DNA of 64,000 bases from Cylindrodendrum hubeiense (taxonomy: Eukaryota > Ascomycota > Sordariomycetes > Hypocreales > Nectriaceae): contig JAANBB010000015.1 of the NCBI GenBank assembly GCA_014621425.1, forward strand, positions 1 through 64,000, given 5' to 3'. Numbering within the stretch: position 1 is the first letter of the stretch; every line of letters begins with the position of its first letter. The translations under genes and the position numbers were made by a program. Of this stretch, positions 1-64,000 are shown piece by piece. A model generated the notes under the pieces. The model made no database searches, was not told the origin of the DNA, and worked only from the letters and a program-made list of their open reading frames with translations.

Positions 1-2261
1 AACCCTTCATATCCCTAAACCATCGTCATCATCCTCATCCTCATCCTCACCGTCGCTCCGTGGTCTAGAAGCCAGCGGGGGTGGGCAGACGGTTCAACCA
101 AATCAAATCATCCGACAGGCACCCGTTTCCGGTTCGAATAGATGGGACTGACAATGTCACAGCCAAGGCCACCGACGAGAACCTCACCGCCGAGGACTGG
201 GGCGCCATCATGGAGGTCTGCGACAAGGTCACCGGCGACCCGAATGGTCCCAAGGAGGCTGTCCAGAGCATGATCAAGCGCCTCGCCCACCGCAACGCCA
301 ACGTCCAGCTCTACACTCTTGAGGTATGCCTTTCTACATTAGTTCTGTGCTCTCATCTTGCTGACTTGACTCCTAGCTCGCACATGCTCTCTCCCAAAAC
401 TGTGGCAAACCTATGTGCCGCGAAATCTCCAGTCGCGCCTTTACCGATGCTCTCCACCGCCTCGCTAGCGATCGCAACACCCACAGCCAGGTCAAACCCA
501 AGGTCCTAGAGCGCATGAAGGAATGGACCGAGATGTTCAGCGACGACCCCGAGCTCGGCATCATGAGCCAGATCTACTACATCGTCAAGAAGAGCAACCC
601 CACCCTGCACCCTCCCAGCGCACCTCAGAAGCGAGGCCTCACCGATGTCGATCGCCAGAAGGAGGAGGACGAGTTGCAAATCGCCCTCAAACTGAGCTTG
701 GAGGAGGAGGAGCGCAAGAAGGTCGCCCCGGCTGGTTCCAGCTCCCACACCGGTCCCAGCGGCCAACAGGAGGCCGCCCCGCCCGTCGTGCCTGCGGGAA
801 CCACAGCTGCCACAGTCAGCCGAGTCCGAGCCTTGTTCGACTTTGCTCCCTCGGAGCCCGGCGAGCTTGAATTCAAGAAGGGCGACGTCATTGCCGTTCT
901 GGAGAGCGTGTACAAGGACTGGTGGCGAGGTTCCCTCCGGGGCAAGACCGGTATCTTCCCCCTCAACTATGTCGAGAAGCTGTCCGACCCAACCCCGGAT
1001 GAGATGCAGCGTGAAGCCCAGATGGAGGCCGAGGTCTTTGCCGAGATCAAGAACGTCGAGAAGCTGTTGACCCTCCTGAGCACCTCCAACACCGCGCCCA
1101 AAGAGGAGGATAACGAGGAAATTTCGGTACGTTCCAGATGTCCAAGACGGAAGGGTGAAGGTCAGATTGCTAACGCTTTTGCAGAAATTGTATCACCAAA
1201 CGTTGGCCATCCGGCCGAAGCTGATCAAGCTGATCGAGAAGTATTCGCAGAAGAAGGGTGAGTATCTATCCAAATTCCTTGCCGGTGTAACCCTCGCTCA
1301 CTCACAGATAATAGACGACTTCACCCAGCTCAACGAAAAGTTCATCAAGGCTCGACGGGATTACGAGGCCCTCCTTGAGTCCTCCATGGCTCACCCGCCC
1401 CAGCACAGCTATCAGCAGTATGCCATTCGGCCAGGACCTCCGGGACAGGGCTACGGGGGATACCCTCCTCAACCCCCGCCGGAGCAAGATCAGAGATACG
1501 GCGCTCCCCGCCATGGTAAGCCACCCTCCTTGTCTTGAGACAGGATCGATCATGGCAGATACTGACCATGTCCAGACCACGCGCCATACCAAACTTCATC
1601 TCCTCCTCCCAACTTCCAACCCCAATCGCAAAGCACAGCTCCCTTCTACGTTGCCGGAGCCGAGGTCCCGGCCTCCCAGCAGCAGTACCCGCCCAGGAAC
1701 CAGACTCCGGCCGACGGCAGGCAGCCCGCTCCCATCAACACCTCTCCTCCCGCCCAGGCCTACAACCCTTACTCTCACCCTCCTCCCCAAGACTCCAACA
1801 ACCCATACTCCCAGCCTCCACTGGGTCAGCAGCGACCTACGAGCACGTACGGCGCTCAGGAGCTAGCAACGTCTGTCTACGACTCGCCTATCGCTCCCAA
1901 CAACCCCAACTCGGCTGCCACATACTCGAGCTCCGTCTACTCGCCTGATGAGCAGGCCAACAACTTGCCTCCCTCAAACTCATATGCTCCCCAACAGCAG
2001 CAGCCGCCTCCAGCCCAGTACCAGAGCTACGTGCCGCCTGACCAAGCGCCCCCTGCCGTTCCAACGGGCCAACCTCCGCAGCCGCCGCACAACGTCATGA
2101 CGCCACCTCCTCAGCAGTCCGGTAGCAGTGCATACGATGCCCGCCACACCTTACCCAGCCACGTTGCTGGACAACAACAGTACAAGCCCTACGTCCCTCC
2201 AGGCGATGCTCCCTCAGCTCCGGCTCCCAGCGACTACTATCGACAGAATGGTGTGTACTAG
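1..2261 (+). CDS. hse1: HSE1, ESCRT-0 subunit (5' end outside window)
   Basis: Class E vacuolar sorting protein. With Vps27 it forms ESCRT-0 on endosomes and sorts ubiquitinated membrane cargo into multivesicular bodies. Visible exons: 163-323, 377-1126, 1185-1257, 1315-1515 and 1576-2261; phases agree at every junction. Order of domains: VHS (LAHRNANVQLYTLE onward), a ubiquitin-interacting motif in the acidic helix after DRQKEEDELQ, an SH3 domain (RALFDFAPSEPGELEFKKGD, with the ALYDF-like and WW signatures), a GAT/coiled-coil core, and a long Pro/Gln/Tyr-rich tail. The first visible exon opens in the family's AKATDENL segment, so the short N-terminal exon lies in or before the first 160 bases; ..ACAG at 159-162 is the acceptor. 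The likely intron sequence before it is rich in CATCCT repeats. Identification is secure; the start is missing. Confidence 0.93.
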
Positions 2262-3194
2262 AGTGTGTTTTGCGTACACCTGAGTCATTGTAGGAGGACT
2301 CGGAAAGCGGATGCGTTGAGGGCTTTTAATAGTGGCTTCCGCAAATAATTCTTTCTTCCTCTCAGCTTGATCTATCCCGCCTACGGTATCATGATGTGTG
2401 TGTGTGTTTGGGACGGACGGGTTGGTTGTTTCTTGGGTCTTTGGGTATTCTTTCCATGTACGATACCATCACGGCCGAAACCATACATTCCCTTGGCCTG
2501 TCGTTGAATGAGAAATTATGTCGACTTTATGATGATGAATGGGTTGAGCCGTACAACGCAATTGCCTGCACCTACCCCTCTCTATCTCTATGATTGTGAC
2601 TAGTTTCTTACATCCCTAGCCCAAGATTATTATCGACGAAGCGGTAACAGCTTTTCCCAGTGAAGAACAAATTTCGCATACGTCTTTGAAGTTGGGTCTC
2701 GGGGAGGTATCACTATTGTGCAAACTGATTATGTGTTATTCAGGCCATGTGCCTACCAACGTAGCTAAAGGTGATATCTGTGATTGCATAAGAATCATTC
2801 CCGTCAGATCAATATTTCCGATGTTGGTCTCCCAAAATAAGTGCCACTGCCTGCGCNACTCNTATGAAGTTTGCCACTAACATCTTACAGCTTTGGCACG
2901 GGCAGCGAGTCTCACACACCAAACAGTAACCGACCATTCTCTGACACATCGTGCATGGACTCAAACTCAAAGTTGGCTTTGATTGTATCGTCGGCCTCAT
3001 CAACATCATCACTTTGTGCCATGTCACTGTTTTCAAAAATCATACGCGAGTTCGGCAATGAAACAAGTTCCGTATTTCCTAATAGCTAGACTGGTTCTCT
3101 TCAATTCCTCATTTGTCCACAAGCCAATTGCTTGGTCAGATGGGCCTCTTCTTGCCATAGTTCCATTATCCTTGCCATTTTAGTTGTAGAGCAT
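2262..3194. other. Convergent intergenic region, 3' UTRs
   Basis: This gap lies between the convergent HSE1 and aquaglyceroporin genes. It contains a short TG run near 2396-2408 and no convincing coding sequence. Two ambiguous bases (n) occur at 2857 and 2862, the only ones I noticed, so short frames crossing them cannot be trusted. Confidence 0.7.
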
Positions 3195-4297
3195 TTAGAC
3201 GTGCGAGTCAAATCTCTTCTTATACGTGTTCGACCACACATCCCGTCGAGGCTTGAATAACCGCCCGAAGCCGAGGTAGGGCGTGTTGACCGGGCTTTCA
3301 CCAGTGTACATGAGAAGATCGTACAAGAAACCTCCAAAGGCACATCCGCAGAAGGGGGCAACCATTGGGATCTGAGAACCAATGTTAGAGAGTGTCAAAA
3401 AGGCGCAGGAATTCAACTTACCCAGAAGTAATAGCCTCCGGCAGACCACACCTCGTGACCATAGCCAATCATGTATGAAACCAGACGGGGCCCAAAATCA
3501 CGGGCCAAGTTGATGGCATAGCCAGTTTCCCAACCGAAGCAGGCGCCAATTCCAAAGATCAGGAAGAACAGGCACAACGGCAAGAGGGGTCCAGCGCCAA
3601 TGTTGCCGTTATCAACTAGGGCGAAGATGACGAATTGCAAGATGGTGCTGGCAACGAACTCGGAAAAGAACATTCCCGTCCGCGTCATGAAAGCGGCAGG
3701 ATATGTGCAGAAAATGCCTGCGCTGGAAGTATTGAGGCCAACAGTCCGGATGTCGCTGCCACCCTCGAACATGTCAATTGCCGACTTATAGTTGGCATAG
3801 ACAATTGCAGCTCCAGCCATGGCGCCAAGGAGCTGGCCAATGAAGTAGACGGGAAACTTTCGCCACGGAAGTCCGCGATAGAGGCAGTTGGCCAGCGTCA
3901 CCGCTGGGTTGAGGTGGCCGCCGGATTTGCCACCGCAGTAAACACCAAGCATCACTCCCAATCTAAGCCAAACGTTAGCAACGAGGCTCAATTGGAGACC
4001 ATTGGTGTCAGGTTCTTACCCCCAGCCCCAGGAGATACTCTGGTAATCACCCTTTGTGCCGCTGCTCAGCACAACCTGGGCCACGACTCCATCGCCGAAC
4101 AATATCAAGGTCATGGTGCCTAGGAACTCCGAGAAGCCATCCTGGCAGACCTCGCGAATCCTGCTCCAGGCCAGCTGCTCTCCGACTGACGACGGCGGCA
4201 CCGATTCGCTGGACACTTCCTCGTGCTCCTGTACCTTGGGGCTGCCCATCTCGATATTCTGGACTGTGGTCTTCTTTTCGATGGAGGAGTCGGACAT
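3195..4297 (-). CDS. Aquaglyceroporin (MIP family glycerol facilitator)
   Basis: Membrane channel for glycerol and small polyols, probably also water. Three exons (4297-4020, 3962-3422, 3371-3195) give 331 aa with consistent phases. An acidic, Ser-rich cytosolic N-terminus of about 60 residues precedes six hydrophobic segments. The first pore loop has the canonical GGHLNPAVTLA. The second reads AINLARDFGPRL, so the usual NPA is NLA; the following R-D with the GlpF-like D-F-G-P marks a glycerol-conducting member rather than a strict aquaporin. Yeast Fps1 also has NLA in this loop. The start chosen is MSDSSIEKK; an in-frame Met nine codons upstream (4324) is the alternative. The gene is divergent from glycerol kinase, which implies coordinated glycerol uptake and phosphorylation. 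Confidence 0.9.
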
Positions 4298-5319
4298 TGA
4301 ATCTGTAATAAGAGAGATAGGCATTGAGAAGATGGTTGTGGCGTGGTATCTCGACTCACGGGGACAAGGGATCATTTATGTCTTGTTACGCAACGATATC
4401 GTCCCGCTAAGACGTTGCAATGGCAGTGAGGGGTCTCTCGAGGCCTGTCGGTGCTGTCGGTGCTCGCCCAGCTTCATCGCTCCTTTGCGTCCATCACTCG
4501 CCGGTCAGAGCGGTCGCCTCCAGACCCGATCTGGCTAGGGAAGGACGGGGCTGGAGTACGGAACTCGAGGACCCAACGCCTCTGAGGCAAATTGTGCCAA
4601 TCCCAGTGCCATCGAACGATGCAACAGGGGAACGGCCTCGGTCTCGACGGTCGTAGCAACGACTGACGACGATGCATCCTCGGTCTGCGGAACCGAATAG
4701 AGGGCACGAGACTTGTACGGACCCGGCCGAGGCTGATGGCGAGGGGGTATCTACTCCATCCCCAACCCCGAGATCAGCCCCGAGCTCTCCGGACTTCTCC
4801 ACACGAGGCGGCGTGGGGGAGGAGAGGCGTTACAGACAGACGCGGTTCGTGTCAGCCATGCGAACCCTTCTTGTTCCGGATGGTGGGTCGCAGCGGCGTT
4901 GGTGCAAGCCGTCAGCGATGCAACTCGGTAAGCCCACCCCGAAGGCAGAGCTGCGATGGGCATATGACGGGTTTGAGGGCGTATCACATGGATAAATGCG
5001 TCTCCAATGAGGTAAACGCCCGGAATCCAGGGTCTTGGTCTGGGCTCTTTGCATTCTGCAACCCCACAATCCGGGGATGGGGAACTCGCTTGGCTGGGAT
5101 CTGCTCCTCCGAGCTCTACCCCGCGAAGGCAGCTCGGCCGACAGGGTGAGCTTGAGCTCTCGCGTGATGAAGGTACAAATATTCTGAGGTCCCAATTGCT
5201 TACCATAAGCTAGACCCCAGACTCCTCCATTCCAATTGCCCGCCTTCTCCACGTTTCGCCATCTTTAAATTGCTTCCTCAATTGCTTCTGTAGCTCTTTG
5301 CACATCTTGAACCTTCACG
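4298..5319. promoter_or_regulatory. Bidirectional promoter, aquaglyceroporin / glycerol kinase
   Basis: About 1 kb separates the divergent start codons. The sequence is GC-rich and many short frames cross it, but none shows protein-like composition, conserved motifs or matched splice sites. The last 60 bases before the kinase start are pyrimidine-rich, as is common upstream of fungal start codons. A shared control region is inferred from orientation and pathway, not from a recognised operator. Confidence 0.55.
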
Positions 5320-7030
5320 ATGCCTTCCGCAAACGGGACTAACAATCTCTCCTTCATTGGCGCCATTGATCAGGGCACCACCAGCTCGCGATTCTTGATT
5401 TTCAACCCGAGCGGCGAGGTGATTGTCACTCACCAGCTCGAGTTCAAGCAGATCTACCCTCACCCCGGGTAAGTACATGTCCAATGATGCCATTGATGCA
5501 AGAGCTTACCATCCGCGACAGGTGGCACGAGCACGACCCCGAGGAGCTCATCTCCTCGGTTGAGACGTGCATTGATGGCGCAGTGACAGAATTCGAGACC
5601 CAGGGCCACGCGCGCGCGCAGATCAAGGCCGTGGGAATCACAAACCAGCGGGAAACCACCGTCGTCTGGGACAGGACCACTGGAAAATCATTGTATAATG
5701 CCATTGTATGGACAGACACCCGGTCGCAGGACCTTGTGCGCCGATTGAAGCACCGTCTTGGTGCTAGCGAGCTTACTTCGCGCTGCGGCCTTCCCCTCTC
5801 CACGTATCCCTCCGCGAGTAAGCTGCTGTGGATGCTTGAAAATGTCCCAGCCGTCGCAGAGGCCTATGAGAAGGGCGTGCTGGCGTTTGGCACCGTCGAC
5901 ACGTGGCTGACGTACAAGCTCAACGGCGGCCCAGCGCGCGAGGTCTACGTCTCGGATCCCACCAACGCGTCGCGAACCATGTTCATGAACCTCGAGACGC
6001 TCGAGTACGACGACGACCTGATTGACTGGTTCCGTCTCGACCGAAGCAAGGTGCTGCTGCCCAAGATCGTGCGGTCCTCGGCCATCAAGGCCTACGGCTC
6101 ATTGGCCACGACGCTGCTCAAGGGCACCAAGATTACCGGCTGCTTGGGCGACCAGTCCGCGGCGCTTGTGGGCCAGATGGGGTTCACTCCCGGCCGAGCG
6201 AAGAACACTTACGGAACCGGATGCTTCCTGTTGTACAATGTGGGGAAGAAGCCAGTAGCGTCGACCCACGGCCTGTTGTCCACGGTGGCCTTCGACTTTG
6301 GTGAGGGCCGCACCATGTACGCCCTGGAAGGTAGTATTGCTGTGGCTGGCTCCAGCGTCAAGTTCCTTGTGGATAACCTCCACTTCGTCGAGTCGTCGTC
6401 CAAAATCAGTGCCCTCGCCGAGACTGTTGAGGATAATGGTGGGTGCACCTTCGTCACCGCCTTCAGCGGCCTTTACGCCCCCTACTGGATTGACAACGCT
6501 CGAGGAACCATCTTTGGCATCACTGCGTATACCCAGCGTGGCCACATTGCGCGAGCGACGCTCGAGGCCACATGCTTCCAGACCAAGGCCATCCTAGACT
6601 CAATGGAGAAGGACAGTGGCCATGCTCTTACCGAGCTCGCGGTTGACGGCGGCATGTGCAACTCGGATCTGATTATGCAGGTACGTATCCGCGGTGCATC
6701 TCCGTATTCCGTCGAGTAGAATACTGGGTGCACACAGGTGTGGGTGTGTGTGTGGCGCAGAACATGAGCTAACGTCCCTGACCCTTCTAGACCCAGTCCG
6801 ATCTCATCGGTATCCCTGTCCTTCGCCCGGCAATGCGAGAAACAACGGCCCTTGGCGCTGCAATTGCTGCCGGGTTCGCTGTAGGGGTCTGGAACGACTT
6901 TGATGAGCTGGCGCATGTGAATACGGAGGGCCGTACTATCTTCAAGCCCACCATCACCAACGAGCAGGCGACGGAGCGCTTTTCTCAATGGGAGAAGGCG
7001 GTGCAGATGAGCCAGGGCTGGCTAGCCTGA
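5320..7030 (+). CDS. gut1: Glycerol kinase
   Basis: Phosphorylates glycerol to sn-glycerol-3-phosphate with ATP, the first step of the FAD-linked glycerol pathway. Three exons (5320-5468, 5522-6680, 6791-7030) give 515 aa, normal for FGGY-family glycerol kinases. Visible signatures: the N-terminal phosphate loop [21 protein letters not shown] and the substrate-binding stretch [63 protein letters not shown]; and the C-terminal ATP-site segment [12 protein letters not shown] continuing across the last intron into [16 protein letters not shown]. Nothing looks damaged. The divergent neighbour is an aquaglyceroporin. Confidence 0.96.
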
Positions 7031-7095
7031 GAGAGCTGAGGGGAGCTGAGAGCTGAGAGCTGAGAGCTGAGAGCCGAGAGCTGAGAGCTGAGAGC
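7028..7095. repeat. GAGAGCT/GAGAGCC heptamer microsatellite
   Basis: Directly after the glycerol kinase stop codon, a 7-base unit (AGCTGAG and one-base variants with CCGAG) is repeated about nine times. It falls in the expected 3' UTR. Confidence 0.85.
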
Positions 7096-7946
7096 CCTGC
7101 GGCATTTACCACGTGCTGTCCTTGTCTGTTTCCAATATCCCGCGTCGTCTGACTGTCGATTTCTTCTGGGTGGAGTTTTGTCAACTTGGGGTAGTGAATT
7201 TTTTTATTGTACCATTCCGAAAGAATAAAGATGCTTCCGTAACTTCCGCGGCGCGCGCTCTAGTGATTCTGCAGTGACAGGCCGACCCGAGGCTCCGGCG
7301 CATTCCAGGACAAGGGTCTGATCCGTCTTATTACGTATATCCACCGTAATCCACGCCACTCTGCTGACGGACCCGGCCGAACCCTGCCACTGGGCGTTGG
7401 CGAGGCATAGGGGGCTTATGCCGAGTGTTTCCAGTGGCAAGTCTGCCGCAATTGCTTGCTAGTGGGGATGGCGAGGGGAAGAAGAGGGGATGGCGAGGGG
7501 AGTGAGGGGATGGCGGGTGGAGAATCGAGATGTCGTCTGCCACCTGCCCTTCAGGAGTCGCATTTCCGTGCTTGACCCCTGGCACACCGTCAGCTCACCC
7601 AACCATAACGCCCGCAGCAGAGGGTGACATCGGGATGCGGCGTAGCGGAGACCCACGTTTTCTTCTCCAAAGAGCCCCAGGGGGCCCCAGGGGGAAGGGG
7701 CTTGAGGGGGAGGCAGAAGGGGAAAACTGGAAAACTGGAAACGTGCCGGTCGAGCGGGCACGCCGAGCGCACTCCGAGCGCTGCCGACCTGTTGTTTCTT
7801 GCCAGGCCATAGAGGGCGAGATGCTATCTTCCCCAGAGTTACCCCACACGCCTGTCAACACGGGGTGAGATCTTCTCCCCAGACTGCTGGACTGGTTTCG
7901 TGGCCCGTCTCTCCCAGAGGAAAATCGGTCCGACCCCATATCACAC
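7096..7946. other. Intergenic region with G-rich direct repeats
   Basis: No gene is supported here. Around 7460-7520 a GGGGATGGCGAGG-like unit recurs three times, and G/C runs occur at 7678-7705. The several open frames are low-complexity Pro/Ser/Gly/Arg translations typical of GC-skewed noncoding DNA. The right end is presumed promoter of the next gene. Confidence 0.6.
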
Positions 7947-10497
7947 ATGAATAGCACGACCATCTGCCCATCGACGAGGGGTGAAATGTGGAGGTCGCGA
8001 GACCATGAAGCGGGAATGGCACCAGCAAACGCACACTCGGTACTGATGCCCGAGGACGAAGCGAACTCGGCCTTTAGTCAGGACGAAGCCTCCAGCGGTG
8101 AGGATGGCGGCGTGGCAGACTCGGCCACCGCCCCGAGGAAGCGAAGGAGAGAAACACACCAAAAGACGTCGTGAGAACCCCAGTCACGCGATGCGTATAA
8201 TACGTGCCCTTTACTGACAGGCTTCGAAGCTGCGAGCTGTGCAAGGCGAGGAAGGTTAAATGCGACCGCGCCGAGCCCGCCTGCTCCTGGTGCGCCCGCC
8301 ACAACCGGACATGCGTCTATCTCGAGAGGCAGAAGCTGGGGACTCGCGTTGGATTCAATCTCGAGCTCGAGGCCAAGGTCAACCGGATTGACGCCCTCCT
8401 GCATGCCCTGGGGCGCCGTGTAGAGGTCCACATTGCCAATGAGCATGAGGCGGCTGCCCAGCAACTATCACCGTCCATCAGCAACAATAGCCCCTCGCAG
8501 ATTGACAACTATCAACAGAATGAAAGTCAACTTAGCCAGCCCAGTCTTCTGAGAGCCACACAGACCTCTCAGGCCAGATCGCAAGGATATCCAAGCCCTA
8601 GCTGGCGGATGGACAATGGCCAGGAAAGGCTTCCACTGCGGGACCAGGCCTCCACTCGAACCCAGATGAACCTCATGGCCAACAGCCCTTCCACTCTGAA
8701 CACCACAAGCTCTGACAGGGGCGCACCGCAGATGAATCTCGTGGCCAACAGCCCTTCCACTCTGACCAACACGAGCTCTAATAGGGGCGCACCGCAAAGC
8801 TCACCGTCTTTACGATCCCATAACCCGGATCTCCCGCCTCACTACGTACTATACACCCTCGTCGACCTGTACTTCAAACACTGCAACACCTGGTCCCCCA
8901 TTCTTGATCGGAAGACGACGTTTGAAACCATCTTTGGACCAGCAACACTGGGGGAGTCGGACCAAATCCTGCTCTGTGCCATCGTAGCAACAACATTAAG
9001 ATTCTACAAAGACCCACGGCTCACGCCCGAAATGAAGGCTCACTACCACAAAGTGTCTCGTCACAGAGTCCAAATCTACGCCATGGAACACATCAGCATT
9101 CCCGCACTTAGAGCTCTGGTGATAGTCTGCCTGGACGAGCTGGGCACTTCCAATGGCCCCCGCGGATGGAACCTCCTATCACTCCTGGTGCAGAACGTGA
9201 GACAGCTCGACCTCTGCAAAGAGGCCAGTGTGTACTTGAAGGCTGACTCCCACGGAACACCACACACGGGCTCGCTCCGCAGAGTAGCGGTCGGCGAACC
9301 CGGGTCATGGATCGAAGACGAGGGTCGTCGGCGTCTGTGCTGGGTCGTCTATCTACTGGATCGATACGCGACGGTCGCTACAACCACCTTTGACTTTATG
9401 CTCGAAGACTCAAAGATGAAGAGGATTCTTCCTTGCTCGTATGACCTGTTTTCCAGGAACTTGCCCGTCGAAACGCAGTCGGCGAGCTCATACACGGGGC
9501 AACATGATCCTACTACGTACCTCACAACCACGCCTGAAAACCTAGGAAGCTTCTCGTACCACTGCGCGATCCTGCGAATTCTCAGCAAAGTCCACGACTT
9601 CCTCAAGACTCCGATCGATATCACATCATCCGCAGATATGGCCAACTGGCGAAATACATATCGGTCACTCGACGACTCCCTCAATGCCTGGCTGCAAAAC
9701 TTACCCAGCGAATACAGCAAAATCTCAGCCCTCTGCCATTCAGATCCAGCGAGTCGCGTTGCGAATTGGTTCATGCTGCACAGCGCCTACGTCACTTCGG
9801 TTGTCCGGTTACATTCGTCGGCTGCGTATCCCGCTGTTCGCTCTCATATCCTCGTTCCGTCCCATTACGCAATGCAAAAGTGTTTGTCGGCCGTACAGAG
9901 TCTTGGCGACATTGCCCAGGATGTTCTCGAAGCAAATGGATTGGACCTTCTCGGTCCACCGTTTGCTTTCGCTCTGTGGGTCGCTGCTAGACTACTCTTA
10001 GTCCATGCAGCGACAGTTGGATCCCTGGTCGACCCGAGAATCGTCTTCTTCATCGACACTCTTCGTCATGTCGGCCAGCATTGGGAGGTGGCGAATAATT
10101 ATGCCAAGATTCTGGAACGGGTAGTTCACAGAGAGCGGCAATGTGATATGAGTTTTGCGGCCATGCGAAGGTGAGTTTGCCCAAACTTGCATCATGCGTT
10201 ATATTAACATCCCATAGAAGTGCGTACGATCTGGTGACACTTACATCTGCAACTCGACAGTCTGGTGTTCAGCAAACATCCACGCAAGTCACATCCCTCA
10301 GCGAACTAGACAACATTGATGTCTTCGACTTCTTCAATTGTCCCAAGGTTTTAGAATCAGTATCCATAGCGTCAGGGGGCCATATTAATATTCTACCGAC
10401 TCGAAGTATGAACGAACTCGGCGGAGATGTTCCAAGACCAAACACTGTTCCGAACCTCGAGTCAGACTGGCTGGGATTTACCTCGTCTTTTAATTGA
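7947..10497 (+). CDS. Zn(II)2Cys6 transcription factor (TF1)
   Basis: Fungal binuclear zinc cluster regulator. Three exons (7947-8170, 8221-10170, 10218-10497) give up to 817 aa. The first exon ends with a basic stretch (RKRRRETHQKTS) that runs across the intron into the zinc cluster: Cys residues in CELCKARKVKCDRAEPACSWC followed by the sixth in NRTC, spacing C-x2-C-x6-C-x6-C-x2-C-x6-C. A short heptad-like linker (LELEAKVNRIDALLHAL) may dimerise. Residues of the middle region match the fungal_trans domain (regions around YTLVDLYFKHCNTWSPILDR and EDEGRRRLCWVVYLLDRY). A 22-residue segment is duplicated in tandem in the linker. The start is uncertain; in-frame Met codons at 7986 and 8016 are alternatives. 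No target can be named, although the gene is convergent with the glucan lyase. Confidence 0.87.
8663..8797 (+). repeat. Tandem duplication inside TF1
   Basis: A 66-base unit starting CAGATGAACCTC is followed immediately by a 69-base copy, with about 85-90 percent identity by eye. It encodes two copies of a Q-M-N-L-x-A-N-S-P-S-T-L-x-T segment. The reading frame is kept. Confidence 0.85.
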
Positions 10498-11409
10498 TGT
10501 CTTCCCAGAAGGACTGTACTATAGCCTAGCAATCTAGCGAGCGTGTTAAAGAACATTCCATTTAGCAGACCCGGTTTTGCTGCAAGGATCATCTGTCTTA
10601 GGCTCCTAGCTGATATTTTAACTTTGACTAGATGATTGTTGGTTGATCCTTTCTCGATCTCGATTTATTCCCCGCCCCAATAATGGGACGAGTTTAGGCA
10701 GCTTCTCTGCGCTCCAGTTTTCATGGTCCACTTAGTATTTTGGGCCTCAAGCATCTTCCAAGTTCCACAGCTGTCAGCTTGCAAGGGCTAGAATTGATCG
10801 GCGCGTTTCACTTTGCATAGATCCCCACTAGAAAGCCGTTGGATGATCGATCAGACCCACGAGCTCCTCAAGCTAGTAATTAGACTTGCAAATCACTGAA
10901 ACTATTTTGACCAGATTATTCCAGCATTAAATTGTCCCTTGGTTTATATCACCACCCCACTGCTATGGTGTGATGTAAGCTTTTCGAGTATTTCAAAAGG
11001 CGCATTTACTGCTGCCACTTAGAACTTTTAAACAGTCTGGATTCATGAGTAATTTCATTCATATTGGGGCTATAGCAAGCTACACGGCAGCTGCTCAATG
11101 CGAATTAGAAGCCCCCGACCATGGAAAACAAGCAATTCAAATATACCATAACTTTTGTTTTGTGTTCAAAGACATTTAAAATGTCCTCAGCACAGTAGTT
11201 GATAAACGCCGAGCGTCGATTCCCCCATAACTTTTGTTAATGAGTTACACATCAAAAATATCATTAGCACAGTGATTGATAAATGCCAGGCATAAATTCC
11301 CCAATAACAAATGGGGAAAAAAGAAAGAAAAGTTGAAAGAGGAAAAAAAACAGATGAGAGGCATTGGAAAGAGTGTTTGACGAGACACAACGCTTTGAGT
11401 GCAGTGGTG
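10498..11409. other. Convergent intergenic region with diverged tandem duplication
   Basis: This gap between TF1 and the glucan lyase has no supported gene. Two imperfect copies of an approximately 75-base segment are visible at about 11149-11228 and 11226-11305. Both contain CATAACTTTTGTT near the start and a GCACAGT-x-GTTGATAAA-like core; many differences are C/T or G/A. The remainder is AT-rich and probably 3' UTR. Confidence 0.6.
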
Positions 11410-14400
11410 TTAGGTAGAACCGTCGTGGACTAGCTGGATAGTCACTCCATTCTCAGTGTGCGCATCGGCGACAGCCAGAGTCACAATGGTGGCGCGATAG
11501 CCAACATTCGTGTCTTTCGTGATGTTGCTTGCGGATGAGACATTGACGGAGCTGAGATTAGCCGTGGGATCATGCCAGAATACCACAGTGTACTTTGTGC
11601 CCACAATCTGAGATAAATCTCCATATCCGTTCCAAGGAGATTTAATTGTCAGGGTGCGTACAATGCTGGAAGGACCATCATCGACAACGGCCTTGGTGGT
11701 TTTCTACAGTTGCCGCACGTTAGCCATAAAATTTTGTAGAGTGAGACTTTAAGGGCTGACGAACCTGCTGGATGAGAACATGGCAGTACTTATCTGCCGC
11801 TCTCTCATCCCCGAGAGATCTGTTGCCCGCCCCATATTGCAAGCCTACGTTCGGAATTTGCGAGGCTGGGGCACTATCTCTCGAGATTCCGTCGTCCAGG
11901 TACATGCTGTAGGACTAAAAGCTGTTAGATGTGCTTGATCTAATGCAGAGATTTTCGTATAACCTACGTTGTTCTTTCCCGGATAGATATGCAGAGTGAT
12001 GGGGTTTGGGTCCTGCTTCGGAAGAGACGGATCTGGGATGTAATCCCTGACCTGGATCTTGGGGATGATTCCGCCTGCATCTATAGTTAATATATGGCCC
12101 CATACCATGGATAGACAATTAATTACCCTCGCGTATATACATGGGAGTGATATACGGAAGCTGAGAGTCCTGATCACTGATGAGACAGCTATACTCGATC
12201 CGTCTGCCACCATCGATGACTGGACCAAGTGCGGCGCCGATAGGCTCGTCTGGTCTCAGATTCATTGCGAACCATTTGTCCGGGTATGGCAGGTAGAGCT
12301 TGCGAGTTTGTCGCTTGCTTTCGGGCAGCAAAGCTGGAGCCACCAGTAAGTCGTTCCTGACCATGTACTGACTCCGGGTGAAACGTTGGTTCTAAAGGTG
12401 TTTAGCAGGAACTTCTTTCTTAGAGAAAGGAAACTTACATCAGCAGAGAAGAGCGTTCTGTCCAACTCGTCGGTAATCACCTGTCAACCCACGGTTAATC
12501 CAGTTCCAATATTAGGGATATTGAGCATAATGTTAGATGACTTACCATTGCGCGAGCGATAGGCAGCCCGGTGACAATGTTCTCAAACATTGCATCATAC
12601 ATGAGCTGCATCAAGCTGTAGCGAAGCCTGATGTAGTATCGGCAAATAGGGAGGACTGCGCGATAGATCATTCCTTCTCTGCCTTGGAACCTGTCCTTGT
12701 TTTCGTCGTAATGCCTCTGATACGCATATGGCTCCTGGAAAAGCTTGCCATCCTTGCGCATCTGGCCTTGTCTCGGTCCGTCGACCCAGAAGCGCTTCTT
12801 TGTGTAGTGGTTTCTGGTACAAAATTGTGAGTCAAGAATAAGAACAAAGAAAGGAATAGCCTTACCGGAACCATGGGAGAAGGGAGTAGGCGCAATACCA
12901 TCGGATGATCAGTTCCGGGTTGGGATAGTCATGCTCAGACTCCATGAACTCAAAGCCACCAACATCCTGCCCGGAAATTGTGATTCCAGACATTCCAAGG
13001 GCTAGAACCTGTGCGACAGATATGTCGAGGAACTCCCATGTCGATGCATTATCTCCAGTCCAGAGGCCGGCATAACGGTGACTACCCACGAAGCTTCCTC
13101 TTCCGATGATGAAGTTTCGTCGATTCGCTCTCCAAGCCAGCTCTGGGCTGATTTCATCAAGGCTATTCAGGCCCTTATAGGTAGCCTTGTGCAAGTTGTA
13201 GCTGTACAGAGACCAGATCTCGATTGCCTTCTTCTGCTTGGCTCGGTTAGGGTCCCCAGACCAACCATCAGAGTCGAGCATGAGTCGGAATGGCAAACTA
13301 GGACACAATGTTAGACTTCAGCCGTGAATATTCCCCGCCAACTTACGATTTCATGTCGCCGTATTCCTCCGCAATGCAAGGGGACGTCATGTCCTGCCAG
13401 ACAAAGTCGAGGCCGCATTCGAAAAGATACTTGTACTGCTTCGCCCACCACTGGCGCACTTCCTCGTTGTTCAGGTTGGGGTAGTGTCCTGGGTGTCCGT
13501 TACCCCAGCCGTAGGAGATGCCACCATGGAATGGTTTCTTGCTGTTGAATACCTCGGAAAAGTCATAGTTGTCTGGTTCGAAGTAGGCAGGTCTGTCAGA
13601 AATCGGTGCCTTGAAGTACTGAGTTCCAGTCCCGAATTCCAGGTACCGTTGTTGGTACGCCTGGGGGGCCGAAGGGTCCAAGTCGCGACTATCTGCAATG
13701 AAATATCCCTTTTCGAGTCCTTCATTCAGTGTACTGTACTCGGCATTGGGCAAACTGTTGATGTAAGGGGTGATGTTGGTGGAGCACTTGACTCCCTTCT
13801 CCCTCAGTGCCTTGAACATGCCGACTGGGTCGGGAAAGTGAAGGTCCCTCTTGTCGATAGTAAAGGTACGATAGTCCTCCTGCATGTCCACGTCGATGTG
13901 CATTCCATCAATTGGGAAGCTGCATTTTCGATATTCCTCGACGGCTTCGAGAACCGATTCTCGGTTATCGTAGCCATAACAACCCTGATGATATCCTAGC
14001 ACGTAGCGGGGTTTGAGTTTGGGTTGACCGACAATGGAGGTGTACAGTTGAACAAGGTCTTGCATACTGTCGCCTGCAACGACTATGTAGTGGAAACTGT
14101 TGAATCTGGTTCCCACGCGGATAGCATTTTCATCCTTCACACCTACGTCCACACAGATGTGTGAGTAGTTATCGACGAAGGTTGCAATCTGGGATCTGTA
14201 TCCAGGGTGTGAATCTACTTGGATCCAAAACGGCTCTGAGTGGTACAGAGGCTCTCTGTCGTCAAGAGGTCCTCGACCGTAGACGTTTTGGTACCTCATG
14301 TTGTCATAGTCTAATAAATGGATCAGTAATTTGTATTGATGTTTCTTCCTGATGCACATACTGAAGTAATTCATATACGTCCGCTTCTTGAAGAGATCTT

Positions 14401-15232
14401 TGCCTCCTTGTTCTCCAAATCCCATGTAATCAGCAGTAGCTGATTTCTCCACTGAGAGGACAGTCGCGGAGTCTTTGTATTGGAGACCCCTCACCTTTGT
14501 TTTCCAGATCACTGCAGCTTCCTCACCTCTGACAGTCTTGAGATGCAGTTTTTCAGTTGTGCTGGTGTCGAGACTCTGCATCTCGGGCAGTTTCTCTGCT
14601 GGAAGTTCGCTTTTCAAAACACGAACGGCGATGATTTGGAACGGATCTTTCTGCACCCAAAGCTGAATTTCGACCTTTCTCTTGTGTGTCTTGGGATTGA
14701 GGACAGACTGGAGAATGTAGTAATTTGGGTCCGTGACCAGCTCCACAGCCCAGTTGATTCCCTGAATGGCATCAAGGGTGCTGGTAAGGAGGGTAAGTGT
14801 ATCCTGGACGATAGTTCGACTGAAAAATTGTGAGCCTTGGACTCCTCCCGTTTACAAGATTAGGATAGAGGGCACTCTATAGACTTACGAGTTGTAATCC
14901 GTGAATTGTGACCCTTTCTCGTTGCCCTTGTCGAATCGAATCCTCCATACCCTCGGGCGCATGAACTGAATCAGGAGAAGTGACCCATCATTGAAGCGGA
15001 AAACAGCTCCATGGCTGCACGCGGGGTTCTTTGACCCATCGTCCAGAAGCTGATCACCTGGAAGGTATTTGACTGACGCAGGCTGGTTCACACTCGCAGA
15101 TGGTGCGTCAAGGCCTTGGAAGAAGTCATCAGCCTTGATGAAGAGGTATGGATCCCTGAGTTTCGTAGCACTGAACTCATCCATGGTGATATGATGTGGT
15201 GTTGAAGAATTGAGGGGTAAGTTCGTATTCAT
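11410..15232 (-). CDS. GH31 alpha-1,4-glucan lyase
   Basis: Predicted to cleave alpha-1,4-glucans (starch, glycogen, maltodextrin) by beta-elimination, releasing 1,5-anhydro-D-fructose. Ten exons with consistent phases (15232-14889, 14819-14362, 14310-13347, 13297-12866, 12813-12546, 12480-12439, 12391-12127, 12074-11968, 11914-11765, 11703-11410) give 1107 aa, close to the roughly 1060-1090 aa of characterised fungal and red-algal lyases. GH31 signatures: FVWQDMTSP with predicted nucleophile Asp574, and LWTGDN with Asp671 where the acid/base Asp aligns. The WQDMT form of the nucleophile motif, rather than W-x-DMNE of alpha-glucosidases, and segments such as MNYFNYDNMRYQ, HKATYKGL and MYLDDGISRDSAP point to lyase rather than hydrolase. 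No signal peptide is seen, so it is probably intracellular. It is divergent from a sugar transporter. An atypical alpha-glucosidase is the alternative. Confidence 0.88.
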
Positions 15233-17103
15233 TGATCTGGATGACGGTGCGATGAGGACGAGGCTTATGTACTTGATAGCTTGTGATACCCACCATGACT
15301 ATTCGGGGATTGAATTAGTCCGGATTCTGACCCCCACGTCTCTCGATTCGAATGAGGAGCCGTGGGTAATATGAATGAGCAACCATCACGTTAATTTCAC
15401 GTCATAAACAGTAATTGTAGAGATGGAGTTCGCAGTTACCCCCCTTTTCACGACGAAGGCATGTCGGCAAATGAATAGACACCCTCCAAAAAGTCCAATA
15501 AATACGAGAAGGGCTGTTGAATGAATGCTCCGCTACGTAGCTGTACACCACGGATCATCATAGTATCTACCCAATGCATATTTTCTTGGTTACATTTTCA
15601 ACAGCACCAGTGTGGGAATTACTTCCAGCCTGAGAGCCGTTTTGGACAGATTCGAAAGCTTCCAACAAAGGAATCGCACACAGTGTTGCCCTGGATGATC
15701 TGACCGATGCATTCGTAGCTGTTAAAGCGGATGAGGTGCGGAAGGCCTGATCAGTGTCGAAAGGGAAATTCCTCGTCCTCAAATGAGTTTCAAGGCCTCT
15801 TAGCGCCATTCATCACGAGCCCATTCCTCAAATTTCCTGGCAAAGAACACAGCTTCATGTCACGTCGGAATTAGGCCTGCCTATAGCATTTGAACATGAT
15901 GAGCTTGCTTTGACCTCAATGTGCAGTTGTAATTTGATATCATCCCACCAGCATCTCCTTCAACTACACCCTAACACTATGAAACACATTATTAGTCCCT
16001 TTGATCTCCCATTGTCCTGCAGCGCAAGCTTTAGCACTCAATTTGGAACTGGGAATCCAAATTGTAGCTTCTTCGTACCGATCCCTACCCTGTATATGAT
16101 GTGCATTAAGATCGTATAAGATTGTGCATATGTATTATGCAGTGGTACAATTATGAGAACGGTGCTAATTCCTACCCCTGAGATTTAAACCAAGCTAGCA
16201 CGCGAATTGGTATCTGCACGTGAAAGCGCCAGAAGACAAATAAGGCCTGAATCCATCATTCACCGTCTACCATCTTTACCCAATGCCTAATTTATTGAGG
16301 AGGGTGAATGTGAGCAGTGATGCGTACTTCCAATTATCCCTATAGCGGTGCTATTTCCATTGAGGCAGATAACTCCGCACTACAGGTCCTGTTGGAAATA
16401 CTGGCCTGACCAAATGATCAATCACCATCGGCAAAAGGTGTGGGGACCAACCGCACATCAGATGGAAGGGTCTAGCCCACTTAGCGCAGGGCGCCCGGTG
16501 CAGATCCTTACAGTCGGGTATCGAACTAATACGAGATCGTTCGCGGAACATTACGTTCCGCACCTGGATTAGGCAAAGTATGTCGAGACCCAGAATCCTC
16601 CCATATCCACCAAAACAATCATCAGGATACTAAAATAATGTCATATGAGACGAAGGGTGCCCCTTGCCACTTACTCATGATTCCCCATTCAAGCGAGGGG
16701 AATCCGGGGATAGTGTCTGTCAATCAGCTAGCCCAGTGGCGCTTAAGCAGGGGTTTGCATCACGAGAGCATCCCTGTGGACATCGACTCTCACCGGCTCC
16801 GGCCTGCACATGTGAGTTTGATCGACTGCCCGTACGATGACATCCACCGGAAGAGAATCTCCCGCCCCATTCGACACATCAGAATAAAGCCTGACTCGTT
16901 CCAAACCCCTCTCACCCCAGCCTATATCGGCAGAAGCAAGATATTAGAAGCTCACGTTCGCTCCGATTTCCACACTCAGATGTCAGCACCTGTATCCTTC
17001 CACATCAGCCTTTACTCTACACTACGCATATTATGTGCTAATCTGGAGATATCATCTTTGCCCCGGCCATTATAATAACGAGTCGAGTCGGTGACCGCGT
17101 ACA
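15233..17103. promoter_or_regulatory. Shared upstream region, glucan lyase / sugar transporter
   Basis: A 1.87 kb gap separates the divergent start codons. No coding sequence is convincing; a 145-codon frame at 16638-17075 lacks motifs and ends just upstream of the transporter. The gap holds a perfect CGG-N11-CCG palindrome, annotated separately, which is the best candidate operator. Confidence 0.5.
16544..16560. promoter_or_regulatory. Candidate Gal4-type operator, CGG-N11-CCG
   Basis: The half sites CGG (16544-16546) and CCG (16558-16560) are separated by exactly 11 bases with T at the centre, matching the Gal4/Lac9 consensus CGG-N5-(A/T)-N5-CCG. The dyad extends to GCGGAAC...GTTCCGC (16543-16561), seven paired bases per arm. 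It lies 1.31 kb upstream of the lyase start and 0.54 kb upstream of the transporter start. Binding by a Zn2Cys6 protein is inferred. Confidence 0.55.
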
Positions 17104-18885
17104 ATGGCGGACAAGTTGACAACACACAGTCATGATGAGCAAGACACGGTATGATTGGCCTTGACCTTTCACATTTAGCACTTACTGACGACAAGCTATC
17201 AGGGAGAAATCACGACCAGGGTCGTTGGCGGTAATACGGCCTTTGAGGAAGCTATGATAAAGGCTCCTCCCTACGCTTGGTCTAAGGCCCAAATCTTCAT
17301 ATACTTCTTTTCTCTAGTCGGATTCTTTTGCAGTACTATGAATGGCTACGACGGTTCACTCATCAACAACCTACTTCAGAATCCCTGGTTTAAGGAAAAG
17401 TATAGTGTTGACAACGATGGCATTTGGGCTGGTATTGTATCGTCAATGTACCAAATTGGCGGAGTTGTGGCCCTCCCCTTTATCGGACCAGCTATTGATG
17501 GATTCGGTCGTCGATGGGGTATGCTGATTGGCGCGGTTCTAATTGTCATTGGAACAATTATTCAAGGCCTCTCTAATGGTCAAAGCCAGTTTATGGGGGG
17601 CCGATTCCTGCTTGGTTTTGGGGTGCCTATCGCAGCATCAGCAGGCCCCATGTATGTCATTGAGATAAACCATCCCGCATATCGCGGACGTGTTGGCGGT
17701 AAGTGCGCAAGTCTCCAGTTTCTCTCGCTGTGCTAACCTGGGGCAGCCATGTATAACACCCTGTGGTTTTCCGGTGCCATCATCGCCGCCGGCGCCGCTC
17801 GAGCTGGTCTGAACACCGGAGGAGATTACTCCTGGAGACTTATCACCTGGCTTCAGGCTCTGTTTCCGGGCCTTATCATCATCCTGAGCCTAGTCATCCC
17901 CGAATCGCCCCGATGGCTCTACGTCAACAATAAGAAGGATACTGCAAAGGCCATCCTTACGAAATACCACGGCAATGGGGACGCAGAATCTCCTTGGGTT
18001 ACGCTTCAGCTTCGTGAATATGAAGAACTCCTTAACCAGGATGGTGCTGACAAGAGATGGTGGGACTATCGCGCATTGTTCAGAGACCGCACTGCTGTGT
18101 ATCGCTTGTGCTGTAATTTGGCAGTGTCGGTTTTCGGACAATGGGCAGGTAATGGCGTTTTGTCGTACTTCCTTGGTTCGGTCCTCGATACGGCGGGGTA
18201 TACAGGGGCTATTCAGCAAGCCAACATCACACTGCTGAACAACTGTCAACAATTTGCATTCGCCATCTTTGGTGCTTGCCTGGTTGATAAGGTTGGCCGT
18301 CGTCCCTTACTGCTGTTCTCCTTTGCCGCCTGTACTGTCGTCTGGTTAGGGATGACAGTCGCCTCATCCCAATTTGCCGATTCTTACGTGGGCGACGATG
18401 CAAATGGAGACCCGATATATTCGAACAAGACTGCCTCCAAAGCCTCTCTAGGGATGATCTTTATCTTCGGCGCCGTCTTCTCCTTCGGAATCACCCCCTT
18501 GCAGGCCCTTTATCCAGTCGAGGTCCTGTCCTTCGAGATGCGAGCTAAAGGCATGGCATTTTCCAACTTGGCTGTTAATGCTGCCGGGCTCCTGAACCAG
18601 TTCGCCTGGCCTGTTTCAATGGATAAAATTGGCTGGAAGACGTATATTATCTTCACAGTATGGGATGCCATCCAGCTCTTCATTATCTACGTCGTCATAC
18701 CCGAGACTAAAGGCCGCACTGTAAGTCTCGACCTAATGCAATAACCTGGAGAGTGTCTAACTTTAATATAGCTGGAAGAGCTTGATGAGATCTTTGCAGC
18801 CGACAATCCGGTCCGCATGTCGACTCAGAAAAAGACAATCGCCGTTGACAGTAGTGGCGGTGTAGTCAATGTCGAGAAGGCGTAA
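17104..18885 (+). CDS. MFS sugar transporter (sugar porter family)
   Basis: Plasma-membrane proton-coupled sugar uptake protein resembling fungal lactose/hexose permeases. Four exons (17104-17148, 17203-17698, 17747-18720, 18772-18885) give 542 aa with about 12 hydrophobic segments. Sugar porter signatures: a first helix region with MNGYDGSLINNL, GRRWG after helix 2, GRFLLGFG, PESPRWLY before the central loop, the loop motif KVGRRPLLL, and the C-terminal PETKGRTLEELDEIF. The first exon of only 15 codons was chosen because its donor and the acceptor at 17201-17202 keep frame and supply a normal hydrophilic N-terminus. Substrate cannot be told from sequence; position suggests a glucan-derived sugar or oligosaccharide. 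Confidence 0.92.
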
Positions 18886-20008
18886 CGTGTCCTTCGAAAC
18901 GCATCATTCACGAGTAGGCTAGGCAACAATAACAGGACGTGGACACATGCTTACAAAGAGTCTCATTGTCCTGACTCGAGATGATGCTGCCTGTAATTTT
19001 CTTCTTACACCGCGGGTCCATTGCCGGACACCGAGGTCGGTGGTATGTTTCAGGTGGCTCTTTCGCTTACAATGGATTGCGTATGTCGGTGGGTCCGCGG
19101 GGGGTCTTCCGCCGTGTCCATCTGCAAAGAGAAAGTCAAATTACGGACCTGCCATCTTGAGGATATCTTGCGAGTACATTTATATCTGTGCTGATACAAT
19201 TCTTACTCAATTCTTAATCCTGCGACGCGAGAACTGCGACTCAATGCAACTTGTGAAGTGAACTGTAACTGTGACTGTAACTGTAACTTGCACCATGCCG
19301 AATTAGATTAGCTGTCAAAGACGAACTGCAGTTGCCCTTCCTTCTATGTTTTGTAAAGACGGAACATTTCGAGACCAAAGCCTCGGTAAATACCGAGCGT
19401 GCTACCCGGACTGTTGGATTCGTAGAACATGTCACCCCCGCAGAACGTTCCATTCTCAAGGTTCTTTACGCGCTAGGCTTGAAGTAGCCACGGAACATGT
19501 CACTCCGTGATGCGAGTGGCCTAAACAGGTTAAGCCTTCTCCTTTGATGGCACCGGGATCGACGGATCATAGGTTCGGCTGGTCGGAAAGTCAGGGTTGT
19601 GGAGAACACCAGCAAGGGGACTGGAACTGGTGACGGGTTTCGACATTCTGCCTGGCTAGCAACCCCAGAATTGACCCCTACATACACATCTTCTGACAGT
19701 CCTTGAACAAGGACATCGAACTACCGTTACCGCCGTTCCTGCCTAGTGGCTTGGCGCGAGCATGGACGAAACTAGGGAGAGGATTAATCACGAGATAACC
19801 TTATCATGCATCTTCATTTGAATCCCCGGATTTTCTACTCACCCCCGACTCTCTCCACCATACCGACTCCAACGCCCACACAGCCTCCCTTTCTGTCAGC
19901 TTCGAGGATATCCCCTGCTAGCCGGCACTTGGCATAGCATCCGCTTAAGCATCGGCATAGCCGCACACGGCCCTTTACCCCAGACAGTCTCCTTCGCCAC
20001 ACTCTCGT
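18886..20008. other. Intergenic region between transporter and TF2
   Basis: The gap holds 3' UTR of the transporter and upstream sequence of the regulator. Features seen are a short ACTGTA/ACTGTG repeat run at about 19260-19290 and a CGG-N11-CCG site at 19491-19507. Frames in the gap lack motifs. Confidence 0.55.
19491..19507. promoter_or_regulatory. Second CGG-N11-CCG site, upstream of TF2
   Basis: CGG (19491-19493) and CCG (19505-19507) with 11 bases between, about 500 bases upstream of the TF2 start. The left half CGGAACAT is identical to that of the site at 16544. The central base is G rather than A/T and the inner dyad is imperfect, so it is a weaker match. Confidence 0.4.
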
Positions 20009-22582
20009 ATGCATTGTCGACTCTCGAGTTCCAGCAGTTCCGCTCCTTCCTTAACAGGCCCATATGCCTTACTAGGAGAAGATCAAATGCTTTCCGAGGG
20101 CACTTTCGACTTCGACTTCTGTACTCGACTACACAGCTTTGTCCCGTTCAAGCCGAACCTCTTTTCCGGACAATCACCCGAGTAAAGAGTGCGAGAACAC
20201 AGTTCCCGCCGATAAATAATGTTTTACCAGTGTATGTGGACCCATCGAATCTGTCTAGCGTCATCTATGATCCACTAACACGATCGTCGGATCCCAAGTC
20301 CAGGGCGCCCCAAGCGGTGACCACATACTTCAGTCTCAAGGCGACAAGCACCGGGGCAGCAAACCCACCAAAGGCCTCCATGCTTGCGTTGAATGCCAGC
20401 GTCGCAAGATTCGTTGCGATGGTAGCCATCCTTGCCGCCAATGTCTTTCTAGTCGTTCCCAAAAGCGCTGTGTCTACGACCAGCATCGTCAACGAGTTCT
20501 TCCTTCAAAAAAGTTGGTTTCCTTGCTCATAGTTGTCATCCCACCCTGCTCATCAATCCTTTCGATTTAATACTAACAGCTCTCAGAACACTCGAAAACT
20601 TGTCGGCAAGTCTTGAGGAATGTCGCACCATTTTGAGGCGTCTCTACCCGAACCACAATGTCAAATCTCTGCTCCCTTTATCGAGACAACAACTTTGCAA
20701 CCTCCTGGAACAACCAATAACGGAGCCGGTTGACGTTACACCATCTCCATACTTTAGCACGATCGATAATGCGCTCGAGAATACGCTCGAGAATACACTC
20801 GGCCTAGAGCAGATGCCTACTGAAAATTCGGAGTGGGATGAAGAGCGGCGAGATCGAGATCCTATCCCTCCAGAGTCCGATGACATCAACGCTCTTTCTC
20901 TTACAATGGATAGACAAACCTCATATCTCGGAGCTTCCTCGATCAAGGCGGCTTTGATGGTGATGTTAAATGTTCAACCTCGACTACGAGCAGCGCTGGC
21001 ATCGCCTGTGCAACGCGACGGTGACAAAGCAAAGGACGGTCCAGCCTTTTCCTACTCTATCAAATCTGCAAAAGAGTGCTCCCGTATCCCATGGACTTGG
21101 AAGGGACAAACCCTTGTCGATGCATACTTCAATCGCATCCACATCTTTACCCCAATGCTCGATGAAGTTACATTCCGTGCAGACTACCTTAACGGCCAAA
21201 GATACGACACGCCCTGGCTTTCCTTGCTCAACATGGTCTTCGCTATGGGCAGCATTATGGCGACCAAATCAAGCGACTTGAACCATATCAACTTCTATAA
21301 TAGGTCTCTAGAGCATCTCCATCTTAACGCCTTTGGAAGTAGCCATATTGAGACTGTACAAGCATTGGCTCTTCTTGGTGGCTATTATCTCCACTACATC
21401 AATCGCCCGAATATGGCCAATGCCATCATCGGTGCCACAATCAGAATGGCAACAGCACTTGGCTTGCACCGAGAGTCTCTCACACTAAAAACAAATGACA
21501 TCATGGCAGCTGAAACACGGCGACGGACATGGTGGTCTTTATTCTGTCTCGATACCTGGAATACTACCACCATGGGCCGTCCTTCATTTGGACGATGGGG
21601 TCCTGCAATCAACATCCAGCCGCCAAAGTTAAGCACTTCCCAGGTAGTTTTCTTTAACCCGTATCCTCTTCGCTTTTCATTCAGGGTTTCTAACTTAGAT
21701 TAGGAGGAGCTTGACTCTACGCAGCGTGCGGGAATTATGCCACTTCTTGAGAATATCAAGTTCTGCAAGATCGCTACCCAAGTCCAGGATATGCTAGCAG
21801 TTTCTCCTCTGCTGAAAAGCGAGGATCGCAGCCATCTAGATGGTTTGCTAGTTGCGTGGCATAACAGCCTTCCCTGGCTCCTCCAGATGACCGAGAATCG
21901 CGATGGGCCGCTCAATCTTTCCCGGTGCGTGATGAAGTGGCGATACTGGAATCTGCGCATGCTGCTCTACCGTCCTACTCTCCTCACCCTAGCGAGTCGT
22001 AGTAAGAGTTTACCTACGGCTGAGCAGGATATTGCTGCGATAAGAATATGCCAAGATCTCGCTAAAGAGACAATTGAGGATATAGAGAATGAGTGGATGA
22101 GCCACCAAATGTCTGGATGGAATGCGGTGTGGTTTCTATACCAGGCAGCCATGATACCCCTTGTTAACATCTTGTGGCAACCCAGAAGCCCGTTCCTCGT
22201 CGATTGGCAGAACCAGATTGCAAAAATCTTGAAGCTGTTTGACGTTATGGAGGACTGGTCATTGACGGCACACCGCAGTCGAGAGGTTGTGCGTCGGATA
22301 TATGAAGCGAGTCTGCAATCGACTGGCGACGACGATAGCTCATCGCAAGGAAGAAGTGACCAAAGCCAAATCGGGGAGGGAAATCATATCTCTCCGATGG
22401 AGTTCGATATGGATGAGGTGGTGAATATGCTCGATCAGGACTGGTTATGGGACGTTGATGGGCGATTTTGGGAGCAGCAAACTGGACTGATGGTTGAGAA
22501 GGATATGTTTGGTGTCGAGAGTGACATGATGCCGGTACATAATGTCTTTCTAAATACGGAAGGTCAGTATCCTGACCTATGA
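20009..22582 (+). CDS. Zn(II)2Cys6 transcription factor (TF2)
   Basis: Zinc cluster regulator. Proposed exons 20009-20181, 20360-20512, 20587-21643 and 21704-22582 give 753 aa. The zinc cluster is in the small second exon: CVECQRRKIRCDGSHPCRQC followed by a last Cys in KRCVYD, then basic residues. The third and fourth exons carry the fungal_trans domain: IPWTWKGQTLVDAYF, HLNAFGSSHIETVQALALLGGYY, AIIGATIRMATALGLHRES and RRRTWWSLFCLDTWNTTTMGRPS. The end is acidic and may activate. The cluster exon has an in-frame stop upstream and no Met, so an upstream exon is required. I selected the one starting MHCRLSSSS, whose GTAAAG donor restores frame, but this first junction is a model. The gene follows the sugar transporter and is a candidate regulator of the lyase/transporter pair. 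Confidence 0.85.
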
Positions 22583-23232
22583 ATCATATGATTCGCATAA
22601 TGTTTGTGGAACTTTAAATATGAAACGTGACGACTAAACTACGTCCCTCTCGGGTACTTACGATCTCACCGCATTGACAGTGCAGCGGCATCTCCGTGGT
22701 CAAGAGAGTTGCGACTTTCAAATTATAGTATTTCTTGTGTCAAAATGAGTCTTCATCTCTGATTCGGGTGTAAAAGATGATGGGGGGTTCCAATGTATGC
22801 ACGGAATGAGGTCCTCCGGAGCGAATGGGGTATCTGCCTCCTGAGTTGGCAAATGCCTCTAAGTTCAGCACCCTGTACAAACTAACCCATTGCAGTGAAA
22901 CGGGGAGAAACCTTCCGTACCATATCCTCGGTATCCCTCCGATGTAGCTAGAAATTCTCAGTCTAGCAGGGATAATACTCGCACTATACTCCTCGTATCA
23001 CGAGGTGTAAAGTTTCAAAGGTTTGACAGGTGGGTTGTTGGCCTCGTTGATTCGTCTTCAAACTAGTCATCGTTCCAAACATCGGGTGCATTGTTTTCAT
23101 GATACGAGGCCAATTGAGTTGGCACAGAGAATATATAAGTGTGTTAGACTCGCAGGTCAAGTTCTACTTTTTCGTCAACAACCACACCTCTTACATCAAG
23201 TTTATTCAACAGCCGCCAACAAGACCAACATT
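22583..23232. other. Intergenic region, promoter of GH134 gene
   Basis: No coding sequence is supported. The right part, including a possible TATA-like stretch AATATATAAG at about 23129, is the presumed promoter and 5' UTR of the secreted mannanase gene. Confidence 0.5.
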
Positions 23233-24013
23233 ATGTATCCTTCATTCATCGCCATCTGCGTGAGCCTTCTTGGTGTCAGCGCCCTCGCAATCGGTGACAA
23301 TGCCGTCGACATCCAAGCTCGTCAGGGCAACCGCGGTAGCTACACGGTGGCGGGACTTGGAAGTGCAAAGCAAGCCGTCATCAAAGCCGGTGGCAATACT
23401 CTAGACCTTGCAATTGCTATGCTGGAGACGGATAAGATGGATACTAAATACGATTATGGTATGCAGCCTCCCCAAGAGTTAATGATGAATGTTGGATGGG
23501 AAATGCTCACAGATTGTAGGTGATCGCAAAACTCTCGACTCCGCAAACTTCGGTATTTTCAAACAGAACTGGGGTATGCTGCGTGTTTGTGCATCCCGTG
23601 CAGGATTCAAGGGGAAGAGTGAGAGTCAGTGGAATGATGGCGCCAAACTCAAGTAGGTATCCCCTTGCCGCTCTCGCACATAACATATCTCGACCAATCC
23701 TCCCGCTACGCATTTCACCCTGCATGCCAACCTCTTACTCTCAAAACGCCATATTTTCTCCAAAATTAGCTAATCCTCTCTTAGCTCGGACATCTATGCC
23801 GATGTTGCCGCTCGCTGGGATTGCCAGGAGCACTACGGCTATGATACGTGGTTTGCCGGTCACCGCAATGGTGCTGCGGGCCTTCAAAACCCAAATACTG
23901 ACGATATCAAGACCTACAAGACTGCTGTCCAATGGATCCAGAGCCAGATTGATTCTGACAAGAAGTACCAGTCTGATGACACCAGGTTCTGGGTTGACGT
24001 TACTGCAATCTAA
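23233..24013 (+). CDS. Secreted GH134-type endo-beta-1,4-mannanase
   Basis: Predicted extracellular enzyme cutting beta-1,4-mannan by inversion, with a lysozyme-like fold. Three exons (23233-23458, 23520-23652, 23785-24013) give 195 aa, the right size for single-domain GH134. An 18-20 residue hydrophobic signal peptide (MYPSFIAICVSLLGVSALA) leads. The diagnostic block is AMLETDKMDTKYDYG, then DRKTLDSANFGIFKQNWGML across the first intron. The Glu of LETD and the Asp of GDRKT are 12 residues apart, which is the acid/base spacing I recall for GH134. A later segment AARWDCQEHYGYDTWFAGHRNG is also characteristic. The gene sits beside the sugar module, but its substrate would be mannan, so functional linkage is uncertain. 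Confidence 0.8.
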
Positions 24014-25234
24014 ATCATAGGCTCAGGTAGTCTTTTGTCCGTCAGGGTGGACTCTTAGGACAATATGTGATGCTAGTCTTTGAGTTTGATCTGGATGACG
24101 TTGTGGGAGATTTCGAAATTCAGGGGCTAGACCTACAGGGCATATAAAAGGCAGGGCCTTTGTCGAGCAGTTTGAGGGTGCGAGCTTGTTTTTTATTCTT
24201 AACGGGTGTCTTCAGTTTTGGGTCAACTGCCCAGCTGCTAGTACAGCTAACAATATACCTCTTTCTGCCTATCCTTTTAAAGTCCTTGGGCTATATGGAT
24301 ACGGCTACACACACCCAGCGTACCCATCTGTAACTATCAACAAATCTGTGATTCATTTGTAAAGGGGCCTGGGACCAGTGAGAGAGATGTCTACAACGCA
24401 AACTTGTCACTTGCTTGCGGAGTGATGTCAAAGAAAGGAATTCTGACCAGCCTGAGACAGTATCAACATCGATACCGAATCCGTCAAATGCTTTATTTGG
24501 CATGATATCGACAGAGTCTAGTCTGCTGTGCGTTGATTTTTCCAATTCAGTGCATAGTGATAGCTGCTGGGAATATCATACTGTCGAGATATAGCCACCG
24601 TTGTGCCCGGCACTATACTAGCAGCTGGGGCGGGTCAGGACTATTACAAATTCTAACGTTGTGTTTATCTGTATGAGCTATTTGAGCTACCGTCAAATAC
24701 CACTGATGTATCCCATTGAGTCTAACTGATTGTGACACGTCTGGAAACAAGCCTTTGTTCAAGGCATAGACGCTTAGACAAAGATGGTGGTCAACAGCTC
24801 AGGGGCTGTCGACCTCAGACCCTCAGTGGGGCATCCCTTATCTACGGGCACAGATACGGCCTTGTGCTGTGCAATTTGTGTACACGGACGTTTTTGTTAT
24901 GGGTGGCTGCCTGAGTCAATATTAAATGTGCAGACGAGTGTCTGATTCTCTGAAACAAGCCACAAGTTAGCGCTACGTAATGGCATCATCGCGAAGTGTG
25001 TTCTAATTATGGTTGACTGTTGGTGGTGGCTTAGAGTCGTTTCGCCACCAGGTAAGCCATCAATCTGCCACTCAGACAAGCAACGGCTTTATCGCCTAGA
25101 CATAAATAGAACTGATTCTGGAAGAATCCTTGCTCGTTTTATTCAAGCACCAACAAGTCAATGAGCGTTGGCCAGGCTAAAACAAGGCTCCATTTAATTG
25201 TCAGAGTTCCTTTCACATGAGTGGAGTAGTGATT
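24014..25234. other. Intergenic region, nothing recognised
   Basis: This 1.2 kb stretch between the mannanase and the DUF2235 gene has only short frames without motifs. I see no repeats or RNA gene signatures. Confidence 0.6.
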
Positions 25235-26655
25235 TTACATGAACCTGCGACTCAACTCCCAAGCCTCGTAAGTCTCCGACGGATATCTTGACCTTGTTAT
25301 CCCCGCGAGCGTTTCCACGGACCGACCTTCGGCGCCCGTAATAGATGGGTCGGCCGCCCTAAAGTCGTACACCAACGAGTTCAGGTCCGCCACAATACGA
25401 GGTCGAAGCGCAAAGAGCAGCTGGTAAATCTGATTCATTCGCCATCTCGTACCCCAAACAGCCGTCAACCCGGATACGATCAACCTTCCAAACGGAAAAT
25501 ACTCGACAACATTCGCGTAGACGTCCCCATCCCCGGTCTGGCGGTTGGCACGGACCATTCGTTGATTCAGCGCCGCGATCTCCTGATTGACTCGAGCTGC
25601 GGCGATGACCTCTCCAGCCGGATCGTTTGCTTTCACAGCCTCCAGCATCCACTTCAATGCCAAGTCTGCAAGCACTTCGTTTGGCTCGATTTCCTTGCTC
25701 GCCCAGTCCCATCTAGACAACAGCCGCTCCAACCGCCCGCCGCCAAACATGCGCAAGAATCGGAAGCGCTGCCGCCCAATATCGTAATGCACACCGGGGA
25801 ACCATTGCTCGGTGATTCCGAAGTTGTTCGGTTTTCCGGGGTGCGGACTCCGTCTGGCGTGACAGGGCGGGAAGATGTACAGGCGGTCGTGTAGGCACAC
25901 GGCGTGGTAGACGAGCTCTACTACCGTGGAAACATTTTGGTCGTGGAACTGAGGCCAATCCAGCCCCACGCCGCCTACAAAATCAGGGATTCCCAGGCTG
26001 CCAACCGTGTCAAAGACGCCTATAAATTTTACGGGTGGCATCAGTGGCGGATCATCCACTGCCTCGTCGCCGATCAGGGGCCAGCTGGCTTTTCGACGGA
26101 AGGTCTGGGATTGAGTCGAGTGCGGGCAATTCATGTGGTCGTCGGAGCGATAGATTCTGTAGACCTGATTGCAGAGTAAACCAGTCTGGACCTCGTTAAC
26201 CGTGCCGTCATCATTCATGACACGTTTGACTATGCCACAATTGTTGATCATGCCCGCGACAGATCGAGCTAGGAATGCGCCCCTGGAAAAGCCGAACATC
26301 CAGACCTGCCGGTCGGGGTAGCTGTAATTATCAACGATGAACCGGTAGGCTTCTATGCACTGCGCGGCAATATCCTGCGCTGTTATGCCGTTGAAAACGT
26401 AACTATATCACTTTAGTAGGTATTTGGCCAGCGCCGAAGGAGTTAGGGGACACACTCTACGAACGTGCTTCCAAGCCCGACGCCGTGGGTGTACCACGCC
26501 GAATCGTCCAACACATGAACATCTGTGTCGTTGGGATTATCGATAGCTATTCCCACCAGCTTCGCTAACAGGTAAATGTTTGTTCTTGTGTTCGCCTCAC
26601 GGCCAGCCCAGGTGCCATCGCAGAGAACGATGAGTGGTCTGGGTGTGCCCACCAT
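25235..26655 (-). CDS. DUF2235 alpha/beta-hydrolase family protein
   Basis: Two exons (26655-26456, 26402-25235) give 455 aa. The N-terminus RPLIVLCDGTWAGREANTRTNI is the DUF2235 signature, followed by YTHGVGLGS and, after the intron, the nucleophile elbow QVWMFGFSRGAFLARSVAGMI with G-F-S-R-G. Later HAVCLHDRLYIFPPC and QWFPGVHYDIG carry the conserved Asp/His region. This family includes bacterial type VI lipase effectors of the Tle1 type, while fungal members are mostly uncharacterised. No signal peptide is seen. The start at the Met before VGTPRPLIVLCDGTW was preferred because domain homology begins there; an in-frame upstream extension exists. Substrate unknown; hydrolase or lipase activity is inferred from the family. 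Confidence 0.87.
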
Positions 26656-27746
26656 TTTGCCAGATGAGGTGTAATTACTGCGCTTCGACGCGGCCTGAGT
26701 TCTTGTGTACAGCGCACGCAAGATGTTGTGATAAGAAGAATTAGGAAAACACGAAGAGGGGTAAAAATGTCTATATAGGATGGCCTGATGTACGCATGTT
26801 GAGCTTCGAACCGTTACTTTGGGGCAGAAAAATACTTTCCTACATGGCCCCAACCCTTTTATTCCACTTTGTAAGCAGCCTGTAGTGTTACCTATTCCTC
26901 CAATGAGCCTCGCACCCATGATCCTGACATGTGAAAGCAGACGTCATAGTGACGGGTTCTGGGCTGATATGAGCCGCACAATATCTCAGCCCTTTGCGCT
27001 CGTATTGATCATCGTCAATTAGCCACTGAACTTTAATATTTTCGATGAAATATTAAGTTTTGGCATGTGAAGCAGAGAAACGGGAATTAGGAACTGCGCA
27101 GCTGCGGGACGTCTCGGGCCGCAAATGCATTGGCTTTTCTGCTACATTGCTACCATAGAACTCCCAATCGGCAGTTTTGACGCATTTGGGTCTTTAGGTT
27201 TGTTGCTTGCAGCCTGTAATTCCCTACTTCTTCGCATCTCGTACCCAGCTCGTCAAATCTCATCTGACGCCACGATATAGATGTCGAGATACCAATTGCC
27301 AAAGGTGAGGAAGATTGATGAGTATGTTGGGCCTTACAAAAAGCGTTTGATTGGTGATAAGGAGACGGGTGCTGTGGGATAATACAATCCATCCATCCAC
27401 ATTAGGGCAATCATGTCTGTGAGCTCAGGACTGAGACCGATAGCGAACTGAGAAATCAAGCATACAGCAAAATAGACTCTATATATTTTATTATGTCCTC
27501 TTATACGTTCGAACCACAAGCCCCCATTCTAATATGCATAGAACAGCCTCACAGAAATCCACCGATTACGATGAGGACAGATCCGACAGAAAATAAACTC
27601 TCCCCGACACCACCCGTATCGGCCAAAAAAGTCCTCATGCATTAACATCGACCTCTAGCGGCTGAAGTATGCCTCTCCTATCATCTTTCCCATTACCTTG
27701 CCCTTAAGCAAAGGGAAGAGTGTTGCCAACTCTTTTGTTCCTTGAA
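26656..27746. other. Intergenic region, nothing recognised
   Basis: The gap holds the DUF2235 promoter on the left and 3' flank of the oxidoreductase gene on the right. Short open frames lack motifs and no repeats are evident. Confidence 0.55.
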
Positions 27747-29296
27747 TTACGAACTACTGCTGGGCTTGACTCCTTGCGGTGTTGAAAAGATATCATTCGG
27801 GTCCAAAGCAGCTTTGATGGTCTCCAATCTAGCCAAATTTGAGCCCCAGTACTTTTGCTGTGCTTCATCGCCGTAGGACAGGCTGGGGACTCCAGCATAA
27901 CCGAGGTAGTTCTCTGGCTTGTTGTTCTGAAGAGACAGCACAGCGTCGTCTACCAATTTGATTGCGGTGGCTGGTGTCTTTTCGGCTGTTCGGGTATATG
28001 CCGTCAGGAAGTAGATAGAATTGCGATGCGGAAATGCTGTGCCATTCTCAGGAGTGTCATTCATTGCCCCTCCAAATAGATCGAAGAGGAATGACCAGCC
28101 CTGGGCATCTTCTCCACCACTAGTAAGAGTGCTGATGAATGAATCAATGCTGGAGTTGCTGGGAATTGTTTCAGGCGTGACTGCCATGTCGTTCGTGTAG
28201 AAATAGCCTGCATCATTGGACTTTCCAGCGTCATTGAATAAGGAGTTCATAAACTGAGACCAGGAAAGTCCTGGCAAAACCGTGCTGGTTGACATTGTAG
28301 GGAGTCGATCTGCCAACTTGAGGGCGTCGAAATCAGCTTCAGAACCAGAGAAGGCGCCAGTCAAGATGTAGGAGGCGGCGGTGAACCTTGACGTGATTCC
28401 AACCTTGCGGGATAGCTGGGGGTCTCGCATGATTTCGTGGTACGCCTTGAGAGCCTCACCAAGAACAGTGAGGTTGCTGGACGTAAAATTGTACGAAAAT
28501 GAAACGATTTCTTCCGGCTCAGGCTTCGTCTGGAACTTGAACTCGGTGGCCAAACCGAAGCTGGCACCGGCTCCTCTCATTGCCCAGAAGAGATCGGAGT
28601 TTTCATACTCAGAAGCCCGACAGACTGTGCCGTTGGCAAGAATAACTTCGACCTCTTGGAGCACATCAATGGACATGCCGTTTTGGCGTGATGTGAGACC
28701 CATTCCACCGACCATGAGGTGGCCGCCGACACCCACGGTGGGGGAAGATCCGTGTGGGATATACCGACCGCCATTGTCAATCAACCCGTTGACGAGGGCT
28801 TTGAGTGTTTGTCCTGGTCCGACAGTAGCAATCCCAGTGGTATTATCGACCTCGACTTTATTAAAGTACTTCATGTCAACAACGATAGCGTTATCATCTC
28901 CGCCAATGCCTAGATAATCCAATTAGCGTCATATACGAGACAATAGCACGGCGAAAACTTACATTTATTTATGAAATCACGCCCACCGCTCCTGGCTTGG
29001 ATCTTGTGGTCGTATAGACTAGCGCATTTGACAATGGCTGAGGTTTCGGCTGTTGTCTGTGGGTACAAAACGGCCACCGGCTGATACTGCAAGTTGAGAT
29101 TGAAGGGCTTCACGTCGGTAGTGTTAAAGTCTGCTTCATCTCGAAACTGAACACGGGCGTCCTCCCCGCCAACGGCATCGGCAAGACAAGTGTCTAGACT
29201 TGCAGTGCTACGGGTGTCCCGGCGGCGATCGATTGCAGCAGCCCATCCTGTCGATGCCCACAGGGGGAGCACAAGTAGTTGGCAGAGATGAACCAT
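27747..29296 (-). CDS. Secreted FAD-linked oxidoreductase (BBE-like), atypical FAD site
   Basis: Flavoenzyme of the PCMH/berberine-bridge-like class, which oxidises sugars, alcohols or secondary metabolites. Two exons (29296-28963, 28909-27747) give 498 aa. A signal peptide (MVHLCQLLVLPLWASTGWAA) leads. The FAD-binding PCMH domain follows (QPVAVLYPQTTAETSAIVKCA, then VVDMKYFNKVEVD, GVGGHLMVGGMGLTSRQNG, LFWAMRGAGASFGLATEF), and the C-terminal BBE segment is YWGSNLARLETIKAALDPNDIF. The motif normally read SGGH, whose His bonds the FAD covalently, is SGGRDF here (Arg106, codon CGT), and the second attachment Cys is also absent (GSSPTVGVGG). FAD is therefore probably held non-covalently, or activity is reduced. 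Frame and splice sites are otherwise intact. Confidence 0.88.
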
Positions 29297-31183
29297 CTTG
29301 GAACCTTAATGATAGAGGGTCGAACAGAAGGAAGAGAATGCTGGATGCTGGACTTGTTGCAGATTCTGGTTGAAGACGAACCTGAGCCTGATTTAAATAG
29401 GTAAAATCCGAAATGTCTCCTTTTCAACTGTGCTGGGTACTCCTGTACAATTTCATCGAGCCAAGGCCCAAGGCCTGTAAATCCCACGATTCCAACATAC
29501 TTGGTTGCCGGCAAAGGATCTATTAGCGGGCCCCACAGGGTCAAGGGGGTTCAGAGAAGAGTTCCCCCCACAATGTTATAATACTTTATCCTCAACGTCA
29601 GCAGTAACAAGGGCTCACCAGCCTTACATCCTATTCCAGCTATATGAGATTTATTAAAAAAAATTATACATGGAGGCATGTTCCTAAGAATCTATCTTGT
29701 GACATGCTGAGAGCAGGTACTAAAAAGGCTTGAGATTGACTACCCAATACCTCATTCATTGCCCTTTAAAGCTATGAAGGGGAAATTCCAGGACATTCTT
29801 AATGTAAATAGCCCGCATGCAAAATGGATACAACTAGAATTTTGAACACATCAGCCGTAACGCATTGTGGCATCGCCGAACGGAAAAGTGACGTTTTCTT
29901 ACCCCCTTGACCCTGTGGGGCCCGCTAACAACTCTTTTCCTGGTAATCAAGTACAAGATTGATGTAAGATTCAGTTGTAGTGGAACATTCCTACCTTGGC
30001 ATCCTTCACCTCCACGTCAGCATTCGGCAGTTCACATTTTCACGCTTCATCCGCCCTCAACAGCCTCCACTTTCAGCTCCTGTATCCATCCTAAGTCACT
30101 GGAGTGGGGACTATAATATGTACCCTTGATAAACAGTTCGTATAGAAGATTGCTTCTCTAGGGTACATCCTGCCATAAGACGAGTACAATCGGAAAGTCA
30201 TTCATTATCTAGGGTTTATGTATGTCACAACTGCTGAGATAACCCTAGTCGTATACGCCGAGGACTCCCGTGCGGGCCGTTAACATCTTACTAACCAAAA
30301 CCGTCAGGAAATATGACTTAATCGTGTGCTGATTTGCAGATCATGGCAGTAATAGGATTGGGGGGTACGTGGACACCTTGCAGCTGTTTAGATCTGGAAG
30401 CGGTTTACGACTTTCATAGGGACATGCCGAGGAAGCTTGATAGGACATGATAGGGAGTTGAAGTAAAGTTGCTACGGAACAACTAGTGGTGTTCATTTAG
30501 ATAATACCCCTCCAGTATCCATACATCAAACAGTTGCAGTTTATCTTTCTTCCAAGCCTCTAGGTGCAATGACTGGGAGTCTGACATGCATCACACCATA
30601 AGGCTAAGACAGTCAGGAGAAAAATTAATCAGCGAATCTCATCACTTTACGTGGCATAACATCTCGGAACCCGCGCGTTCCAAGCGGAGAGTTGGTCTCG
30701 GCTTTTGTGGAATTGATGACTACCCACTCACTACCCCCTGCAGGGGCTCAGATGCAGTAACTAACATCAATTGGCCAGCGCTTCAAGTCGGTCGCTATCC
30801 TAGAAATGATTTCCCCTATTACTCATAGGAAAGAATTTTCTTGGTTTTTCTAATGACTTAATAAAATATGCCTGCAGACCTTGTCAGCACCAAAAAGCCT
30901 CATGGTTGGAGCCACGAGGATGAGCGAGATGGCTGCTCTCCACACTGCTACAATGGACTAAGCTAAATACATCATCTACCAGCCTATTATTAGCGAGACA
31001 GAACATAGTTCTACTATTTAGACCACACGACGCTAAGTACACAATAAGAAAAACAATCCCAGGACCAGGCAGTCTGGGCGCGGCAGTAACGATGCATCCC
31101 ACTTACCCTAGACTACTTGCTGGCTATGGAGCATAGACCAGACCGTCACAAGTTTATATTTCACTCGCCCCAAATATTACTTT
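29297..31183. other. Long AT-rich intergenic region
   Basis: A stretch of 1.9 kb without a supported gene. It contains the inverted repeat annotated at 29523 and 29902, and an A/T-rich spacer including a poly-A run near 29655-29661. Open frames that enter it on either strand are short and motif-free. Confidence 0.6.
29523..29928. repeat. 27-bp perfect inverted repeat with 352-bp spacer
   Basis: The arm at 29523-29549 (starting TTAGCGGGCCCC) is the exact reverse complement of 29902-29928 (starting CCCCCTTGACCC). Similarity continues outward about 30 bases on each side with differences mainly C/T, for example ACCAAGTA against ATCAAGTA. The left arm is about 230 bases upstream of the oxidoreductase start. 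The spacer is AT-rich and encodes nothing visible. It could be a degraded inverted-repeat element or an inverted promoter duplication. Confidence 0.8.
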
Positions 31184-32207
31184 AACATTATTATGAAGAC
31201 GATACAACATACCGCCACATTTCCGACCATTTCCAATACAATCGCCATCTGCCCAGCACTTCTTTCGATGAAACCGTGGTGGTTTCGACAGCGCAATATG
31301 TTTTGGCTGACTTAGGGACCGTGGGCTGGGACATTTGCCTACATTCCATAGAGACTGGTATCGATAGAATACTGCAAAAGGTGAGTACTATTATAGCTGC
31401 CATGATGCTACATCTGTCACAGACAATGCTTACTTCATTTCACCGCCAAGGTATCCAGACCGCCTCAGGACCACGAAGCCGCGAATGACCGGCGGCAAAT
31501 GTGGGATGGACTCTGGGAAGACCTGGCCGTATTATAATGTTGTCGTAGCGATATTCACGAGCTCATGAGGGCAAATGTTTCCATCATCTCCGCTTTGAGG
31601 GGGGTAGCGTCTGCGGGCGAATTCAATACCCAAGACCGACCACACGACAAACTAATGTGGCAGATTGACAGAGCTGTCACCATGGAGAAAATCATTGATC
31701 TCGGAATGGGCCGCGTATGTCTTGGCTGCCTTCTGGCATTTTTCATTCATAGATTTGGGTCTAACAAACGAGTAGGTTGCACGCAGATCCCAGTCTGAGC
31801 AAGAGTTGACAAATCAAAAAATCTCCAAGAGTTCGCTAAAGATTCTCTTTGTGTTTCAGACATTCTCCAAGTCTATTGCATACACTCTCCTCATATTTCT
31901 TCCAGCCATATTCGCCTCTGTGAGTCTAAGCTCCGCAATCACTCACGCATGAACTAATACTGGAGGATGTCAGACGCTGTTTAGTACCTGGTTCTTTGGC
32001 CCTGATGGGTTGGATGTTGCCCATCAGTTGTGGATCTTCTTTGCTGTTGGATTGCCTCTGACAGTGCTGGTTTTAATATTTACTGGCACGCTGTACCGTT
32101 TCAGCTCCGGAACATGGTCAATAGGGTCTTCCATTCCCGATGCCAGTCATACAACCGGGCCGAGCAAAAAATGTCCCTGTCATCAGAAGACAAGGCAGTC
32201 GGTTTAG
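31184..32207 (+). pseudogene. CorA-like membrane protein gene with in-frame stop
   Basis: Four coding segments join in phase at plausible splice sites. The first covers about 31187-31380 (HISDHFQYNRHLPSTSFDET, then STAQYVLADLGTVGW; donor GTGAGT). The second runs from about 31450 to 31712 (donor GTATGT), the third from about 31774 to 31919 (donor GTGAGT), and the last from about 31974 to 32207. The end has two helices, ILFVFQTFSKSIAYTLLIFLP-AIFASTLFS and LWIFFAVGLPLTVLVLIF, resembling the C-terminal pair of fungal CorA-like metal-transporter-family proteins. Segment two contains TAA at 31535-31537. Either this is a nonsense mutation (CAA to TAA would need one C-to-T change), or a 48-base intron with weak signals removes it. 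The frame is also stopped just upstream of segment one, so the N-terminus is missing or unrecognised. Confidence 0.5.
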
Positions 32208-32602
32208 AGAAGGCTCTGTCATGCAACCCAGGCCGAACATCATTTGCGCATTGCGTATCTACCCGACGCACACACCTCCAGGTCAGCCGTTATGACGTTG
32301 TTTGTATGTCAACTACATCATTTCGACGTCATTCAAAGGCATAATATCTTCAAATTCTGTGAAAGTGATCCTTAACTTTAATATTTTAATATCTGACGCT
32401 GTGATATAATAACAATCGCCACGGCAACTAGAATCTATTCTAGCACACTCGGTCATAAACAATATAGCACAGGCTAAAACCACGTAAGCTCATCCCAATC
32501 GCGCTCGAAATGCAACTTGTCCAGAACTCTTCATACAATCGCCTGTACTCGCGAACCCCCTAGCGCTGAGTACAGCTGGTTTTGCCGCGTTCTTTCGGCA
32601 TC

Positions 32603-34823
32603 CTAAAACAAGCACCAAATCCTGAATCTACTGTGGACTAGACAACAATATTAGATGAGTTTGTTAGAGACGGCCCTGGAGAGAGACTTACCCTTTGCCA
32701 ACCATTCTAACCAAGCCAACCCTGGCTCGCGGTCCCTAATCTCCCAAATGTGACGCAAGGCGCCAACCAAATCACCGCGATTATAAAAAAGGCCTTTCAG
32801 CGCACGGATCCTGCGGACTATGGCGCTTCTCACTGCTAAATCTACAGCCTCACATCCAGCAGTGAAGAGCGGGAAGACGATTGCATACGATGTACGAGAG
32901 TTGTGGTCGATGTTACTGATTTTCCCAGTGACAATGCCCACGTGATGGCGTATCAACGTTGCAGTAGAAGGCATCCCCTTGAGACGTGCGTAAAGCAATA
33001 TTGCTGCCGCGGAATGCATTGCGTCATTGAGGGAACCCAACTCAATAGGATCTGCACTCCGGCTTTGTGAAGTTACCAGGTCACTGTTTCGAGCGCTCAG
33101 TAGTGCACCCTCGAGTTGCTCAACCTGCACTTCCAAATCCAGATCCGACAAATCATTTTGACCAGTTAGCGTCCAGTTTGAATGCTGCAGCTCAAGAAGC
33201 TGACCCAGTCTTAGAAGCGGGTTGATGAGACGTGGCGAAAAGGCCAAAACGGGATGGGATGTCCAGTTCTGAAAGTCGGCGCAGAAATTTTGACTAATTT
33301 CTTCTTCATCCATTTCGAGCATGTTGTAGGTGGGCTGCCCCAGATCTGTTTTCGGTTCTCGTAAAGAGCAAAGAATTGAAATCCTACTCCATCGCAAGAG
33401 GGCAAGGATAAGTCGAGCCGCTATGGAGGGGACCCGCCTGCGCCGTCGAAGATTGTTGAGAAACGTCACGGCAAGGCCCCATGCTATATTGAGATGGACC
33501 TCATTTTGATCTGGTCCATAAAGATGAAGAAAGAGACCGACGGTAATCTTGGCCAGAAGCCTCTCATCATTCGACTCCGAGCCCATGCGCTGGGGGACGA
33601 CAGCCAGAGAGGCTTCTCTGGCAGTTTCTCTCATAATCGGAAGGAATTTCTGATCATGGGTTGAAGCTTGATATTGAAAAGCACTGAAATAGAGGATTGC
33701 AGCCCGTAGGTCATCGTCGAACAGAGCCATTCGAGGCAAGGCAACGACAAATGGATCCTGAAAGTCTGGCATGTGAGCAAAGTGCTTTTTATCTAAGCAT
33801 AAGAATCCGTCTCTGGTCACATGAAGAAAATGCTGCCAGAGAAAGCGGCGCGGTGCGGACACAAGCATATCGGCGGGCCACGGCATTGGGCAGTATAAAA
33901 TAGTGGGTATTTCTGGTGTCGCAGGCCACCATGTGTCATCGACACGAGATACCATAGCACGGTCGAATGTACCGACACTGAGAGAGGGAGTGTTTGTGTC
34001 GTAGAAGCCCGGGGCGTCCAATTGTGCAATCGCGTCGACGCCGTATGTGTTGTTATTGAGGTAATCAGTCGTGGCATCCCGGTGGCCATGCTGTATGACC
34101 TGGAGAACTTCCGAACAGGGAGTGAGCGGTACTTGGGGCAGCTCATTCAGCCAAGACGAATCGTTAAAGTTATCGCCTCCGAGGGTATTGCTGGGGCTAG
34201 TTGGATCAAGTGTGATTTGACCGCCGTGCATCGGAAGTTCAGTAGCCAAATTCGTGGCTGCAATAGATGGCTCACGTAGTGGCCGAGATATCACCGAGCC
34301 TTCTGTCTGGTCCGGGGAGGTCTGGTCCGGAGAATTTGACGTATCGAGCAGCTCATTCAACCAAGCCGGATCATCAAAGATATCGCCTTCAAGAGGGGTA
34401 TCGGGGATAGGTCGATCTAGTGTAATCTGCCTGTTATGTATTGGGAGCTCAATCGCCAGATCCGGGGTCGCGACAGGCGGCTCGGGGGGCGACTCTGGTA
34501 TCACCGAGCTTCTCTCTGGCCCTGATTTGTTGCCGGCTCTCTCAGTCTCATTGGTAGGTGTTGAAGGAACGAAGCGCGAAGGCTGGCCGCGAGATGCCGG
34601 CACGCTCCAGGCTTTGAATGTCTGCGGCTGGCAGACGACGTTGCGCTTTAGGCACTGCGAGCATTGTGGGTGTTTGTGATCGCACTAGAGGCGATGCTTA
34701 CAGTAAGTAACTATAGCACTTGCTTGGATTCCTCATATGATGCAGGTCTAGACTTACTTTCCGTTTCTTGCGGGAGCATTGCAGGCATGCACCACTGCTA
34801 CGTTGGATTCGATTTGGAGGCAT
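32603..34823 (-). CDS. Zn(II)2Cys6 transcription factor (TF3)
   Basis: Zinc cluster regulator of 697 aa in three exons (34823-34758, 34684-32692, 32637-32603). The cluster is split by intron 1: GACLQCSRKKRK, then CDHKHPQCSQCLKRNVVC, giving six Cys with normal spacing. Residues about 55-180 carry a duplicated acidic/hydrophobic segment ending in AWLNEL or SWLNEL. The middle region matches a fungal-specific regulator domain of the type with MPWPADMLVSAPRRFLWQHF and aromatic-rich helices. The last intron is proposed because GTAAGT at 32691, a TCTAAC branch site and TAG at 32638 are ideal and replace a poorly coding tail with 11 residues; reading through instead ends at 32651. Target unknown. Confidence 0.85.
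34139..34494 (-). repeat. Duplicated segment in TF3 with WLNEL motif
   Basis: Two consecutive copies of about 50 codons lie at about 34494-34346 and 34284-34139. Shared positions include A-T-x-L-A-x-E-L-P-x-H-x-x-Q-I-T-L-D and a terminal G-D-x-F-x-D-x-x-W-L-N-E-L. The repeat is diverged at the DNA level but clear in protein. Confidence 0.8.
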
Positions 34824-36971
34824 TGGAAACGTCACGCGTGGCCGTTCCACTCCCAGCCTTGTTTGCCGTTGGACAATAGACCGCCTTAAAATATCTGAGG
34901 GAGCGTCAAGGCAGCAGGGTTTGGCTCATAGGGTGGTATGAAGGCGTCCAATGATGTCCGTATTGGGAGTTTGAGTGTACGCATTGAGAAGCTCATTGAT
35001 GAGAATCACGAGATTAGAACTGGGTGGCAACGAATGGAGCGGGGGGTTACGTAATCCATCTTTAGCCTATTTGCTAGCGCGCTATTAATCAAGAGCTTGA
35101 GAAGGGATGGGGACTTGTCGTCGTGTGCTGCTAACTGGTCTCGGATCCAGACTATGGACGTAAAATGAACATGAGCTATGTGCCTATTAGCTCGAGTATT
35201 CCATGCATAGTTAAAGGGTTTTCCTTGTACAAACTGCCTTCAACCAAGATGATTACTCATTTTGCGTGGGGAATTAAAGCGCTAACACGGTATAGGGTAG
35301 CTACTGATCAAATCGTCATGTTGCTAGCAATTGTCAATTCGTCAACTATGAAGGATATGATGAGTCTGATTCTAGGTGAGATCACAGACCCGACTTTTAT
35401 CATTCGAGTGATGATAGTTTCATAGAATGGGTATATTTTGCTGTGAGCTTATTAGATACAATTCCACTGTTGTTTCCCTACATCCCCAGTCTTTGAGCTC
35501 CAAGTTGTGACCTGTGACACGTTGGATGACTAATCAAGCCGATTACGCTGAGAAATAACTAATCTGTAGGATAACCCGAGTTGTTGGCCAGGTGATTGAG
35601 TGGACAAAGTAACAACTTGTGCTTTCGGGCTGATCCTCCAGGTTGTGTAACCAAGACCTGAACCCGGGTGGGTTTCTGCTACCAATAGTCGACGACATGG
35701 GTTCTTGAGCTGGAAAGTGCTGACAAGTTGCTTTTTCCGAGAAAACGCCACCACAACGCGGCCGAATTACTCCGCGCCGCTTCTCCCGGCGGTCAAGAAT
35801 AGGACACGCCGGCTTGGCCGGTTGCATCCACGGACACAGTGTCTCACATTGTGGCTGAGAGGCCTATGCACAAGTGTCATTCACGGAGAGTTCACATTGG
35901 CCAGTTCCCGTCCATGGACCGAGCGACAAACGCCATTATCTCAACTGGCCGGCTGATCGGGAGGCGCTCATCCTGAGTTACTTTTCCCATGCCGATGGAT
36001 GACGGGGTTTCATCGCCACAATATGTCACCACCTGTCCAAGGCCGTCAGTGTCAATTGAACCGCGTTTCGTCTCGCTATGATGTGCCTATGACGAATGGT
36101 GGGGGCGGCTTTATTCGCGAGTTTTATCCACGTAGGTGTATGAGGCCGGGAAAAAGACAGATTGAGGATTTGGACATTTCAAGATTTTCCGACTGCGGAT
36201 TTTCTAGCAAGAGCGATCCCATGAATTTGGACCCCCCACACGAACGGATTGATCGCACACTAGAGAGGTGGTTGGCAAAGTCGGAGGATTCTGCTGCAAG
36301 TCTTAGAATGCTGCAGGGTGATGCGAGATATGGATCGGTGGGGTGGCCATAAAAGTCCCCTTGCTTGCTTGGTTCATTGTATCATACGCTATTCAAGTAA
36401 CTACATGCAATTGACGTATCACAATTGAAACTGAGGCGCTACTTTATAAGGTGAGGGCCTATTAAACGCGTTACTCCCCTCTCTGTCGCGCCTCGCACTT
36501 TCGGTTGATATCATCCCCGCTCAATTTACAACGCACACCCATCCACCCGCACCTACACGCACGCATTTGCGCTTACAAAATTCCACCACCTTAAACTTCC
36601 GCAATAGCCGCGATTTTTAAACTGGTCTTTTGTCGCCAGCGGGGGTCTCATTGAATATTAATTCTGCGATACCCCCTTCTCAAGTGGGCTGGTGACCAGG
36701 GCAAATGCAACAATATTATTCTCCAAGCAGTTGAGAGAGAGAGCGCTTGCTTAAAATTGGCATTCGCCAGGGGCATTTGGACGATTCAGAGAACATATAT
36801 CTGTCATGGCGATATTCCCGTCAACCTTGTTGGCCGCACGCCATGCGCACGCCACGCCCATGGCCGCCAACACTACTAGCCTCATATTATCCATGTGCGC
36901 TGTCTCTTTCTTGTCGATCTGCATTTGTTAGTGGGACCCTGCTCTCGAAGCATCATGATATACTGGCCCCC
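34824..36971. other. Intergenic region, mostly noncoding
   Basis: A stretch of 2.1 kb. A 117-codon frame at 35999-36352 (plus) begins MTGFHRHN and is polar with several R/K-rich parts, but shows no family motif, splice support or neighbour logic; I would not call it a gene. A pyrimidine-rich stretch with CACCC repeats lies at about 36530-36590. Confidence 0.45.
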
Positions 36972-38292
36972 ATGAACTTCGGGTGGATGGAGAATTTTGG
37001 ATACCTTGCCAACTGTTTAATACAGGTTAGAAAGTCAAGTTCGTGTCGGCGTGGAGCGAGTTACATGCTGTTACTTGGCGTACGTCCTTTCTACTGACTT
37101 GGAAACGTTTTGGGGCTAATGACTGGTACAAATTCCAGTAACGTTGGCAATCTACGTCACATCCTTCATCTTCTTCTTCAGTACTACCCTTCTACAACAA
37201 GTTTGGGGTCTCAACTTGAATATGAGTACATGCCGTACCTTCGTCATACTTTGCTTTGCGGGTTATTTTTCAACCAAGGTTACTTGTCCTCCCTTCCATC
37301 TTTAGAATAGGCCTGGGCTAATATAAGTTCGCAGTGTGTGGGTAACCCAGTGTAGAGCTTATAAATCGGTAACACGCTTACTTATTTTTGCTTCAGTCTA
37401 TCTACTGGTTTCTAGTTGAGAAGTCGGTAAGTTACGTGTCACGGCTTCCGGATTACATTTCTCACGGGCCAGTAGCATATCATTCGATGCTGTACCAAGC
37501 GACGTCTTCAATCCAAACTTTACTGCTTCAACACGTTTGGTGTCTTTGGTGTCTATACTGCGTTCGGAATCGTTCAGTATTTTTAGTAAGTTCACTATCG
37601 CCTACTGTACGATAAACATGTCTAACCCGTAACCTTCCAGTACTTTTTCTGGTATTGATGACAAGGGCATTTGCATTATCAAGCTGGAAAAGTTCACAAC
37701 GATTCCTCTTATATTCTTTGATGCATTTGTTAACATCTACCTTACGACTCTCTTCCTTACCCCGATTAAGAGTATGTGTTTGAGAGATGATTCGGAAATA
37801 AACTTAGCTAATCCGCACAACAGCATCATATTCTCTTCAGAACTCAATGAACACCCCTTTCAGGTCGCGATTTCGAGAAGTCGCCCTTCGCACCTTCATT
37901 GGTTCCTGCGCTACGCTTATCAGCAGTCTCGTGTATGTGTCAATTTGCTATGACAACCCAATGATTTGGAAATACAAAAAGCTTACTTAACTTTCAAGAA
38001 CGCTTGTCGTTCTCATTACTCTTGGAGGAGAACCAGCCTGGGTTTGCCAATTGTTTTGCAATGGTGATAGTTTGCACCCCTATATCATCCCGAGTGTTGC
38101 CTATTTGTAACACTGCTTCTAGTTCTATTTTCGGCCATTGTCATCCAGTGGGTGACTTCTAGGGATACCTCCAGTGGAGATGATAAAATTGTCGCCGACA
38201 ACCGCGAGACACCATTTGCATCCGGAGACACACCCAGCACACCTTGCCAATTGAGCTCCGCAGGCAATGTGAGGCTACCTATCATCGCCTAG
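36972..38292 (+). CDS. Seven-helix fungal integral membrane protein
   Basis: Member of an uncharacterised fungal seven-transmembrane family. Exons supported by frame and homologous blocks are 37139-37278, 37397-37426 (30 bases), 37476-37585, 37641-37771, 37824-37932, 37999-38063 and 38123-38292. Blocks include CRTFVILCFAGYFSTK, SIYWFLVEKSHIIR, KLYCFNTFGVFGVY, GICIIKLEKFTTIPLIFFDA, NIYLTTLFLTPIK, FREVALRTFIGSC, GGEPAWVCQLFCN and VLFSAIVIQWVTS, then a polar tail. The first exon, starting PMNFGWMENFGYLAN, is clear, but its donor is not. The obvious GTTAGA donor at 37026 leaves the wrong phase, while GTTTAA at 37015 restores frame. Function unknown. Confidence 0.75.
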
Positions 38293-38765
38293 AGCTTTGA
38301 ATCAAGTTGAGCAGTGGGTAATTTAAGACTTTAGAGAATCTCGGGTAAAATACAACAACAAAGTAGATGGCCAAGAGTAGATAACTGGATTGGATTGGCA
38401 AGGCAGGCGCGCAGGAAATCTATTACCCAAAACATTGTTCTTCCTGGTATTGGGTGGGGTGTTATTTGTGTTACGATTATTCCCTTTACTGTATTGCTTT
38501 GATCCAGCGGATGACATTGAACGAGGTGTTGGAAGAGAAACCAGACGAGGGTATGATCCTATTGTTTTTTTACCGCGGATCTAGGTGTATTACTCCCAAG
38601 GCGAGACGGAAGTAATGAGCAGATAGCTGTTTTCATATTCACACTGTCGATAACCAAGGAAGGCTTAGTTATTCAGGCTTCTTGGCGTATACCGAATACC
38701 TGCGACCACGATTAGATCTTGCTCAAAAATAACGATCTATACTTCATCGCAATTGAACGGGGAGC
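38293..38765. other. Convergent intergenic region
   Basis: The gap between the membrane protein (plus) and the methyltransferase (minus) contains 3' UTR sequence and nothing else recognisable. Confidence 0.5.
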
Positions 38766-40391
38766 CTACACTGGCCAGTACGAATGGATACCGAGATTCC
38801 TGAAGTCTTTTCTGACTCCAGCCAGAAGCAGCTGCAAATCCTCGATGCCCCAGCCTAGCCCCCCCGCACCCTTGGGGCGCGTGAATGTAGCTAGACTTAG
38901 AGGTTCCAAGGCCTGCGTGCCGTTTTCGTACGTCCATATGCCTATATGGTAAAACGTATGGATTAGTCTTATGAATCTATGCAAACCAATTGGGGGATAC
39001 GTGGGCTTTGACTGACCGATTTGTTTATACCTCGGGTCTTTAGGCCAAGCATTTAAAGGCCACTTCTCCTTCACCTCAACGATACCAGTGAAGCCAGCAT
39101 CTTTGAGCCAGTCCTTGTAAAAGAGCGCAGTGTTGAGCGGATGTCCGTCAGCAGAAAAACCTTCTTGTAGTAGCAACGACCACTTGCGCGAGGGATGCTC
39201 TTCTTTGAGTGTGCCATCATCGGATTCGAGAGGATATATAATATCCATAAGCTCCAGAGTACCTCCAGGCTCCAAGGATCTGAAGGTAGCGTATTAGTTT
39301 CGAATTACGGGCCATGAGAGAGAAGAGCGTACTCGTAGCATTGTTTCAGGTACCTGGGCCAGTTTCTGATAGAGCCAGTCATGAAGCGCGAGAAGATGAA
39401 GTCAAACTTAGTGCTAAAGGTCCAGTCGTCCTCTAGGTCGTCCACATAAAAGCTGACGTTGGGGGGTACACTGTTCAGCAGGTAAAAAGCAATTAGTACT
39501 GGTTTGGTGAGAGACGCTGCTGCTTGTCAAATTTCTTGGCTTACAATGGCGGTTGTATAGGGCTAAGGTCAATGCCCGTTACCTGAAATGACGATAGTCA
39601 GAACTTTAGTATCTATTGAAGCGCGAGTCTTTCGCTCACCTGGCATCCTGGGTGCTCATCGGCTTGGGCATTATCAGAAAGTATTCTCAAAATGGAGACT
39701 CGTTGGGCAACTTAATCTTACCGAATTCAATGGACCAAATACCTGTTCCACAGCCGGCATCAAGTACGCGATGGACTGGTTTGTCTAACGGGGCACAGTG
39801 GAGCTTTCCGTTGAAAGTGAGGAGTAGCAAGTTATGCTGCAGATCTATATCATGGTCAGACACAGGATAACCAGATACCAACACTGGCCGCCTACCTAAA
39901 CGCTCGTTCTCCGTCTGAGAGTCCGAAGATCAGTTAGGATGCGAAAGAAAGTCTTTCAGGGTGACGGAACAAACCGACCTCATCATTTGGAAGGACATAG
40001 ACTGGGATCGAATCAGCCACGTCTCGCATTCATATAATCCGAAAATATATCAAGGAGTCCTCACCGCCATCCTTGTAAGCATGGTACGTCCGGCCGTTTT
40101 CCTGACGATAAGCCAAGATGCTAGATGACAGGGAGGCAGTGTCGCTGACGTTGTCCTATTGGAGTTAGTTGGGTCCACTCGTTACGATAGGCAAGCGCTT
40201 TATTGCTCACGAATCCGGTTGCCGAGTCATCATCACTATCGTCCTGAAGAACCGCCTGCGGTGAACGATTAGAGAGGACTTTGATGAATGAGTGGGGACT
40301 CTCGAACATTGTCGTCGGCGGCAAGTAGAGTATTGTCTGGCGCCGGTGGGGACGTTGTCCCTGCAGCCTGTGCCTCTGGCTCCGCGGACAT
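38766..40391 (-). CDS. LaeA-like SAM-dependent methyltransferase
   Basis: Class I methyltransferase of the fungal LaeA/TAM-like group, many of which affect secondary metabolism or modify small molecules. About ten short exons run from 40391 down to 38766. Exon 1 is 40391-40308 and exon 2 is 40255-40211; later junctions keep frame. Order: an acidic disordered N-terminus (VLQDDSDDDSATGF); SSSILAYRQENGRTYHAYKDG, the usual pre-domain motif; HNLLLLTFNGKLHCAPL; the SAM-binding motif [64 protein letters not shown]; and SLEPGGTLELMDI. The C-terminus (GWGIEDLQLLLAGVRKDF) fits the family. No polyketide or peptide synthase is nearby, so a biosynthetic partner cannot be named. Confidence 0.86.
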
Positions 40392-42413
40392 TGCTAACAA
40401 TCCGATGGTTTCAGCGCGGTCTGAGTCTGTCTGTTGATATACCGTCCTGGCGCGATAGGAAGGACGACCTGATTTCTGTGGTTGGGCATCAAGAACTAGG
40501 CGAGAAGCACAATGCGGGGGGCGGGGTAGTTAAATAGTGGACGACTCCTGAGGATTGACCGCTCTTGTGACGGGAGAATAGCCGGATCTGCATAATCCTC
40601 TGATATACCGATATCTTCATCTTATTCAAGGGGGATTGAGCCAAAACCCCTCACGAGGAAAGATGGGGCCGAAGAGATTCTGGATCAATACAGCCAACGA
40701 TGCGAAAACCCTGAGCCATCCGGTATCTCTTCCGACACGGCCTCATTAATCCGGTGGGGCAATTTGGTAGTCTGCTGCATAACTCGCATGTGACACGCTT
40801 TACGGTGGTCAGCAACTCTCAGTCTGGCAAATAAACAGGCGGGCCAGCCTATGGGGCGCATTGATCGAGTGATATGATGTCTGAAAAAGTGTAACTATTT
40901 CCACCACTCCGTAAGCCGTTGCCTCCCCAAAGAAAAGTCCAGAAGCGGGGAATACCAAGCGTATACCGTATGAGCAAGCTGCTGCGATCCGCGGATCTCT
41001 TGGTTGGGGCGCACAGACTAAACCAATAAGCGATCTGCAAACTCAAATTCCAGGGTCCAACTGAGAGGATACGTGATGTTGGTTTAGGGAGACGTCGAAG
41101 TGTTGCGCATGTTTGGTCTTATATCTAAGACGACAATATACTGTAATTTTTCTCCAATCAAAACGGTCGCGAACTGGTAGCTTGGCAGAAAGTTGGGGGA
41201 GGTTGCAAGCCCAGAATGTAGCCTTATTTGAGGACACAGGGGAATGAAACTCAAAATAGGCCCCATTTTGAGGCACCGACACCTTTTTTGTGATCGTACC
41301 AGACAAAAAATTATCGGGGGGTGACCCTGAAATCTTGATCTCCCGAAGCAAGGGTCCCTTCAGTCTGGCAACTTGGAAGAATTGTGCAAATAGAGACCAG
41401 CGTCGAAACGAAGTGTAAATAAATAATGTTTACGATTTGACCTTTTGCACCAGATTAGAAGTAAGCGTGAGCAATTAAGAAATTTAAGTTATTGGGAACA
41501 TAGATATAACTCTTCTAGAAACATTCAGCAAATCTTAGCTAATGTCGTGCATATCCTTGCTAGGCATCTCGGGCCCGCAAAGTCATCCGAGAGCCCCCGG
41601 TCGGAGGAGTGCAATATTTCGGCCGAATCCCGCTCCGCTGATTGATACCCTGTGTCGATAAAATTCCGCTGAATCAGCGGAGATTTCGCAAGTTTCACTT
41701 GGACAAAGGCGGCGGTTTGCTAATTCTTAGCGTGATCCGATATCCAGGAATACGAGCTGAGCCTAGAGCCGGTGCTCAATCGTCGAGTCTTGCTCCCGAC
41801 GATGGTGGGGAGGGAAAGAGGCCGCCCGCAATCTCGTGCCCTTGTATGCACCATAAATTAAGGAATGAGGCTCATCCCGCACAAGCCACCACCTTGGCTG
41901 GGCTTACATCAGTCAAGTCGGACTCCAACAACGGCGATTAATTCTTTCTAAGTCCCGAGTCGGAGGTCGGCCATTGTCTAAGAACCGAACCGCAGGCGAT
42001 GGGAGTCTGGAGCCAGTCAGATCTCTTCCACTGCTCACAAAACCCACCGTGGCTTGCCCTGCCACTCTTTCATCTCGTTTAGTCTTACTCGCGCCAGGGA
42101 AAGCCCGCTTCCCCAGCTCCACATAATAGCATCAATGCTACCCTGGCAATGGCTTTCTCAAGGAAGGGCCGGGTGGGCCACGGAATGCACAGGTGCGCAG
42201 CCTACAGAAACACTGCTGCTTTGAGTAACTCGACAGCAGGTTGCCAACCCAGGCCACGTCGACAGGCGGTGGAGGTGGAGGCTGTTGAGGCTGATGGCCT
42301 CTCACCCGGACCAGATCTGGCGCTGTATATAACATCTCCTACTCCTCTGGGTCATATCTTGTAGCTCAATACAAACCTCAGAAGAATAAACATAACCACA
42401 AACGTCCTCTGCA
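40392..42413. other. Long intergenic region
   Basis: A stretch of 2 kb without a supported gene. Frames are short and without motifs. The right end carries TATATAACATC at about 42325 and serves as promoter of the RTA1 gene. Confidence 0.55.
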
Positions 42414-43368
42414 ATGGCTGGCCCCTCCCCCTCCAAGTATTTGTACGATCCGTCTCTCGCCGCTGCTGCCCTGTTCGCGGCCTTGTTCGGAATCTCATCT
42501 GCCGCCCACCTCTTCCAACTCGTCCGAAACAGGACGTGGTACTTTATTGCTTTCTTCCTCGGCGCACTATGTAAGCCTCCCATATCCTACCAATGTTCAC
42601 ATCTGATGCCTTATTTCCAGTCGAGGTGGTGGGCTACGCCGCACGAGCTGTCAATGCGGCCCAAACCCCCGACTGGACACTGGTTCCTTTCATTATTCAG
42701 ACACTTCTTCCACTGTTAGGCCCGGCCCTCTTTGCCGCCTCTATATATATGATCTTGGGTCGCATCATAAGAGTTCTGGACGGGGAGAATCTCTCGATCA
42801 TTTCGACCAGGTGGTTGACCAAGATTTTCGTCTTCGGCGACGTCTTTTCCTTCGCCATCCAATGCATTGGTAAGTTTATAGAATTACCCAGCCCATATTG
42901 TCTGCATGTGAGTAGGGCTAAAAGTTTGAAGGTGGCGGAGTTCTCTCTGGCGCAAAGAACAAAAGTGCACTCGATCGTGGCCAAAACATCATCCTTGTCG
43001 GCTTGGCGATTCAAATCATCTTCTTCGCCTGTTTCATCCTGGTTATATCCATCTTCCACTACCGCATCGTCAAACGCCCTACACGAACGAGTCTTATTAC
43101 GCATCTGCCCTGGGCACAGTTCATCTACGTCCTCTACTTCTCCTCCCTTCTCATAATGATCCGATCGATTTTCAGGGTTGCTGAATTTGCTGGGGGACAG
43201 GATAGCGCACTTCAAACTTCCGAGGCTTATTTGTATTGCTTGGATACCGTACTGATGTTCATATGTTGTGTGGCCTTCAACGTGTGGCATCCAAGTCGGG
43301 TGGTTTCTTGGCTCGGGCCCAAAGGTTACGCAGACGTTGAGCTGGAGAACCCAACCAATGGTGTATGA
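42414..43368 (+). CDS. RTA1-family seven-helix membrane protein
   Basis: Lipid-translocating exporter-like family (Rta1/Rsb1). Members confer resistance to toxic compounds or sphingoid bases in yeast. Three exons (42414-42570, 42621-42869, 42932-43368) give 280 aa with seven hydrophobic segments. Recognisable family blocks are YDPSLAAAALFAALFGISSAAH, FEVVGYAARAVNA, LLGPALFAASIYMILGRII, WLTKIFVFGDVFSFAIQCIGGG, GLAIQIIFFACFIL, SSLLIMIRSIFRVAEFAGGQ and the final YCLDTVLMFICCVAFNVWHPS. The start is the first Met of a clean exon, just after a TATA-like promoter. Substrate unknown. Confidence 0.92.
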
Positions 43369-44033
43369 GATGTTGCAGCGCGATCCGTGTTACTCTAAGA
43401 AAGCCATGCGCTTTGATTAGAAAATTCTGTATCCCATTGAAATGAATTGACGGGTATTCCGTGGACGGTATGACCTGCAGTAATTGATGGTATTTGTAAC
43501 TTGGAGAAATGGACATGCAGATTTGAGGTTTTATACAGTGTGAATGGGTCTAGATAGATTTGGTCAACATGCAAAGAAGGGCTTTCAATTAGCTTGAGAT
43601 AAGTTATATCGGAATAGAGTTGTCTACAATTGTGCAGTTTGCCTAAAATCATTTCCCAAGATAGCCTGCTTGAACATGATTATTGTGAGCGGCCGGCATT
43701 CACCTTGGTAAACTGTTCAACCTTGTTAAAGTATCCTCATAATTAAACAGGGCTATTGACATGCTCAATGTAATCCGTTATTCAGTGCTGGTAACATCAC
43801 CGTAACAGTTCACTTTGACAAGCCTTTAAATGTTGAAATGTGCCGAAAGCCCTACTAGTTCATGAATGAACGCCATGTCTCTAGTCGGTAAATGGTCATT
43901 AAAATTTAGATACACCTCGCAAAGATTACTTTACTGATCCCAACCTTTACCAAAGCTCCACCTAGTGAATATCAAGGCCTTCCTTATAAATTGGTCACTT
44001 CCCTTTCCATATTTCCATCACCTCGATTTTAGA
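43369..44033. other. Convergent intergenic region
   Basis: AT-rich gap between the RTA1 gene and TF4. No coding sequence or repeat is recognised. Confidence 0.5.
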
Positions 44034-46392
44034 TCAACCTGTTCGATCTGGCATCTCCCACATCGTCCGGTCTGGCAAAGCTGTATTTAAGGACGTTGGA
44101 AATTGATGATCCCACGGCATCGCTGTGCTATTCCCCGCTGAAGGGAACATTGAATCCGTCGATTGGGGTGGCATACCAAATGACGCATCAAATGGCATAT
44201 CGAATGGCATATCGAATGGCATGTCAGGTGGCATATCAAACGGCATATGAGATGGCATGTCAGACGACACATGAAATGGTATATCCGAAGGCATGCCGAT
44301 TACTGCGTCAGTCTTATTACCCTCTGAAAATATGCTCTGAAGTTTCTGGATGTAGTCCGGTGTAACAAAGCAGTTTCCCTGATCCGCGCACAGGGCCGCC
44401 TGCCTTAGCCCCCAAGCCTTCAAGACAAAGTTTGACAGAGCAAGATTGGACTCCTGGGAGGCATTGAACAGCTCCGGGTGGTAGTGATACACTAGCGGGA
44501 TTTGAGTCCAGGCTCTCTCGACGAGCGTACCCGAAGTCCGGTGGCAAAGCTGCCCAACCATATAGACGAAGATGTCGTATTGGAAGTTCATTTCCATGAA
44601 CCAGATGTAGTCTGTAGTGGTGATGGATTGATAAAGCTGGACAGAATGCTCGACTGAGGTGATGGCAAGCTTAAACAGGTTGTCCTTTGGGGAGTTTATG
44701 TCGGTACCCCACTCAGGTTGCTTATGAGGCGGGATGAGTTGGCGGAGCTTATTGCCTATACCGAGCATTATCTGCGCCGCTAGTTCGTGGATAGGCCCGG
44801 CAGAAGCGTCGGAATAGTTTTCCATGATACCATGAAGGCTGGTCTCGATTGTTTTGGTCAGCTCCTCGAGCTCGGCTGATTGATCGCGACCAGGCGGACC
44901 CGAGCCAACAGCACTAATCTCATTGCTGAGCATGATTGAGTGTATATCTGGCCACCGTATAAGGAATTCCCCCATTTTGTTCATGAGCAAACAAACAATC
45001 ATCTCCGTTGGGCCGTCTCGGTCCTTGAAATATGCTGTTGCATTGGGGAGAAGATCTGAGTCGTTGATGTTCGTGATCATTTTGCAATCGCCAGTTCGGG
45101 GGAGCAGTGTTGGACTCAGGCCCGACGACATGGCTGACCGAGCATCAAGCATAACAATCTGCCACCAGACGCGTCTTCTCATTTCTGTCTCAAATGGAGA
45201 TAGCCCAAGGAACTCGCCATCTCTGTGGAGACCCATTTTCTGGGCAATGCGGATGCAAACACCGTTTAAGACCCAGGTAGGATGTGAGTTGTGAGGGTCT
45301 TGGAGGGAAAGCTGCCAGGAGTTAGCCAAAAGAAACACAAATAAAAACAGCTATAATGCTCGAGAGGTCATTACCAAGTGCAAGACTAACGCCTGAAGAG
45401 TGATCAAGTCTCGACTCTTGAGAAACTCGACACGGAGGAGGTTGATCCTCACCCCAGAGGAGAAACGCCGAAGTGCATCACTTCTGGACTGGTCTAGCAT
45501 AGAAAAGCATTGCTCGTCGGTGAGAGCGACAACGGCCATGCTGTAGATAGAGAAAAGGAGTGCCTCGACGTTCTTGGACACGCTTTGTGAGCTATTCGTT
45601 GCCGCAACGAGAAAAGGCTGTACCGTCGGCGCATGTACCACTTTTGTCAGCGGATTAACTCGATCCAGATAAACCTGCCAAAGCGAGAAGACCTGGTTTG
45701 GCAAGGGTCGTAATTCTTCCACATCGAGGTCTAGCGACAAGCCCCTTCCAAGAAGCAAATATTCGTTGCTGTTTGGATCGACCTGGGAAGGGACTTCGTC
45801 AGGACCATCACCGCCGATTTCATCCATCTCAGTTAGTTCTCGCATCGCCCGCAACTATTCAAAGGCTGTGTGGTTAGTAGATAATACCTCTAAAAGATGG
45901 TGGGAATTGGAGCTACCTCTTCGTACACGTTGGCCCATAAGAAGCCGTCTGTAAACCGTGTCCCTCCATCCTCGACGATGAGCTTTCCATGTGGCTTCCA
46001 ATCGTCATCGTGGGTTTTGGTGTGTAGCCTTGATGAAGATTGTGGGGTATCCGTAGCTGCCGTAGCCTCCGGCTGTTCTAACTTGCTATTCGCATTTGCG
46101 TACTCCTCTAAGAGCTTTTCACAGCGTGCTAGCCGGGACTGAAGCTCGACTTTGGGTCGCCTTCTTTTTCGCGGCGGCGGCGGTGCGCTGGCAACGCATG
46201 TCGCGCCTGACTAGAGGATTTGACAGGTGAGCACTCGGTGCAATTGTCACTGGAGTATGGCAAGAAAAAGCGAACCTTGATGCAGTTGTTACAGGGAAAG
46301 CTTCTGTCGCACTTGACTTTACGGCGTTGGCAAAGGGAACAAGCCGCGCCACGCGGGAGTTTTCCCGGAGGGGCCTGGGAGGAAGCTGACAT
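44034..46392 (-). CDS. Zn(II)2Cys6 transcription factor (TF4)
   Basis: Zinc cluster regulator of 722 aa in four exons (46392-46276, 46210-45917, 45854-45375, 45311-44034), all joining in phase. The cluster is GAACSLCQRRKVKCDRSFPCNNC with the sixth Cys after intron 1 (SGATC). A basic P-P-R-K-R-R-R-P-K segment and a Leu-rich stretch (LQSRLARCEKLLEEY) follow. The fungal_trans domain includes DRVNPLTKVVHAPTVQPFL, then WVLNGVCIRIAQKMGLHRDG and FETEMRRRVWWQIVMLDARS. The C-terminus has a D-M-P-F tandem repeat. It faces the giant-gene locus across a 1.1 kb gap, but nothing in the sequence links it to that locus. Confidence 0.9.
44168..44290 (-). repeat. 12-base coding repeat, (D-M-P-F)n, in TF4
   Basis: A unit close to GATATGCCATTC is repeated about nine times with drift, encoding runs such as DMPFDMPFDMPF and variants DMPSHMPFDMPP. 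The frame is preserved. Confidence 0.85.
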
Positions 46393-47474
46393 GGTATTTT
46401 TCAGGGATATACTACTTAAATTTAGTAGAGTATCGGCGCGGGTACAAGGTATGTAGGTCCCGACAACTGTGGAGATGCTAGCCACTTTATACGTCCCTTC
46501 AGCTCAGGGGAAGCTGGCCACTTACTTGTGTGGGCGAGGTGGCAGTGGAACACGAGAAACTGAGTGACGTAAGCGACCGTTGCTTGATGCTGGTTGTTTG
46601 AACTAATTAGGCCTAGCATGCTGGCACAGCCACTGCAATAAGATTAATCTCCATGCTAGGCGAGCTTTTTCAGCTTGGAAGGGAGCCGCGATAATTCTGA
46701 AACGTGGTGCGTTGTGTCAACAATAGCACTATGGTGTTTTTATTCATATGCTACCTTATGGTCTTGGCGCCTTGGACGTGTGGTCGAAGAGAGGTTATAC
46801 TGGCACACTATCACAGCCCCACAATCAACGCATTTTCATCCCGTGGGCCACCTCAATAATTTTACCCCACTCTTTGATGACTTCTCTACTGACAACATAA
46901 TCACACTCACCCCGCACTCAGATTGTCAAAAAGTTTTTTGATTAAAGTGTGGTTGATATTCTATTACTCGAACTTTTGTCCAGATCAACCACGCTACCCT
47001 TAAGCTAGCTTTTGCTGCAAGTGGATACGGTTGGTTTTGCCTGCCGACTGTTTTTGTATATCTTAATAATAAGTAGTATTAAAGAAGTCATTAAGAGTTT
47101 GTTTCGAAAGATTTAAGAGAAGATGGAAATTTACGAGTGGTAATATCAATAAAGTAATGAAAGAATTGGGAAGGGTCAAATGAAGAAAAATGAATTTCGA
47201 ATAAATCTTAATTGAAATTAAATACTGTTAATACTTATCAATCATCATGGCCATGCTAGGTGGGTAGCGAACACCTTAAAAGTGGAGGCAAAACACCGAA
47301 TAGCTAAGATAAGGAATAGTAAAGTATGCTGGAATAATATCGCTCTTAATTCTCCTTTGTCCTTGCTATATTTCATGTTCTTTAATACCACCTCGGTTAA
47401 AGTACCCATGATTGCTATCGCTTAAAATATAATTACTTGGCCTTTTCTGAAAGCTACACATATACCTCCTTACA
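46393..47474. other. AT-rich gap bordering the giant-gene locus
   Basis: No gene is supported. From about 46940 to 47400 the sequence is strongly AT-rich, with TA-rich motifs and many short stops. A 10-base inverted repeat, GCCTAGCATG at 46611-46620 and its complement at 46652-46661, lies to its left, and CCATGCTAGG recurs at 47251-47260. Confidence 0.6.
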
Positions 47475-50400
47475 TCATCGTCTTTCAAATTGGAGCTGGT
47501 AAGCATGCCATGCCTTTCTAATATCCTGCACCCTGCTCCCTTGTAGACCTGTTTCCTTCTGTGCGAATGATACATCTGGCATATTCGAGGGCTCTGGACA
47601 TTCTACGTTTGAATCCTCACTATTAAACACCTTGTCACCATATCTAGCCTCCTCGACGAATGGAATCTTGTTTTTACCCTTCTCGCCCACATTAACTGAG
47701 TTGAACTTGACAATATCAATAACCGGGAGATTGTCTGAGGATCGGGGCTTCGGCGATACGGCGATATTCAAACCCATAATGTGTTGCAACATTGGCTCAG
47801 TCGCATTGGCAGCTGATGCTGGAGATTTGTCGTATCGTCCCCATAGCGCAGGTGCTAAGTTTTTGACACTTAGTTGCTGACTCTGCAAAGGAACTGAGTC
47901 ATTGGGGCCTGGGCCCTTCAGCGCAACTATGAGTTGTGACTCCTCAATGGGCTTCTCAAGTTGCATTGGGCGCGCAAACAGTGCTGGTGATTCGTATGCA
48001 TTCGGTGCGGTTTGGCCACCAATTGTAGCTTTCAGAATCGGTACACGCACCTGGACCTCAAACTCTAGGTGGGTGCTACGAATCTCAACCAAGGCCGAAT
48101 CGTTGCTCTGGTTTACTGATTGATGGTTCTTTTCCACAGGAACAGTGCCCTTCATAATAGTGACGATGTGATTGGGTGTTCCCTCCTCATCTGATCTATC
48201 CGGAGATTCGGCTGGCAGGTTTTTAACCATGCGCACAAACGATTCCCAGGACAGCGGTGATGGCGGCGATGCGGCTGGACCAAAGACAACGATGGTGTCC
48301 CACCGCCAGAAATACAGATGAGCATAGCCTACCAAGGGCGGCCCGTAGAGCCCGAGCCGAGCAGAGAATTCATACGGGCCAAGGTGAATATTCCATAATG
48401 CTGCCTTCAAGTTGAGCTCGGCCGAAAACGTAACACCGACGTCAATATTGAAGCTGAAAGGGTGAAAGTGCATAAAAAAGTCGACCCAGGCACTAAAGAA
48501 GACACGGATCCACCCCTTGTCGACAAACAAGTCAAGACGCCCACCGCCCATAGCGATCTGCGGTGTGACGGCAAAATACGCGGTGCCCAAAATGCGAGTT
48601 TGCGAGTCGTATTGCCAGCTGATGGCAACACGCGGCGGGGCGACAGGATAGTGCGATGGTGGAGAGTACCGTGGATTGTAGCCGCCGACAGTAAAAGCAA
48701 AGTCACCCTCGTGCGGGGAGCCCGGAAGGAACAGTTGAAAGGCGAAACCACCTGTTAGGCGGCATGAGGGATTCAGGATGAAAGAGCGAGGGGTCAGTTG
48801 GCCACTGGCAAAGATTGTCCCATGGAGTGGATCGATTTCTGCGTAGATGACAATGTCGAGAAACAGAAACGCTTTCGCAAGGGTGTCGTTAGACTGGGCT
48901 GACTTGGGGAAGACAGCAGTGGCCTGGGCTATGACGGCAAACTTGGGCTGCTCTGCGAGGGTCATGGCAATGAGAACAACTGCGTCAACTGTCTGGAAGG
49001 CTTTGAGACCAACGCCAGCCACCAACCACATCTCGTCGCGAGTCATGGTGATCCACGTTCGACTGCCACCGTTGCCACCTTTCAACGTGGAGAGCGTATT
49101 TGTCAGAGACTCTGGAGGTGCCGTCTTGTTGTTCATCGCAATGAACGGAAACTCAGCAACCTGCGAGACGGCAGGCAACGTCAGTCTAGAGTTGTATCCG
49201 AACCCACCAGTGAGACCATTCACTTCGACGCTGCCAATCGAGAAGATTGGCCCTCGGACTACGCCCAGCACAAACATGGACTTGGTTCGGTCAGGAGACT
49301 TGCTTTCCGAATACATGCCGCTTGCCTTGGCTGTCCAAGTCTTGAAGGAAACAGAAATTGCCCCCATAAACCCAGCTTCGTCCGAGTTGTCAAACTTCAG
49401 AATCAACCCCGCCAGTCGCGTTGGGGGCTTTTCGAAAGATACAGCCATACCTTTGACGTCAACATCGAATGATAAGTTGCTGAGGCCCTCTAGGCTAGTA
49501 ATTTTGGCTAGATCGACAGTGAATGTGAAACCCATGAGTGCGAGCCCGAGGGGACCAAGCTGAATCGTGGCGTCGAGAGAAATGCATATGGTGCTTAATG
49601 ACGACCCAGATACGGAGAGTCCGACATTTGTGATGGCAAGATTTCCGACTGTTTTTGTCATGGGTGCGACTGTCTTTCCAGATTTTCCAGGTTCAGGTGG
49701 CACGGGCTTATCTTCATCACCTTCTTGTGGACTTGAGGGAACATCACTTATCGCTTCCTTCTTCGGTTTCTTCTTCTTCTTAGCAATATGGTCCAACACA
49801 AGCTTGGACTTGCCGGCCTCAAACATGGACACCTGAAAGTGAAACCCTTCGAGGAGAGGTTCCAAGTTCGTCTCGTTGATATGACTGAGCAAGGGTAATT
49901 TGTCAAGAACATGTTTGTTTATGACTTCAATTTCGGACCCTGTTACATCCCGGTTTGTCCACACAATTCCCAGCTGATCAAACGGCTGCTTGACGGCGCC
50001 AACCGCAGGTATGGGTGGCAGGTCTGGCAACTTGGTGAATGAAACACGCAGGAGCCGAGCTGGGCCGGTGTCGCTGGAGGCATCCGCAACGTTGCCATGT
50101 AATCCAGCTAATGATTTGGCTTTGGCGGCTGCAATGGAGCGAAGTTGGACTAGGGTGATGTTGAGGTCGCCGACCTGGATATTGAACGAAAACACCACAT
50201 ACTTATTACCCTCTTTGTCTGCCGCCTTTATACAGGTGAGCTTTGCGCTGAGCTTGTTCCGAGGAACTTCGAGATTTCGCACAAGTTCAGGCAATTCAGA
50301 CTCATTTTCCACAAGGTCTCGCAAAAGCTCCACAACGCGGAATGTCCCATCCGTCGTGGCAGGATGCAACTCGGCCGTGAAGGACCACGTCTCGCCTGTG

Positions 50401-53400
50401 TGCGAGTAGTGAAGATCAAGTTCCACTTTGCTTTCGGATTTTAAGGAACCAAACCGAAGCTTCCCGTCTACGAAAAGTGACGTGACCCCATCTGACCGGT
50501 ACTGATGCTGAATTTCTGCGCTGACGATGTGGATTCCGGCCATGAGATCCAAAATCGCATGACTAGAACCATCCCGGGCGAACAGGTCACATAAGTTGGC
50601 CACCTTGAGGTTCTCTATGCCTGCAGAAGCTTTCCAGACAGAACTCTGGTTACTGTCTCGCTTGTATGCGACTTTGAAGTTGATCACTACACTATCTTCC
50701 ATAGACTCGGAAATGTTGCTGTCGTCGAAACTGGGGGGAAGAGTGAGGACAAGCGATGCATAAAGAGTTATGTCGGCTATTGTGTTCTTGGGTAAAAAGC
50801 CCAGTGCAAGAGACAGTGAAGCTGTTTGCAAGCGTAGTAGTGGGGCGTGTGCGTCATCAGTCGCGGCATCTGAGGTTGATTTGCACTCGATAGTGGCGGA
50901 AAATGCGGCCAATGTGTGATTGGAACTCCTCCCAATGGTGAACCAGGCATCTGAAACTGTGTCTGGGAGGAATGGGGGTATTTTGACACCAACCGGTAGG
51001 TGCAGCAGACTTGCAAGTGGAATCTCGTAAACCTCCTTGCCTGTTCCAGGGGCCGTGAGGACATTGTCTTCATGAAATGGGTGCAAAGACTGCGATTGGA
51101 GATTTCCATAGTAGCCAGGGCGCCACAGTTCCGCCGACAATGAGATTTCGTTATTTTCCCAGTGTAAGGTCGCCAGAAACGGTATTTGCTTGTCTTCCCC
51201 TCGAACGGTGACTGGCCTGGTGATTTCGAGAGCAATCTCAAAGGAACAAGGTATCATGTCATGATCCAAGCAAATGGCCACGTGATTTACAGAAATCTCC
51301 GTCCTACCATTGACATCCCGCAGTTGTTCTTCAATTTCTCGGGCCTTCGATTGGTCATCTTGAACCTTGACGCTCCCCGGGGTCTTGGGCATGAGATTCT
51401 GGGCCCATTTTAACAACCCAGATAGTAGGTCTGGACTGTTGGAGTATTTCAGAATGATTTCCAGCCCTTGGTTCGTGAAATTAATCGCGACAACTCCATC
51501 AAATAGAGGCGTGTCTTTGTCTTTGTCAGTCCAGGTAATCGTTCCCTGCAGACCCAGTTTCATGAATGACCTGCTGTGCTTGGGGCCCAGCGTTTCTGTA
51601 ACCTGTGTCCCAATAAACACCACGTTTGTGATGGTTAGAGAACCCAGAGCCTTCTTCAATTTGTCCTCCAGTGACTGAAACCCCCCATCTAACCCCATCG
51701 CCAGGCGGACAACAGTGCGATAGTTGAAGTGCGGCATGAACCACAGCCCGGAGCGACTATTCTCTAGGGGCTTCAAGGTGATGGAACTGAGCAAGCCCGT
51801 CATCACCCCATTTTGAGGATGGGGAAAGCCGATGAGTGCAGAAAACTGCTCAAGATCGATTCTGGTGATGGTCTCAGATTTCACATCGAGTGCAAACAAG
51901 ATGCCCTGCATGTTTTCATCGTAACCCAAGGCAGTCTGCTGCTTGCCAGCTTCTTCGCCAAATTGTTGCTCCCGAATGCTCTTATCTGTTGTGAAGAGCA
52001 TTAACGGATGTTTCTTAATATTATTTCCACCGAGATACGGCAGATGGTGTAAATCGGGGGCGCTGTCGTCAAGCGTGCCAAGACGAATTTCCGCTCGACT
52101 CAGCGAGATTTCCTGCGCTCTCCCCATAGCCCCGACAAGACGAAGTGACGCGGCAGAATTGAGACAATGGTCAAACCATTGACTGCATGGGGATTCGATT
52201 TCGGACAACATTTCGTCAAAGTTGATGCTTAGGTCGGGCTTTGAAGACAACAGGCCACGGGTTAGAGTGGATGCGATTTGCTCCTCGATAGAAGAACCAG
52301 CAGGGGGGCGGGGTGAAAATAGATTGCGATGATGTGAACTCCCTCTTGTAGACTGGTTGGGTTGTCTTGAACTTCGGTGGTTGAATAGTCGGTTTGTTAC
52401 TCGCGTCATCAAATCCGCCCTATCTTTGTCTTCGTCTGTCGTCGCAAGGCTCTCCCAGTTTCTTTGATAAAAATGAACAGGATCCGAGTCGGACTCAATC
52501 GCCATGCCATCGTCATGTTTATTTTGTGTCGAAACAGCACTTTGAGATTCTGAGAGCTTGTGTGAAATGTTTTCGCTATCCCCGCTAGCAGTCATCTCGA
52601 TGTACTGCATTTCCACACCCTTTCCCAGTGCGGGTTCGCAGAAGTCCCCCCAATGTTGTTCCATGGCCTTTTGTACCTCTGAGATGAGGATGTGCAAAAG
52701 TGCGTCTTTCAATTTGGTCTTAGTGTATCCCTTCGTGTTGCGCACGATTATTGGGACTACCTTGGTCATAGGATGTGTAGCGTGCAATTGTTTCCAATCT
52801 TCAATCTTTGTGGGGGAATAGTGAAGATTGAGAAAGGCACTAGCATATCTCACCGCTACCTTGTAAAAGTCTCCTAGGTAGGTTTTCAGAAATGGGCCAT
52901 TTGGGAATTCCGGGCTTGTGTCAATTTTCTCAAACAGCGTTTGGATCGCTAATGCGGTAACTCCCCAGCTCATGACTGTGAATGGGTTGAAGTGTACACC
53001 ACCGAGCGTCTCTGGTTCGTTGACTAGCCAATATGGTTCATTTAAACAAGCCATTTTTGGGGTATAGAAGAAGGCGCTGTTTCCCTGTAGCAACTTGGCT
53101 ATAGCTAGAAAGCAATACACGACGGCAAAGCCTGTAACTGATCAGTGTCTTGGGCTTGGATAAATGGATCGCCGATAGCTGGCATATACGCGAAACTTAC
53201 TTGGGTGTCCGTAATGATACCCGGCCGAGACGACATACAGCTGGAGTCTGTGCAAGAACAAACCCTCAGGTGTTGAGAAATGTGATCCATGGTGACTGGC
53301 CTTGATGGCGCTTATGCTCACTTCGTTTCCTTGGCCCTCAATCCAATTCAACATTGTCTCTTCTGAGGCCTGCGGAACATCTCCGCCCGTAAAGAGCGAG

Positions 53401-54173
53401 ATGCGTATGTGCGGATTGCCTGTGACCCGGGGCCACATGACCAGTGCCATGATGGACGACTCATTTTTGAATAGGCCGGTCTTTCGACTGACGAGACTGG
53501 GACTGAGCCAATCAGAGGTGCTGTAGCTTCTATCTTCGATCCCATAGACGAGGAAGATTGGTTTGTGCCCTTCCTGTAAGGTTTTGGACTGGGAGTAGAC
53601 ATCCAGCAGCGTACAGGGCCGTGTCCACGGGGGTTGACTCCTGTCATTTGTACCTGTTTCAATATGAGTTCCAGCGAAGAGATCGTAGCCAATGCAGTGT
53701 GTACTGGTCCTGGCCTTGCAGACATGTAGCCATTGTCCTGTTGGGGAAAGGAACTGAAGACTGTCATATAGGTTGCCAGGATTGAATACCAGTTTGTAGT
53801 TTGTGTTGGCTAGTTCGACATCGACGGCTCGTAGTGGGCAATAGAAGACGGTATTTTGATTCATGTAGGAGGAGGAGGTGCAATCTTTGGATATCCAATC
53901 GCTGTACAACATAGCGAGAAGACCTGCATAATGATCGTCATCCCAGTGTGTCACGACGACAGCAGTAAAGAGGAGGCCTGAGGGTATGGTTGTCGAGCGG
54001 ATTCGCTTGATGGCATTTTCGACTTTGAGCTGCGCTTCGAACTTGCCGCCATCGATCAATACAGCCGATTCTATGGCTTCAGTGCCATTGCTTCCAGGGT
54101 TATTGACCAAGAGGTGCACGGCCGCATCGCCCGTTCCTACATTGATAAAGTAGGATTTGACGAAGTAGGTCAT
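47475..54173 (-). CDS. MBL-fold (ComEC-like) / DUF6603-like giant fusion protein
   Basis: A 2209-aa protein in two exons (54173-53201, 53131-47475); an acceptor at 53138 is also in frame. Residues 1-325 form a metallo-beta-lactamase-fold domain of the ComEC/Rec2 extracellular type: INVGTGDAA, DGG (41-43), THWDDDH (75-81, H-x-D-x-D-H), TGGD (262-265), KASHHGS (291-297) and GHPS at the splice junction. These predict a metal-dependent hydrolase or nuclease. About 1100 residues of beta-rich sequence without recognised domains follow, then a Lys-rich linker near 1440 (KKKKKPKKEA). Residues about 1490-1950 look like DUF6603 (GGYNPRYSPPSHYPVAPPRVAISW, AYFAVTPQIAMGGGRLDLF, WVDFFMHFHPFSF). The rest is polar. 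No signal peptide or membrane helix was noticed. It lies downstream of the 1381-aa gene on the same strand. Role unknown. Confidence 0.82.
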
Positions 54174-54734
54174 GACGGCGGCGATGGACAGTTTGACAGA
54201 ACCAAGTCAACAAAAGATATCCAGGAATCAGAAAGCTCAGTCGTCAGTATGATGCTGCTAGGTGAAAGCATTCAACCTGATGGGTGGGCAGTTGGCGAGT
54301 GCTGGGGACTGTGTTCAAGCAGCCTGAGAGGGTCGTGTAGACTGCCCACGGCAAAGACATCCCGAGTCACCGCTGCCAAGGCCCTTTTAGCTGGGTACAT
54401 AGAACGCCACGCTGCGAGAAGCAAAAGGAACTATTGATGACTAGCGTGAAAAGACGCACTGTGCGGGCCGTGGCGGGGTTGGCGGTAAGCCCATTTCGGA
54501 CTTGGCTGTAAGGATAGTTGACACCATGTCAATATGTCAAGATGTTGTTGGCGCGGGCCCAACAACACAATATCCATCGCTTTGAATTGATGGGGCAGCA
54601 AGGCTACAAGTGACTGACCGAGTGTACTGTGAATTGGATGACTATTGTGCACTCTAGGCCGTACCGTAGCCAAATCCGGCTTCATGATATCATTTGAATG
54701 TAAATGTTCCTACTCGATGACTGAATACAACTAC
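54174..54734. other. Gap between the two minus-strand giant genes
   Basis: 560 bases with no coding sequence. It holds 3' UTR of the 1381-aa gene and promoter of the MBL/DUF6603 gene. The two genes are therefore separate transcription units or loosely spaced neighbours. Confidence 0.5.
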
Positions 54735-57700
54735 TCACTCTTTCGATGCCATGGCTCCCTTTACTAGTACGTAGCCCTCTACCAGCTCGCTCCCAACAGA
54801 CGCGTCGATATTCATCCTCACGTCCAACGGTCTAATAGCAACGTCACTCCACGTCGTTTTCTCTCCTGTCTGCTTCCCGTTTTCGCCACGCACAGTTTCC
54901 AGTCGTGGCTGCAACCAACGCCAGGCATTTATCCCTTCTCCTCCCCCGAGCGGCATCTGGATCCCGAGTTCTGGATTCTTCCCATCAGGGTCCATGGGCA
55001 AGGCCTGGAAATCCGGCAGCGCATGCATTGCTGGAACAAGCATGGGGCCTGAGGCAAAGAAGGCCCGCATGCTTCGTAGCGCCGTGTCCATCGGCCAACG
55101 CGGTAGAGACAGCTCGGCAACTGGAAACAACGAACCGGAGTAGGCGTGAATTGGCATCTTGGGATCCATGATGACGCTGATTGGAGCTAGACGCTCTCGA
55201 TGTCTAGTGGCAATGTCGCTAAGCGTTCCGGAGAGGAAATACGGCTTGACTCGTAGCGGCTGTGGGTGTTCGTCGGCAGGCCTGAAGATGGTCGCAGTAC
55301 CGGAGCTAGTGCTGTTTAGTTGCACGGCGTCACGGTCAAACGCCGTCGCGACCTTGTCTATCTCGCCATATGCAGCAAAGGTACCGACGAGACCGTCAAA
55401 CGCCGCTGTGTGGTTTCCTAGAGCAACGGAAAACTCGTAGTCGAGGAGCTTGAGTTCCTGAGATTGGGAGGATAACAACGATGCATCAGTCAGCGGCGGT
55501 GCACTCAGCTCGATTGACACGCCCACATCCGCAACACAAAATGGGCGTCCCAGTGCGGCAGGTAGAGCAGTGTCAAAGTCAGCACCCGATGAAAGCATGC
55601 TGTCGCTCGCCCCGGCAAGCATGTTGAATAACCGCAATGAAAAGTCGTACTGCCGCATTGCTTTGAGCAGCGACGGCAGTCTACCGGTGGCTGGGGGGAG
55701 CGCCATGACGTTCCGCGGTCCATCCGACACCTTGACGCTCGTTGTTGAGTCAACAAGGACAATTTCGACAACGAAGTCTCCACTGGCGTCATACACTTGA
55801 ATCCCATGGCTCTGGAAGTTGGGTAACAGCCACGCCCAGACGGGGGGGTCCCATTCCCCAGCAACCTTTCTCGTGATAGGCTTGTCCGCAGCTGCTTTGG
55901 CCACGTCCGCATCGGACAGAGGCATGAGAAAGTGAGCATTGAGTCGTGCCCGTTGGTTGATTCGTGGTGGAATCTGGAAGAACTGACACAGGCCGTGACC
56001 ATTCTTGTCATCCTCGGCCTGGACGGCCGTGTTTGGCCAATACTTGTCCTCAGGCTCTCCCTTGCATGTGGGTATAACACCACAAGCCAAGCTGGGCGAG
56101 ATGCTCGGATACATGGCACCGTCTCCAGTGGGACCTAGCTGGAGTCCAGATACAACTTGACCAAACTTGTCGACAATGGCAAACTTTATAAAGCGTGCCT
56201 GGCCGTGTGTGACAGGTTTGAAGGGGCTAAAGGCGGAAGTGTGCGATAGCGGTAGCGGCGTGGTATATCCATATGGCGCAAGCTCCTGCGCTGATGACGG
56301 GCTATTCACGAGGAGCTCCATGGTTTCTTTTTCAATCCAGAGTATTTTTCGAATAGCCTCGTCGGCTTTGGGCCGTGGATGGTGTCCTTGGCACAGCGTG
56401 GTGAGATGACTGGAGAGGCCGGCAAGGGGCGCGGAAAAGAACTCGAATCCCGCAACCTTCTCCAGCAGCTCCTCTCGCTTTTGCTCGCCATTTTCATTCT
56501 TGGCCGGCGATTTGGCAAATAACTGCTCGAGGCGAGCACGTAACGTCTTACCCGGCTCTGGAAGGAACACGGTGCGGCCCTTGAGGACGCGCATATCTTG
56601 ACCGACGCTCTGGTCCTCTAGCAACGACTGCTCTCCCTCGTCTCCGGATGGAATAACATAACGCCAGCGACCTGTTTTCATGTCGGCCTCGAAACTCCAC
56701 TTCGCGAATGGCACGTGGTAATACTCGAGCTCCCACTCCAAGAAGAGCGGGAACCAGCCCTGAGTGTTGTCCATGTCCTCCATGGCGATGTATGGGTTTT
56801 GCTGGACAGAGAGTGAGGGCAATTCGAACTCTCGCAGAAGCGTAGCAACTGGCTCCGAAATATCTGGAAGTATGTCGTTCAGCCACGTCTCAATAGCTGT
56901 TGCTTCGGAGGGCTTTGGCGAAATGTCGGCAGCGAGTCGCACCGGCAGCACACCGTTGAAGTCACTCGGCCATCCAGACTTGGCGCCCGCCACCAAGATG
57001 GTGGGATCTTGATGTAGGCCGTAAGGGGCCGTGGGTATCGCTTCCAGCTTCTTCCCCCCACCGATAAGCACCTCGATCTCCGTTTTGAGCTTATCAACCG
57101 TTGTCTTGGTGGATTCGATAATCGTACTAAGATTCTGCAGTCGGCTTTGAATCTGCTTGGCTTCTGCTTTGATCCTTTGCTTCATAAAGTCTTGACTTTT
57201 TAATGGTAGACTTCCAAGACCGCTTGCATTCCACCAGCACCCAAAGAGCCGTTGCATGAGCTGTGCGGACTCACGAGCGCATGTATCTAGCATGAGCTGG
57301 CCTTCATTGAGCGGCGTCAGCATTTCAATATGCTCTTCTTGGGCGCGTTTCTTTGCTCCTCGTTCCCCAGCCGTAGCTTTCTCCGGCTCAGGGCCCTTCC
57401 TTTCTGACCCTGTCGGGTCGAACATATGGGGACTATCTTCTGTCTCGTTCTTGGGGAGACGCCATGCTGTGCCTTCGGATCGTTCCAGAAACGACTGTGA
57501 GGCAGCATCTTCGGCTGCACGTCGGAGGGAATCAGCATCGTCGCCTTGCGCTAGAACTCGCGGGATAAGCTGCGCCAAAACTGACTGCGCATTCGCAGAG
57601 TTGGTATCCATCGGGTCAAGGGCAATGTGGATATATGCAGCGAGAGCATCTAGCATATGGGTGCCAATGGCAATAGGAGTCTCTGCGTACATGTCTTGTT

Positions 57701-58880
57701 GGAGTGACGCCGCTGGCCAGCGCATACTGCCCGTACCCGCCCGGTTCCACCGTACGTTGCGGATCGCTCCGTGAGTGGGGGTGCGGTTAGCTGGACTGGC
57801 GAGGGCTTGCAAGAAGTCGGCGCGCATTGGCGATTGATTATCCATGGTGAGATGCAGCGCGTCAAGGAGCTCCTTGTTACTCATAAAACCCGTCTCGTCG
57901 GACTCACCACTCTCGACAGGGAGAAGCTTTTCACCGTCGACAAAGGTCAGCGGGTCGGAATCATTAGCTGAAGAGTGGTAGCCAACCACCAAGTAGTTGA
58001 CGGACTCATTTTCAATGCCGGCGAGGTCGTCAAAGTACGAGAACGATCCCATATTGTGTGGCGCGTAGTCGGCGAAGAACTCGTGCCCCATCTCAAACGC
58101 GTTGAACGGCTCGCGATACTTGCGGGTTTGGGCATCCTCCAAGTTCTTTTTTGTCAGCAGACTGGAACGCCCCATTCGCAAAGTCCACTGCTCATCAAGA
58201 GGTTTCTCTGGATCCATTGCCGGACAAGTCTCGGCTTCAACGTCGTCAGGCATTTCGGCATCGTCAATTGTGCGAATACAGTTACTCTCGACCAAGACGT
58301 ACTTCGCCAGCTCAGGCTTACTGCGTACCTGGCGGACGACGATCCATCTATCGGGTGCCGATCGGAACTGCAGGCTGTTCTCGTCCGAGGTTTGTGTGCC
58401 CGATGTTTCCACCGGCTTAGTTTCACACTTGAAGCCTGCCCTGGCCTTGCGTGACTCCCACTGCTTCTTGCCCTCGCCTTGGACGTCTCCCACATCAACG
58501 AGGGCGCTGTCGGTCGCAGTAATGGCGCCGCGGTAAACGCGCGGTAAGCACCAGCTCAGATACACTCCTGTACGGCCCGATCGCAGATTTCCAGTGCTGA
58601 GATCAACAAAGCGGGTGCTGTGTCTGGCCTGCATGCGCCAATACGACAGGTCAAGGCTGTCCATGAGGTCGTGGACAGGTGCACCAAGGCCACGGGGCTG
58701 TAGTAGTGTTGCATAGTCGGGTTCGATGAGAGGCGCAAACTGCGCAGCGGTCTGAGTGACTTCATTTGTGATAACAAGGGCCTGTACGGCCATGGGAACG
58801 ATGACGGTAAATCGCTCTTGGGCGCTTGGGGCGCGAGGTTTGGAAGCCATCGCTGCTGACTCGAAGGATTGAGCTTTCAA
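54735..58880 (-). CDS. Giant uncharacterised intronless protein (1381 aa)
   Basis: One uninterrupted frame encodes 1381 aa, exceptional among the multi-exon genes around it. No domain can be named with certainty. Visible features: an N-terminal region with RFTVIVPMAVQALVITNEVTQ and WRMQARHSTRF; an acidic/charged stretch around 480-520; a predicted coiled coil at about 567-612 (AKQIQSRLQNLSTIIESTKT); a central Trp/Pro-rich part (WFPLFLEWELEYYHVPFAKW); FIKFAIVDKFGQVVSGLQLGP; VWAWLLPNFQSHGIQVYDASG; and near 1110 LGRPFCVADVGVSIEL, then FSVALGNHTAAFDGLVGTFA. From memory, the last two blocks recall large uncharacterised bacterial proteins (LGRPLA...FPVRLG...DGLVGY). No signal peptide, membrane helix or catalytic motif is evident. 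An alternative start is the Met at 58850. Confidence 0.8.
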   Translation of the reverse strand: MKAQSFESAAMASKPRAPSAQERFTVIVPMAVQALVITNEVTQTAAQFAPLIEPDYATLLQPRGLGAPVHDLMDSLDLSYWRMQARHSTRFVDLSTGNLRSGRTGVYLSWCLPRVYRGAITATDSALVDVGDVQGEGKKQWESRKARAGFKCETKPVETSGTQTSDENSLQFRSAPDRWIVVRQVRSKPELAKYVLVESNCIRTIDDAEMPDDVEAETCPAMDPEKPLDEQWTLRMGRSSLLTKKNLEDAQTRKYREPFNAFEMGHEFFADYAPHNMGSFSYFDDLAGIENESVNYLVVGYHSSANDSDPLTFVDGEKLLPVESGESDETGFMSNKELLDALHLTMDNQSPMRADFLQALASPANRTPTHGAIRNVRWNRAGTGSMRWPAASLQQDMYAETPIAIGTHMLDALAAYIHIALDPMDTNSANAQSVLAQLIPRVLAQGDDADSLRRAAEDAASQSFLERSEGTAWRLPKNETEDSPHMFDPTGSERKGPEPEKATAGERGAKKRAQEEHIEMLTPLNEGQLMLDTCARESAQLMQRLFGCWWNASGLGSLPLKSQDFMKQRIKAEAKQIQSRLQNLSTIIESTKTTVDKLKTEIEVLIGGGKKLEAIPTAPYGLHQDPTILVAGAKSGWPSDFNGVLPVRLAADISPKPSEATAIETWLNDILPDISEPVATLLREFELPSLSVQQNPYIAMEDMDNTQGWFPLFLEWELEYYHVPFAKWSFEADMKTGRWRYVIPSGDEGEQSLLEDQSVGQDMRVLKGRTVFLPEPGKTLRARLEQLFAKSPAKNENGEQKREELLEKVAGFEFFSAPLAGLSSHLTTLCQGHHPRPKADEAIRKILWIEKETMELLVNSPSSAQELAPYGYTTPLPLSHTSAFSPFKPVTHGQARFIKFAIVDKFGQVVSGLQLGPTGDGAMYPSISPSLACGVIPTCKGEPEDKYWPNTAVQAEDDKNGHGLCQFFQIPPRINQRARLNAHFLMPLSDADVAKAAADKPITRKVAGEWDPPVWAWLLPNFQSHGIQVYDASGDFVVEIVLVDSTTSVKVSDGPRNVMALPPATGRLPSLLKAMRQYDFSLRLFNMLAGASDSMLSSGADFDTALPAALGRPFCVADVGVSIELSAPPLTDASLLSSQSQELKLLDYEFSVALGNHTAAFDGLVGTFAAYGEIDKVATAFDRDAVQLNSTSSGTATIFRPADEHPQPLRVKPYFLSGTLSDIATRHRERLAPISVIMDPKMPIHAYSGSLFPVAELSLPRWPMDTALRSMRAFFASGPMLVPAMHALPDFQALPMDPDGKNPELGIQMPLGGGEGINAWRWLQPRLETVRGENGKQTGEKTTWSDVAIRPLDVRMNIDASVGSELVEGYVLVKGAMASKE

Positions 58881-59676
58881 GTTCTCAACCTGCTTGGAGT
58901 CCGATGAGGGTAACTGAATAATCTCTTGCTCCTCCGGTTACTTGGATACGAGATGCTATTTGGTTACGCTGCGGGAGCTGAAGGTTGGCACGCAGTAGAG
59001 CGCCATGGAGACAGTGGCCGTACACTGTGTACTTGGTGAAACTAGTAGAAACATGCAGCCGATAGTTCGGCGCAGACGCATCGTCGAGCATGTTCATTGC
59101 TGACTACAGCAAAAGGGGAGTCGAGACTCCGCTAGTGCGTTGTGCAATTGGCCTATACTGGTTCTGACAACGCGTCTAGTGCTTCCAGAGGAGGCGGGAG
59201 ACGGGCCGGGCGAGACTATTTGTTCGACCTGCCTCAAAGACACGTGTATGCGCCAACCACTGTTGTCCCACTATGCCATATCTCCTTGACTGTTGACTGT
59301 TTTACTACTGGTAGGGTCGGTATGATGCCTCGGCTAAAAAGAAACTACCCTGTAACAGCTTAGTGTCTGTCAACCTAGACAAGTCCTTAATGTGCGTGCT
59401 CCACCAGCAGTAGAACAGTCAACGAGGTTAGCAAAAGTGCCAATGGTTCAAGGGCTAAGGATTCGTAAGCTGCACTCTCAAGCCTCCACGATTCCCATGT
59501 GCACATTAGCCTTGTAGTCGGTAAGCCATTTCATCCGGTTGGCATGGCGTAGCAAATTCATCTCTCACTCGCCCTTTTTCCGTTGTGTCATATCCCACAT
59601 CTCGGCCTGCTCTGCCTTTATCCTCTATACCAGGCACCATTCCGATCAAGCGTATTGCTGCGAGGAATTGGCAACA
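58881..59676. promoter_or_regulatory. Divergent promoter between giant genes
   Basis: 796 bases separate the start codons of the 1381-aa gene (minus) and the right-hand giant gene (plus). No coding sequence or clear operator is visible. Shared control of the two is inferred from geometry. Confidence 0.45.
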
Positions 59677-62600
59677 ATGCAGTCTCATTCTCGCAACCAT
59701 TTCCACCCCGCGCTCAGCAACCGCGTGCCTGATCGGGCCCTTACCAGTTCCATCGCGGCAGACCAGCAGTTGTCTCCCGATCAGGTTCGGCTCTGGTCCT
59801 TCCAGGAGCCTCCCCTCGCTCCTGGCGATTATTCTCTTTCTGTATCACAGCAGATTCAGTTGCCTGCACCTGGCGACAACGAAGATAAAAGACCACCGCT
59901 CAAAAGCTTGTCTATTCCTAATACGCAGCTTCATGTTTCTGGTCCAAAATTCAAGTTCAGCGATCTGGCCGACCTGCACAGCGTCTACCCAGCGGCTGGT
60001 CACAGCGCTTTTGCGCGCACGTTGGCTCATGCTGTCTTCAACCACCCTACCACGCCATGGGAGCAGCACGCTAAAGATGGCAACCAATTTGGCTTTAATA
60101 AGCTACCATGGGTGGGTGTTCTTTCATTTACTGAAGAGGAGCTGGTCTCAGACCCAGCAGTGTATCGAGGTCTTGGCTTCAAGGATGATGAGGTGTCGGC
60201 CGAATATGGCTCTGTGTCGCTAAAGGCGGTGAGACTGGCCGAGCTACAGAGCGTCGTCAAATCGGCTCCGACTGCGCCTGGTGCAGGGACAAACTTCAAA
60301 CCAAACGACGATGTGTCCATGGTACTTCTAAAGCCGAAACTATTCAAGGAAATCTTCACATCATATGATGCCAACAACAACCGTGTTTGGAGTGGCAATG
60401 CAGATCTGTCTAGGTTCGCAATGATGGCTCACGTTGAAGAATCTCATGGCGGTTTCACGGCAAGATCTCATGTCGATGATGTTCCGACTGAACAGCCACA
60501 GCATTCTATTGTTGTGAGTCCACGGACAGGGAGGCCGGGCATAGTATCGCCAACACGAGTTATTTCTCACATCTTTTCGCTTGAGGACGTTGAGAAGATA
60601 GTCTTGACAAATAATGATAGCACCACTCAGTACGTTGGTTTAGTGTCTCTTCATTCTTGGGACTGGATGAGCGTCCCAGAGGGCGCTGTCGACTTTCAAC
60701 ACGTTATGGCCAATCTCGGCAAAACCGTCCAACCGCTTCGAATCAAATATGAAAAGGAGGAACAGGAGCAATCCCTTGCAAACCAGCCCGCCCAAGAGGC
60801 GGATCGATCGCCATCGCAAGAAGCAATCGGTTGGCTCAAGGCAAAGTTCGACGCTGGCTACGTCTTCAAGCCACAAACGGCCATATCTGGAGTGAAAACT
60901 GAGTCCCTTATTCGGGGGCCACTAATTCCAGTCAAGCCAGAACGTAAAACGACAATGTCATCTTCTCTCTCCGGTGAGGGTCTCGCCTTGGCCGATGACG
61001 AAACAGGCATTTCAAATGTCTCACACCAGTCCGCTTGGACACTCGGCCGTTCCATGGTCATGGCTGACCGTACACTCACTGCCGCTTTGCTGCGGTTGAG
61101 AGGGTGCATCCACGCCGAGGCTGTACGCCGAGCCAAGGGGGAGGCCCTCACGGGAAAAGGCTACGGAATTTTGAGCAGCCATGACACGTATCTTTCACAC
61201 CTGGAAGATGCAATGGAGCAACTGAAACATGCACAAAGCGTGACGGGCCTGAATAGCAGAGATAATGCTACAGCACGTTGGGCACGCACCGAAGATGAGC
61301 GCGCCGATCTTCCTGTCATGCGACTGTCTATTGATACATCATTTACTTTGACAGAGTATATCGATCATGTCGATGCGGTCACATTGGACATGTTTGGCTT
61401 CAAGGCTCAAGATTCGCCCGACCAGCCTCCGGCAGCAAGTACAATTGACTCTGACGCAGCTGCCATTCGTGCGTGGGTCGTTGATCGGTTCATGCTTGCC
61501 GGAGTTCCACTACACTATCTGGTCCTTCATCCAAACATGCTGCCGCAAGAGTCGATCCGAACCTTTTGTGTTGATCAGGACTGGATAAATCGACTTGTGG
61601 ATGGCGGGTTAAGTCTTGCCAATCACTTTGCTCGCGACGACGATGCAATTCGTCGTGCCATCAAAACCTGCATCCAAAAGTATCTAGAGACACCCATTGG
61701 AAACAACCCCCAGTCAACAACACCACAGCTGCCGCGTTGGGGGTTCTTCTTACGGAGTATGGCTGTCAGTGCCTTTCCAGACCTAAAGGTTGAGGCGCCG
61801 CTCCCCTCCGATGCCCCTGCGAACGCTCGTGAAGTCGTGTTCATGCAAGTCCTAGCCGATGACATTCTCATTTGCCTATTCGATCGACTTCCTGGAGAAA
61901 AAGAGCTTGAGCGCATCCGTATTTCTCAACCTCACCACCAACAAGGATTTGCGCTTGGCACGCGCCTACTTGCAGCTGAACTTGATGGAATGCACCGTGG
62001 CGTGCCTATTCATCCCACACAAGATAACATTACGGTTGCAGAACTTCACTCAGACTCCACGTCTCTCATTCAGGTGTACGATTTTGACACACGGATGTTG
62101 CGGCCGGACATGTACATGGGCAAGTACTTCAAGGCCATGGAGGGCAAGGCCGACGTCTTCCAGTGGCCAGTTGAGGACAGAGTTAACCCACAGGCTTCTC
62201 TTCTGGCCACCCAGCTCAAAACTGCCAATCTACGGCTTACTTTGAGCATGGGCGAGAAGGATTCGTTCACGGAAGATCCGCCCAAAGAGGGTACCTCTCC
62301 GGGTCGATGGAAAGGTGCAGCCGCTGAGCTATCCATTTCACCGCGACCGGACCTTAATAAGGGAAAGGCAATCAAAGATATACCGGATCCGACACTTGCT
62401 ACACGGGCACCACCAGCCAAGGTGGCTCTCCCAAATGGTCCTCGACGTCGCGTATCCACGTCTGGCTCAACCAGCGCCAGTTTTCCAGATGTATCCTCGG
62501 AGCAACATGACATCGACGAGCTCAATAATACATCTAATATAGCTCGTGTGCCCCACCTTTCTCTTGAAAAGCTGGTGTTCAAAAAGTTGAGATGTAAGCC

Positions 62601-64000
62601 TTTGCCAGCCGAGGCGACCTGTTTTCTATGCTATGAGCCAGGAAGCAGTACCAACACAATCTATGCCACGGAGATGCCGACTGACCTCGTCTTCAAATTG
62701 AGTGGAAATGAATACCCTGGTCCTCTAAATCAGTTGGAAATCCGCATTCCCGTTGCAGTTACGTCTGGTAATTCCCCTCCCCGGATTATCGGCCGCCCCC
62801 ACGGTCTCCTCATGATTCCTGGGACTTCTACTAAGCCGCTGTTGCCTGTCCTTGAGCCTCTCGACTCCAGACACCGGTGGTCATATAAGTGCAGGCTGGC
62901 CCAGGGGCATTTGTACGCTCTCACGTCAGAGGACTCGCTCACTTTCGGCTCCAATGTGTCTGCTCAAGATTTGTGGTGCGTCATGCTGGTTATTACAATT
63001 ACGCCGCGGCCCATCAGCCCTCTACCTACCAAGATGAGGATGTACAACGCGTCGTTTATCCTACGAGGCGTCACATTTGTTCGTCCCGAACAAGATACTT
63101 CCGCCGAACCACGGGATGTCCCATCAAGAACTACGCATTTTGATGCCTTGCATTGGGATTCATCTCGCACAGATGACGAGGTTATGAGTGTGCGATCGAC
63201 GAAAATCACAGTGCGCCCAGCTACCACTGTCTCTATACTGGCAGACGAGACCGAATATGACCTCGACACTAGGAAACTCAGCATTACCTACGAGCTATCC
63301 CATCTTCCTCCTGTCACATCGAACATCAGGCTTACTGGTATGGTGGGCATGTATAATGGTGACGAATCTGCCGTACGCGTCGTGAAGTCGGTTCCTCTTC
63401 CAACTGATCCATTGGAAAATTCTGCTCAAGGAAGGTACCGTTTCCAAAGCACCTACGATATGGAACTAGGCGAAGTACCACTTGAAATACGCCTGGCCGC
63501 TGTGTCAAACAACAGCGAAGCCATTGGCCCAGACTCGGCGCCGTTTGTATTCCCGCGCTTGCCGTCGAGAGTAGAGCGACAAAGTCACCGCTTTTGTTGG
63601 AAAGATGGCTACTTCAACATTTATTGGACTCGGCCAAAGGCAATGCAAATGCCCTACACACGAACGTACGACTTTTCGGACTCAGTTCACCCACCACACT
63701 CTGTCGAAGAGAATGCCGACGCTGGCGTTCTCACAATCGAAAAGAATGTTCTAGTCAGCCGCATGAGTAAAGAGAACATTGTCAGCTTTGATCTGGTCAT
63801 AAAAGTTGGTAAGGCTTCACCAATAAAGGGCACTATATCTACCTCCCGGCAAAAGATCTCCCTATGGCCGAACCCGAAAGGGTTGCCTTTATCGATACAG
63901 CCTAGTAAAATCGCGGCACCACCACTGGATACAAGTGGAGTCGGCGTCATGCGCCTTTGGAAAGGGCAAGATTGGATTGAGACTGAGGCTTTGTACTGGA
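59677..64000 (+). CDS. Giant uncharacterised protein, 3' end outside window
   Basis: A frame open from the ATG at 59677 to the window edge (1441 codons, no stop, no intron). I checked it line by line. The N-terminus is hydrophilic (MQSHSRNHFHPAL). Notable blocks: FSDLADLHSVYPAAGHSAFARTLAHAVF (about 95-120); HVEESHGGFTARSHVDD near 255; HSWDWMSVPEGAVDF near 330; AWTLGRSMVMADRTLTAALLR near 455; WVVDRFMLAGVPLHYLVLHP and QESIRTFCVDQDWINRLVDG near 605-645; and an extended beta-rich C-terminal half. From memory, the last pair resembles large bacterial proteins with P-E-S-L-R-F-F-x-x-D-P-N-W-x-D-A-L-V-D-G. No membrane helix or catalytic triad is recognised. It is divergent from the 1381-aa gene and clearly part of the same locus. 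Frames called elsewhere in this interval are shadows. Confidence 0.8.
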   Translation, partial: MQSHSRNHFHPALSNRVPDRALTSSIAADQQLSPDQVRLWSFQEPPLAPGDYSLSVSQQIQLPAPGDNEDKRPPLKSLSIPNTQLHVSGPKFKFSDLADLHSVYPAAGHSAFARTLAHAVFNHPTTPWEQHAKDGNQFGFNKLPWVGVLSFTEEELVSDPAVYRGLGFKDDEVSAEYGSVSLKAVRLAELQSVVKSAPTAPGAGTNFKPNDDVSMVLLKPKLFKEIFTSYDANNNRVWSGNADLSRFAMMAHVEESHGGFTARSHVDDVPTEQPQHSIVVSPRTGRPGIVSPTRVISHIFSLEDVEKIVLTNNDSTTQYVGLVSLHSWDWMSVPEGAVDFQHVMANLGKTVQPLRIKYEKEEQEQSLANQPAQEADRSPSQEAIGWLKAKFDAGYVFKPQTAISGVKTESLIRGPLIPVKPERKTTMSSSLSGEGLALADDETGISNVSHQSAWTLGRSMVMADRTLTAALLRLRGCIHAEAVRRAKGEALTGKGYGILSSHDTYLSHLEDAMEQLKHAQSVTGLNSRDNATARWARTEDERADLPVMRLSIDTSFTLTEYIDHVDAVTLDMFGFKAQDSPDQPPAASTIDSDAAAIRAWVVDRFMLAGVPLHYLVLHPNMLPQESIRTFCVDQDWINRLVDGGLSLANHFARDDDAIRRAIKTCIQKYLETPIGNNPQSTTPQLPRWGFFLRSMAVSAFPDLKVEAPLPSDAPANAREVVFMQVLADDILICLFDRLPGEKELERIRISQPHHQQGFALGTRLLAAELDGMHRGVPIHPTQDNITVAELHSDSTSLIQVYDFDTRMLRPDMYMGKYFKAMEGKADVFQWPVEDRVNPQASLLATQLKTANLRLTLSMGEKDSFTEDPPKEGTSPGRWKGAAAELSISPRPDLNKGKAIKDIPDPTLATRAPPAKVALPNGPRRRVSTSGSTSASFPDVSSEQHDIDELNNTSNIARVPHLSLEKLVFKKLRCKPLPAEATCFLCYEPGSSTNTIYATEMPTDLVFKLSGNEYPGPLNQLEIRIPVAVTSGNSPPRIIGRPHGLLMIPGTSTKPLLPVLEPLDSRHRWSYKCRLAQGHLYALTSEDSLTFGSNVSAQDLWCVMLVITITPRPISPLPTKMRMYNASFILRGVTFVRPEQDTSAEPRDVPSRTTHFDALHWDSSRTDDEVMSVRSTKITVRPATTVSILADETEYDLDTRKLSITYELSHLPPVTSNIRLTGMVGMYNGDESAVRVVKSVPLPTDPLENSAQGRYRFQSTYDMELGEVPLEIRLAAVSNNSEAIGPDSAPFVFPRLPSRVERQSHRFCWKDGYFNIYWTRPKAMQMPYTRTYDFSDSVHPPHSVEENADAGVLTIEKNVLVSRMSKENIVSFDLVIKVGKASPIKGTISTSRQKISLWPNPKGLPLSIQPSKIAAPPLDTSGVGVMRLWKGQDWIETEALYW

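What the first reader, a model, noticed from the sequence alone, without database searches (positions are those of the whole stretch)
47475..64000. Locus of three giant, nearly intron-free genes: candidate undescribed multi-gene system of bacterial type
Seen: three adjacent genes encode 2209, 1381 and more than 1441 aa with one intron in about 15 kb of coding sequence, while neighbouring genes of 600-3500 coding bases carry 1-9 introns. Family knowledge, from memory: the DUF6603-like block and the LGRP.../PESLRFF-like blocks recall large uncharacterised bacterial proteins. Inference: a bacterial locus entered this fungal lineage and stayed together, implying that the proteins act jointly. Separate beta-rich, coiled-coil and hydrolase modules would suit a large assembly, but no function can be assigned.
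Basis: partly seen in the sequence, partly recalled or inferred. Interest (0 to 1): 0.9.

Follow-up and report, generated by a model that had tools for sequence, protein, structure and literature searches.

The report
Bacterial three-gene operon in a fungus
Three giant fungal genes turn out to be a bacterial gene module of unknown function, apparently moved into fungi as a unit; in bacteria one slot of the module holds interchangeable enzymes such as nucleases, proteases and lipases, which suggests a tool for attacking or defending against other organisms.

Summary
Gene 1 (2209 aa, one 69-bp intron) is a ComEC/Avs1a-like metallo-beta-lactamase (MBL) fused to a DUF6603 protein. Gene 2 (1371 aa) and gene 3 (1827 aa, intronless, ending outside the window) match no curated family. 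In bacteria the same genes sit together: of 80 DUF6603 loci, 52 have at least 7.5 kb on both sides; 52/52 carry gene 3 and 50/52 gene 2, same strand, a few bases apart. The bacterial gene just upstream of DUF6603 is exchangeable (22 clusters among 70; MBL, DNase-I-like, subtilase, lipase, LanM-like and others), while the three core genes co-vary. A fifth gene often carries lectin- or tail-fibre-like domains. Rows labelled fungal form one clade in all three trees, this genome holds three divergent copies of the set, and other fungi keep the genes together, so the transfer is old. The DUF6603 region is modelled as amphipathic beta sheet recalling ApoB, LptD, FimD and porins. Best reading: an undescribed effector-carrier-binder system that delivers an enzyme; the main rival is intracellular immunity. 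Delivery is inferred, not shown. No paper in the held library mentions DUF6603 or PF20248.

The parts
47475..54173 (-). Gene 1: MBL-DUF6603 fusion protein, 2209 aa, two exons
   Evidence: Pfam DUF6603 3.8e-127
53132..53200 (-). Predicted intron of gene 1 (69 bp, GTAAGT...TTACAG)
   Evidence: sequence; bridges GHPS|FAVV in frame; homologues such as P0027 carry both parts in one protein
53145..54173 (-). N-terminal ComEC/Avs1a-like metallo-beta-lactamase domain of gene 1; in a cluster of 20 of 70 bacterial loci an MBL is a separate gene directly upstream of DUF6603
   Evidence: NCBIfam Avs1a 1e-9; PADLOC LmuA 2.7e-13, RTasMBL 7.7e-9, Avs1a 1e-8
53931..53948 (-). Metal-binding motif HWDDDH of the MBL domain (residues 76-81); SHHGS follows at residue 293
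48132..49658 (-). DUF6603 domain (PF20248)
   Evidence: all-beta model of window 48111-51683
54735..58850 (-). Gene 2: 1371 aa, no curated family; its bacterial homologue is a core gene of the same operon
58851..59676 (.). Divergent intergenic region between genes 2 and 3
   Evidence: sequence
59677..64000 (+). Gene 3: 1827 aa, intronless, continues to contig position 65160
59677..61956 (+). Conserved core of gene 3 (about residues 1-760), shared with bacterial homologues; the C-terminal WIGxDGS repeats (from residue 1493, outside the window) are not in bacterial gene 3

Best explanation
The locus is the fungal form of an undescribed bacterial gene module: enzyme - DUF6603 protein - gene 3 - gene 2 - binder. 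Shown: the three core genes stay together and vary together in bacteria and are together in fungi; the enzyme slot is exchangeable; in the fungus the enzyme (an MBL with the metal-binding motif) is fused to the N-terminus of the DUF6603 protein. Inferred: genes 1-3 form one large assembly in which the DUF6603 protein, an amphipathic beta structure, touches or crosses a membrane, genes 2 and 3 are scaffold, and the binder (LamG, tail-collar, propeller or sialidase-like domains in bacteria; perhaps the repeat-bearing C-terminus of gene 3 in this fungus) attaches to a target, so that the enzyme, here probably a nuclease, is delivered to another cell.
Confidence: 0.5

Rival explanations
1. Intracellular immunity: DUF6603, gene 2 and gene 3 form a sensor platform that switches on an exchangeable effector (nuclease, protease, lipase) when a virus or plasmid invades, as in Avs or Lamassu systems; fungi use it against mycoviruses or mobile DNA.
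For: MBL domain matches LmuA, RTasMBL and Avs1a profiles; exchangeable genes are typical of such systems and an MBL nuclease gene sits upstream of the partner there (PMC12799240, passages read); sparse distribution; presence on plasmids, one beside annotated conflict genes (CATRA, CHAT).
Against: No NTPase, STAND, SMC, helicase or reverse-transcriptase family in genes 1-3 as scanned by Pfam and NCBIfam; no PADLOC match for genes 2, 3 or the DUF6603 part (bacterial g2 and g3 of L029); lectin-, tail-collar- and propeller-type domains in the fifth slot suggest surfaces outside the cell.
Confidence: 0.25
2. A protein compartment or lipid-handling assembly: an ApoB/LptD-like beta sheet binds lipid, genes 2 and 3 form a shell, and the enzyme slot is metabolic cargo.
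For: The top Foldseek and VIA matches of the D model are ApoB100; some enzyme-slot genes look metabolic (SDR in L041, a class-3 lipase in L024).
Against: Most enzyme-slot proteins that Pfam could name belong to nuclease-like or peptidase families; the binder slot looks like adhesins.
Confidence: 0.15
3. The fungal genes are relics or unrelated large proteins that sit together by chance.
For: One decayed DUF6603 copy (C112) and one decayed gene-2 copy (C1) exist in this genome.
Against: Open frames of 1371-2209 aa with full-length relatives at about 40-75% identity in other fungi; three sets with long open frames in one genome; adjacency in fungi and bacteria.
Confidence: 0.03

Closest known systems
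DUF6603 proteins (PF20248)
   Same: Gene 1 carries the domain at 3.8e-127; bacterial members of 1400-1500 aa head the same gene set
   Different: The Pfam entry describes a domain only; fungal gene 1 adds an MBL domain and a middle region that phmmer did not find in the named bacterial proteins
ComEC / Avs1a / HamM-type MBL nucleases
   Same: HxDxDH and SHHGS motifs, profile matches; exchangeable and typically encoded upstream of the partner gene (PMC12799240, passages)
   Different: Fused to DUF6603 in fungi; no trypsin-like protease partner seen in genes 1-3; activity not tested
Tc toxin complexes, including the reported Metarhizium fungal Tc (PMC13236867, abstract and passages)
   Same: Multi-protein bacterial-type system in a hypocrealean fungus; large subunits
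   Different: No Tc, RHS or TcA-type Pfam domain in genes 1-3 as scanned; there two subunit genes are neighbours and the third lies on another chromosome
Extracellular contractile injection systems and polymorphic toxin systems (PMC8213781, search listing; PMC3482391, abstract start and passages)
   Same: Conserved carrier with exchangeable toxic enzymes and, for injection systems, tail-fibre-like binders
   Different: No sheath, tube or baseplate family in genes 1-3 or the L029 core genes; the enzyme is a separate upstream gene, not a C-terminal tip
[quoted passage not shown] PMC11043215, passages)
   Same: A bacterial multi-gene unit in fungi
   Different: There a known biosynthetic pathway; here large proteins without known function, with domain fusion and several copies

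Membership tests
DUF6603 family (PF20248) | Match above the gathering score | tested here: met
   425 bits versus cut-off 27; three copies without stops in this genome
ComEC/Avs1a-like MBL nuclease | HxDxDH metal-binding motif and SHHGS motif | tested here: met
   Both in the window gene; over 34 fungal rows HxDxDH lies in the MBL region in 29 (4 have none, P0035's match lies elsewhere) and [SA]HHGS in 12
ComEC/Avs1a-like MBL nuclease | Score above the NCBIfam equivalog cut-off | tested here: not met
   37.6 bits versus 420 for Avs1a: a relative, not an Avs1a
ComEC/Avs1a-like MBL nuclease | DNA cleavage | not testable with these tools
   needs biochemistry
Avs / Lamassu / Hachiman defence system | Sensor NTPase, helicase, SMC or RT core | tested here: not met
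   no such family in genes 1-3 as scanned
Avs / Lamassu / Hachiman defence system | MBL nuclease gene directly upstream of the core gene | tested here: met
   an MBL cluster of 20 among 70 bacterial loci with an upstream ORF; Lactamase_B named in 15 of 67
Tc toxin complex | TcA, TcB or TcC domains | tested here: not met
   no such Pfam match at E<=1 in genes 1-3; gene 3 was scanned as its in-window frame of 1487 residues, so its last 386 residues were not
Extracellular contractile injection system | Sheath, tube, baseplate and AAA+ ATPase genes | tested here: inconclusive
   none in genes 1-3 or in the L029 core genes; other flanking genes were not scanned, and one plasmid locus has an annotated baseplate protein about 9 kb away
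Polymorphic toxin system | Constant carrier with exchangeable toxin domains | tested here: met
   22 clusters in one slot, many switches on the D tree; that the enzymes are toxins is inferred
Polymorphic toxin system | Toxin is the C-terminal tip of the carrier polypeptide | tested here: not met
   separate upstream gene in bacteria, N-terminal in fungi
Polymorphic toxin system | Adjacent immunity gene | not tested
   small neighbouring ORFs were not analysed

The most novel reading that the evidence does not exclude
A previously undescribed delivery machine, unrelated in sequence to Tc, contractile or RHS systems, with interchangeable enzyme and binder genes, is spread thinly over bacterial phyla and was taken up whole by ascomycete fungi, which fused the nuclease to the carrier and, in this lineage, gave the gene-3 scaffold a repeat-bearing C-terminus that may bind the target.
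Probability: 0.4. Interest if true: 0.95.

Novelty: categorically new. Interest (0 to 1): 0.86.

Why it matters
Genes 2 and 3 and their bacterial counterparts match no curated family; this puts them in one module with DUF6603 and an exchangeable enzyme slot, and so gives a testable role to a set of large hypothetical proteins in bacteria and fungi. If delivery is right, it is a new class of intercellular weapon and a rare case of a whole bacterial apparatus kept by eukaryotes. If immunity is right, it is a new defence system shared with fungi. Either way the fusion of enzyme to DUF6603 in fungi suggests that the two act together.

Tried and rejected
Recent transfer into this species: rejected; GC3 is ordinary, named relatives lie in Sordariomycetes, Eurotiomycetes, Dothideomycetes and Orbiliomycetes (record names; class assignments recalled), and all rows labelled fungal form one clade.

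Phage origin: one bacterial D protein has no match in phage records, one gene-3 peptide pattern none in IMG/VR. Solved-structure search by sequence: none for the gene-2, gene-3 and D profiles, the MBL piece or the gene-3 C-terminus. Fold search for the gene-3 core: no match. PHROGs: nothing convincing for genes 1-3 and L029. DNA repeats in the gene-3 C-terminus: none at 24 bp. I first thought that the fungal order g2 -> MBL-D copied the order of MBL-type bacteria (g2 first in 14 of 20), but copies C178 and C8 are arranged otherwise, so I do not claim it.

Limits. The 80 bacterial loci are the best of 349 confirmed matches to one query, so they represent one DUF6603 subfamily; the 2000- and 3200-aa proteins were not studied. 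In the D tree I used 82 of 186 extracted rows, with every third bacterial locus, and labelled P rows without names (such as P0036, P0052, P0053, P0055, P0057, P0058, P0060, P0061, P0066, P0067, P0070, P0072, P0073) as fungal beforehand; in the g2 and g3 trees every row that is not a bacterial locus got that label. Trees are quick LG+G4 trees, unrooted, with 22-25 open forks. Enzyme-slot changes (36 over 20 labels; loci with the short upstream ORFs L055 and L062 left out) were counted without a shuffle control and without allowing for open forks. Upstream and downstream ORFs are mechanical calls; 67 of 70 and 48 of 64 were sent to Pfam, and one search does not say which members match which family. 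I had called the second largest cluster (12 ORFs) DNase-I-like: in a check (the family is common, 10 of 14 control genomes) only frames that fit L016 and L043 by length (470 and 608 aa) matched, weakly (E 2e-4); L029 has no Pfam match and a weak MnuA nuclease match (0.0045); L019 has no solved relative and L048 only DNase gamma at 0.079. The label is therefore unsure. Homologue searches scored only about 8000 candidates each, so absence from a lineage (gene 3 in Trichoderma, for example) is not shown. That the WIGxDGS repeats (at least one in 16 of 18 fungal rows, three or more in 0 of 3812 bacterial ORFs) recall PLL/tectonin-type lectin propellers is from memory; no call confirms a propeller.
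Full report
What is there. Gene 1 reads on the minus strand from 54173 to 47475 with one 69-bp intron and gives 2209 aa. Its first 340 residues are a metallo-beta-lactamase domain whose nearest profiles are LmuA, RTasMBL and Avs1a, far below the Avs1a cut-off, with HWDDDH and SHHGS motifs. The rest holds a DUF6603 domain. Gene 2 (1371 aa) and gene 3 (1827 aa, ending at contig 65160) match no family above its cut-off in Pfam, and none at E<=1 in NCBIfam or PADLOC; the best Pfam match is a coiled-coil stretch of gene 2 at 0.0017, and gene 3 was scanned there as its in-window frame.

Other fungi. Gene 2 has 20 relatives besides itself, gene 3 has 17, and the gene-1 search gave 105 hits that include bacteria. 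Fusarium coicis carries them as consecutive locus tags FCOIX_4733, 4734 and 4735. By equal contig length, genes 1 and 2 share a contig in 8 cases, genes 1 and 3 in 8, genes 2 and 3 in 5, and all three in 5. The window's genome holds two further, divergent sets: C178 (MBL and DUF6603, gene 3, gene 2) and C8 (DUF6603 without MBL, gene 2, gene 3, the last read only in part), plus decayed copies of DUF6603 (C112) and gene 2 (C1) and a lone gene-3-like frame (C135).

Bacteria. A scan of the species-genome collection with bacterial DUF6603 proteins confirmed 349 loci, of which the best 80 were fetched. Profiles made from fungal proteins only find gene 3 and gene 2 next to DUF6603: D, g2 and g3 together in 66 of 80 loci. 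Where at least 7.5 kb is held on both sides (52 loci), gene 3 is present in 52 and gene 2 in 50. All 69 g2 and 88 g3 hits are on the strand of the main D, with median gaps of 12 bp (D-g3) and 3 bp (g3-g2). None of the four profiles hits a reversed ORF (0 of 3812). Four plasmid loci found through gene 3 instead of D (of 8 records hit) show D, g3 and g2 in three and g3 with g2 in the fourth. The gene order is enzyme-D-g3-g2-binder in 37 loci and g2-binder-enzyme-D-g3 in 31; 12 have no g2 in reach.

Two exchangeable slots. The gene directly upstream of D (70 found) falls into 22 sequence clusters: 20 MBL, 12 of which some are weakly DNase-I-like, then 6, 5, 4, 3, four pairs and 12 singletons. Pfam on 67 of them names Lactamase_B 15, Exo_endo_phos 9, DUF4135 3, Lipase_3 2 and single subtilase, trypsin, Gln_deamidase_2 and SDR proteins; many have no match. 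On the D tree MBL versus other needs 15 changes (no shuffle control), while distances in D, g2 and g3 correlate at 0.87 to 0.92 (47 loci, 0 of 1000 permutations as high). The gene after g2 (48 of 64 scanned) shows Laminin_G_3 in 17, phage tail Collar in 6, and propeller, sialidase-like or S74 chaperone domains in a few.

Trees. Rows labelled fungal form one side of a branch with support 100 for D (82 rows), g2 (74 rows) and g3 (94 rows). Copies C8 and C178 group apart from the window's copy in g2 and g3, and lie in the same 19-row set in D. So the three genes have a shared history in fungi: one old entry or split, then divergence as a unit. The trees are unrooted. Bacterium to fungus is preferred because the operon form and the phylum breadth are bacterial.

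Mechanism. A constant core, an exchangeable set of enzymes, adhesin-like binders and sparse distribution (DUF6603 in 1/299, 5/292, 9/296 and 8/301 genomes, centres included, 7 of the last 8 over the cut-off) are marks of conflict systems. I prefer delivery to other cells because of the binder slot and the membrane-type beta sheet, at about 0.5; intracellular immunity is at about 0.25, because relatives of this MBL serve there as activated nucleases (PMC12799240, passages). That fungal gene 1 fuses the enzyme to DUF6603 is direct evidence that these two work together.

Literature. The held library has no paper with 'DUF6603' or 'PF20248'; it lacks many subscription journals and preprints. A Tc complex in Metarhizium is a functional precedent in Hypocreales (PMC13236867, abstract and passages), and the transfer of enterobactin genes to yeasts is a precedent for transfer as a unit (PMC11043215, passages). 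Genes 1-3 as scanned show no Tc domain by Pfam.

Noticed in passing
L002 8449-10000 and L003 1-1728 (contig C57 about 68449-71728): About 3.3 kb beyond the end of gene 3 lies a gene with LysM- and hevein-like parts and a GH18 chitinase (E 1e-33), resembling LysM chitinases of the killer-toxin type (type recalled). Whether it belongs to the locus is unknown.
   Followed up: partly
G000:C178 4297-21415 and G000:C8 90001-104981: Two more, highly divergent sets of the same three genes in one fungal genome; C8 lacks the MBL domain.
   Followed up: partly
G000:C112 194198-195390, G000:C1 385783-387762: Decayed DUF6603 and gene-2 copies with internal stops.
   Followed up: no
G000:C135 206268-208091: A lone gene-3-like open frame (E 3.5e-43); no DUF6603 or gene-2 hit was listed on that contig.
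   Followed up: no
L007-L086: Operon order goes with enzyme type: MBL loci mostly have g2 first (14 of 20), the 12-member cluster mostly g2 last (10 of 12). Unexplained.
   Followed up: no
L113 1-1358, 9281-17400: On a Paenibacillus polymyxa plasmid a short D-g3-g2 form lies about 9 kb from an annotated phage baseplate assembly protein V and about 8 kb from a GH-E nuclease.
   Followed up: no
L115 1-4034: On a Streptomyces plasmid the module lies near annotated CATRA and CHAT conflict genes.
   Followed up: no
P0146: A Cosmosporella record of 3118 aa matches both gene 3 and gene 2: a fusion or a merged gene model.
   Followed up: no
P0103-P0130: DUF6603 also occurs in proteins of 2000-3280 aa, including a record from an archaeon (P0127); their neighbourhoods were not read.
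   Followed up: no
window 1-10000: GC is 0.50-0.59 here against 0.45-0.55 in the rest of the window.
   Followed up: no
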